From: an uncultured Clostridia bacterium | GTDB taxonomy: Bacteria; Bacillota; Clostridia; Christensenellales; Borkfalkiaceae | NCBI GenBank assembly: GCA_947572415.1 | Contig: CANPBT010000016.1 | Span: 1 to 34,624, forward strand | DNA length: 34,624 nucleotides | Reading direction: 5' to 3' | Shown here: positions 1 to 34,624 of the stretch, in pieces | Position numbering within the stretch: position 1 is the first letter of the stretch | How the letters are laid out: every line of letters starts with the position of its first letter | Notes under the pieces: generated by a model | Database searches by the model: none | What the model saw: the letters and a program-made list of their open reading frames with translations, nothing else | What the model was told of the DNA's origin: nothing | Position numbers and translations under genes: made by a program

Positions 1-1275
1 TATTTTGTTGTTGTAGAGTGCACCGAAAATTACAGCGCCCACGCCTACTTTTTCGGCAATATTCCGCTTATTTTCAAGTTCGGGATTTTTTTCGTTAATA
101 ATAGAATAAGCCTTTTCAACACATCTTTCGATAACGTCCTCAAGCCATACGACTTTTCCCTTTCTTGTAGACATCGCCCCGTCTTCGAGCGAAACCATAC
201 CGTACGCAACGTGAATCATATCCTTTGCCCAGTCGTTGCCCATAAGTTCGAGAACTTTGAATAGCTGCTTGAAATGAAGATTCTGCTGATACGCGACTAC
301 ATAAAGACATTTATAAAAGTCATAAGTTTTTTTACGGTAATACGCCGCGGCGAGATCGCGCGTGGCATATAGTGAAGCGCCGTCGGACCGCAGAATAAGG
401 CAAGGCGGCATACCGTACGCTTCAAGGTCTACTATTTGCGCCCCCTCGCTTTCTTTTAACAGATTTTTTGCGCGCAGCTCATCGATGACGGGTTGCATCT
501 TGTCGGTGTAAAATCTTTCACCCGCAAAGCTGTCGAATTTGACGCCGAGTTTATTGTATATCTTCCGGACGTATGAAAGCGTAAGCGATTTAAACCACTC
601 GAATATTTCGTTCGCCTCTTTGTCGCCGCTTTCTATCAGACGGAAATACTCCCTCGCCTCCGCTTGCATTGCCTCGTCGGCTTCATTGTTGAACCTGACG
701 TACAAATCGTTTATTGCGTGTATTCCGCCCTTTTCGACTTCTTCTTTATTGCCCCAATGCTTATATGCGCAAATAAGCTTACCGAATTGCGTGCCGTAAT
801 CGCCCAAATGATTAATTCCGACGACCTTATAGCCGAGGAAATCAAACAGCTTATACAATGCGCCGCCAAGCACGGTTGTCGATAAATGACCTATATGAAA
901 TGGTTTTGCTATATTCACCGACGAATAATCGATAAGTACCGTTTTATCTCTGCCCAACTCCGACGAGCCGTATTTTTCTTTTCTGCAGAGTATCTCATTC
1001 AATACGTTTTCGGTTAATCCAGCTTTATTTACCTTGAAATTCAAATAACCGTTTACTGCCGAAACTTCGCTTATTACGTCGTCGCAGTTAAATTCGTTTT
1101 TAAGGTTTTCGGCTATAATTGCGGGGCTTTTACGCAAAACCTTAGCAAATTTGAAGCAAGGCAAGGCATAATCGCCCATTTCGGAGTTAGGCGGCAATGC
1201 GATATCTCCGTAAATTTCCTCCGAGGTTACCCCGTCGATTTTCAGCCTTTCGGTAATATATCTTTTATAATCCAT
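1..1275 (-). CDS. argS: Arginyl-tRNA synthetase, C-terminus cut by window edge
   Basis: Class I aminoacyl-tRNA synthetase that charges tRNA-Arg in the cytosol. The 425 visible residues hold an N-terminal Add-1-like domain (about 1-105), the HIGH signature as PFHIGH near residues 125-130 after SSVNIAKP, and an MSTRKGK stretch at the KMSK position. The reading frame stays open to base 1, so the C-terminal anticodon-binding domain lies outside the window. The ATG at 1275 is preceded by AAAGGTGA, a good Shine-Dalgarno, and its promoter is divergent from that of ychF. The family normally has about 550-600 residues. The identity is secure. Confidence 0.96.
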   Translation of the reverse strand, partial: MDYKRYITERLKIDGVTSEEIYGDIALPPNSEMGDYALPCFKFAKVLRKSPAIIAENLKNEFNCDDVISEVSAVNGYLNFKVNKAGLTENVLNEILCRKEKYGSSELGRDKTVLIDYSSVNIAKPFHIGHLSTTVLGGALYKLFDFLGYKVVGINHLGDYGTQFGKLICAYKHWGNKEEVEKGGIHAINDLYVRFNNEADEAMQAEAREYFRLIESGDKEANEIFEWFKSLTLSYVRKIYNKLGVKFDSFAGERFYTDKMQPVIDELRAKNLLKESEGAQIVDLEAYGMPPCLILRSDGASLYATRDLAAAYYRKKTYDFYKCLYVVAYQQNLHFKQLFKVLELMGNDWAKDMIHVAYGMVSLEDGAMSTRKGKVVWLEDVIERCVEKAYSIINEKNPELENKRNIAEKVGVGAVIFGALYNNKI

Positions 1276-1295
1276 ATCAGTTCACCTTTAATGTG

Positions 1296-1324
1296 ATTTT
1301 AACATAAATATAAAAAATTATCAA
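1296..1324 (-). promoter_or_regulatory. Promoter for argS
   Basis: On the minus strand TTGATA (1319-1324) and TAAAAT (1296-1301) are separated by 17 bp, about 20 bp upstream of the argS start. This is a sigma-A-type promoter by consensus match. It is back to back with the ychF promoter. Confidence 0.6.
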
Positions 1325-1342
1325 CTTTACCGCACATTTGTT

Positions 1343-1371
1343 TTGATTATTTTTTACTTTTATATTATAAT
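1343..1371 (+). promoter_or_regulatory. Promoter for ychF
   Basis: TTGATT (1343-1348), a 17-bp spacer and a perfect TATAAT (1366-1371) lie about 30 bp upstream of the ychF ATG, which has its own GGAG ribosome-binding site. Confidence 0.65.
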
Positions 1372-1402
1372 TTAAATAAGTTTAACAATTTACGGAGTTA
1401 TT

Positions 1403-2503
1403 ATGAAATTAGGAGTTGTGGGACTTCCAAACGTAGGCAAGTCCACATTATTCAACGCGATTACTCATGCGGGCGCGGAAGCTGCGAATTACCCGTTTTG
1501 TACAATTGAGCCGAACGTCGGCGTTGTCACCGTTCCAGACGAACGGCTTGACAAGCTTGCAAAGCTTTACGAGAGTAAAAAAGTCACTCCCGCTATCGTT
1601 GAGTTCGTTGATATCGCAGGGCTCGTCAGAGGCGCTTCCAGAGGCGAAGGTCTGGGCAATAAGTTTTTATCGCACGTCCGCGAGTGCGACGCAATCGTAC
1701 ACGTAGTACGTTGCTTCGAAGATGAGAATATTACCCACGTCAACAATAAAATCGACCCTATCGAAGATATCAAAACTATTACACTTGAGCTTATTCTTGC
1801 AGATATCGAAGCGGTAAATAAGCGCCAGGACAGGATAAGAAACAACGCCCGCGGCGGTGCGAACAAGGAAGCCGCAACCGAATTTGCAATGCTGGAAAGG
1901 CTTGAAAAGTTTTTAAGCGAAGAAAACCCCGCAAGACTTTTCGAATGTTCGGAAGAAGAAAAACCTTTTATCGATAACCTCTTTCTTCTCACGTTAAAAC
2001 CTGTTATCTACGCGGCGAATATCTCCGAGTTCGATATGGGCAAGCCGGAAGACGAGATATCACTTGTGCGCTCGGTTAAAGATTACGCAGCACGCGAGGG
2101 TAGCGAAGTTCTGGTTATATGCGCAAAAACCGAGGAAGAGCTTTCGAAAATGGATAAAGAAGATATGCAGATGTTCCTCGAAGAGCTCGGATTGCAAGAA
2201 AGCGGATTAAACAGACTTATCAAAAAAAGCTACGCGCTTTTGGGGCTTATTTCCTACCTTACCGCGGGCGAAAAGGAAACGCGCGCCTGGACAATCGTAA
2301 ATGGTACAAAAGCCCCGCAGGCGGCAGGAAAAATCCACAGCGACTTCGAAAAGGGCTTTATACGTGCGGAAATCTGCGACTGGCAGACCCTTCTTGACTG
2401 TAACGGTCTGGTCGGGGCGCGTGAAAAAGGCAAAGTTCGCTCCGAAGGCAAAGATTACGTTATAAAAGACGGCGACGTCGTCCTCTTCCGCTTCAATGTA
2501 TAA
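1403..2503 (+). CDS. ychF: Redox-regulated ATPase YchF (Obg family)
   Basis: Universally conserved TRAFAC P-loop protein that binds the ribosome and hydrolyses ATP rather than GTP. The 366 residues match the usual family length. The G1 loop GLPNVGKST is at residues 7-15, the G3 element is seen as DIAGLVRGAS, and the G4 position is the YchF-specific NxxE (in YAANISEFD) rather than NKxD, which explains the ATP preference known for the family. A coiled-coil insert follows G3, and a C-terminal TGS domain ends in KDYVIKDGDVVLFRFNV. The start has GGAG six bases upstream. It is a single-gene unit between its own promoter and the hairpin at 2507-2540. Confidence 0.97.
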   Translation: MKLGVVGLPNVGKSTLFNAITHAGAEAANYPFCTIEPNVGVVTVPDERLDKLAKLYESKKVTPAIVEFVDIAGLVRGASRGEGLGNKFLSHVRECDAIVHVVRCFEDENITHVNNKIDPIEDIKTITLELILADIEAVNKRQDRIRNNARGGANKEAATEFAMLERLEKFLSEENPARLFECSEEEKPFIDNLFLLTLKPVIYAANISEFDMGKPEDEISLVRSVKDYAAREGSEVLVICAKTEEELSKMDKEDMQMFLEELGLQESGLNRLIKKSYALLGLISYLTAGEKETRAWTIVNGTKAPQAAGKIHSDFEKGFIRAEICDWQTLLDCNGLVGAREKGKVRSEGKDYVIKDGDVVLFRFNV

Positions 2504-2506
2504 AAT

Positions 2507-2540
2507 AAAAACTCTCGTCTGAGACGGACGAGAGTTTTTT
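2507..2540. terminator. Bidirectional terminator between ychF and gapA
   Basis: ACTCTCGTC (2511-2519) pairs with GACGAGAGT (2527-2535). It is flanked by an A-run on the left and a T-run on the right, so it works as an intrinsic terminator for both of the convergent genes. Confidence 0.9.
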
Positions 2541-2552
2541 CATTTAATTTAA

Positions 2553-3569
2553 TTACTTCAATTCAGCGAAGTATTTGATTGTCCTTACCATCTGCGAGGT
2601 ATACGAATTTTCGTTATCGTACCAGGAAACAACCTTTACAAGGGTCGTGCCGTCGCCAAGAGGCATGCACTTCGTCTGCGTTGCGTCGAACAACGAACCG
2701 AACGTCATACCTACAACGTCGCTTGAAACGAGTTCTTCTTCGGTATAACCGTACGATGCGGAAGCCGCCTGCTTCATTGCGCCGTTTACCGCTTTTGCAT
2801 CGATTTCGCCTTCACATACTGCAATAAGCTGAGTAAGCGAACCGGTGGGTACGGGTACGCGCTGTGCGCAACCGTCAAGCACGCCGTTGAGTTCGGGGAT
2901 AACAAGACCGATTGCTTTTGCCGCGCCCGTCGAGTTGGGCACGATATTTACGGCAGCAGCCCTCGCTCTTCTCAAATCACCCTTTCTGTGGGGACCGTCG
3001 AGTACCATCTGATCGCCGGTATAAGCGTGAATGGTCGTCATGTAGCCTTTTTTGATTTTGCAAAGCTTATTAAGCGCGTCGGCCATAGGCGCAAGGCAGT
3101 TGGTCGTGCAGCTTGCAGCCGAAATAACGGTGTCGCTTGCTTTCAAGGTTTTTTCGTTTACGCTGTAAACCACCGTAGGCAGATCGTTGCCGGCAGGTGC
3201 CGAAATAACGACTTTCTTTGCGCCGGCTTTGATATGAGCGGAAGCTTTTTCTTTCGAGCAATAGAAGCCCGTGCATTCGAGCACTACGTCTACGTCATGT
3301 GCAGCCCAAGGAAGATTAGCAGCGTCTTTTTCCGCATAAATCTTGATTGTTTTTCCGTTTACGGTGATATTGTCCTCTCCCGCAACTACCGAATCACAAT
3401 ACTTGTATCTGCCCTGTGCCGAATCGTATTTCAACAGGTGTGCAAGCATTTTGGGGCTTGTAAGGTCGTTGATAGCAACTATTTCGTAACCGGCTGCGTC
3501 AAACATCTGTCTGAATGCAAGACGTCCGATACGTCCGAATCCATTAATCGCTACTTTTACATTTGCCAT
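2553..3569 (-). CDS. gapA: Glyceraldehyde-3-phosphate dehydrogenase, type I, NAD-dependent
   Basis: Glycolytic enzyme oxidising glyceraldehyde-3-phosphate to 1,3-bisphosphoglycerate in the cytosol. It has 338 residues, the normal size. A Rossmann fold begins at INGFGRIGR (9-16), and Asp35 in AINDL is the residue that normally selects NAD over NADP. The catalytic Cys154 sits in SAASCTTNC and His181 in [10 protein letters not shown]. The start at 3569 has GGAGG upstream. It is convergent with ychF and divergent from fba, another glycolytic gene, so the two promoters share the 3570-3826 gap. A long antisense open frame overlaps it and is not considered real. Confidence 0.97.
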
Positions 3570-3608
3570 AAAATAAATTCCTCCGAATTTTAATTTTTTT
3601 CTTGAATA

Positions 3609-3637
3609 ATTATACCAGAATTTTACAGTTAAGTCAA
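3609..3637 (-). promoter_or_regulatory. Promoter for gapA (extended -10)
   Basis: Minus strand TTGACT (3632-3637), 17-bp spacer, TATAAT (3609-3614), with TGG directly before the -10. This near-consensus promoter fits a highly expressed glycolytic gene. Confidence 0.8.
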
Positions 3638-3758
3638 TAGCTTTTTTGAATTTCTCAAACCGATAAAATTTTACTTATTCAGTAATCTAATTATACTCCT
3701 TATTATTGTTTTTGCAAAGTGTTTTTAATACAATTTTTAAATAATTTTATAAATTGAC

Positions 3759-3787
3759 TTGAATTTTGTCGCGTAATGAATTATACT
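3759..3787 (+). promoter_or_regulatory. Promoter for fba
   Basis: TTGAAT (3759-3764), 17-bp spacer, TATACT (3782-3787), about 40 bp before the fba ATG. A better -35 match (TTGACT, 3754-3759) is spaced too far, at 22 bp. Confidence 0.6.
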
Positions 3788-3826
3788 TTATATATAAATT
3801 AATTTTAACTTATTTGGAGGTCATTT

Positions 3827-4693
3827 ATGGCACTTGTTTCGGCAAAGAACATGCTTGAAAAAGCGAGAGACGGAAAATACGCCGTCGGTCAGTTCAATAT
3901 TAATAATCTTGAATGGACCAAATGTATTTTGCAAACTGCGCAGGAGCTCAACTCTCCCGTTATCCTCGGAGTATCAGAGGGCGCAGGAAAATATATGACT
4001 GGGTTTAAAACCGTAACCGCAATGGTTAAAGCAATGGTTGAAGAGCTTAAAATTACCGTACCCGTCGCCCTTCACCTCGACCACGGCACTTACGAGGGCT
4101 GCTATAAATGTATCGAAGCAGGATTTTCTTCGATTATGTTCGACGGCTCGCACTTTCCCATCGAAGAAAATATAGAAAAAACGAAAGAGCTTGTAAAAGT
4201 CTGCGCCGAAAAAGGCATGAGCCTTGAAGCCGAAGTAGGCTCAATCGGCGGCGAGGAAGACGGTGTTGTCGGTTTGGGCGAATGTGCCGACCCCGACGAA
4301 TGTAAAAGAATCGCTGATTTGGGAGTAACTATTCTTGCTGCGGGCATAGGCAACATTCACGGTAAGTATCCTGAAAATTGGCCCGGGCTTCGTTTTGACG
4401 TGCTTGAAAAGATTAAAGCAAAGACGGGCGATATGCCCCTCGTCCTTCACGGCGGCACGGGTATTCCCACCGAGATGATTAAAAAAGCGATTTCGCTTGG
4501 CGTTGCAAAAATCAACGTGAATACCGAGTGCCAGCTTTCTTTCCAGGCGGCAACGAGAAAGTATATCGAAGAAGGTAAAGACCTTGTTGGTAAAGGTTTC
4601 GACCCCAGAAAGTTGCTTGCACCCGGTTGCGAGGCAATCAAAGCTACCGTTAAAGAAAAAATGGAAATTTTCGGCAGCATAGGTAAGGCTTAA
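3827..4693 (+). CDS. fba: Class II fructose-1,6-bisphosphate aldolase
   Basis: Zinc-dependent aldolase that cleaves fructose-1,6-bisphosphate to dihydroxyacetone phosphate and glyceraldehyde-3-phosphate, feeding the neighbouring gapA product. It has 288 residues. Asp85 (catalytic) and His86 (zinc) lie in LHLDHG. Further ligands are His178 in GNIHGKYP and His208 in VLHGGTG; Glu137 lies in LEAEVGSIGG. The NVNTEC phosphate-binding segment is at 230-235. The start has GGAGG at ideal spacing, and a strong terminator follows at 4709. The sequence resembles the FbaA/Fba type found in Firmicutes; tagatose-bisphosphate aldolase is the close alternative within the family. Confidence 0.94.
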   Translation: MALVSAKNMLEKARDGKYAVGQFNINNLEWTKCILQTAQELNSPVILGVSEGAGKYMTGFKTVTAMVKAMVEELKITVPVALHLDHGTYEGCYKCIEAGFSSIMFDGSHFPIEENIEKTKELVKVCAEKGMSLEAEVGSIGGEEDGVVGLGECADPDECKRIADLGVTILAAGIGNIHGKYPENWPGLRFDVLEKIKAKTGDMPLVLHGGTGIPTEMIKKAISLGVAKINVNTECQLSFQAATRKYIEEGKDLVGKGFDPRKLLAPGCEAIKATVKEKMEIFGSIGKA

Positions 4694-4708
4694 TCGACAT
4701 TGATACTG

Positions 4709-4739
4709 CGCGATGCAAACTTGCATCGCGTATTTTTTT
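4709..4739 (+). terminator. Terminator of fba
   Basis: CGCGATGCAA (4709-4718) and TTGCATCGCG (4721-4730) form a 10-bp stem with a two-base loop, followed by a T-run at 4733-4739. Confidence 0.92.
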
Positions 4740-4765
4740 ACATTTTACGACCAAAATATAATATT

Positions 4766-5179
4766 ATGAAAAGAAAATTATCTTTGTTGTTTTTGTTGTG
4801 TCTTTTATCGTTGTTTATACTCCCCTCGTGCGACGCGCGCGAAGCGGGGTCAATAAAAACTCTCACCCGTCCTTACATTGCTCAATACGAATGTACCGAA
4901 GCACGTCTCGGCGATGAAAATATACTTGAAAAATTTGATTATATAAATATAAATATTAAGGACAAAAATAATCTCGAACTTATTTATAAACCATTAAACG
5001 GCGATAAAAAGGTCATTGAAAGTACCTACACCTTTGACAATAACACGCATGAGCTGACTGCCGAAATAGGAATTTTTGGCTATACTTTCAAGCAAAGCAC
5101 AAAAATCGAACACGGCAAATTTACCGTATCAAAGCAGTTCGGCGGAAAAGAACTTATATTGAAATTCAAAGCAAAATAG
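4766..5179 (+). CDS. Small predicted lipoprotein, function unknown
   Basis: I do not recognise the family. From the ATG at 4766 the 137-residue product begins with a lysine-rich n-region (MKRKLS), a Leu/Phe-rich core and a lipobox-like LPSC with Cys22. It is therefore probably exported, lipid-modified and anchored on the outer face of the membrane. The mature part alternates charged and beta-prone segments, resembling small lipocalin-like or DUF-type beta domains, but no motif names it. The frame is open upstream to 4700, but those codons run through the fba terminator, so the signal-peptide start is preferred. No clear Shine-Dalgarno is visible. A TATAAT sits at 4757-4762, only three bases from the ATG. 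Confidence 0.72.
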   Translation: MKRKLSLLFLLCLLSLFILPSCDAREAGSIKTLTRPYIAQYECTEARLGDENILEKFDYININIKDKNNLELIYKPLNGDKKVIESTYTFDNNTHELTAEIGIFGYTFKQSTKIEHGKFTVSKQFGGKELILKFKAK

Positions 5180-5212
5180 AATTATTGTACTTTATTTTCA
5201 GAATAAAATGCA

Positions 5213-5249
5213 GCCCTCGCTTCGCCTGAGAAGCAAGGGCATATTTTTT
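5213..5249. terminator. Bidirectional terminator
   Basis: GCCCTCGCTTC (5213-5223) pairs, with one mismatch, with GAAGCAAGGGC (5230-5240). A T-run follows on the plus strand and a T-rich tract on the minus strand. It separates the convergent genes ending at 5179 and 5268. Confidence 0.85.
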
Positions 5250-5267
5250 ATATTAAAAATTGCTTGT

Positions 5268-5609
5268 TTATTTTTTATCGGGTTCGTAATTACCCGTAAT
5301 TTCTTCAATGCCTTCGATTTCGAGCTTTCCGTACTCTTCCGTTGGCTTTGTTTGCATATCTTCCTTTTCTTCTGTCGTTTCGACCGCGGACTCTGTCGCA
5401 GTTTCTTTGGGTGCGGTAACAATTTCGTCGTCCTCCGAAACGCTGTCGTAATCTATTTTTATAAGATTTTTATCTGAATAAATTTCATTGAGCCATGCCT
5501 GAAGTTTGGCCTCGGTCTTGCGTTTGTGGGCTAGCAAAATAAAAAATATTGAAAATAATATAAAAAAAACACTTAACGCCACTATCGCAACGATATATTT
5601 CGGTTCCAT
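5268..5609 (-). CDS. Small single-pass membrane protein, function unknown
   Basis: 113 residues. A hydrophobic helix spans about residues 5-27 (IVAIVALSVFFILFSIFFIL), followed by KRK and a soluble, acidic, Glu/Thr-rich low-complexity tail. The positive residues after the helix suggest the tail is cytoplasmic. No enzyme motif is present. It is divergent from murG, but no functional link is visible. Its promoter is excellent (TTGACA-17-TAAAAT) and the -10 ends only six bases before the ATG with no ribosome-binding site, so the mRNA is probably leaderless. Confidence 0.7.
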   Translation of the reverse strand: MEPKYIVAIVALSVFFILFSIFFILLAHKRKTEAKLQAWLNEIYSDKNLIKIDYDSVSEDDEIVTAPKETATESAVETTEEKEDMQTKPTEEYGKLEIEGIEEITGNYEPDKK

Positions 5610-5615
5610 AAATTT

Positions 5616-5644
5616 ATTTTACTACTCTTTTAAATATATGTCAA
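5616..5644 (-). promoter_or_regulatory. Leaderless-type promoter of the 5609 gene
   Basis: Minus strand TTGACA (5639-5644), 17 bp, TAAAAT (5616-5621), then AAATTT and the ATG. Transcription should start at or next to the start codon. Confidence 0.75.
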
Positions 5645-5735
5645 CTTTTAGACCGAGAATTTACCGGCGCAATTAACATCAATTTATTTTAGGGGCTTAA
5701 AGCGTTTTAATTTCATAATTTAAGGCAATAATAAG

Positions 5736-5741
5736 TATATT
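5736..5741 (+). promoter_or_regulatory. Possible -10 box of murG, leaderless spacing
   Basis: TATATT ends six bases before the murG ATG, the same spacing as for the 5609 and 7386 genes. No convincing -35 hexamer is seen at 16-18 bp, so this one is weaker. Confidence 0.4.
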
Positions 5742-5747
5742 TAAATT

Positions 5748-6785
5748 ATGAAAAAGATTATGTTTTGCGGCGGCGGTAGCGCCGGACACGTTATCCCGAA
5801 TGTTGCCGTTATAGAACAGCTTGAAAAAGAATACGATGTGAGTTATATAGGTACCGACGGTATTGAAAAGAATATCTGCGAAAGCAAAGATATAAGATTT
5901 TACGAGTTTGAAGCGGTAAAGTTCAGGCGCGGAAAATTTTTATGCAACCTTGCTATTCCATTTAAGCTTTTTAAAAGCATACGCTATGCAGGTGATATAC
6001 TCGATAAAGTAAAACCTGATTTACTTTTTTGCAAAGGCGGCTATGTGTGCATACCTCCCGCTTTTGCGGCAAGCAAACGCGGTATACCGGTAATCACGCA
6101 TGAATCGGATATCAGTGCGGGACTTGCGAACAAAATTATTGCAAAAAAATGCCGTAAAGTACTTACTACTTTTCCTTCTACCGCGCAAAAATTTAAAAAC
6201 GGCGAATATACGGGCAGTCCTATGAGGGAGTGTCTTTTTAGACGCGACAGAGCGACCGCCCGCAAATTTTTAGGGGTAGACGATAAACCTGTTTTAATCG
6301 TTTTCGGCGGTGGCAGCGGCTCGAGAATAATAAACGAAAATTTACGAAAAATCGTATTCGAAATCTGCAAAAAATATAACGTAATACATCTTTGCGGCAA
6401 AGGCAACCTGACAGAAACTAATATAAACGGTTATAAGCAAATTGAATTTGCCGATGATATGGGCGCAGTTTACGCCTGCGCCGACGCCGCAATTGCAAGG
6501 TGCGGCTCAAACTCCGCAAACGAACTTCTTGCATTGAAAATACCTACGCTGTTTATTCCGCTTGAAAACTCCGCAAGCCGCGGCGACCAGCTTAAAAACG
6601 CCGAATATTTTCACAGCTTAGGGCTTTGCAGGGTTTTAAGTGAAAAATCGCTTGACCCGATGAAATTAAAAGCCGAAATATACAGCTTAATGAATGACGA
6701 AAAATTAAAAGCCGCGCTTGCCTTATCTGAAATCAAGTGCGGCAACGACAATATTGTTAAAGCTATTAAATCAAACCTTGTATAA
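5748..6785 (+). CDS. murG: MurG: undecaprenyl-PP-MurNAc-pentapeptide GlcNAc transferase
   Basis: Membrane-associated GT28 glycosyltransferase that adds GlcNAc to lipid I to make lipid II, the last cytoplasmic step of peptidoglycan synthesis. The 345 residues have the two-domain GT-B layout. GGGSAGH (8-14) is the first glycine loop, FCKGGYVCIPP follows near 94-104, then TGSPMR, and the second-domain loop is FGGGSGS. The UDP-GlcNAc site is seen as ARCGSNSANELLALKIPTLF followed by SRGDQ. It stands alone here, away from other mur genes, which is unusual since murG is most often in the dcw cluster. No Shine-Dalgarno is evident. Its 3' end overlaps mntP, on the other strand, by 20 bp. Confidence 0.94.
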   Translation: MKKIMFCGGGSAGHVIPNVAVIEQLEKEYDVSYIGTDGIEKNICESKDIRFYEFEAVKFRRGKFLCNLAIPFKLFKSIRYAGDILDKVKPDLLFCKGGYVCIPPAFAASKRGIPVITHESDISAGLANKIIAKKCRKVLTTFPSTAQKFKNGEYTGSPMRECLFRRDRATARKFLGVDDKPVLIVFGGGSGSRIINENLRKIVFEICKKYNVIHLCGKGNLTETNINGYKQIEFADDMGAVYACADAAIARCGSNSANELLALKIPTLFIPLENSASRGDQLKNAEYFHSLGLCRVLSEKSLDPMKLKAEIYSLMNDEKLKAALALSEIKCGNDNIVKAIKSNLV

Positions 6786-7386
6786 GTATTTTAAGTCCTA
6801 TACCTATCAGCACAAGTCCGCCGATTATTCCGGTTATCCCCGTTTTGTTTTTAAGCACGTTTCCGATCTTAACGCCTATTATAAGCCCCGTCAGACTTAT
6901 CACAAAAGTTATAACGCCGATTATGCCGACGCTTAAAAGCACGGCTGAAATACTGTTTTTTAAACCGTCTGTTACGGCAAAAGATACCCCAACGAAAAGC
7001 GCGTCGATACTGGTCGCCACGCCCTGAACGATAACTTCCGGAAATGAATAGTGCTTTTCGGCAATATCCTCTTCTTTAGAGCGCAATTCTTTTATCGCGT
7101 CGAGAAGCATTTTAGCTCCTATTACAGACAACAAAAGAAACGCAATCCAGTGGTCGATAGCGTCGAATAATTCGCTGAATGCCTGACCTAAGACGTAAGC
7201 AACGAAAAAGCCTGCAAGCGGCATTAACGCCTGAAATATGCCGAACGTCAAAGGAATGCTAATTCCCTTACCCTTTGTAAGATTTTTGTAGCAAAGTCCG
7301 TCTGTTACGGAAACAGCCAACGCGTCCATTGCAAGCGAAATTCCGATTAGACATACTTCTAATGCGGTTACCCAACTATAAAACAT
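6766..7386 (-). CDS. mntP: MntP manganese efflux pump
   Basis: Polytopic membrane exporter that lowers cytoplasmic manganese. The 206 residues form six hydrophobic segments arranged as an inverted repeat. The duplicated motif is visible as SLAMDALAVS with Asp21 and ATSIDALFVG with Asp128, the acidic residues expected to bind metal. A charged cytoplasmic loop (RSKEEDIAEKH) lies at mid-protein. It overlaps the end of murG tail to tail. In many bacteria mntP is controlled by a yybP-ykoY manganese riboswitch or by MntR; no riboswitch is seen here because the -10 box is only six bases from the ATG. Confidence 0.93.
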   Translation of the reverse strand: MFYSWVTALEVCLIGISLAMDALAVSVTDGLCYKNLTKGKGISIPLTFGIFQALMPLAGFFVAYVLGQAFSELFDAIDHWIAFLLLSVIGAKMLLDAIKELRSKEEDIAEKHYSFPEVIVQGVATSIDALFVGVSFAVTDGLKNSISAVLLSVGIIGVITFVISLTGLIIGVKIGNVLKNKTGITGIIGGLVLIGIGLKILIQGLI

Positions 7387-7392
7387 ATACTT

Positions 7393-7422
7393 AGTATATC
7401 ATACGCACCAGTATAATGTAAA
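7393..7422 (-). promoter_or_regulatory. Leaderless-type promoter of mntP
   Basis: Minus strand TTTACA (7417-7422), 18 bp, TATACT (7393-7398), then AAGTAT and ATG. This leaves no room for a 5' leader or riboswitch. Confidence 0.6.
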
Positions 7423-7472
7423 ATATTATTTAAATTTTATTTGTAAAATTATTAAAACAAGGCTAAAACTGT

Positions 7473-7500
7473 TTGCTTTTTTTGTAATTTTTAGTATAAT
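7473..7500 (+). promoter_or_regulatory. Promoter of the tRNA-Pro gene
   Basis: TTGCTT (7473-7478), 16 bp, TATAAT (7495-7500), 23 bp before the tRNA 5' end. Confidence 0.7.
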
Positions 7501-7523
7501 AATATCGTTATTGAAAAATTCAT

Positions 7524-7600
7524 TGAGGTGTAGCGCAGTTTGGTAGCGCGTCTGGTTAGGGACCAGAAGGTCGTGGGTTCAAGTCCCGTCACCTCAACCA
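7524..7600 (+). tRNA. tRNA-Pro, anticodon AGG
   Basis: A full cloverleaf can be drawn. The acceptor stem is TGAGGTG/CACCTCA, the D-stem GCGC/GCGC, the anticodon stem TCTGG/CCAGA around loop TTAGGGA, the T-arm GTGGG-TTCAAGT-CCCGT, discriminator A and an encoded CCA. The loop places AGG at positions 34-36, reading proline CCU. Bacterial tRNA-Pro species usually carry TGG, GGG or CGG, so A34 is unusual and would be a candidate for inosine modification. The 3' end (7577 onward) is the attachment site of the integrated element, and the gene stays intact after integration. Confidence 0.93.
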
Positions 7601-7601
7601 A
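7577..7601. repeat. attL, 25-bp tRNA 3'-end repeat
   Basis: Bases 7577-7601, from GTTCAAGTCCCG to CTCAACCAA, recur exactly at 23128-23152. They cover the T-loop through CCA of tRNA-Pro plus one base, a typical tyrosine-integrase target. Confidence 0.93.
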
Positions 7602-7605
7602 TTTT

Positions 7606-7646
7606 GCCCGATTTTGAGTTAAAAAAGCTCAAAATCGGGCTTTTTT
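7606..7646 (+). terminator. Element-borne terminator of the tRNA-Pro transcript
   Basis: GCCCGATTTTGAG (7606-7618) and CTCAAAATCGGGC (7628-7640) form a perfect 13-bp stem followed by six T. It lies inside the element and replaces the displaced chromosomal terminator. Confidence 0.92.
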
Positions 7647-7695
7647 GTTTGGTTTTTAATTGTTTTTAGTTATTTGGAGTACAGTTTATTTACGA

Positions 7696-7717
7696 TTTTG
7701 GGGCACGTTTTGGGGCA
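7696..7717 (+). repeat. Putative left arm-type integrase sites
   Basis: TTTTGGGGCA occurs at 7696-7705 and again at 7708-7717, a 12-bp period. A similar GGGGCA pair in the same orientation lies near attR at 23030-23046. The distances to the att cores are about 95 and 80 bp. Binding by the integrase N-terminal domain is inferred. Confidence 0.6.
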
Positions 7718-7723
7718 GAAACC

Positions 7724-8938
7724 CTAATATTTCAGTTTTTGCCCTTCTTTTAAAAGAAACTCATCGGATAAATCCGTATAAGTATTCCCGAGCGCGCCGA
7801 GCGAATGTCCTACAAATTCGTTCCTTGCAACGTCCGCAACACCGCATTCCTGACATCTCGTATAGAAAGTCGTCCTTAAATCGTAAAGCCTGTTCTTCGG
7901 TAAAATCTTATGAAACTTTTCTCTTATTCTGTTTTGTACGTAGAAATGAAATTCAGTTACTCCGTTTAAGTACGGCTTTAACATCGGCGTTATTGGAATT
8001 TTCTTGTACTCCACTTTACCGTTTTTGCGCTTGCTATTAATAGCTACTATGAAATCACCGTCGATTTTTGCACTATAATATTCATTAGGGCGCATTCCCG
8101 TATATAAACCAACTGCAAACATAAGTTGATAAGGCGTTCCCGCTGTTTCGGAAAGCAACAGTTTTTCCTGTTCCTTTGTTAAAGCAGCACCGTGCTTTCT
8201 TTCGTATACCTGATGAAATACCAAGTCCATGGGGTTTGAAGAAACTATTCCGTGTCTTATAGCCATTTTAAAAATGTTGTTCAATAGACAGAATATTTCA
8301 GACGCAGTTTTATTCTTATCTTCTGCGTTAAGCCTGTCTATAAGATTCTGGCACATAAAAGTTGTAATACTTTTTAATTGTCTGCTTTCAAACTCCGGTT
8401 TTAAGTGTAAATTATACCTACCGAGAGTTATCTTGTATGTACTTGCTACTACCTTACGCTTATAGTAAGTTTCAAAGAAATATGTTGCAAATTCGTGAAA
8501 GGTTGTAGGCACTGTTATTACAGAGCTTTTCTTTCCTGCTTTCTCTACTTCATTTAATTTTGCTATAAACTTATCCTTTGCTTTTTGTATCTCATTAGCA
8601 GACACACAAACATTGTAGCCGTTTCTTCTATATCTTATTTCATAATTCCAAGTGTTCTTGCCGCTCTTTCTTTTACGGATACGGGCTGTACAGCCCTGTG
8701 TTCTGAATTCCTTTCTGAATGTTTTGGGCATAATTGAAATCTCCTTTTCTGAAAACTTCAAAGCCTTTTCATTAGTTAATTGTTCTTCACTTTCTTCACT
8801 TACCGAAGTGAGCGACTTTATTTTATCCAACGTTATACTGTCCGCCGCAGCTTTCAATATTGTCCTTGCCAATTCGTCGTTGCCTTCGGGTAGTGTTTTT
8901 AAAGTCCTTAAAATGTTATCTAATTCTTGATTTGTCAA
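7724..8938 (-). CDS. int: Tyrosine-type site-specific integrase
   Basis: Recombinase expected to insert and excise the element at tRNA-Pro. In the 404-residue frame an arm-DNA-binding-like segment (about 80-135, RIRKRKSGKNTWNYEIRYRR) and a SAM-like core-binding domain (about 143-245) precede the catalytic domain. Arg283 is in LYTGMRPNE, Arg355 in YDLRTTF (Tyr replaces the usual His of HxxR), His378 in GHSLG and the Tyr387 nucleophile in NTYTD. The frame opens at a TTG (8938) with only AAGGA close upstream. An internal ATG at 8731 (MPKTFRKEF) has a much better AAGGAG, ten bases away, and would give 335 residues. Both forms could be made. Confidence 0.93.
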   Translation of the reverse strand: MTNQELDNILRTLKTLPEGNDELARTILKAAADSITLDKIKSLTSVSEESEEQLTNEKALKFSEKEISIMPKTFRKEFRTQGCTARIRKRKSGKNTWNYEIRYRRNGYNVCVSANEIQKAKDKFIAKLNEVEKAGKKSSVITVPTTFHEFATYFFETYYKRKVVASTYKITLGRYNLHLKPEFESRQLKSITTFMCQNLIDRLNAEDKNKTASEIFCLLNNIFKMAIRHGIVSSNPMDLVFHQVYERKHGAALTKEQEKLLLSETAGTPYQLMFAVGLYTGMRPNEYYSAKIDGDFIVAINSKRKNGKVEYKKIPITPMLKPYLNGVTEFHFYVQNRIREKFHKILPKNRLYDLRTTFYTRCQECGVADVARNEFVGHSLGALGNTYTDLSDEFLLKEGQKLKY

Positions 8939-8960
8939 GTATCCTTATTCAGACAAGCTT

Positions 8961-9002
8961 TTATCTGTCCTTATAGCTTTGAATACTATGTTCTCTTTCC
9001 AT
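8961..9002 (-). CDS. 13-codon leader ORF upstream of int
   Basis: ATG at 9002 is preceded by AAAGGAGG, the strongest ribosome-binding site near the integrase, and encodes MEREHSIQSYKDR followed by TAA. The ORF is too short for a structural protein. Its stop is 22 bp before the integrase TTG and in another frame, so it may be a leader that controls int translation by coupling, or the relic of a longer gene. No peptide family is recognised. Confidence 0.4.
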   Translation of the reverse strand: MEREHSIQSYKDR

Positions 9003-9028
9003 CGCGTTTCCTCCTTTTGCGATAAAAT

Positions 9029-9235
9029 TTATGTTTTCTTATATTGTTCTTTAAGCGCTTCCCATCCTGCATAGATGAGTTGCACCTTGGTTATGTGATT
9101 TTCTTTGAGAAACTTGTTCAACTCCTCAAAGTCCTCACGGTTCATAGAAGTTCCCCACACGGCGTGTGCCGCCTTGCGTTCGTCTTTGTGTTTGCCCTCG
9201 TATCTCTTGTCAATTTCCGATTTAGGCGTTCTCAT
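9029..9235 (-). CDS. Small ribbon-helix-helix-like DNA-binding protein
   Basis: 68 residues from the ATG at 9235, which has GGGAG eight bases upstream; a GTG start at 9250 would overlap that site. After a charged N-terminus the pattern AVWGTSMN (strand), REDFEELNKFLKENH (helix), ITK (turn), VQLIYAGWEALKEQYKK (helix) fits the MetJ/Arc ribbon-helix-helix fold. Such proteins in mobile elements act as relaxosome accessories or autoregulators. It is first in a unit with the leader ORF and int, and its promoter is flanked by 13-bp repeats that could be its own operators. An excisionase role is an alternative. Confidence 0.72.
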   Translation of the reverse strand: MRTPKSEIDKRYEGKHKDERKAAHAVWGTSMNREDFEELNKFLKENHITKVQLIYAGWEALKEQYKKT

Positions 9236-9260
9236 ACTGCTTACTCCCACATATATAATG

Positions 9261-9324
9261 TTAATACGATTATACTCGGTCGGCGATAAAAGTCAAGTGT
9301 TTTAATAAATATTAATACGATTAT
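9261..9324 (-). promoter_or_regulatory. Promoter with paired 13-bp operator-like repeats
   Basis: Minus strand TTGACT (9291-9296), 16 bp, TATAAT (9269-9274). The 13-mer TTAATACGATTAT occurs exactly at 9261-9273, overlapping the -10, and at 9312-9324, upstream of the -35. Each copy is itself almost palindromic (TTAAT-ACG-ATTAt). This is a likely operator pair for the adjacent RHH protein and would set expression of the RHH-int unit. Confidence 0.7.
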
Positions 9325-9326
9325 TT

Positions 9327-10664
9327 CTATTTGCCCCAATCCCACTTGGAACTTTTAGGTTTTATTTGTTCCTGTGGACGATTTTCTTTTTCGTATTCTT
9401 CTTGTATTTCCTCCTCTATTTCTTTTAGACGGTTACGGTAGTTTTGCGTTTCGGGCGAAAATAATTCTGCTACCGATGAAAACAGTCCATCCATAATACC
9501 GCGCACTTTTATTGATGAAATTGCGAGCCTGCGTTTAAGGTATTTATCGTTTGTCTTATATTTTCTGCGTGGATTTCTCTTATACGTTTCATTCTGTATC
9601 TCACGCACCTTTTTGAGAACGATATTGCCCAATCGCCTGCGGTAGTCCCACTCCAACTTTTCTATGGTGTGGATTGTCTTAATTCCTTGCACATCTGTAA
9701 AGTTTGGAATATTCTCCGTGTACCACCTTTCCTTTCCCAAACGGTCTTTATAGTAGTTGCCCATTATGCCTTTTAACTTCCGTTCCTTATCCCGAAGTTC
9801 TTTCCTAAAAGCGTGGTCTGCTTCACTTGTTCTTTCGTCCATATCAATGAGCCATTCTGCCACAAGGTCTATCTTTGCATGATACGGTTTCATTTCTTTA
9901 CTTCCGTACCATAACGGTTTATCTTGGGGTAGTTCGTCTGCAAGTTCCTTTAACCACTTACGCACTAAATCGTTGATATGTGCAAGGTCGTACTCGTTGC
10001 TTGTTCTGGTGAGTTCCTCTACAACTTTCTGTCTTTTCTTTGCGAGGTCGTCATCAATGGTATATGCGTTCAAGCGTTCAGTCATTTTATCTATAACGTT
10101 GAGAGGTATCTTGCCTTTCTTGCGATAGATATATCCCGCCGCACGTTGGTTTTTTACATTCGGCTCTTTCTCCCAAAAGACGTAATGAATATGCAAGTGT
10201 TCTGGTCTGTCTAAATGTAATGCACACATCAAGTCCATATTGGTGGAATTGAACCCCGCGTCCTTGAAAAATTGTCCGAAGGTCTGCTTTATGAGCGCGA
10301 TACACTTTTCTGGGTCATCTATCTTATCTGAGTTTTCTTTATTGAACGATATAAAACCGTGCCATAAATTCTTCTCGCCCGTCTGTGCTCTCCGTTTCAT
10401 TTCCTTAACTTGTTCTTTCGTTAGCATTCCGTATTGGTTGAATACGCCAGTACTCTTTTGCAAGTATTCCAGCATTGTAAACTTCTTTGCTTCTTCACTG
10501 TATATCTTGCCTTCCGTGGTTATGTACTTATAAATATTATCCTCGCCCGACATATCGAAGAAAGCGCGTTCCTTTGCGTGGTTAGATATTTCTTCCGCCG
10601 TTGCGTTTTTCTTTAAGCGATACTGCGTATATCCTATATCAAATATTACCGGTTGTGTTCCTAT
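9327..10664 (-). CDS. mobL: MobL-like relaxase (mobilization protein), non-ATG start
   Basis: Relaxase expected to nick the element at oriT and lead the strand into a recipient. The metal-binding histidine cluster is LHLDRPEHLHIHYVFWEKEP, the hallmark of the Firmicutes MobL/MobP-type relaxases (His113, 119, 121 and 123 counted from the first ATG). Conserved YKYITTEG and LWHGFISFN precede it, and a charged helical C-terminus follows. The first ATG (10553) has no ribosome-binding site and begins mid-domain. The frame continues upstream with typical relaxase sequence (PVIFDIGYTQYRLKK) as far as an ATA at 10664, seven bases after GGAGG. I therefore place the start there (445 residues), or suspect a frameshift from the upstream small ORF. 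No canonical start codon exists in the extension. Confidence 0.85.
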   Translation of the reverse strand: MGTQPVIFDIGYTQYRLKKNATAEEISNHAKERAFFDMSGEDNIYKYITTEGKIYSEEAKKFTMLEYLQKSTGVFNQYGMLTKEQVKEMKRRAQTGEKNLWHGFISFNKENSDKIDDPEKCIALIKQTFGQFFKDAGFNSTNMDLMCALHLDRPEHLHIHYVFWEKEPNVKNQRAAGYIYRKKGKIPLNVIDKMTERLNAYTIDDDLAKKRQKVVEELTRTSNEYDLAHINDLVRKWLKELADELPQDKPLWYGSKEMKPYHAKIDLVAEWLIDMDERTSEADHAFRKELRDKERKLKGIMGNYYKDRLGKERWYTENIPNFTDVQGIKTIHTIEKLEWDYRRRLGNIVLKKVREIQNETYKRNPRRKYKTNDKYLKRRLAISSIKVRGIMDGLFSSVAELFSPETQNYRNRLKEIEEEIQEEYEKENRPQEQIKPKSSKWDWGK

Positions 10665-10794
10665 TTTTTATCCTCCACTTGTTTATTTGTTCTTGTGATT
10701 TTGCCGTCGCAGACTGCAAAATCTTAGCCTGCTTCCGTTTTTCGCATTTTAGGTTACATTTTGCTTCCCGTTTGGTTGTAGTTTTGCTTACCAA
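10639..10794 (-). CDS. Possible 51-aa basic ORF overlapping the relaxase start
   Basis: TTG at 10794, with AGGTGG just before it, opens a frame immediately after the upstream gene's stop. It encodes a Lys/Gln-rich peptide (MVSKTTTKREAKCN...) ending at TGA 10639-10641, inside the relaxase N-terminal region. The relaxase frame is +1 relative to it across an A6 run at about 10665-10670. It could be a genuine small protein, a coupling ORF, or the true N-terminus joined by slippage. No family is recognised. Confidence 0.3.
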   Translation of the reverse strand: MVSKTTTKREAKCNLKCEKRKQAKILQSATAKSQEQINKWRIKNRNTTGNI

Positions 10795-11501
10795 CTTCCA
10801 CCTATTATTTCTTTATTATGCGTTAAAATCTGATACAGGCTTTTACTATCTTTGTACGCAGAGTTAGGTAGTTCATAATCTAACATAGTCCAATCTATTC
10901 CTTCGGTTAAGTGCATACTTGATTTATAAATATCGTTCTTTACTTGCGGATTGTTTTTAAGAAAACCATCCATACCGATTGACGATAAGCCTTCAGGTTG
11001 AATTGCATTTACTTGCTCGGTTGTTACAGGTATTCGCTCTGCTTTACCGCCTTTCTTTCCGATACTACTACGTATTTTTGAAAGCTCTAACTTACGCTTT
11101 GCAAGTGTGTAATACAAATCTACAGGTGAAGATAACTTACTCGGTTCTACGTTATTAAGCGCATAGTTATATATCGCTTTTATATACTGACCTGCTTGCT
11201 TATCTTCCATTAGTTCCACCGCTTCATAGAAATTGCGGTAGAAATTAAAGTGTTTCATTTGCCTAATTGCTCGTACAGTTTTGCCGTTCAACTGAGCGTG
11301 CTTGTCCACGTCTAAGTAGTCTATTATGTTTCCCCATAAAAAGATAAGCTTTTTATCCGTTAGTTCTTTCTGTTCTCCGTCCTCGAACATATACTCGCAA
11401 ATACGTCGCAGTAACTTTCCGCGTTCTTCATCGTTCAATACGTCCATTAGCTCAGCGTACAAATCATAAAATGTAAATTGTTTTAATAGTGTTTTTTCCA
11501 T
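10788..11501 (-). CDS. DUF6291-like protein, two tandem domains
   Basis: I recognise the repeated pattern FxFYxxxxEhhxxhxxxxxxxhhxxIxxYxh, found once as QFTFYDLYAELMDVL and again as HFNFYRNFYEAVELM, each about 60 residues. This matches DUF6291, small helical domains common in Firmicutes phages and integrative elements and often placed near replication genes; the function is unknown. A KKGGKAER linker and a shorter tail follow. The ATG at 11501 (237 residues) has GGAGG four bases upstream. An in-frame GTG at 11567, with GAGGTGAT ten bases upstream, would add 22 residues. It precedes the relaxase and probably shares its transcript. Confidence 0.75.
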   Translation of the reverse strand: MEKTLLKQFTFYDLYAELMDVLNDEERGKLLRRICEYMFEDGEQKELTDKKLIFLWGNIIDYLDVDKHAQLNGKTVRAIRQMKHFNFYRNFYEAVELMEDKQAGQYIKAIYNYALNNVEPSKLSSPVDLYYTLAKRKLELSKIRSSIGKKGGKAERIPVTTEQVNAIQPEGLSSIGMDGFLKNNPQVKNDIYKSSMHLTEGIDWTMLDYELPNSAYKDSKSLYQILTHNKEIIGGSW

Positions 11502-11621
11502 TATTCCTCCATCATTTTGTATTTGTTGCAACCGTTTAACGACTGCTTGCAAGTCACTGATTAGCACATAAGCATCACCTCACTTTTCAATTTTTTGGTA
11601 AACTCCCCATACTAACATAGT

Positions 11622-11635
11622 AACAAAATATTGTT
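11622..11635. promoter_or_regulatory. Inverted repeat upstream of the DUF6291-relaxase unit
   Basis: AACAA-AATA-TTGTT is a perfect 5-bp-arm dyad, 55 bp before the GTG. It overlaps the -35 of a rightward promoter, so it could be an operator. Confidence 0.35.
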
Positions 11636-11750
11636 GACGTGTACTGTCATATATACTTTAATTTTGTCTACTTTTGCCGAAAATTTCTTGTATGAAAAAT
11701 TGTCCCTACATATGGTAGCCAAGTTAAAAGGCTAAAACTTTACCTTTTTT
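11634..11750 (+). ncRNA. Candidate small RNA transcribed opposite to the element genes
   Basis: A plus-strand promoter, TTGACG (11634-11639), 17 bp, TTTAAT (11657-11662), is followed about 80 bp later by a hairpin and T6. GGTA (11714-11717) pairs with TACC (11741-11744), and inside are two alternative stems: TAGCC/GGCTA (11716-11720/11730-11734) or AAGTT/AACTT (11721-11725/11736-11740). The T-run is at 11745-11750. No ORF lies in it. A regulatory RNA or an oriT-associated structure is possible. Read on the minus strand the same region contains no good terminator. Confidence 0.35.
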
Positions 11751-11786
11751 AAAATCTTTCACCAAACTTTCATTTTAGTAAACAGA

Positions 11787-11815
11787 AAAGGAAGTCCAAT
11801 GGCTGAACTTCCTTT
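11787..11815 (-). terminator. Probable terminator of the cargo operon
   Basis: AAAGGAAGT (11787-11795) and ACTTCCTTT (11807-11815) form a perfect 9-bp stem. Read on the minus strand it runs into TTTTCTGTTT. It lies 77 bp after the protease stop codon. Confidence 0.65.
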
Positions 11816-11844
11816 AAAGTTTTATTAGGTTCTTTGCGCTATAA

Positions 11845-11876
11845 CTTTAAATACACACGTGAGTGTACGTTTAAAG
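11845..11876. repeat. Long inverted repeat 3' of the cargo operon
   Basis: CTTTAAA-TACAC and GTGTA-CG-TTTAAAG form arms of 12 bp with a two-base bulge around ACGTGA. It is 16 bp from the protease stop codon and has no T-tract, so it is an mRNA 3' structure or a protein-binding dyad rather than a classical terminator. Confidence 0.55.
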
Positions 11877-11891
11877 CGTAACGTAAAATGT

Positions 11892-12680
11892 TTAAATCAA
11901 ATTAATTTTAATATCTTTCTCGACTTCGGCAATCTGAATAAATTTTTTCAATGTATCAAGCGGAATTGCATACTTCATCCCTTCTGCTTCTTCCCTTGCG
12001 CCTACAGTAACGCCACATACTTCGCCCTTGTCGTTAAACACCGGACCACCCGAACAACCGTGTGCAACAAGTGCATTGAATAAAAATGCCGGATGCCCCT
12101 GAAAATCTCTATTAATATCACCAATAATGCCGTTAACAATATTCAATCCCTGACCAATACTGTTACCGATTGCAACAACAGTTTCTCCAATTTCGGGCAA
12201 TTTTGTTGCAAGTTTCAATGGCGTAGCCGAAGTTGTATTTTCCTTTAATAACGCTAAGTCATTTTTCGGATCTATGTATACAACGTTTAATTTCTCATAA
12301 TCAGTTGAACTATCCGAACAAGAACAAATTTCTTTACAAAGAGCAAGTTTTTTGTTTGAATTGCGAATAACTACCACGTGGCAGTTGGTAATTATGTATC
12401 CATCTTTTGAAATATAAAATCCAGTCCCGTTAGACTCTACATCATCATGTGTACATTTCAACTCAAAAATACTGCCAATAGTGTTTTTATATATCTCCGC
12501 AGGCGTAAACCCATCTTTCTTTACAGGTTTTTCTACAATAACTTTTTCTATAATCTTTTCTACGGGAGGCTTATCTACAAATTCAAACACTTCGTCACAA
12601 GAATTGCAACGATATTGCTTTAAAAACCTATCAATCGGCTCTATTGCCGAACTGCCGCAAATCGGACATACTCCTTTCAT
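11892..12680 (-). CDS. Zinc-ribbon trypsin-like (HtrA-type) serine protease
   Basis: 262 residues. A CxxC...CxxC zinc ribbon (Cys5, Cys8, Cys25, Cys28) is joined by a charged linker to an S1C/trypsin-like domain. The triad is complete: His101 in ITNCHVV, Asp141 in DPKNDLALLK and Ser210 in AHGCSGGPV. GTGFYISKDGYIITNCH is the classic first-barrel signature. There is no signal peptide and no PDZ domain, so it should act in the cytoplasm, unlike DegP/HtrA. It is last in the operon, eight bases after the AAA stop, with GAGGTGA as ribosome-binding site. In conflict systems such proteases act as effectors or activate partners by cleavage; that role is inferred here. Confidence 0.9.
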   Translation of the reverse strand: MKGVCPICGSSAIEPIDRFLKQYRCNSCDEVFEFVDKPPVEKIIEKVIVEKPVKKDGFTPAEIYKNTIGSIFELKCTHDDVESNGTGFYISKDGYIITNCHVVVIRNSNKKLALCKEICSCSDSSTDYEKLNVVYIDPKNDLALLKENTTSATPLKLATKLPEIGETVVAIGNSIGQGLNIVNGIIGDINRDFQGHPAFLFNALVAHGCSGGPVFNDKGEVCGVTVGAREEAEGMKYAIPLDTLKKFIQIAEVEKDIKINLI

Positions 12681-12688
12681 AATTCACC

Positions 12689-13810
12689 TCAATCAATTGT
12701 ACCCATCTGACGAAACTTTTCAAAGTTATTAATGTCTGATTGTGTTATCACGTTGCGAGAACCAGTCAATACGACATTGCAGTCATTTAGAGTAATGTTT
12801 TGCGGAACACCGGCTTTTGAAGCACGCATATAAGCTCTGCCCTTTATTTTATTACAAATCGCAGTTATATCACCGCCGCCGAAGCCTTCCAACGCTTGCG
12901 CAAGTTTTGAAAGTTCAACTTCTTCGTCTATGGGTAAACCTTTAAGAACTTTATTTACAAGAAATTCACGTGCCTCTTGGTCAGAAACACCCACATAAAT
13001 ATGAGTATCAAATCTGCCACCTCGAAGCATAGCTGAATCAAGTGCCCACGGACGGTTAGTGGCCGCTATTAAAAGCAACATTTTATTCGTTTCGCTCTTT
13101 TTAAATCCATCAACTTTGGTTAAAAACGTTGCAACAAAACGAGCCATTTCACCGTCCGCCCCATCCGCACCGTCACCACGCTTGCAGGCAACAGAATCGA
13201 ACTCGTCAAAAAATATTATAGCTCGTTCATTTTTTAATGCCGTTTCAAAAACCTCGTCCAGTTTTTTAGAGCTTTCACCCATCCACTTGGAAATTAAATC
13301 CTGACAGTTCACGACAAAGAACGCCGCGTCCACTTCTCCTGCAATTGCACGCGCTATGTACGTTTTGCCTGTACCGGGAGGGCCGTATAAAAGAATTTTT
13401 GCGCCCGGTTCTATGTGATAAAGCTCGGCAAGTTCTGGATTTTTCAAAGGCTCTAAAACCTTAAAACGTATTTCGTCCTTCACGTCTTCAAGTCCCGCCA
13501 CGTCTGCAAATGTAATATCGCTCTTTTTCTCCGGTTTGATTTCTGTTTTCTTTTCTTCCGAAGGCGCAGAAAGCACTTCCTTAGGCGGATTTTTAACGCA
13601 CTTGTTTTTTACAAATTCCAAAATTTTAACCGCTGTTTTATGATATTCCATACGCACGTCGTATGAAGTTGCACTAACGGAAATCTCGTTTGCAAGCGCA
13701 GCCGCTTTTAAAAAAATGTCTCTTGCAGACAAAATGTCACCGCTGTTATATAAATCTTTTCCTTGCTGATAGAAGCTGTTAAACGCTTCAATTTTCGGTT
13801 GATTGTTCAT
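12689..13810 (-). CDS. Vps4-like AAA ATPase with MIT-like N-terminus
   Basis: 373 residues. Residues about 5-70 are a helical unit (FNSFYQQGKDLYNSGDILSA...) that resembles the MIT domain, the module Vps4 uses to grip ESCRT-III tails. After a Lys/Glu/Pro linker comes one AAA domain: ITFADVAGLEDVKDEI, Walker A GPPGTGKT (143-150), pore loop SKWMGES (174-180), Walker B IIFFDEFD (198-205), sensor-1 Asn252 in AATNRP, arginine fingers Arg263/Arg266 in LRGGRFD, and sensor-2 region GFGGGDI. The C-terminal helix QSDINNFEKFRQMG recalls the Vps4/katanin end helix. The start codon lies 23 bp inside the upstream TIR gene with GAGGAT upstream, so translation is coupled. FtsH or p97-type AAA is the alternative, but there is no protease domain, membrane segment or second AAA domain. 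Confidence 0.88.
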   Translation of the reverse strand: MNNQPKIEAFNSFYQQGKDLYNSGDILSARDIFLKAAALANEISVSATSYDVRMEYHKTAVKILEFVKNKCVKNPPKEVLSAPSEEKKTEIKPEKKSDITFADVAGLEDVKDEIRFKVLEPLKNPELAELYHIEPGAKILLYGPPGTGKTYIARAIAGEVDAAFFVVNCQDLISKWMGESSKKLDEVFETALKNERAIIFFDEFDSVACKRGDGADGADGEMARFVATFLTKVDGFKKSETNKMLLLIAATNRPWALDSAMLRGGRFDTHIYVGVSDQEAREFLVNKVLKGLPIDEEVELSKLAQALEGFGGGDITAICNKIKGRAYMRASKAGVPQNITLNDCNVVLTGSRNVITQSDINNFEKFRQMGTID

Positions 13811-16800
13811 TTTGATAATTATCCTCTATATATCCCCAAATTACTATACAATTAGAATCACACCAATCGCTCATCCATTCACTCGGTTTATTATATATAT
13901 TGCAATTGATAGTTAGCCCGAAGCAATGAGAAAATGCACTACTGCCAATGTACAATACACTAATTGGAATAGTAATACTTGTAAGTCCTATGCATCCATA
14001 AAATGCAAAATCATTAATCTTAGAAGTGTCATCAGATAAAATTACAGACTTTAGCATATAACAGTTACTAAATGCACCAACAGGAATATCTCTTCCACAA
14101 CTAATAATTACATTAGTTAAATTCTTTGGAATAAAATACCCAACATCTGTTTCCCACTTGTTATAGTAATCATAATAATATCTTTGATATACTCGTACAC
14201 CACCAGCATACTCTTTAGTGCCAAATATATACCCAAACAATGCACTACTACCAAATGTAAAACCACTACCAACGAACGGTAATGTTATACTTTCAAGACC
14301 ACTGCATCCACCAATAGCAGCTGTACCAATTGATGTAACATTACTTGGTATATTCAAATTTGACAATTCGTAACAGCCCCAAAAAGCAAATTCCCCTATG
14401 GAGTTTACACTACTTGGAATAACTATGTCTGTTACTCCATTCCAACCACAAAAAGCATAATCATTTATTGCCGTAATATTATCTGGAATAGTAAGTTCAC
14501 CAGAAAAAAGTTTGCCATTTATGTATATATTGTTAGCATAATACATTGGATTAGAATCAATAGAATTAAATGTTATATTACACCAACTTTCTAAATTTCC
14601 TAAATAATAAGTGTCCGTTAGATTTGAACATTCACTAAATAATCTTGATGGCAACCCGCTTACAGTACTACCTATATAAATTTGATTAAGATTTGCACAA
14701 TCAGAAAAAACACCTGTTTGCGCAAGATTCGCAGGATTCCATAGTACACAATTTTCTGCATGCCACTCCACAGTATTCAAATTAGAACATTCGTAGAACG
14801 CACCCATACCTATTGAACTTAAATGCTTAGGAATATTAATACTGGTTAAGCCGTTGCAATTAGCAAACGCATAACAACCAATTGTTAAAATATTTTCAGA
14901 AATATTTATACTAATTAATGCACTACACCCATAAAATGCCCCTCCCCCTATAGTATTAACGCTTTCGGGTATAGTTACACTAATTAATGCTCTACACCCA
15001 TAAAATGCATTTTCCCCTATTGTATTAACGCCTTCTGGTATGGTTACATTAATTAAATTGTTACAATTTTGGAATGTATTATCGCCTATGCTTATTACAG
15101 GTTTATTATCAACATACGCTGGTATTTCAACAATTTGATTTGCCCCAACATATTTTTCCAAAGTAATTTCATTCGTACCATAATATTCAAAATCGAACAA
15201 CCATACGGCATACAAATTATAATTATTTTCTGAATTCATAGTATAGCTTGCACCATCGGCATAAATAACCTCGCCGTTTTCATAAGTGGACCAACCAATA
15301 AAATTATAATTATTCTTAGTGAATAAATTACTATTCAAAGGTGCAGTACTATCAGTAGCAATTTTCTGCTGAGGCATTTCACCTTCGCCGCCATTTGCGT
15401 GGAAAGTAATTGTATTCAGATTTGCAGTCCAGTTTGCGGAATACATTTTATTTCCTATACTTCCTTTTTCGATTGTTACGGTTTGTTGGACAGAAGTTAA
15501 CTCCTCACCTGTCCAACCAGCAAAAGTATATCCTGCACGGACAGGTATATTTAGAGTAAATGTTTCCGTTTCTATATTATAAGTTTCAAAATTATCGTTT
15601 TCCGTACCACCATTTAGCTCGAATGTAATAGAATATTCAATAGGCTTCCATACAGCATAAATCGTATAAACACTTTCTGTGCCCATAGTGTAATTCGACT
15701 TATCGCTGTAAATAATTGAACCATTTACAGTGGTACTCCAACCGACAAAGTTATATCCTATACGCTTAAAGTTATTTTCATTTAATGTAACTGATTCGTC
15801 CGTATAAATATTCTGAAAATCCATACTACCGCTCGTTGCACCATTCCCGTCAAAGTACAATGTATTTTCATTAGGTGCCCATACAGCATAAAGTGTATAA
15901 CTTTTATCTGCGCCCATTTTGAATAAATCATTATCGAAATATTCAATAACATTTAAATTAGCGACGGTTGTCCATCCGGCAAAAGTATATCCTTCTTTTT
16001 CATATTCATTTGCAAATAATAACGCCGAATCATCAGTGTAAATTTTTTGGTCCTCCATACTTCCTGAAGTTGCACCGTTGCCATTAAAAATTATTTTGTT
16101 TTCATTGGCAGCATATCGTGCCGTTAATGTTCCGCCATTATTAAAATTCCAAGTTGACAATGATTTACCTGTTCCGTCTGTCAACTTTTCGTCATCACGA
16201 TACCAACCATCGAAAGTATAGCCCGGTTTAACAGGTATAGGAAGTGTAAACGTTTTTTCGTAAATAACATATAGTTCAGTTTGAGAAAGCGTTCCGCCGT
16301 TTGCAGAGAGTCGAATCAACAAGGAAAACTCTACTTGTGCAATGCAGTTATTGTTCCAATTTGTATTCCAAACTGTTGGAACTTCTTCCCTATCGCATAC
16401 AGCTATTAAATTCAAATTTTTACAATTTTCAAAAGCATTTGCTCCCATATATTTTACCGTGTTCGGAATATATATTTCCGTTATACCATCACAGTCAGCA
16501 AATGCTTTATCGTTGATAGTTTGAATGCTCTCAGGAATAATAAATTCGGTAACTTTATCAAAGTTTTTAAATGCACCTGAATTTATTCTAACTACAGATT
16601 CACCTTTATAGGTGGAAGGAATTTCAAAAACTCCTGATGCTGTACTATGATAAAATAATCCACTATCAATAGCATAGCCGCCTTCAACTTTTTCAAATTT
16701 TAACTGATTCTCACTTTTATACCAGTACACTCCACCCGTGATAATTCCGCACAACAAAATTAAAAGACTTAATGCAACACTTGCAATTTTTATACGTCTT

Positions 16801-19511
16801 TTGCGTTTTTGTGCTTTTACTTGTTTAATTTCTTGCTCTTCTAACCACGCCTTTTGCTTATTCTGCAGGTCGATATAGTGTGCCATAGCAGAGCTGTTTG
16901 AAGCCGACGCTAATAATGCATTCTGAAATTCCTGAAATTCAGTTACAACTTCCTTTTGTTTTATAAGTTGTTCGTCCGACTTGCATTTTAATTTTGCCAG
17001 CAAAAGTCCCCAGTAAGCCGTATGGTCATCCGCATTTAAGCCTATACTCATTGCATAATAACGTTCCGCATATTCAAAGACGCCAATAATCATGCAATTT
17101 TGCGCCATTTCGTTTACGTATAGAATAAGTTTGTCGTTGTATTGCTGTGGGATAAATGAAAGCAAAGTTTCAAAGATTGTAAAAATTCTATCCTGAACCG
17201 ACAATTTTTCCTTAACACAATCCAAACTTGCGGTTATTAGCCAGTCAAGAAAGCTTATACGCTTTTCGTCATTTTCGTAAAGCGCAAGTATAGTTTCCAG
17301 CGTTTCAGTATCAGAAAGATTCAAAATACAATCCCGAATTTTTTTATCGGAATCATATTTCAATTCGGCATATAATTTGCCCGCATAATAGCGTATATCG
17401 TCTCCGCCATATTTAATCGCTTTTTCATAACAATGTATTGCAAGTGTAAATTGTTCGCTCTTTCTAGCACTTTTTGCAAACAAATAATAATAATTTGCGT
17501 AAAGTTTTACATCGCCGTTGGAGAGAACAGTTATCACTTTTATAAAAAGCTCTTCTATGCCTTTATCGGGGGTATTTATACATATTTCAGCAATATCTTT
17601 AAGATTTGCTTCTCTTGCTTCAAATCTGTATTTTGAAAATATGCTACACCACGCAAGCGAATCTTTATATAATTTATTTTTAAGACATTTTATTGATTGC
17701 GATGCAAAAGCAAGCAATAAAGCTTCTGCGCCTTGCTCGTCAACATTGTTCAAAACTTTTTCTATAGTACCAAACTCATTATGTTCCTGACAATATAAAA
17801 ATACGCCATCAAGATTTGTAGCTTTATATTTTAGCTGTAAACCTCCGATTTGAGTTTGCAAACTTACAGCGTCATAATCTAAAAGAATTTTATGATATTT
17901 ATCTGCAAGCGAAAAGGCTTTTTGGTTTATGCAATTTTCAAATATCGTATGCAACTTATTGACATAAGCTACTTCATCCTGTTCGTAAACGAGTACCGCA
18001 TCGATAAAATACTGTATATTGGAAATTTCGTTTAACAAAGGTAATGAATTTTGGAAAATAAATTCGCGCAATTCTGATACAGTTTCATTATCGATTGAAT
18101 TTATCTGTTCTAAGAGCTCTTTTGATTCGTCATACCTCTTTTCTGAAAAGAGACGTTTTATTTCTTTACTTAAAGCACTTAGAACTTTTTCGGCATCAGA
18201 TTTTTCGGCGTATGCAAGAACGTCGTTTAAAAGCTGTAAGTTGCGAAAATTGATAACACCGGTTTTGTCGAATTCCGCTATATTTTTACATTTCGCCTGT
18301 GCCAACATTTTACCTAACAGGGCATTCCCGTTTTGCCTGTTGTTCAAAAGAAAGCTATCAAAAGATTTATCGGCATCTGTGAAATTCCCACTTCCCAAAT
18401 AGGCATAAGCTATTTTTATTAATTTTTCCGCATTTGCCGTAAGTTTAGGAACGGAATATGTACCTATTTCACGTTTTGCAATCTTTTCACGCTTAATCGA
18501 TTTAGATGTAGCACCGTTTATCTCAATAACTTCAACAACATCGAGTTTTGCGACTGACAACGAGGTCTTCGCTATACGGTTTTTAATTTCTTTACGCTCG
18601 ATGCGCGGCACAACGGTATGTGCGGCTTTTAAAACTCGTGCGACATAGGAATCCAAATCCTGCAAAAAAGTAAGACTTTCCCTATTAATATTTTGAACGG
18701 AAGGCAATGGTCTTGGAAGTTTTGACGGATTGAAATCTTTGTACACCACTACGATAGAATTTTTTTGTTTTTGTCCCGATTTAATCCGCTTGTAATATCT
18801 TGACCATTCGTTTTTTACCCAAGTCGATTCGATATATTCTACTTTACTGCCATAGATAATCATAACCTGAGCAGTATTAAGTGCATTGAAAATATACGGC
18901 TCGAATTTTTCACCCGTCTTTGATTTAAGCGATTCGCGACTGAAAAATACCCGATAACCAAGAGCAGTTAAATGAGTATAAAGTTCATAAGCATCAATGC
19001 TATCCTGCGTTTGTTTAACGTCGTTTTCAAGCTCGGTTGCTTTATATGAAATAAAAATATCGTAAGGCGGTTCCTTTGAAGCCTTTTCCACCCATTCCTT
19101 ACGAATTTTTTCTATTTTTTCGGCTTGTTCTATGTAATATTTACGGTTTTCAGGCGTGGCTAAATCAAGGGCGCGCTTATAATTTTTATCGTCCTTAACA
19201 CTCTCGTAACTAGTAGCATAACAAGTGGGAATCATTTTACCATCGTAATCTTGCTCATACTTAATACCATATTTTGCAAGTAAAAGTCCCCAATACCCCT
19301 CACTGTTTTCCGGATACTTTCTTACGATATCGCGATATGCTTCCTCGGCATCATCGAATGCGTTAAGCCTTAATTTTTGCGAAGCAGTATAAAGAAGCGT
19401 AACTTCTTCATTAGATAGTTCCTCTTCCTTATACGCTCCACATGCAGGGCATACCCATTTACCGTTCTTATATTCGTAATTTGCGCCGCAAATATTACAT
19501 ATGTTTTTCAT
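13788..19511 (-). CDS. Giant zinc ribbon-TIR-TPR-TM-InlB/LRR receptor-like protein
   Basis: 1907 residues. The order is: zinc ribbon (Cys5, 8, 21, 24); TPR-like helices (30-90); TIR domain (about 149-295) starting YDIFISYK, with Glu235 in WVKNEW as the likely catalytic-site glutamate; a long helical TPR-type region (to about 870); basic KAQKRKRRIK followed by one membrane helix (about 907-930). Beyond it lie a BspA-type LRR block (935-1030), about five InlB B-repeats (GYTFDGWY, GYTFAGWT, GYNFVGWS and others, about 1050-1390) and a long BspA LRR block (about 1400-1890). The positive-inside rule puts the TIR half in the cytoplasm and the repeats outside. TIR domains either cleave NAD+ or act as scaffolds; which applies here is not known. 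The ribosome-binding site is modest (AGGACA). YWGLLLAK occurs twice (73-80 and near 840), showing an internal duplication. Confidence 0.93.
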   Translation of the reverse strand: MKNICNICGANYEYKNGKWVCPACGAYKEEELSNEEVTLLYTASQKLRLNAFDDAEEAYRDIVRKYPENSEGYWGLLLAKYGIKYEQDYDGKMIPTCYATSYESVKDDKNYKRALDLATPENRKYYIEQAEKIEKIRKEWVEKASKEPPYDIFISYKATELENDVKQTQDSIDAYELYTHLTALGYRVFFSRESLKSKTGEKFEPYIFNALNTAQVMIIYGSKVEYIESTWVKNEWSRYYKRIKSGQKQKNSIVVVYKDFNPSKLPRPLPSVQNINRESLTFLQDLDSYVARVLKAAHTVVPRIERKEIKNRIAKTSLSVAKLDVVEVIEINGATSKSIKREKIAKREIGTYSVPKLTANAEKLIKIAYAYLGSGNFTDADKSFDSFLLNNRQNGNALLGKMLAQAKCKNIAEFDKTGVINFRNLQLLNDVLAYAEKSDAEKVLSALSKEIKRLFSEKRYDESKELLEQINSIDNETVSELREFIFQNSLPLLNEISNIQYFIDAVLVYEQDEVAYVNKLHTIFENCINQKAFSLADKYHKILLDYDAVSLQTQIGGLQLKYKATNLDGVFLYCQEHNEFGTIEKVLNNVDEQGAEALLLAFASQSIKCLKNKLYKDSLAWCSIFSKYRFEAREANLKDIAEICINTPDKGIEELFIKVITVLSNGDVKLYANYYYLFAKSARKSEQFTLAIHCYEKAIKYGGDDIRYYAGKLYAELKYDSDKKIRDCILNLSDTETLETILALYENDEKRISFLDWLITASLDCVKEKLSVQDRIFTIFETLLSFIPQQYNDKLILYVNEMAQNCMIIGVFEYAERYYAMSIGLNADDHTAYWGLLLAKLKCKSDEQLIKQKEVVTEFQEFQNALLASASNSSAMAHYIDLQNKQKAWLEEQEIKQVKAQKRKRRIKIASVALSLLILLCGIITGGVYWYKSENQLKFEKVEGGYAIDSGLFYHSTASGVFEIPSTYKGESVVRINSGAFKNFDKVTEFIIPESIQTINDKAFADCDGITEIYIPNTVKYMGANAFENCKNLNLIAVCDREEVPTVWNTNWNNNCIAQVEFSLLIRLSANGGTLSQTELYVIYEKTFTLPIPVKPGYTFDGWYRDDEKLTDGTGKSLSTWNFNNGGTLTARYAANENKIIFNGNGATSGSMEDQKIYTDDSALLFANEYEKEGYTFAGWTTVANLNVIEYFDNDLFKMGADKSYTLYAVWAPNENTLYFDGNGATSGSMDFQNIYTDESVTLNENNFKRIGYNFVGWSTTVNGSIIYSDKSNYTMGTESVYTIYAVWKPIEYSITFELNGGTENDNFETYNIETETFTLNIPVRAGYTFAGWTGEELTSVQQTVTIEKGSIGNKMYSANWTANLNTITFHANGGEGEMPQQKIATDSTAPLNSNLFTKNNYNFIGWSTYENGEVIYADGASYTMNSENNYNLYAVWLFDFEYYGTNEITLEKYVGANQIVEIPAYVDNKPVISIGDNTFQNCNNLINVTIPEGVNTIGENAFYGCRALISVTIPESVNTIGGGAFYGCSALISINISENILTIGCYAFANCNGLTSINIPKHLSSIGMGAFYECSNLNTVEWHAENCVLWNPANLAQTGVFSDCANLNQIYIGSTVSGLPSRLFSECSNLTDTYYLGNLESWCNITFNSIDSNPMYYANNIYINGKLFSGELTIPDNITAINDYAFCGWNGVTDIVIPSSVNSIGEFAFWGCYELSNLNIPSNVTSIGTAAIGGCSGLESITLPFVGSGFTFGSSALFGYIFGTKEYAGGVRVYQRYYYDYYNKWETDVGYFIPKNLTNVIISCGRDIPVGAFSNCYMLKSVILSDDTSKINDFAFYGCIGLTSITIPISVLYIGSSAFSHCFGLTINCNIYNKPSEWMSDWCDSNCIVIWGYIEDNYQNEQSTEN
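14910..15008 (-). repeat. 69-bp tandem LRR-coding repeat
   Basis: A 30-bp block beginning ACTAATTAATGC and ending CATAAAATGC occurs at 14910-14939 and, with a single mismatch, at 14979-15008, a period of exactly 69 bp (23 codons, one LRR). Such near-identical DNA repeats can expand or contract by recombination. Confidence 0.8.
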
Positions 19512-19532
19512 TTAAGTGTCCTAATAATATTT

Positions 19533-20117
19533 TTAAATAGCTTTGTTCTTTTCTGCTTCTATTTCGGCAGATAAATCAAGTGCAGAAGCCGCAGGCATAG
19601 ATACGCCCGAAATTTTCGCACGTGCTGCGTCTATCATAGGACGAACCGATGCTATTTCTGCATCGCTCCTTGCTCTGTTTGCCGGGTTTGAAGTTTTCAT
19701 TGCTCCCGTCATTGCCTTTTGCGAAATTTTGATATTGCGCATATACTTTGCCATTTTCGCATTAGCTTTTTGAATTTTTCTGATATCGGGAAGTTTTGCT
19801 TTATTTCCTGCCATCATATCAAGCGCGTTCATTGCCGTAGCCATTGTCATAGCAATAGAATTTGACACATTTATTATATCGAAATTTGCCTTTGTCTGCA
19901 TTAGTGAACTTATTACATCATTTAATTCCATTAATGCATTTACTGCTACGTCATAAGTGCCCGTATCATTGTTTATTTCCGCCTCGGCGGCGATTTTGGC
20001 GTATTCCTCACGTTTTTGCTTTAATGTGTTTATTTGTTCGTTAAATCTTTCAATCTGTTCGTCGCGCTCCATTTGCGCCATTATTTCTTTTTCCTGTTTA
20101 GTCTTAAAGAATGCCAT
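19533..20117 (-). CDS. ESCRT-III (Snf7/CHMP)-like protein
   Basis: 194 residues, all helical and without Pro/Gly breaks in the first 90. The ATG at 20117 is used because GGAGGGAAACTGA lies upstream and its spacing to the previous stop (one base) matches the rest of the operon; an upstream ATG at 20138 would overlap the previous gene. The first long hairpin is about residues 8-90. It is followed by VSNSIAMTMATAMNALDMM, then KLPDIRKIQKANAKM and AKYMRNIKISQKAMTGAM, a Met-rich pattern and order strikingly like eukaryotic CHMP1/CHMP3 (Vps24/Did2). PspA/Vipp1 are distant superfamily members, but this is closer in look to the Snf7 branch. It would form membrane-bound filaments that the Vps4-like ATPase remodels. 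The evidence is pattern recognition, not a search. Confidence 0.72.
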   Translation of the reverse strand: MAFFKTKQEKEIMAQMERDEQIERFNEQINTLKQKREEYAKIAAEAEINNDTGTYDVAVNALMELNDVISSLMQTKANFDIINVSNSIAMTMATAMNALDMMAGNKAKLPDIRKIQKANAKMAKYMRNIKISQKAMTGAMKTSNPANRARSDAEIASVRPMIDAARAKISGVSMPAASALDLSAEIEAEKNKAI

Positions 20118-20118
20118 T

Positions 20119-21129
20119 TCAGTTTCCCTCCGTCTCAATTTTATCGTTTTCTTTAACCGTAGTGGTTAAGTCACTGTCCGTAGCCGAATGTCTTTCCTTC
20201 TCGCGTTTTTTGCGCATAAGTTCTTCCTTATATTTCAGCGCATCTTCGCTGACCGTTGCAGTAGCGCTATCCAACCTGAAAACTTTCTCATCCAGATTTT
20301 TAGTTTTTGAAGCAATTTCCTTTAAATCGCTTTCCGTTCGCTTTAATATTACTACTGCTTTATCAGGGTCACTTATAACTTTTCTCAATCTATCCATATT
20401 TAAAAGTGCTTTTGCTTTACTGATTTCATCAGACGCAAAACCCGAAGAGAATAGGATTTCCTTTGCGTTGACGTAAATCATATCAAGTAAATTGCGGCAA
20501 GCGGAATAATTGCTTCTGCGTACAGTCAAAGCATCTATTTTGCTCTTCGTTGCTTTTACGCTGCGGAACAGATCGTTAATTTTACGCTCGTTCTCCTCTT
20601 CTATCATCGACTCTTCATATTGCGCCAAATCTTTTTCGAGAACCACAAGCTCCTTTTCTATACGCTTTTCGTTATCCGCCAAACTTGATTTCATGCCGTC
20701 AAGTTCCGAAAGTCTGGCTTCAAGCCTTTTTCTTCCCCTGCTCAGTTTTTCCTTTGCAATTTCCTCTACGCTTTCCATTACAGTGGAACCGTCAAGTACG
20801 TCCTTCCAAAGGCAAATGGTGTAATCCAATTCGTCTGCCGCGCTTTCCAACCTGTGAATAAGCGGCTGGTCGATTTGCTTTTTTAATTCTTTAACATGCT
20901 TGGAAACGTCTTCCGATAGTGCGATCACGTTTTCCTCACCCGTTCCGATAGCATTTTCAAGTGAAGATAACGAGTTTTTTAAAGTAGCCGTAACAGCTTT
21001 TACTGCGGTGCTGTCTAGTTCGGCATTGTATTTACCTTTTTCCAGTTTGTATAAAAGCGCCTTTAATTCGGCTATCGCTTCATCCCTTAAATTGTTATTA
21101 ATCGACACCGACGGTGTGTATTTTTTCAT
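20119..21129 (-). CDS. Long coiled-coil protein, possible second ESCRT-III-like subunit
   Basis: 336 residues, nearly all helical with heptad patterns; no enzyme motif, signal or membrane segment. Residues about 118-260 form a long charged helical hairpin (RGRKRLEARLSELDGMKSSL, then IDALTVRRSNYSACRNLLDM), which recalls the alpha1-alpha2 hairpin of ESCRT-III and PspA. The tail is Lys/Arg-rich then polar. The start is TGA-T-ATG coupled to the SPFH gene with GGAGG nine bases away. It lies between SPFH and the Snf7-like gene, so a membrane scaffold or ESCRT-I/II-like adaptor role is plausible but inferred. Confidence 0.7.
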   Translation of the reverse strand: MKKYTPSVSINNNLRDEAIAELKALLYKLEKGKYNAELDSTAVKAVTATLKNSLSSLENAIGTGEENVIALSEDVSKHVKELKKQIDQPLIHRLESAADELDYTICLWKDVLDGSTVMESVEEIAKEKLSRGRKRLEARLSELDGMKSSLADNEKRIEKELVVLEKDLAQYEESMIEEENERKINDLFRSVKATKSKIDALTVRRSNYSACRNLLDMIYVNAKEILFSSGFASDEISKAKALLNMDRLRKVISDPDKAVVILKRTESDLKEIASKTKNLDEKVFRLDSATATVSEDALKYKEELMRKKREKERHSATDSDLTTTVKENDKIETEGN

Positions 21130-21130
21130 A

Positions 21131-22474
21131 TCAATCCTCCGTATAAAGCAATTTTTCCTGATAAAAGTCCAAAACTTCTTTCATATAATCTTTTCGTGAT
21201 TTGTTGTGTGCGAAAAATTTGTCCAATTTCTTTTTGTTTTCTTCCGACCTGTGCCTTATTTTGTTTATAACACGCCACATTACTGTAGCTCTGTAAGCTT
21301 CCTGTGGAGAAAGTCCCGCTCTCATAAATCTAATTAACGGGTGCATTTCTACCGTAATTGGTGTACCGTCACTTTGAAGCTCAATCACTCTCGGCGGTAA
21401 AGGTTTTAAAATACCGTTCTTATCACGTTCCATTAAATAATATCTGTCGTCAGACTTTGCTTGATATACAGCGGTCAAATATTCTGAATAGTTCATATAG
21501 AATTTTTCGTTTCTATGGGGAAGTTTATATTTCGTAATTAAATTCTCTTCTACCTTACTGTAAATCAAACTAGCAAGAAGAACTAAATCATCATTTTCAT
21601 CCGCTTGTTCAAGCAATGTGTGTGCATTGAGTTTTACCTTCTTAATATTGTTAATTTTTGCCTCTTCGCACAGAGGAAGTCGCTCTGTGATTATATCTTC
21701 CAACTCCGCAGAAATATTTGCACCAAAATCATCTAGTTGCTTTTGTAAAATTTGTTTTAATTCAGTAGAAACAATTTCAGAAATCTCCACTTTTAAATCT
21801 TCAATGGATGAAGTACTTTCAGCATTATTGATACGATTTCTGATAATTTCTAAATCATCTTCGTTTACGTGGATTTTTTCAACTGTCAAATCCTTTAACT
21901 TAAACCCTATATCACTAAACGCATTCTCATTCTTCAAAGAGTTAAAAAGCTCATCCCTTATGTTTTCAATCTGAGACGCAATTTCAAACACTGAAATATC
22001 TGTTTTGGCAAAACATTTCCCAAGAACAGCATTTCCTAAATTTCTAATAATGCTAATTGTTCTGTCGCGCACTTTTTCTGTCGTAATATTATTTTCTACG
22101 TTGAAAGCGCTAATTAATTTAGCAATATCGACAATTTCAACGACGTATTTACCATTTGCACCAACCCTGTACGCTTCTTTCAAGCGGTCGTTATTTACTT
22201 GAATATTGCCGAACCCCCATAGCATCGCAGGTAACATCTTTGTATGAACAAAAGCAATTTTACCTCGTTTACCTATATAATCTTTTCCGTATTCACTAAG
22301 TTTTTTTGTCGCGCCCTCATTCATACGAAACGTAACTTTTTCATCAATCAAAATAATCGCCTTAAAGCCATTAGGCACTTTAACAACGGTATTTTTTTCA
22401 ATAATCACATTTTGAGTAAATTGCACAATTACGTTCTCATCTGCAACCGTCGGCTGTAAAATAATTCCTTTCAT
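21131..22474 (-). CDS. SPFH/band-7 domain protein (YdjI-like)
   Basis: 447 residues. An SPFH-type core covers about residues 25-215: VPNGFKAIILIDEKV, then AMLWGFGNIQVNN, GKYVVEIVDIAKLISAF, and the helical repeat with DISVFEIASQIENIRDEL and FKLKDLTVEKIHV. This order matches the YdjI/virion-core-like branch rather than the transmembrane flotillins, since no membrane helix is present. A coiled segment and a separate C-terminal domain of about 180 residues follow, which I do not recognise. SPFH proteins make membrane-associated rings and in B. subtilis a YdjI-type protein is encoded with a PspA-type ESCRT-III relative, which fits the neighbours here. The start overlaps the XRE stop as TAATG. Confidence 0.78.
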   Translation of the reverse strand: MKGIILQPTVADENVIVQFTQNVIIEKNTVVKVPNGFKAIILIDEKVTFRMNEGATKKLSEYGKDYIGKRGKIAFVHTKMLPAMLWGFGNIQVNNDRLKEAYRVGANGKYVVEIVDIAKLISAFNVENNITTEKVRDRTISIIRNLGNAVLGKCFAKTDISVFEIASQIENIRDELFNSLKNENAFSDIGFKLKDLTVEKIHVNEDDLEIIRNRINNAESTSSIEDLKVEISEIVSTELKQILQKQLDDFGANISAELEDIITERLPLCEEAKINNIKKVKLNAHTLLEQADENDDLVLLASLIYSKVEENLITKYKLPHRNEKFYMNYSEYLTAVYQAKSDDRYYLMERDKNGILKPLPPRVIELQSDGTPITVEMHPLIRFMRAGLSPQEAYRATVMWRVINKIRHRSEENKKKLDKFFAHNKSRKDYMKEVLDFYQEKLLYTED

Positions 22475-22830
22475 TAGTTGTTACCACCTTTTGAATTTAC
22501 CAATTTGCAAATCTCGTCTAACGTGAAAGCATCTATATCATCCTGCGCCAAAGCCATAATAACTCGACGTTTCTTCTCACCGAGTTCTGTTAAATCTATT
22601 TTTACCCTATCCTTAGTTGCAATTAACGCTTCCTTTAAATTGGATTGATCGCGTTCGGACAAAGGATATGAAGAAACTACTTTTTCAAACAAATCATTTG
22701 GAACATCTCTCCTTCCATTTTCAATAGCATTCAAATAAGGTACAGAAATCCCTAACTTATCTGCCATTTGCTTCGCACTGTCTCCTGAATTGATACGAAT
22801 TATTCTTAATGCTTTTCCGAATTCAGTCAT
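22474..22830 (-). CDS. XRE-family transcriptional regulator of the cargo operon
   Basis: 118 residues. A Cro/CI helix-turn-helix covers about residues 4-60 (MADKLGISVPYLNAIENGRR is the recognition part). A helical C-terminal region (60-115) with KRRVIMALAQDDIDAFTLDE is probably for dimerization. It is the first gene of the seven-gene operon, with AGGTAGG upstream and a one-base overlap with the SPFH gene. Two copies of a near-palindrome sit at the operon promoter, so autoregulation is likely. A repressor role is inferred. Confidence 0.88.
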   Translation of the reverse strand: MTEFGKALRIIRINSGDSAKQMADKLGISVPYLNAIENGRRDVPNDLFEKVVSSYPLSERDQSNLKEALIATKDRVKIDLTELGEKKRRVIMALAQDDIDAFTLDEICKLVNSKGGNN

Positions 22831-22858
22831 AATTACCTACCTTTGATTAACTGTTTTT

Positions 22859-22887
22859 ATTATATGACAATGCCTCAATAAAGTCAA
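22859..22887 (-). promoter_or_regulatory. Promoter of the ESCRT/TIR cargo operon
   Basis: Minus strand TTGACT (22882-22887), exactly 17 bp, TATAAT (22859-22864). This is a near-perfect sigma-A promoter 29 bp before the first gene, and no other strong promoter was found within the operon. Confidence 0.88.
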
Positions 22888-22933
22888 TACAATTTTGTAT
22901 ATTTTATTAGTATTATTTTGATACAGTTTTGTA
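22887..22933. promoter_or_regulatory. Two operator-like near-palindromes
   Basis: ATACAATTTTGTA (22887-22899) and ATACAGTTTTGTA (22921-22933) differ by one base and are 34 bp apart. Each is nearly symmetric (ATACAA/TTGTAT). The first abuts the -35 box. They are likely sites for the XRE protein. Confidence 0.6.
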
Positions 22934-22955
22934 AATTGGTAATTCTAATAAATTT

Positions 22956-22978
22956 ATGTCCCGGTTTGACCGAGACAT
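22956..22978. repeat. Inverted repeat near the right end of the element
   Basis: ATGTC-c-CGGT-ttg-ACCG-a-GACAT is an interrupted 9-bp-arm dyad between the operon promoter and the right arm sites. It may be a terminator stopping incoming transcription, or a binding site for an excision factor; no T-tract follows. Confidence 0.45.
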
Positions 22979-23029
22979 TTAAACAATTAACTAAAAAGAC
23001 TTTCAAAGTTCCTTTCTATTTTATTTCTT

Positions 23030-23046
23030 GGGGCAAGGCTGGGGCA
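23030..23046 (+). repeat. Putative right arm-type integrase sites
   Basis: GGGGCA at 23030-23035 and 23041-23046, 11 bp apart, in the same orientation as the pair at 7700-7717 and about 80 bp from the attR core. Confidence 0.55.
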
Positions 23047-23127
23047 AGACATTTGAAATACACTATATCTAGTAGTATTTTTCCTATATTTCCACAATAT
23101 ATTGTATTTTTATCCTTTTTCAGGATT

Positions 23128-23152
23128 GTTCAAGTCCCGTCACCTCAACCAA
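23128..23152. repeat. attR, second copy of the 25-bp tRNA 3' end
   Basis: Identical to 7577-7601; the rest of the tRNA is absent, so this is the displaced half-site at the right end of the element. Confidence 0.93.
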
Positions 23153-23160
23153 ATCAAAAT

Positions 23161-23222
23161 AATCCGAACTCGTCAAGGGTAATTGTTTCCCGCGATTGGT
23201 TCGGATTTATTTTATATTTTAA
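23161..23222 (+). terminator. Displaced original terminator of tRNA-Pro
   Basis: AATCCGAAC (23161-23169) pairs with GTTCGGATT (23199-23207), with further GGG/CCC pairing inside, then TTTATTTTAT. It lies nine bases after attR, where a tRNA terminator would have been before integration. Confidence 0.7.
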
Positions 23223-23300
23223 TTTAATATAAAAAGAAAGCTATAATCAAAAAATTGCATTTTATTTTTTCAAAAAATTTAATAATTTATTTAAAAGTAA

Positions 23301-23540
23301 ATAAATTACAATATCAATAGCCAAACATTACAATTAACAGAGAAAATTGAATATACAGAAAAGATGATTACTAAGGCAATTTCCAAACTAAATCCGCCCA
23401 CTCTTTCAATTAAGGGAGTAAGCGCTATTTCCGCTGCAATTATCCTTACGGAATACGGTGACGTAAACCGTTTTTCTTCTCCGAACGCAATGTTGTCTTT
23501 TGCTGGACTTGAAGCCATATTCTATATGCATAAACCTTGA
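23301..23540 (+). pseudogene. IS110-family transposase C-terminal remnant
   Basis: An open plus-strand frame with no start codon encodes NPPTLSIKGVSAISAAIILT followed by EYGDVNRFSSPNAMLSFAGLE. This matches the C-terminal transposase_20 domain of IS110/IS1111 elements, whose usual form is SIPGIGxxxAaxIlaEiGDxxRFxspxxLlayaGL. About 60 residues remain, ending at TGA 23538-23540 without the rest of the motif. The N-terminal DEDD domain is missing, so it is non-functional. An opposite-strand ORF over the same bases is a shadow. Confidence 0.7.
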
Positions 23541-23654
23541 AAATACTTAATATTTACCTATTATTTAGTTGTTTCATGCGGAAATTTAATGATTTTATAC
23601 ATTATGTACAAATCGTGTGCCAAACTAACCGACACAAGATTTCGACCGAGTTTA

Positions 23655-23680
23655 AAGCCGCGACTTCAAAGTCGCGGCTT
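23655..23680. terminator. Terminator-like hairpin after the glycan operon
   Basis: AAGCCGCGACTT (23655-23666) and AAGTCGCGGCTT (23669-23680) form a perfect 12-bp stem with a two-base loop, 34 bp past the GH42 stop codon. The T-tract is poor on both sides, so it may act as an mRNA-stabilising end. Confidence 0.75.
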
Positions 23681-23713
23681 CATTACTTTAATGCTACATT
23701 AGAGAATTATTAT

Positions 23714-25654
23714 TTACTTTACGAATACAAATACATCGTAAGGCATTATATTAACCCTTCCGCAAAACGGCTTGCCTGATATCAGGTCGGTATAATCTCC
23801 GTCTAAAACTATAAATCCGGCTTTATTTTCTATCTCTGCCGCTATTATTCCGCAAAAGCCGCCGCTACGCTCGACCAGCACGATATTGCTGCTCGCTTCG
23901 GCGATTGGTTTTCTGTTTACAAGTTTTAATAAATCTTTTTCCGAAATTACACTTCCTACTAAAATGACCTTACCTTTCCCCACCTTCTTTTCGGTTATGA
24001 CCGAAAACGGCGCAAATTCACCTTCGGAATAAGCTACAAGGCTCTTTGTGCCCTCTTTACATTCGTAAGCATCGAAACAACAACCGACAGAGCACGTTTC
24101 GCCATCGTTCCATTTCGCCTTAAACACGTCGTTATCTATCGGCTTTTGATATTTTGTATATACGCCCACAAGTTCTTCCAAAAAACCGTACGGGGCATCC
24201 GTATACTTACTTACGTTACCATTCATAATATCCGTCATCGGCCCGACGATCCAAATTCCGCCCCGCTCTACCCACTCCACGACGCGGGCCTTAAAATCGT
24301 TTTCGTCCGCCGTAGTAAGAAAGGGCGAGATCAACACCTCGTACCCGTCCAACCCGTGCGGCGTGTCAATGACATCTGTGTTGTAATGGCGGAGCGCCCT
24401 ATGATATACATCGATAATTGTTTGGCGGTAATCTAAATTTTTAACAAGCGGCGCAACTTTAAGATTGATTGCCGAAGTCGAGGAAAAATGCAACGCAATT
24501 TTACTCTCGATTTTTGTACCGTTAAGAAGTTTTTCACACTTTTTTAAATCATCGGCAGCCCTTTTCACCTCTTCCGTCACCCTGTAACTTCTGCCTGCCG
24601 AAGAATACAGCGCGCCGTGTCCAAGTTCGTGACCGTTCGGATGAGTACGGAAGAGCCAATACAAATTCATTTCCGCACCCTTTGCAAACGGTAACCAAGT
24701 ATTGACGTAACAGTTCCCCTCGGGGCGGTACCCGTTGTCGGCGTATTCGCTCCCGTTCCAGCCGACCTGCGTTTCCGTTACCCAAAAAGGTTTATCTTTT
24801 ACGCAACGCAAAAAGTCGTAGGCAAACGCGTTGGTATACAGTCTGTCTGCAACATCGTAATGATTATACTGCACAACGTCGAGCTTTTTATTTATGGCAT
24901 AATAGTCCAATAAATCGTCGGGCATCATGTCCGTGCCTATATTTGTACAACCGTATTTCCGCAAAATTTCCGTTTGTTCGTCAACATACGAGAATATAAG
25001 ACTGCATTGGTAATCCCACCACGCCTTTCTGAGCGACGGATGCCTCCACTCGTCGGGATACGGCGGCTGCACGTCGTCAAATGATTTATACTCCAACGAC
25101 CAGCGCGTCAGTCCCCAAGCCTTGTTTAATTTCTCCGGTGTACCGAATTTGTTTTTAAGAAACTTTCTGAATCCCTTTTTACAGCTTTCGCAATAGCAAC
25201 CGTCCTGATAGGGAAAGAGCTCGTTATCTATTTGCCAACCTAAAATTGCCTCATCCCCTGCAAAAGTTTTTGCCATCTCTTCGACTATAAGCGCATTCTT
25301 TTCGCGGGCGACGGAAGAGGATTTGCAAACGTGGCAGCGGCTTGATACGTTTTGTCTTTGGTTATCGGGCGTCACCCTGCGCATTTGGGGATATTTGTCC
25401 AACATCCACCTCGGCGGGGTGCAAGTGGGCGTGCACATCACTGTATAAATTCCGTTTTCGTAAAGTTTTTTCACTACCTTTTTAAGCCAGGAAAAATCGA
25501 ATTTGCCCTCTTCGGGTTCCATTTTTCCCCAGGCAAATTCGCCGACGCGCAAACAGTTTATACCTAACTCCTTGCAACGCGCTATATCTTTATTTATCTC
25601 GGCCTCTTCCCACATTTCGGGGTAATATGCCGCGCCTATAAATAAACTTTTCAT
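23714..25654 (-). CDS. GH42 beta-galactosidase
   Basis: Retaining glycosidase, 646 residues, the normal size. The TIM barrel starts at GAAYYPEMW and contains LRVGEFAWGKMEP. The acid/base is Glu145 in GWQIDNELF and the nucleophile Glu294 in FWVTETQVGWNG. The cysteines of the GH42 zinc cluster are present (Cys107 or 110, then 153, 155, 158 in CYCESC). A trimerization domain (about 395-600) and a small beta C-terminal domain follow. No signal peptide, so it acts on imported oligosaccharide in the cytoplasm. It is last in the operon, 23 bp after the GH31 gene, with GGAG upstream. Some GH42 members are alpha-L-arabinopyranosidases, which cannot be excluded. Confidence 0.93.
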   Translation of the reverse strand: MKSLFIGAAYYPEMWEEAEINKDIARCKELGINCLRVGEFAWGKMEPEEGKFDFSWLKKVVKKLYENGIYTVMCTPTCTPPRWMLDKYPQMRRVTPDNQRQNVSSRCHVCKSSSVAREKNALIVEEMAKTFAGDEAILGWQIDNELFPYQDGCYCESCKKGFRKFLKNKFGTPEKLNKAWGLTRWSLEYKSFDDVQPPYPDEWRHPSLRKAWWDYQCSLIFSYVDEQTEILRKYGCTNIGTDMMPDDLLDYYAINKKLDVVQYNHYDVADRLYTNAFAYDFLRCVKDKPFWVTETQVGWNGSEYADNGYRPEGNCYVNTWLPFAKGAEMNLYWLFRTHPNGHELGHGALYSSAGRSYRVTEEVKRAADDLKKCEKLLNGTKIESKIALHFSSTSAINLKVAPLVKNLDYRQTIIDVYHRALRHYNTDVIDTPHGLDGYEVLISPFLTTADENDFKARVVEWVERGGIWIVGPMTDIMNGNVSKYTDAPYGFLEELVGVYTKYQKPIDNDVFKAKWNDGETCSVGCCFDAYECKEGTKSLVAYSEGEFAPFSVITEKKVGKGKVILVGSVISEKDLLKLVNRKPIAEASSNIVLVERSGGFCGIIAAEIENKAGFIVLDGDYTDLISGKPFCGRVNIMPYDVFVFVK

Positions 25655-25677
25655 AACAACCGCTCTCCATTTATAAT

Positions 25678-28185
25678 TTAGTCCAGTATAAATTTTATTT
25701 TGTAATTTTCGTCCGAACGAACTATAAGTTTAAAAATTACAGTATCCGAATCGGGCGCAACTTTTGCAGTGTTAAGCGGAAATATTGACGAATCTCTTTT
25801 TTCTGTTTCAAATAAAGCGTCTTTACCGTTGACCGTAACCCGGCTTATTTTTTCACTGTTTAATAAATGAACCTTAAAATTAATTTCGCGTTCCGCAAAA
25901 CATTTTTCGCCTTTAAAACTGCCCTCCGCTTTGTAAAGACTGACTACGTATGCGTTGCACTGCTTACAATATTCCGCAGCGAAACGGCTCTTTCTGAACC
26001 GTCCGAGTTTGTAAGCAGTAGTTTCGCCGTCATCCTCGTATAAATATCCTCTGTCGGTTGACTGTTTATCAGGATAAAAATCGTAAACGAGCTTATCCCA
26101 TTTTTGTTCTTTTGTGTTCTTTGCCTCATAAGCAAGCGGAATAAGCGCACCTAACCGGATAAAGAGCGGCATTTCGCACAAGCCGAACGCCCTACGCACG
26201 CTTTTTCCGCCGTTATACACTTTCCCGCCGAACACGTCCAGCCACCTTCCCGCGGGCAGATAAATTTCGGTAATATCGCTGCAATCCGCGTCACAATAAA
26301 GCCCTATAGCAGCTTCGCCGTCTGCCTGAAAATATTCTATTTCGATGGAGTGCTCTATATCCTTTTGAACTGTTCCCAAAGGGAAAAACATTGCGGGATG
26401 TGTAGTCTTATCCTCGTGTACCTTTACGCCGTCAATCCATACCGTAGCCCCGTCGTCGCTCCGCAATACAAGTCTTTTATCTTTATCGAATTTGACAGTT
26501 GTTTTAAAACGCGCGGAAAAATTGTACACGGGCACGCCCTTTTCCGGCGAAACATGATCAAGATTGATATCGAGTTTATGATACTCGGCTGTCGCTATCG
26601 GTTCACCTTTCAGCTCTCTGCCGTTATAGTAAACGGCTGATATGGGACTCGTAAAATATTTTTCTTCAATTACGTCGAACAAAGCCCCGACAATTGGTTT
26701 GATTAATATATCGTTGCCGAGCATATACTCGTCGTTAAGTTTTAAAGCCCTTTTATCTTCGGGATACTCCCATCCCAACGCTTTGAAAATCGGCTCGCCC
26801 GTTTCGTAAGCATTATAGGCGTTTTTGTAAATTACGGGCAGTAATCTATAACGCAAATTGTTGTATTCTCTTACAATATTAAGTGTTTCTTCGTCGTAAA
26901 CCCAAGGCTCACGCGTGCGTTCAACTGAATTAGTGCAGTGCGGACGGAATACGGGCGAAAGCGCGCCGTACTGCATCCAACGGATAAAAAGCTCTTTATC
27001 GGGATTACCCAAATGACCGCCGCAATCCGAGTTCATATAGGGGATAGCGTTGTCTCCGCACTTAATCAAGCTGTCTATTTCCTGTGCAAGGAAATTAGGT
27101 AAACTGTCTATATCCCCCGTCCACTGTATGGAATACCTATGGCTTGCGCTGTCGGTTATGCCCGAGTACGTTCCGTTGAAAATATTAACAATGTTGCCCA
27201 TTATTACGGGACGGCGGTAGACTTCTTTGCTTCCCGCCTGCTTTTGATAGTGATGACGCGTTATATCTTCGAAAAGATATAACCCCAAAGTTTCGTGAGG
27301 CACGTTGAACGAGGGTGAAATAAGTTTGGTAAGCCAATTCCTGTCGTACCACCAAATATCCAATCCCTTGTCCATTAACGACTGCAAATTTCTTTCCCTG
27401 TACTCTATTTCCTCAGGCGCGAAAACCTGAGTTCCGTTTACAGGTTCGGGGTGGTCGTTAAACATTATTTCCACGCCGTGCTCGTGCGCGAAATCCATAA
27501 ACCTTTTCATATCGGGGAAAAGTTTTGTATTTATATCGTAACCCCAGCCGTGCTCACAAGAACGCCAATCGGTGTCTATTACCATTACATCCAAAGGCAC
27601 GTTATGTTTTTCGTAATCCAATATTAGCTGCTTTGCCTCTTCTTCGGTATAAGCGTAATATTTGCTGTTCCAACCGCCCAAAACAGAAAGGCGCACCAGC
27701 TCCGGCTTGCCCGTAAGCTCTACGTACAGCTTACGCAAAAACTTTGCATCTTTTTTGCAAAGCAATAAATATACGTCCTGAACGTTTTCCTCTATTTTAT
27801 ATTCGCCTTTTCTGTCAACGGAATAACCGCCCTCGGGAATAATTATACGTGGCGTGTCGGAAATCGCGAAAACTTCGGGGGTTTTATATAATGAAGGCAG
27901 TTCGCCCGAATTTGCAAGTTTTTTATATGTATATACTTTATTGCCGTTTTTATAAAGGCATACTCCCGCAAGCGATTTTGCGTTTTCGGGTACGTATAAT
28001 TCATATTCCCCGAAAACTATCGCGCCGTTTTTTAGCGCGTATGTGACCTTGGTATCGTAATTTGATTTATTCGGAATAAAAAAGGTGTTATCGTTGCAGA
28101 ACTTTCCTAATTCACCGTATTCTATGCGTATAATATTTTCGCTTAAAAACTGTACCCTTACGTTACCCGATATTATCTGTTCCAT
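25678..28185 (-). CDS. GH31 alpha-glycosidase with PA14-like insert
   Basis: 835 residues, no signal peptide. An N-terminal beta-sandwich (1-160) precedes the barrel, with LGGWNSKYYAYTEEE and VPLDVMVIDTDWR. The nucleophile is Asp281 in GLDIWWYDRNW and the probable acid/base is Asp358 in QWTGDID. PVFRPHCTNS closes the site. At about 510-635 a PA14-like domain (SDDGATVWIDGVKV) interrupts the usual beta domains; such inserts are known in GH31 alpha-xylosidases, where they extend the substrate pocket. The WWYDRNW form is not the usual WxDMNE of alpha-glucosidases, so the exact substrate (xylosyl, galactosyl or glucosyl) is open. The ribosome-binding site is AAGGAAA. Confidence 0.88.
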   Translation of the reverse strand: MEQIISGNVRVQFLSENIIRIEYGELGKFCNDNTFFIPNKSNYDTKVTYALKNGAIVFGEYELYVPENAKSLAGVCLYKNGNKVYTYKKLANSGELPSLYKTPEVFAISDTPRIIIPEGGYSVDRKGEYKIEENVQDVYLLLCKKDAKFLRKLYVELTGKPELVRLSVLGGWNSKYYAYTEEEAKQLILDYEKHNVPLDVMVIDTDWRSCEHGWGYDINTKLFPDMKRFMDFAHEHGVEIMFNDHPEPVNGTQVFAPEEIEYRERNLQSLMDKGLDIWWYDRNWLTKLISPSFNVPHETLGLYLFEDITRHHYQKQAGSKEVYRRPVIMGNIVNIFNGTYSGITDSASHRYSIQWTGDIDSLPNFLAQEIDSLIKCGDNAIPYMNSDCGGHLGNPDKELFIRWMQYGALSPVFRPHCTNSVERTREPWVYDEETLNIVREYNNLRYRLLPVIYKNAYNAYETGEPIFKALGWEYPEDKRALKLNDEYMLGNDILIKPIVGALFDVIEEKYFTSPISAVYYNGRELKGEPIATAEYHKLDINLDHVSPEKGVPVYNFSARFKTTVKFDKDKRLVLRSDDGATVWIDGVKVHEDKTTHPAMFFPLGTVQKDIEHSIEIEYFQADGEAAIGLYCDADCSDITEIYLPAGRWLDVFGGKVYNGGKSVRRAFGLCEMPLFIRLGALIPLAYEAKNTKEQKWDKLVYDFYPDKQSTDRGYLYEDDGETTAYKLGRFRKSRFAAEYCKQCNAYVVSLYKAEGSFKGEKCFAEREINFKVHLLNSEKISRVTVNGKDALFETEKRDSSIFPLNTAKVAPDSDTVIFKLIVRSDENYKIKFILD

Positions 28186-28206
28186 ATTCTTTTTCCTTAT
28201 TAATTA

Positions 28207-29253
28207 TTACAGAAAACTCTTTAAAAATTCGCGAAAGATACCGTATCCGTATTCGTTGGGGTGAACGCCGTCGCAATGAAAACAGCTTTCACTGCTTTCC
28301 GCAATGAGTCCGTTCCAATCCACAACTTTAACCCCGAACTGTTCCGCCGAATTTTCAAGCGTTTTGTTAAACCTGTCTTCCAACTCTTTAAGCTCGCCGA
28401 AATTGGGCGCATGTACCGTTTTTATAACATATATCTGCGCTTCGGGGAAAATCTTCTTTGTGAGCTTCAAAAATTCAATATAATGCTCAAATGTACTTAC
28501 ATCGTTTCTGTTCGAGTGCAAATCGTTAAAGCCGAGGTTGACTACTATTTTTTTAAACTGCGGCAACACCTTTAAGCGCGGCAGATAATTGCCCCAATCA
28601 CTAAAAGTAGAACCGCCTATACCCGCGTTTGCGTAGCTTTCGGGGAAACAGGCGGAAAACTTGTTGACGCCCGCATAGTCCTGCGCCTCGGCAAGCTCGA
28701 AATAAGAATCTCCCAAAAACAGCACGTCCGCATTATCGGCGTTTGTATACTTTTCGCATACCTTTTTGATTACGGATTCCGCGTTCATATTTTTCCAATC
28801 GCAGAAAAATTCCATTTCGGGCGTATATCCCTCTAAAAGCGGCTCTTTAAACTCGCCCTTGTATTCGCCTATGACCGACAACCCCGAAAAGAAAGCTTTT
28901 CTAAAATGAGTGGGTTTACCGTCGGCGCCCTTATAATACATTACGCCGTTTCCGTAAATCCAATCCGTTTTTCTGTAATCGAATTTTCCGACGTACTTAT
29001 AGAGCACGTCCGAGGATACTGCCCCGCACGAACTTAGAGTTGACAGCGTAAAATCTTGCTGACCGTAACCGAGTTTTTCGAAGTTTTTTCCGTCGTAATA
29101 TATCTCGCCCGAATAAACAGAACCCTCGCCGTATTTTATTTGGCCGAAGCCCTTGCATGGCTTGCCCTTTTTAAATTCGCCTTCGGGCACGAAATACCAT
29201 ACTCCCTCGGAGTTGGTTTTGAAACTATCGAAAATTTTAATATTTTTGTTCAT
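28207..29253 (-). CDS. SGNH/GDSL esterase with MORN-like N-terminus
   Basis: 348 residues. The first half has MORN-like strands (GFGQIKYGEGSVYSGEIYYD at 35-54, then GYGQQDF and YGNGVMYYKG). The second half is an SGNH hydrolase: Ser183 in FLGDSYFE, Gly in NAGIGGS (209-215), Asn243 in LGFNDL and the Asp328/His331 pair in DGVHPNEYG. It is probably a carbohydrate deacetylase or deacylase that removes ester groups so that the neighbouring glycosidases can act. There is no signal peptide. It lies six bases after the GH3 gene, without a strong ribosome-binding site, so it is probably coupled. Confidence 0.85.
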   Translation of the reverse strand: MNKNIKIFDSFKTNSEGVWYFVPEGEFKKGKPCKGFGQIKYGEGSVYSGEIYYDGKNFEKLGYGQQDFTLSTLSSCGAVSSDVLYKYVGKFDYRKTDWIYGNGVMYYKGADGKPTHFRKAFFSGLSVIGEYKGEFKEPLLEGYTPEMEFFCDWKNMNAESVIKKVCEKYTNADNADVLFLGDSYFELAEAQDYAGVNKFSACFPESYANAGIGGSTFSDWGNYLPRLKVLPQFKKIVVNLGFNDLHSNRNDVSTFEHYIEFLKLTKKIFPEAQIYVIKTVHAPNFGELKELEDRFNKTLENSAEQFGVKVVDWNGLIAESSESCFHCDGVHPNEYGYGIFREFLKSFL

Positions 29254-29259
29254 AGTATT

Positions 29260-31242
29260 TTAAATCTCTTTTATCGTTCCGTTTTTGATTTTGATTTTTC
29301 CTATAAGGCGAATATCCGCCGACGAAGCACCTACGAGAATTTCGTATATTCCGTCCTCTAATTCTCTTTTCGCGCCTTGATAAGACCAATAGGAAAACGC
29401 CAATTTATCGAGTTCGAGCGCGGTTTTTATCCTTTCACCCGCCTTTACGAAATATTTGGCAAAAGCCTTTAATTCCTTTACTGGGCGGCTTACGCACGAA
29501 CTTTTCGCACTAACGTAAACCTGAACAACTTCTTTTCCGTCTGTCGCCGAAGTATTTTTGAGCTCAAACGAAATTGTTACCTTTTCTCCGTCTGATGCTG
29601 TTTTTAAATTTTTGTACTCGAATTCGGAATAGGACAAGCCGTGACCGAACGGGAACAGCACGGGAACGCCGTATTTATCAAAGTAACGGTATCCGACAAA
29701 CAGCCCTTCCTCATAAACGGTAACTTTGCCGTCCATATATGATTTCGCCGCGGGGGTATCCTCATAGCGTACGGGAAAGGTTTCGGAAAGTTTGCCAGAC
29801 GGATTGACTTTGCCCGTCAATACATTAACAACGGCTTCTCCGCCGCGCTCCCCGGGAAATCCTGCCAGAACTACTGCCGCAACTTTATCAATCCATGCGC
29901 TCATATCAATCGGCGCGCCCGCAAACAATACCACAACAGTGTTTTTATTTACTTTCGCCGTATCGATAATTGTTCTTTCCTGCACGGGATGAAGCCCCAT
30001 ATACACTCTGTCTCCACCCTCGTTCTCGAAATATGCGCCTGTTCCCGCAAATACGATATTGACATCGCATATCTCGGCGTTATTTATCGCCGCGCCCGGA
30101 TTGTAACCGTATACGGTACATCTGTCTCCAAATGCAGGCTCGTAAATGATTTTTCCTCTATGAGCGGCGGAAAGCAATGCGGGGATATCGTATGGCGGAG
30201 TTAGTCGCGGTACATTTCCGGAACCGCCTCCGCAAACCTTAAGAGATTCCCCCGGACTTGCGTACTGACCGCACAGCGCTACGCTTTGCCCGTTTTGGAG
30301 CGGTAGTACCCCGTTGTTTTTTAATAATACTATTCCTTCTTCCTCAACCGTCTGGGTAAAGGAAATGCGTTCTTCGCGCGTGTACTTGCGCTTTTTACCC
30401 ATTGCAAGCTCTTTTACACCGTAGATATAGTCTAAGACTCTTTGGGCGCAGGAGTCGACCTCCGACTCGGAAATAACTCCGTTTTCAAAGTCGGAAACAA
30501 GCTTTTGATAGTTCTTTTCGGAAAAGGGCATTTCGAGGTCAAGCCCTGCCTTTGCAGCTTTGGCTCTGTCGTACACCGCATCCCAATCGGACATAATAAG
30601 TCCGTCAAACCCGAACTCATCGCGCAGGATTTTAAACCCATACGCATTTTCGGAGCCCTGTACTCCGTTGATTTTATTGTAGCTGCACATAACCGATTTT
30701 GGTTTCGCCTGTATTGCGATTTCAAACGGTTTTAAATAAATTTCCCGCAGTGTTCTTTCGTCCACGCAACTCGATTGCAGGTTTCTGTTATATTCGAGAT
30801 TATTACAGCAGAAATGCTTTACGCAAGCCGCCGCACCCTCCGCCTGCATTGCAGCAACGTATTCTCTTGCCATTATACCCGCAAGATAAGGATCCTCCGA
30901 AAAATATTCGAAATTGCGCCCGCATAGCGGACTGCGTTTGATATTCACCCCGGGGCCCAACAATACGTCCGCACCTGCGTCCAGACAGTCCTCGGCAACG
31001 CACTCGGCATATTTGCGGACGGCGTCCGTATCCCAGGTATTTGCAAGCATCTGTAGCGATGGATACGCAATCGAAGGTATATCCTTACCGTTTTCGTCGG
31101 GCATACGCACACCCATAGAAGCATCGGTCACTTTAACCTTTGGCAGTTTTCCGTCCAAATCGCAGGTATGCCAACTTCCGTCGCCGCATAAAAGCCGCAA
31201 TTTTTCTTTATAAGATAAATCTTTAACCGTAAGTTTTTTCAT
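29260..31242 (-). CDS. GH3 beta-glycosidase
   Basis: 660 residues, cytoplasmic. The N-terminal (alpha/beta)8 domain contains GPGVNIKRSPLCGRNFEYFS, KHFCCNNLEYNR and the nucleophile Asp219 in LIMSDWDAVYD. The alpha/beta sandwich follows with VVVLFAGAPIDMSAWID and GFPGERGG, and an FnIII-like C-terminal domain begins near FELKNTSATDGKEVVQVYV. The substrate is beta-glucoside or beta-xyloside by family; the sequence alone does not decide. It starts one base after the preceding stop with AAGGAC upstream, and shares the operon's glycan role. Confidence 0.94.
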   Translation of the reverse strand: MKKLTVKDLSYKEKLRLLCGDGSWHTCDLDGKLPKVKVTDASMGVRMPDENGKDIPSIAYPSLQMLANTWDTDAVRKYAECVAEDCLDAGADVLLGPGVNIKRSPLCGRNFEYFSEDPYLAGIMAREYVAAMQAEGAAACVKHFCCNNLEYNRNLQSSCVDERTLREIYLKPFEIAIQAKPKSVMCSYNKINGVQGSENAYGFKILRDEFGFDGLIMSDWDAVYDRAKAAKAGLDLEMPFSEKNYQKLVSDFENGVISESEVDSCAQRVLDYIYGVKELAMGKKRKYTREERISFTQTVEEEGIVLLKNNGVLPLQNGQSVALCGQYASPGESLKVCGGGSGNVPRLTPPYDIPALLSAAHRGKIIYEPAFGDRCTVYGYNPGAAINNAEICDVNIVFAGTGAYFENEGGDRVYMGLHPVQERTIIDTAKVNKNTVVVLFAGAPIDMSAWIDKVAAVVLAGFPGERGGEAVVNVLTGKVNPSGKLSETFPVRYEDTPAAKSYMDGKVTVYEEGLFVGYRYFDKYGVPVLFPFGHGLSYSEFEYKNLKTASDGEKVTISFELKNTSATDGKEVVQVYVSAKSSCVSRPVKELKAFAKYFVKAGERIKTALELDKLAFSYWSYQGAKRELEDGIYEILVGASSADIRLIGKIKIKNGTIKEI

Positions 31243-31243
31243 A

Positions 31244-33247
31244 TCAAAGTCCTTCGTTTAAAAGCAAAATGAAGTTGCCGCCCTGCACGGTGCGTGCGCG
31301 GAACTGATAAAATTCGCCGCTTTTTACGTCAAACCAATCGCTGAAAGCAACCCGCGCAGGCGACTGTTCAAGAAAATCGTTTATACACTTTATAAATACC
31401 GAGCGTTTGTTTTCGTCGTCGGTGAGGCTTGCAACCCACATAATCCAGTCGCTCTTGGAATAATCCTCGCGTGAGTCGAGCGGTACGCCGAATTTTTCGA
31501 TTTTTGTGAGATAATAGTCCGTCTCCCTTTCCAAAATGCTTTGCGGAAAAAGTCCAAGTTTTAAAATCTTATCGAACGCAAGATTGTATTTTAAGGAAAA
31601 AGTCTGCTCGCCCGTATTCCAAGTAATAGGCAAGTGTGTAAATCCATTACCAAACTTAATAATTTCCGCCGCATAAGATTTGGCGATTTCACGGTATTTT
31701 TTATGCTCTGCTTGCTTTCCTGCGGCAAGGCATAATTCGGCATACGCCGCAATGCCTACCGTAGCCTTTATGGCGAGATTGATATTGTCTGCCAGGTGCC
31801 CCGCAAAATCGTCCGTGCAAAGCTGGTTTTCGGGTTTCAATCCGTATTTCACGAGATATTCCACCCATTTTGCGGTAAGTCCGCAATTTTCATTATATAG
31901 TGACAAATCACCGTCCGCGCGGAAGCATGCAAGCAGCATAATAATCATATTCGCGCACTCTTCGACCGGCATCTGAAATTCGAAATCATATATATCGGCG
32001 CTTGCCGGTAACATATAAAACGGAAAACGCGTATCGCCGTCGCCGTATACGCGGTCGGTAAGGCTGCCCAGATTTTTCAATCCGTAAATCTGTCCGCAGC
32101 AAGCGGGATAAGTACCCACGTCGTGTGGAGCGAAATCGCAGTTCCAGACCGGCATTTTTGCAAACGCTAAAATGGGACGAAGCATACCTTTTAACAGCTC
32201 CGTATTGTAAATAAGATAGAGCGGCATAGACGGATAGCTTACGTCTACCGTTGCCATACAGCCGTTGGAATAACACTCCTTGGAAAGAAACAAAACGTTG
32301 CCTGTGTTATCTTCAACAAGTTTATGCCCCGCCACGCTCTGCCTTAAAGAAGCATACAAAATATCAAGATATTCCTGCCCGTACTTTTCGGCGCGGGCCT
32401 TTAATTCGTTTTCGAACTTTGATAGTTCGGCATTGATTTTATCACTGTTATCCCAGACATATTTAAGAGCGTCCGTTATCTTATTATTTTTAAGATAGTA
32501 CCCCTTTAAAAATTCCCCGAAATAATCTATGGAAACGATATCGTCATATCCGAGCAAAATCAGACCCTGCGGTTTACTTGCAGAAGCGCCTATGTACCTA
32601 TCCTCGCCGGTATTTGAAAATTGCGTTTTTCCGGTAGAAACAAAATTTCTTAAATCGTCCCCGTCAAGGGCATAAGCTCTTTCGCCCGCAACGTACCAAT
32701 AACCCCAGTCGGCACCTATAGCGTCGTCGTTATTAGACAGCGGAAGCTGCTTTTTCAGCCCGAATACCGCATACTCGAATCCGTCCGAGCCTACCGCCAT
32801 GCTACGCAAACGCTTGTCGGGATGGGTTTTGTTGCACGCAAGCTCCCTGCCCGCGAAAAGGTATACGCTTACGTCTTTGCCGCCCTCTACTTCATATTCC
32901 ATATAGCAAACGGGCATGGAAAGCAAAGTCAAATCGTTTGGCGGAAGTGGCGAAACAAAGCGTACTTTTATTTTTGCCGAACCGGCTTTAAATCCGTATT
33001 CGGTTGAAAAAGCCGTTACGTTTATAAAAGTCTGTTCGGCATTTTTAACGCATCCGTACCATTTGGCGGCGTCGCCCATAAAGCAATATATTTTGCCGTC
33101 CGTTTTCACGAAGCCGTATAATTTTTTCTCTTCGCCGTACCAGGTTTGTATATTTCCGGCAGTGAGCCGTTCCGTTACGCTCCAAAACGAAAAATTCGGG
33201 TCCTTTAAAAATATAGGATAAGCGGGTAATTTTCTTTTAAGTTGCAT
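31244..33247 (-). CDS. Glutaminase-A-like (DUF5127/DUF4965/DUF1793) protein
   Basis: 667 residues. The architecture resembles fungal/bacterial glutaminase A: an N-terminal beta domain (about 1-230, DUF5127-like) and a helical (alpha/alpha)6-type domain with LFLSKECYSNGCMATVDVSY, PSMPLYLIYN and NCDFAPHDVGTYP. The C-terminal DUF1793-like segment includes DNINLAIKATVGIAAYAELC and DSREDYSKSDWIMWVAS. The family's annotated glutaminase activity comes from a few fungal members. Here, inside a glycosidase operon and without a signal peptide, a glycoside-hydrolase-like role is as likely. The ribosome-binding site is AAGGAT, 22 bp after the LacI-type gene. Confidence 0.8.
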   Translation of the reverse strand: MQLKRKLPAYPIFLKDPNFSFWSVTERLTAGNIQTWYGEEKKLYGFVKTDGKIYCFMGDAAKWYGCVKNAEQTFINVTAFSTEYGFKAGSAKIKVRFVSPLPPNDLTLLSMPVCYMEYEVEGGKDVSVYLFAGRELACNKTHPDKRLRSMAVGSDGFEYAVFGLKKQLPLSNNDDAIGADWGYWYVAGERAYALDGDDLRNFVSTGKTQFSNTGEDRYIGASASKPQGLILLGYDDIVSIDYFGEFLKGYYLKNNKITDALKYVWDNSDKINAELSKFENELKARAEKYGQEYLDILYASLRQSVAGHKLVEDNTGNVLFLSKECYSNGCMATVDVSYPSMPLYLIYNTELLKGMLRPILAFAKMPVWNCDFAPHDVGTYPACCGQIYGLKNLGSLTDRVYGDGDTRFPFYMLPASADIYDFEFQMPVEECANMIIMLLACFRADGDLSLYNENCGLTAKWVEYLVKYGLKPENQLCTDDFAGHLADNINLAIKATVGIAAYAELCLAAGKQAEHKKYREIAKSYAAEIIKFGNGFTHLPITWNTGEQTFSLKYNLAFDKILKLGLFPQSILERETDYYLTKIEKFGVPLDSREDYSKSDWIMWVASLTDDENKRSVFIKCINDFLEQSPARVAFSDWFDVKSGEFYQFRARTVQGGNFILLLNEGL

Positions 33248-33268
33248 ATATTTATCCTTCTTTGCTAT

Positions 33269-34258
33269 TTATTTTGTTTCATTTTTTAAATGTAATGATA
33301 CGGGCAAAACCATCCTTTGTATCTTACTGTCCGGTTTTTCAAAACGGTTTTTCATAACGTTAAAAGTAGCTTCGGCTAATTCAGAAAAGTTGATTTTTAC
33401 ACTGTCGATGTCCTCAAAACCAAACACATAACCGCTTAATCCGTCAAAACCTACAATGTGAATATCGGGGTAAATCTTACGTATCCCGCCCTTTCCTGAA
33501 ATTTTGTCAAGCTTCGCCATAACTTCATAAGCGAGCATATCGTTATAAAAAAAGATTTTACGGAAACCGTCCTCTATATATTTATATAAAACGGATATAT
33601 CTTCTTTATTGTAGTTAAATATACACACGTCCTTTTCCCCAGCAACTTCCTCCAATTCCGTTTTAAAGATAGAATAGCGGTGTGCGGAAAGAAAATAATC
33701 GATACCTACGTAAAGATATTTGTTTCCGTCATTAATGCTTTTCAAACGATGTGCCGCAAGGATACAACCCTTAAAATTATCTACCGTTACATTATCTACA
33801 ACGTCCTCTTTTATACTGCTACCGACAAACAATATGCCGATATTATTCAATTTGGCGAATTCGTACACCTCTTTCTTTAACGGCATATGCGTAATAAGTA
33901 AATCGGCACGTTGCAAAACACATTGCTTTATAGTATCCTTATTAAGCTCGGAGGCATACAAAAGCATAAAATCGTACTCGCTTTTTTTGCACAACAACTT
34001 GATAAATTCGTTAATAAACGTGTTGAAATACAAATTAGTCAACGAATCTATCAAAATTGCAATCAGCGGTTTTTCGTCTTTGTGCATTTTCTGTGCGACG
34101 TGATTGGGCATATAACCGAGTTCTATGGCTTTTTTTCTGACTTTCGCCTTAGTTTCGTCCGAAACGTCATCCATATCGCGCAATGCGTGCGAAACGGTAT
34201 TTATGGAAATATTCAATTCGGAAGCGATTTGTTTAAGACTTACGTTTTTAAGGCTCAT
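33269..34258 (-). CDS. LacI-family transcriptional regulator of the glycan operon
   Basis: 329 residues. A helix-turn-helix with hinge covers about residues 5-60 (SLKQIASELNISINTVSHAL, then LGYMPNHVAQKM). A periplasmic-binding-protein-like sensor domain follows (65-325), including PLIAILIDSLTNLYFN and IHIVGFDGLSGYVFG. It is encoded between the ABC ATPase and the catabolic genes on the same strand, so it most likely senses the imported sugar or a derivative and represses the operon. It starts ten bases after the ATPase stop. No own promoter is evident. Confidence 0.92.
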   Translation of the reverse strand: MSLKNVSLKQIASELNISINTVSHALRDMDDVSDETKAKVRKKAIELGYMPNHVAQKMHKDEKPLIAILIDSLTNLYFNTFINEFIKLLCKKSEYDFMLLYASELNKDTIKQCVLQRADLLITHMPLKKEVYEFAKLNNIGILFVGSSIKEDVVDNVTVDNFKGCILAAHRLKSINDGNKYLYVGIDYFLSAHRYSIFKTELEEVAGEKDVCIFNYNKEDISVLYKYIEDGFRKIFFYNDMLAYEVMAKLDKISGKGGIRKIYPDIHIVGFDGLSGYVFGFEDIDSVKINFSELAEATFNVMKNRFEKPDSKIQRMVLPVSLHLKNETK

Positions 34259-34268
34259 ATATTTATTC

Positions 34269-34624
34269 TCATTTTATAACGTCACCCGTTATCGGGTCGA
34301 ATACGAACAAATCGTCGGCTGAAAAGCTAACGGCAACTTTATCGTTTTGACCGAGCTTATCTTTCGCATCGATTTTACCTATCATATTTTTACCGCAGAA
34401 TTCGAAATAAACGTTGTACTCACCGCCTAAAAGCTCTGTAAGCTCCGGCTGCACGATATATGCACCCTTATAGGTTTTACCCTCTTCCGCTTTCTCAATC
34501 TTTATTCTTTCGGGACGGATTCCTACGAATACTTTTCTGTTGTTCTCTTTATAGGCTTTCAGCGCTGCAAATTTTTCCGCCGCAACCGTGCGTTCATGAA
34601 GCCAAGGGTCTTCCTCGGCTTTCT
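34269..34624 (-). CDS. Sugar ABC transporter ATPase (UgpC/MsmK type), 3' part
   Basis: The last 117 codons are visible. VFVGIRPERIKIEK and the following beta-rich segment to VFDPITGDVIK form the TOBE/MalK-type regulatory domain of sugar-importer ATPases (ugpC, msmK, malK). The Walker motifs lie outside the window. Such ATPases are often shared by several sugar importers. The position next to the LacI regulator and cytoplasmic glycosidases supports oligosaccharide import. Confidence 0.88.
   Translation of the reverse strand, partial: KAEEDPWLHERTVAAEKFAALKAYKENNRKVFVGIRPERIKIEKAEEGKTYKGAYIVQPELTELLGGEYNVYFEFCGKNMIGKIDAKDKLGQNDKVAVSFSADDLFVFDPITGDVIK

Follow-up and report, generated by a model that had tools for sequence, protein, structure and literature searches.

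The window analysed here, a stretch of 34,624 nucleotides from an uncultured Clostridia bacterium, encodes a protein of 1907 residues that carries a TIR domain before a hydrophobic segment and leucine-rich repeats (LRRs) after it. The question raised by this locus is whether the protein spans the membrane, with a TIR domain inside the cell and LRRs outside, and what such a protein would do. A sequence-only reading of the DNA had described it as a Toll-like receptor in reverse order. The features on which the answer depends are listed in Table 1.

The open reading frame reported in that reading (13788-19511) is confirmed and lies on the minus strand; it contains no internal stops, and the plus strand over the same interval is full of them. 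A purine-rich stretch is found upstream of the frame, and the gene starts 21 bp past the preceding gene and overlaps the next one by 23 bp. The domains proposed for the two halves are recovered as well. The zinc ribbon of the N-terminal half is C5/C8/C21/C24, with all four cysteines invariant in aligned relatives, and it is followed by a Pfam TIR_2 match at residues 152-270 (E 1.1e-9, 39.3 bits against a cut-off of 28) and by Pfam TPR matches, where TPR-like helices had been proposed. Five LRR_5 (BspA) stretches (E 4.7e-82) and five Flg_new/InlB repeats (E 3.6e-38) make up the described series of BspA LRRs, InlB B-repeats and further LRRs after the helix. No NB-ARC domain, which is located between TIR and LRR in plant TNL proteins, is found in the protein with Pfam.

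Table 1. Location of the operon, the mobile element and the protein regions in the window
Feature	Position	Strand	Basis
tRNA-Pro(AGG)	7524-7600		
att repeat at 3' end of tRNA-Pro(AGG)	7577..7601	+	exact 25-bp direct repeat
Tyrosine recombinase (integrase)	7724..8938	-	
MobL relaxase	9327..10553	-	MobL E 4e-16
DUF6291 protein of mobile element	10788..11567	-	Pfam
Zinc ribbon and trypsin-like protease; His, Asp and Ser motifs; no transmembrane helix	11892..12680	-	Trypsin_2 E 4.3e-23, hydropathy
AAA ATPase, Vps4/CdvC/Cdc48-like family, 373 aa, Walker A and B present	12689..13810	-	Pfam, family matches
TIR-TPR-TM-LRR/InlB protein, 1907 aa	13788..19511	-	open reading frame, Pfam, hydropathy
Predicted extracytoplasmic region, about residues 932-1907: BspA LRR, InlB B-repeats, BspA LRR	13788..16718	-	Pfam LRR_5 and Flg_new; exported proteins elsewhere in this genome have like repeats
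Predicted transmembrane helix, residues 907-925, basic stretch before	16737..16793	-	hydropathy; conserved in orthologues
TIR domain, residues 152-270, E235 in WVKNEW	18702..19058	-	Pfam TIR_2, AF2 and Foldseek, E235 invariance
ESCRT-III-like (Snf7-related) helical protein, 194 aa	19533..20117	-	family Snf7 matches, AF2 and Foldseek
Coiled-coil partner, 336 aa	20119..21129	-	
SPFH/Band-7 protein	21131..22474	-	Band_7_1 E 6e-9, 36.3 bits against a cut-off of 24
XRE-family HTH regulator, first gene of the operon	22474..22830	-	HTH_3 E 1.1e-8
att repeat, other end of element	23128..23152	+	exact 25-bp direct repeat

The only strong hydrophobic segment of the protein is residues 907-925, at the position where a single membrane helix had been proposed (about 907-930). 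It is the best hydrophobic 19-mer, with a mean Kyte-Doolittle value of 2.38 (the runner-up, at 1.74, is within the LRRs), and KRKRR stands directly before it; its N-side carries 10 K/R against 4 D/E, and its C-side 3 against 4. No N-terminal signal peptide is seen in the hydropathy profile of the protein, which begins with the zinc ribbon. A search for the same architecture in other genomes, as had been suggested, finds the order TIR-TPR-one helix-LRR/InlB in eight further loci of the same operon type, i.e. L125, L126 (=G610), L127 (=G515), L128, L129 (=G016), L130 (=G085), L131 (=G264) and L135, with L125 and L126 near-identical (98% in the ESCRT-III-like protein). This recurrence is more than chance. 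Each of the eight orthologues has the helix at the TIR/LRR junction, with a varying helix sequence, 6-10 K/R among the 15 residues that precede it and 0-3 behind it (flanks read by eye for L125, L128 and L135 and counted for the rest). Single-helix TIR-LRR proteins also occur outside this operon type (L044, L049, L051, L123).

Other proteins of the same genome with LRR or InlB repeats carry export signals. An export-type N-terminal hydrophobic segment is present in 11 of the 13 checked, several of which have a lipobox-like Cys after the segment, and a twelfth (2411 aa) has a signal peptide as judged by eye. TIR inside and LRRs outside is the best-supported topology on sequence grounds, because the single helix is conserved, the flanks follow the positive-inside rule, and most of the other LRR/InlB proteins have export signals; the architecture and topology of the earlier reading are well supported in this way. 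A fully cytoplasmic protein with the hydrophobic segment buried in its fold is very unlikely: soluble TIR-LRR fusions lacking a transmembrane helix are encoded in related operons (L104, L113, L114, L117 and, in one listing, L128), but the hydrophobicity of the segment and its basic flank are conserved in all nine orthologues despite sequence change.

The TIR domain is of the NAD+-cleaving type by structural resemblance. An AF2 model of residues 1-310 (16 alignment rows, pLDDT 87.5) has a TIR fold, and the PDB structures closest to it in Foldseek are C. elegans TIR-1, SARM1 and SPARTA TIR-APAZ, with a probability of 1.00 to TIR domains. E235 of the WVKNEW motif occupies the second Glu-type position, that of the catalytic Glu in WxxxE, and does not vary in either TIR alignment. 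The presence of E235 does not prove NADase activity, because a Glu at the catalytic position occurs in >70% of TIRs, including TIRs without this activity (PMC7075850). The window protein shares the TIR fold and the Glu position with the NAD+-cleaving TIRs of SARM1/TIR-1, SPARTA TIR-APAZ, SpbK and Thoeris ThsB, whereas its zinc ribbon/TPR/helix/LRR architecture differs and it has no Argonaute or SIR2/SLOG partner. The NCBIfam ThcB4 model scores 21.8 bits against a cut-off of 220, and the operon holds no Thoeris partner, which places the protein outside Thoeris. The phrase “Toll receptor in reverse” fairly describes the parts and their order, as animal Toll and Toll-like receptors also have a TIR domain inside, one transmembrane helix and an LRR ectodomain, but it holds as an analogy only. 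Unlike Toll-like receptors, the window protein has the opposite chain order and no signal peptide, combines BspA-type LRRs with InlB repeats, has a TIR model nearest the domains of SARM1/TIR-1 and SPARTA, and is encoded in an ESCRT-like operon.

This operon comprises seven genes in the order XRE, SPFH, 336-aa coiled coil, 194-aa helical protein, TIR-LRR, AAA, and zinc ribbon with trypsin, with intergenic gaps of -23 to +21 bp; many relatives have a second coiled-coil protein of about 200 aa (ccB) at the place of the 336-aa partner. The sequence-only reading had overlooked this operon and the mobile element that carries it. Among 36 loci fetched by the ESCRT-III-like gene alone, an AAA gene is found in 34, SPFH in 31, a TIR of this family in 23 and trypsin in 14, leaving 13 of the ESCRT-like loci without a TIR of this family. 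Together these loci span 605 kb and hold 27 TIR genes, when about 0.14 would be predicted from an estimated whole-genome density of about 0.24 per Mb (an enrichment estimated at about 200-fold). PADLOC leaves the TIR protein unmatched and matches no known defence system as a whole; it relates the AAA protein to IetA (148 bits). The operon thus resembles IetAS defence (AAA and protease) in its IetA-related AAA with an adjoining protease gene, and differs from it in the trypsin fold and in the TIR, ESCRT-III-like and SPFH genes. Two ESCRT-like loci have other contents: L118 encodes a different TIR-like protein (13390-16713, 1107 aa) after the ESCRT-like genes, with the studied TIR family absent from the locus, and in L119 (2909-16633) the neighbouring genes differ, among them a pair of AAA genes and several short ORFs, and the studied TIR family is not detected.

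The 194-aa protein and the AAA protein are assigned as ESCRT-III-like and Vps4-like through their families. Pfam Snf7 matches 15 of the 45 members of the 194-aa family (best E 2.8e-8), and the window's own member shows no direct Snf7 match among those listed. In a Snf7 search of 30 whole genomes, these loci account for six of the seven best matches, two of which exceed the Pfam curated cut-off, and 14 control genomes give no match over the cut-off. A further Snf7-like match (G264:C10:2677-3060, E 0.0019) lies away from the known locus of its genome. The AF2 model of the window protein (12 rows) has a pLDDT of 66.6 overall and about 80 in its hairpin, and predicts helices at residues 7-48, 52-103, 112-141, 152-170 and 182-193, i.e. 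the long helical hairpin followed by shorter helices expected of ESCRT-III. Its top Foldseek matches are mostly from the ESCRT-III superfamily (CHMP2A-CHMP3 with a probability of 0.99, Vipp1, Asgard ESCRT-IIIB with 0.96, CHMP1B/IST1 and CdvB), with weak E-values (best 0.036). A PDB profile search with the family gives a weak CHMP2A match (E 3.6), so the assignment rests on Snf7, AF2 and Foldseek. In the 373-aa protein the AAA cassette is clear (Pfam, E 2.6e-39). Its alignment with the CdvC model runs the whole length and gives 182 bits (cut-off 650), and PAN/CDC48 models score higher. Vps4_C is matched in 21 of 29 members of the AAA family (best 1.1e-7) and MIT in the N-termini of 3 of 29 (best 1.8e-6); the window AAA has neither among the matches listed.

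Vps4 and ESCRT-III together have been reported absent in bacteria (Makarova et al., PMC10936438), and Ravi et al. (2024) describe some bacterial Snf7/PspA proteins that occur with AAA proteins (PMC11237479). Like archaeal and eukaryotic ESCRT-III-Vps4 (Cdv) systems, the operon has a small Snf7-related protein gene adjoining an AAA gene whose relatives show MIT and Vps4_C, and SPFH is a neighbour as in some archaeal ESCRT loci (PMC10936438); in contrast to them, it is found in Clostridia and includes TIR and trypsin genes. The PspA/Snf7-AAA-Band-7 operons of bacteria likewise combine an ESCRT-III superfamily protein, an AAA protein and Band-7, but no TIR-domain effectors are described for them in the accessible part of that study, where “CesT/Tir” denotes a chaperone fold and not a TIR domain (Ravi et al., 2024; PMC11237479). 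No description of a TIR protein beside ESCRT-like genes in bacteria was found in the literature searched, which was mostly open-access with few preprints.

A 15.6-kb mobilizable element, integrated in tRNA-Pro, carries the operon as cargo. This element has an integrase, a relaxase and the att repeats, which were found by k-mer search, and in the congener G259 the left flank, the tRNA and the right flank are contiguous, as an empty site. Across the order of the window genome, the 194-aa family, searched for with an alignment of seven rows, occurs in 44 of 396 genomes and 22 of 142 genera, in a patchy distribution, and in a phylum-wide sample of 399 genomes it is found only in the window genome and in none of the 398 others. 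A scan of IMG/VR yields two TIR relatives, neither of them in the LRR form. A contig labelled as the Elusimicrobiaceae MAG Tb.RUG.145 carries the operon with 85% identity in the ESCRT-III-like protein (L128 1366-14112), by either horizontal transfer or misbinning.

Residence on a mobile element bears on what the operon is for. It might be an ESCRT-like machine for membrane maintenance or repair, in which the TIR protein serves as scaffold or regulator without killing. The ESCRT-III-like, AAA and SPFH partners would suit this role, PspA/Band-7/AAA systems handle envelope stress (PMC11237479), and the catalytic Glu alone is no proof of an NADase. Carriage as mobile cargo, the patchy distribution, a TIR model closest to NAD+-cleaving TIRs and the protease partner nevertheless make repair an improbable role.

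Surface sensing coupled to a TIR response, as the sequence-only reading suggested, is plausible. The reading preferred here, to which we give a probability of about 0.5, is that a mobile ESCRT-like operon supplies this protein as its TIR component, set across the membrane, with envelope-triggered abortive-type defence as the most likely role. The architecture and the co-inheritance of the TIR protein with the ESCRT-III-like protein, the Vps4-like AAA ATPase, the SPFH protein and the soluble trypsin-like protease are read directly from the DNA; for the steps from binding to NAD+ loss, we infer the following. The ectodomain would bind something at the cell surface, e.g. phage, another microbe, a host glycan or damaged envelope, and clustering would gather the TIR domains beneath the membrane, where they might cleave NAD+, leading to cell arrest or death, or produce a signal. 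The SPFH and ESCRT-III-like proteins may form a membrane platform or polymer that the AAA ATPase remodels or resets, and the protease may process a component. The trigger would be external or membrane-derived, and NAD+ loss the output. It is possible, though more doubtful, that the operon gives bacteria an innate-immune system with an ESCRT-III/Vps4-type machine at its core, in which the external LRRs of transmembrane TIR receptors report envelope attack while the ESCRT-III-like polymer, AAA and SPFH control TIR clustering and NAD+ cleavage.

The combination of a one-helix TIR/LRR membrane protein with ESCRT relatives on mobile DNA appears not to have been described before, and it suggests that bacteria have an immune or stress switch based at the membrane. 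It presents a bacterial protein whose predicted layout across the membrane resembles that of a Toll receptor, within a defined operon of a gut-type Clostridia bacterium, and ties TIR signalling to ESCRT-like machinery in bacteria, where the Vps4 and ESCRT-III pair had been reported absent (PMC10936438). If the immune reading is true, the protein would be the first TIR receptor from bacteria whose LRR ectodomain is exported, and the operon would hold the first bacterial pair of the Snf7-Vps4 type linked with immunity, as far as the literature searched shows. Two questions become testable: do bacteria use LRR receptors to detect attack outside the membrane, and does ESCRT-type machinery serve immunity beyond archaea and eukaryotes?

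Comparison between operons indicates which parts of the system are constant. Identity of the orthologues to the window protein is 58-80% in the TIR domain, 28-47% in the TPR region and 31-47% in the ectodomain, which comprises about 840-1330 aa in complete copies and is kept in nine loci. A transmembrane helix is present in 16 of the 27 TIR proteins of the 36 loci, so that tethering to the membrane is usual but not invariable for the TIR system. Other operons join the TIR domain to several transmembrane helices instead of LRRs, or to none. The TIR domain beside the ESCRT-like machine looks like the constant part and the LRR ectodomain like one variant. The ectodomain seems exchangeable, since relatives that keep the TIR domain often have multi-helix segments where the LRRs would be, or are soluble. 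Sensing by LRRs would therefore not be general to the operon type, many of whose TIR proteins have several transmembrane helices at the C-terminus or none. The main rival to external sensing, itself tentative, takes up this point: the trigger could be internal, with the ESCRT-III/AAA/SPFH machine, the TPR region or the protease sensing membrane or cytoplasmic events, the LRR/InlB region acting as wall anchor or spacer, and the TIR effector still tethered to the membrane. The loss or replacement of the LRR half in many operons that retain TIR, AAA, ESCRT-III-like and SPFH genes is what an internal trigger would allow, whereas the retention in nine loci of a large, diverged ectodomain with repeats typical of binding proteins argues against it. 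The same repeats might instead belong to a colonisation adhesin with a cytoplasmic signalling TIR, and a HupY/LrrG adhesin model does match over the LRRs (96 bits, far below its cut-off of 1250); however, none of the operon partners is a gene for adhesion or secretion and many relatives have no LRRs, so there is little chance that the protein is an adhesin. One apparent natural split into TIR-TPR and TM-LRR genes (L050 4962-10742) was left uncounted, as its frames abut like those of one frameshifted gene. The segment of the window protein just past the helix is resembled by a 159-aa lipoprotein-like ORF in L153 (2807-3286; G000 C10:25818-26156).

What the first reader, a model, noticed from the sequence alone, without database searches (positions are those of the whole stretch)
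19533..20117. Snf7/CHMP-like ESCRT-III candidate
The order of a long helical hairpin, a Met/Ala-rich third helix (MTMATAMNALDMM), then LPDIRKIQKANAKM and a Met-rich fourth helix closely recalls CHMP1/CHMP3 rather than PspA. It is followed in the operon by the TIR protein and the Vps4-like ATPase.
Basis: partly seen in the sequence, partly recalled or inferred. Interest (0 to 1): 0.85.

Follow-up and report, generated by a model that had tools for sequence, protein, structure and literature searches.

The report
Bacterial ESCRT-III operon on mobile element
A bacterium carries, on a mobile DNA element, genes for what looks like an ESCRT-III membrane-remodelling machine (filament protein plus its recycling ATPase), a machine thought to be restricted to archaea and eukaryotes, next to a receptor-like TIR protein.

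Summary
The ORF at 19533-20117 (minus strand, 194 aa) is real and has the reported motifs. Its family occurs in 44 of 396 sampled genomes of one clostridial order. The window protein itself has no Snf7 hit, but the family matches Snf7/ESCRT-III, not PspA: Snf7 is its commonest Pfam match (23 of 40 members; PspA 2 of 40), passes Pfam's cut-off in 3 of 44 positive genomes, and CdvB and CHMP2A are its best PDB profile hits. A low-confidence model has the ESCRT-III helix order. In 40 of 41 fetched loci an AAA ATPase lies on the same strand; the window's has an MIT-like N-terminal fold. An SPFH gene is in 37 of 41. The window operon is cargo of a 15.6-kb element in tRNA-Pro. Nine paper searches found no description; a 2024 survey confines ESCRT-III plus Vps4 to archaea and eukaryotes. 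Most likely: an ESCRT-III/Vps4-like membrane-remodelling machine coupled to a TIR membrane protein. Its role (defence or division) is unproven.

The parts
19533..20117 (-). ESCRT-III-like (Snf7-type) protein, 194 aa ('ESC')
12689..13810 (-). AAA ATPase with N-terminal MIT-like domain (residues about 1-70 = 13601-13810), Vps4-like architecture
   Evidence: AAA PF00004 135 bits; three-helix MIT-like fold, pLDDT 90.4
13788..19511 (-). 1907-aa protein: Zn-ribbon-like start, TIR_2 domain (152-270), TPRs, one predicted TM (907-925), then Flg_new/InlB-type repeats and LRR_5 repeats
20119..21129 (-). 336-aa coiled-coil protein (CC336), conserved partner of ESC, no significant family match
21131..22474 (-). 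SPFH / Band_7_1 protein, 447 aa
   Evidence: PF13421 36.3 bits, cut-off 24
22474..22830 (-). HTH_3 regulator, 118 aa, first gene of the operon
   Evidence: PF01381 35.4 bits, cut-off 23
11892..12680 (-). trypsin-like (HtrA-type) peptidase, 262 aa
   Evidence: PF13365 83.1 bits
10788..11567 (-). DUF6291 protein of the mobile element
   Evidence: PF19808 63.1 bits
9327..10553 (-). MobL relaxase
   Evidence: PF18555 59.4 bits, cut-off 28.5
7724..8938 (-). tyrosine-type phage integrase
   Evidence: PF14659 35.5 bits, cut-off 22.6
7524..7600 (+). tRNA-Pro (agg), integration site
7577..7601 (+). putative attL, 25 bp, 3' end of tRNA-Pro
   Evidence: exact copy at 23128-23152
23128..23152 (+). putative attR, 25 bp

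Best explanation
The protein is an ESCRT-III subunit of a bacterial ESCRT-III/Vps4-like machine. Proposed mechanism: ESC polymerises on the cytoplasmic face of the membrane, at sites set by the SPFH protein and the coiled-coil partner. The MIT domain of the neighbouring AAA ATPase binds the C-terminal helix of ESC and the ATPase pulls subunits out, driving remodelling and disassembly. The machine is coupled to a membrane-spanning TIR protein whose repeats probably face outside, with a trypsin-like protease as a further effector; the set travels as cargo of an integrative mobilisable element. Shown here by computation: homology of the family to Snf7/ESCRT-III, the MIT-like fold, conserved linkage, the element's ends. 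Inferred: polymerisation, MIT-tail binding, membrane site, TIR topology. Guess: the role is an envelope-stress or anti-phage response.
For: Snf7 is the commonest Pfam match of the family (23 of 40 members, best 2.8e-8). All 8 Snf7 hits in the 44 positive genomes fall on ESC-family ORFs, 3 over the cut-off, while the control Sulfolobus rings only below it (against the places). PDB profile search: CdvB E 0.05 and CHMP2A E 0.15 rank first and second of 177,635 sequences. hhalign to an ESCRT-III set 90.7%, score 45.8, against at most 18.8 for 30 column shuffles. Foldseek's first four PDB hits are ESCRT-III; VIA's best are Asgard ESCRT-IIIB Z 9.6 (93 aligned, 4.0 A) and Snf7 Z 9.4 (91 aligned, 2.3 A). 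The AAA N-terminus folds as an MIT-like bundle at pLDDT 90.4; archaeal Vps4 MIT Z 12.0 over 74 residues, 1.8 A. In 41 distinct fetched loci: AAA 40, all on the same strand; SPFH 37; second helical protein 39. A MIM1-like tail in 23 of 33 relatives (1000 shuffles: mean 0.65, maximum 5).
Against: The window protein alone has no Snf7 hit and no PDB hit of note. Its model is weak (pLDDT 58.9) and Foldseek E is 0.11 at best. The window's ESC clade has the MIM1-like pattern in 0 of 11. The window AAA scores higher with PAN and CDC48 models than with CdvC (210, 203 and 182 bits), and its N-terminus has no Pfam MIT hit, while two TPR models each hit 10 of 37 members. hhalign of the N-terminal profile to yeast Vps4 MIT found nothing. 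Two of the four ESCRT-III sequences used had been picked out by the same profile; yeast Snf7 and Shrub alone scored 0.2 and 0.7%.
Confidence: 0.78

Rival explanations
1. ESC is a divergent PspA/Vipp1 protein, the ordinary bacterial branch of the superfamily, next to an SPFH protein as in the B. subtilis ydj operon.
For: PspA-SPFH operons are known (PMC11237479, PMC10936438; passages seen). PspA and Vipp1 appear among the structural neighbours, e.g. PspA 4whe Z 8.6 (93 aligned, 4.3 A).
Against: PspA_IM30 matches 2 of 40 members (best 0.2) against Snf7 in 23 of 40; hhalign to PspA+Vipp1 0.3% against 90.7% for ESCRT-III.
Confidence: 0.07
2. ESC is an unrelated helical-hairpin coiled coil and the ATPase is a PAN/Cdc48-like unfoldase with a TPR-like N-terminus; the ESCRT likeness is convergence.
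For: E-values for single proteins are weak; 14-3-3 and C3PO rows mix with the ESCRT-III rows; PAN and CDC48 models score above CdvC for the window AAA; TPR hits on the N-terminus.
Against: Snf7 over Pfam's cut-off in 3 genomes, always at ESC-family ORFs; two separate ESCRT signatures (ESCRT-III-like protein and MIT-like ATPase) sit side by side in 40 of 41 loci.
Confidence: 0.12
3. The machine is ESCRT-III-like but serves division or sporulation, not defence; the mobile copy is a spin-off.
For: In L038 the operon lies downstream of FtsA-like and FtsZ genes and two sigma-70 genes, and L040 has the same gene order by eye. In L046 an ESC domain starts a 633-aa protein whose rest looks FtsK-like by eye.
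Against: Patchy: 44 of 396 genomes of the order; the tree mixes families, as transfer would; TIR, BrxL and protease partners; the window copy is on a mobile element.
Confidence: 0.25

Closest known systems
Archaeal Cdv/ESCRT-III with CdvC/Vps4 (Sulfolobus)
   Same: ESCRT-III-type protein beside an MIT-AAA ATPase; best PDB profile hit CdvB, archaeal Vps4 MIT among the best fold matches, CdvC model aligned nearly end to end (6 to 364-365 of 370) with related AAA proteins L042, L044, L097
   Different: Bacterial host; no CdvA or winged-helix ESCRT-II noticed in the window; SPFH, TIR and protease partners; CdvC cut-off (650 bits) not approached
Bacterial PspA/Vipp1 with SPFH partner (ydj operon)
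   Same: Superfamily fold and SPFH neighbour
   Different: PspA profile hardly matches; an MIT-AAA ATPase is present
Bacterial Vps4-like or Snf7 with AAA+ noted by the 2024 PSP survey (PMC11237479; section 18 and passages read)
   Same: Snf7 or PspA and AAA+ genes linked in some bacteria
   Different: There Vps4-like transfers have snf7 displaced by a TPR/6TM protein, or Snf7 has a TM segment and ABC/OmpA partners; no TIR-domain protein and no clostridia in the passages seen (the paper's 'Tir' hits shown are CesT/Tir chaperones)
IetAS anti-phage system (PADLOC IetA)
   Same: AAA ATPase plus serine protease; IetA model hits the window AAA at 9.8e-44
   Different: Score shared with generic AAA models; far below the NCBIfam cut-off (132.6 of 510 bits); IetS is a subtilase (recalled), here trypsin-like
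Toll-like receptors
   Same: LRR and TIR on opposite sides of one predicted membrane helix
   Different: Reverse order (TIR at the N-terminus), BspA-type LRR; topology from hydropathy only; no homology claimed

Membership tests
ESCRT-III (Snf7, PF03357) | Profile match of the family | tested here: met
   23 of 40 members, top family; 3 of 44 genomes over cut-off; hhalign 90.7%
ESCRT-III (Snf7, PF03357) | Profile match of the window protein itself | tested here: inconclusive
   No Snf7 hit up to E 10, but the same model also misses the cut-off on Sulfolobus; closest kin with a hit is L014, E 0.022
ESCRT-III (Snf7, PF03357) | alpha1-alpha2 hairpin and following short helices | tested here: inconclusive
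   Helix order as expected and ESCRT-III chains rank first, but pLDDT 58.9 and Foldseek E 0.11
ESCRT-III (Snf7, PF03357) | C-terminal MIM1-type helix | tested here: inconclusive
   Pattern in 23 of 33 relatives, 0 of 11 in the window's clade; pattern chosen after looking
ESCRT-III (Snf7, PF03357) | Polymerises and remodels membranes | not testable with these tools
   Needs purified protein
PspA/Vipp1 (PF04012) | PspA_IM30 profile match | tested here: not met
   None for the window protein; 2 of 40 members, best 0.2
Vps4/CdvC ATPase | N-terminal MIT domain | tested here: met
   By fold: pLDDT 90.4, MIT chains fill most of the top rows, archaeal Vps4 MIT Z 12.0, though TPR rows reach Z 10.4. By sequence not for the window; Pfam MIT hits 2 of 37 N-termini, best 1.5e-6
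Vps4/CdvC ATPase | AAA domain of the Vps4 clade | tested here: inconclusive
   PAN 210, CDC48 203, CdvC 182 bits for the window; relatives nearest CDC48 and CdvC; no tree with reference clades
SPFH/Band 7 (PF13421) | Profile over cut-off | tested here: met
   36.3 bits, cut-off 24
TIR domain (PF13676) | Profile over cut-off and W-x3-E site | tested here: met
   39.3 bits, cut-off 28; W231 and E235 present, W..NE[WYFL] in 24 of 29 aligned; that this is the NADase site is recalled
IetAS | IetA over curated cut-off | tested here: not met
   132.6 bits against 510

The most novel reading that the evidence does not exclude
A mobile bacterial immune system built on a true ESCRT-III/Vps4 machine: a Toll-like membrane protein (outside LRR, inside TIR) senses attack on the envelope and triggers ESCRT-III filament assembly, recycled by an MIT-AAA ATPase, to seal or sever the membrane; an ESCRT-III plus Vps4-type pair spread by horizontal transfer among bacteria.
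Probability: 0.35. Interest if true: 0.93.

Novelty: new variant of a known kind. Interest (0 to 1): 0.85.

Why it matters
ESCRT-III with Vps4 is treated as an archaeal and eukaryotic hallmark (PMC10936438: 'confined to archaea and eukaryotes'; passage seen). A bacterial, mobile version makes the origin and spread of ESCRT testable, gives simpler proteins for biochemistry, and links ESCRT, SPFH and TIR in one operon. It could also be a new class of bacterial envelope defence.

Tried and rejected
No relatives of ESC in viral contigs (also two relatives' proteins), plasmids or phages. Single-protein PDB search gave nothing of note. The 19-row profile A5 and the 10-row A4 did not find ESCRT-III in the PDB; only the 40-row A11 did. 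The second helical protein ESCB and CC336 were tested as further ESCRT-III paralogues: not supported. Phylum-wide search found only the window's own genome, 1 of 279; class-wide 4 of 391, all in the same order. In the class search with ESC alone, three weak partial hits (L004-L006) were dropped. hhalign of the AAA N-terminus to yeast Vps4 MIT failed. Eight positive genomes (G415, G511, G571, G579, G634, G699, G735, G736) were not fetched for neighbourhoods; one search counts all 44 fetched neighbourhood loci less 3 duplicates. L010's record is titled Elusimicrobiaceae; transfer or binning error not resolved.

Full report
Observation. The operon, in order of transcription, is HTH, SPFH, a 336-aa coiled coil, ESC (the finding), the 1907-aa TIR protein, an AAA ATPase and a trypsin-like protease. 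Neighbouring genes overlap or are at most 21 bp apart.

Distribution. ESC alone finds eight close relatives among one-genome-per-species contigs, at 62-90% identity, and, in the class sample, one at 75% plus a 20% full-length match. A profile of the window's clade hits 17 of 396 genomes of the order; a profile of the second clade (ESC3) hits 44 of 396 but 4 of 391 in the class, all in the same order. The 40-row profile hits 1 of 279 in the phylum, the window's own genome. The two clades are homologous over their whole length (hhalign 97.9%, columns 1-193 v 1-191). The order is unnamed in these tools. In a tree the window's clade is one side of a branch (99/94), and ESC3 members from different families mix, as transfer would cause (the placing of the long-branched window clade is uncertain).

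Is it ESCRT-III? The window protein alone gives no answer from Pfam, NCBIfam, PADLOC or the PDB. The family does. Pfam Snf7 is the most frequent match: 5 of 19 members and, with more relatives, 23 of 40, best 2.8e-8, with PspA_IM30 in 2 of 40, best 0.2. Scanning the 44 positive genomes with the Snf7 model gave 8 genomes at E 0.01 or better; every match lies on an ESC-family ORF listed; three pass the curated cut-off (33.3, 28.0 and 27.9 bits against 27.3). In the same search Sulfolobus, which has real ESCRT-III, rings below the cut-off. A profile of 40 members ranks S. islandicus CdvB (E 0.05) and human CHMP2A (E 0.15) first and second in the PDB. For scale, yeast Snf7 as a single query finds a Loki archaeal ESCRT-III at E 0.21. 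hhalign against Snf7, Shrub, CHMP2A and CdvB aligned together gives 90.7%, score 45.8, register 17-137 v 18-140; PspA plus Vipp1 gives 0.3%; 30 column shuffles reach at most 18.8; the reversed profile 13.2. Caveat: CHMP2A and CdvB entered that set because the profile had found them; singly they score 16.8 and 12.3%, Snf7 0.2 and Shrub 0.7%. True pairs also score low (Snf7-CHMP2A 4.2%, Snf7-CdvB 0.5%).

Structure. Foldseek's four best PDB matches are CdvB, CHMP2A-CHMP3, CdvB2 and CdvB, E 0.11-0.15. VIA puts Asgard ESCRT-IIIB (Z 9.6, 93 residues, 4.0 A) and Snf7 (Z 9.4, 91 residues, 2.3 A) on top, but unrelated helical proteins reach Z 8.9, so the fold match is supportive only.

The ATPase. The window AAA domain is a classical AAA (PF00004, 135 bits) that NCBIfam models do not place with Vps4: PAN 210, CDC48 203, CdvC 182 bits. 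Related AAA proteins next to ESC3 give CDC48 and CdvC nearly level (L042: 233 and 221), with CdvC aligned from position 6 to 364-365 of 370 in L042, L044 and L097. The N-terminal 80 residues fold as three helices (4-22, 26-46, 50-70) at pLDDT 90.4. The best structural matches are the Calpain-7 chain of a Calpain-7:IST1 complex (Z 12.2, 74 residues, 1.2 A; its MIT content is recalled) and the archaeal Vps4 MIT (Z 12.0, 74 residues, 1.8 A). Most of the 50 rows are MIT-bearing proteins, some recognised from memory; TPR rows reach 10.4. Pfam MIT hits 2 of 37 N-termini, best 1.5e-6; TPR_8 and TPR_2 hit 10 each at weaker scores. One MIT hit, 28.3 bits against a cut-off of 30, is in G594 at the start of the L040 ATPase.

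Linkage. In 41 distinct fetched loci (44 less 3 duplicates): AAA in 40, all on the ESC strand; SPFH in 37 (three of the four misses lie within about 1.5 kb of a contig end); ESCB, CC336 or CC348 in 39; TIR-protein matches in 30 (by my reading of the same output, 27 match the N-terminal TIR part and three the LRR part only); trypsin-like in 15. A BrxL-like gene is next to five (L038, L040, L042, L081, L097); the L042 copy is BrxL by Pfam (371 bits). A MIM1-like pattern near the C-terminus, chosen after looking, is in 23 of 33 ESC3 proteins (shuffles: mean 0.65, maximum 5), in 0 of 11 of the window's clade and in 0 of 24 ESCB.

Mobile element. tRNA-Pro at 7524-7600 ends in a 25-bp sequence repeated exactly at 23128-23152. 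Between them lie an integrase, a MobL relaxase, DUF6291 and the whole operon, with G+C about 0.33-0.40, against 0.39-0.45 to the left and 0.40-0.47 to the right. So the operon is cargo.

The TIR protein. TIR_2 at 152-270, one hydrophobic helix at 907-925 preceded by KRKRR, then Flg_new and LRR_5 repeats; the same plan (N-terminal TIR part, one helix, repeats after it) holds in one protein each of L007-L012. W231 and E235 are present; W..NE[WYFL] is in 24 of 29 aligned TIR regions; three proteins of family f2 (L044, L079, L080) lack it, and L011 and L090 have variants. That W-x3-E marks NADase TIRs is recalled.

Mechanism. Shown by computation: family homology, MIT-like fold, linkage, element ends. 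Inferred: polymerisation on the inner membrane face, MIT-tail coupling, ATP-driven disassembly, SPFH as membrane scaffold, TIR topology. The role is open: TIR, BrxL, protease and mobility point to defence; the FtsZ neighbourhood in L038 and the fused ESC protein in L046 point to division or DNA transport.

Literature. PMC10936438 (abstract, outline, passages; [quoted passage not shown] PMC11237479 (passages and section 18) reports bacterial Vps4-like transfers without snf7 and some PspA/Snf7-AAA+ linkages. Other papers were seen only as search listings. No paper on this TIR-SPFH-ESCRT-III-MIT-AAA arrangement appeared.

Noticed in passing
window 13788-19511: 1907-aa protein with cytoplasmic-looking TIR/TPR half, one TM helix and LRR/InlB-type repeats after it: a Toll-like receptor layout in reverse order.
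   Followed up: partly
window 7577-23152: A roughly 15.6-kb integrative mobilisable element in tRNA-Pro with exact 25-bp ends, integrase and MobL relaxase.
   Followed up: yes
L046 8769-10670 (also L095 9506-11419, L096 6359-8278): Proteins of 633-639 aa with an ESCRT-III-like N-terminus; in L046 the rest looks like an FtsK-type DNA translocase (by eye). Snf7 hit on its N-terminal part, E 0.0044.
   Followed up: no
L038 1690-14899, L040: The ESC3 operon sits in an ftsA-ftsZ-sigma-nrdR cluster in two genomes of family f88.
   Followed up: partly
L042 4509-5948; L038, L040, L081, L097: BrxL (BREX Lon-like) gene beside the ESCRT-III/AAA operon.
   Followed up: partly
L007 10587-11867, L008, L010, L011, L012: A second AAA ATPase, with its own short helical N-terminus, downstream of ESC in five loci of the window's clade; absent from the window.
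   Followed up: no
L031/L009: The one locus without an AAA gene; serine-recombinase-like genes follow the TIR gene there (by eye).
   Followed up: no
L084 7287-9377 (similar lengths in L085-L092): The ATPase is doubled: a SpoVK/CbbX-like AAA domain lies between the N-terminal domain and the Cdc48/CdvC-like domain (L084 only tested).
   Followed up: no
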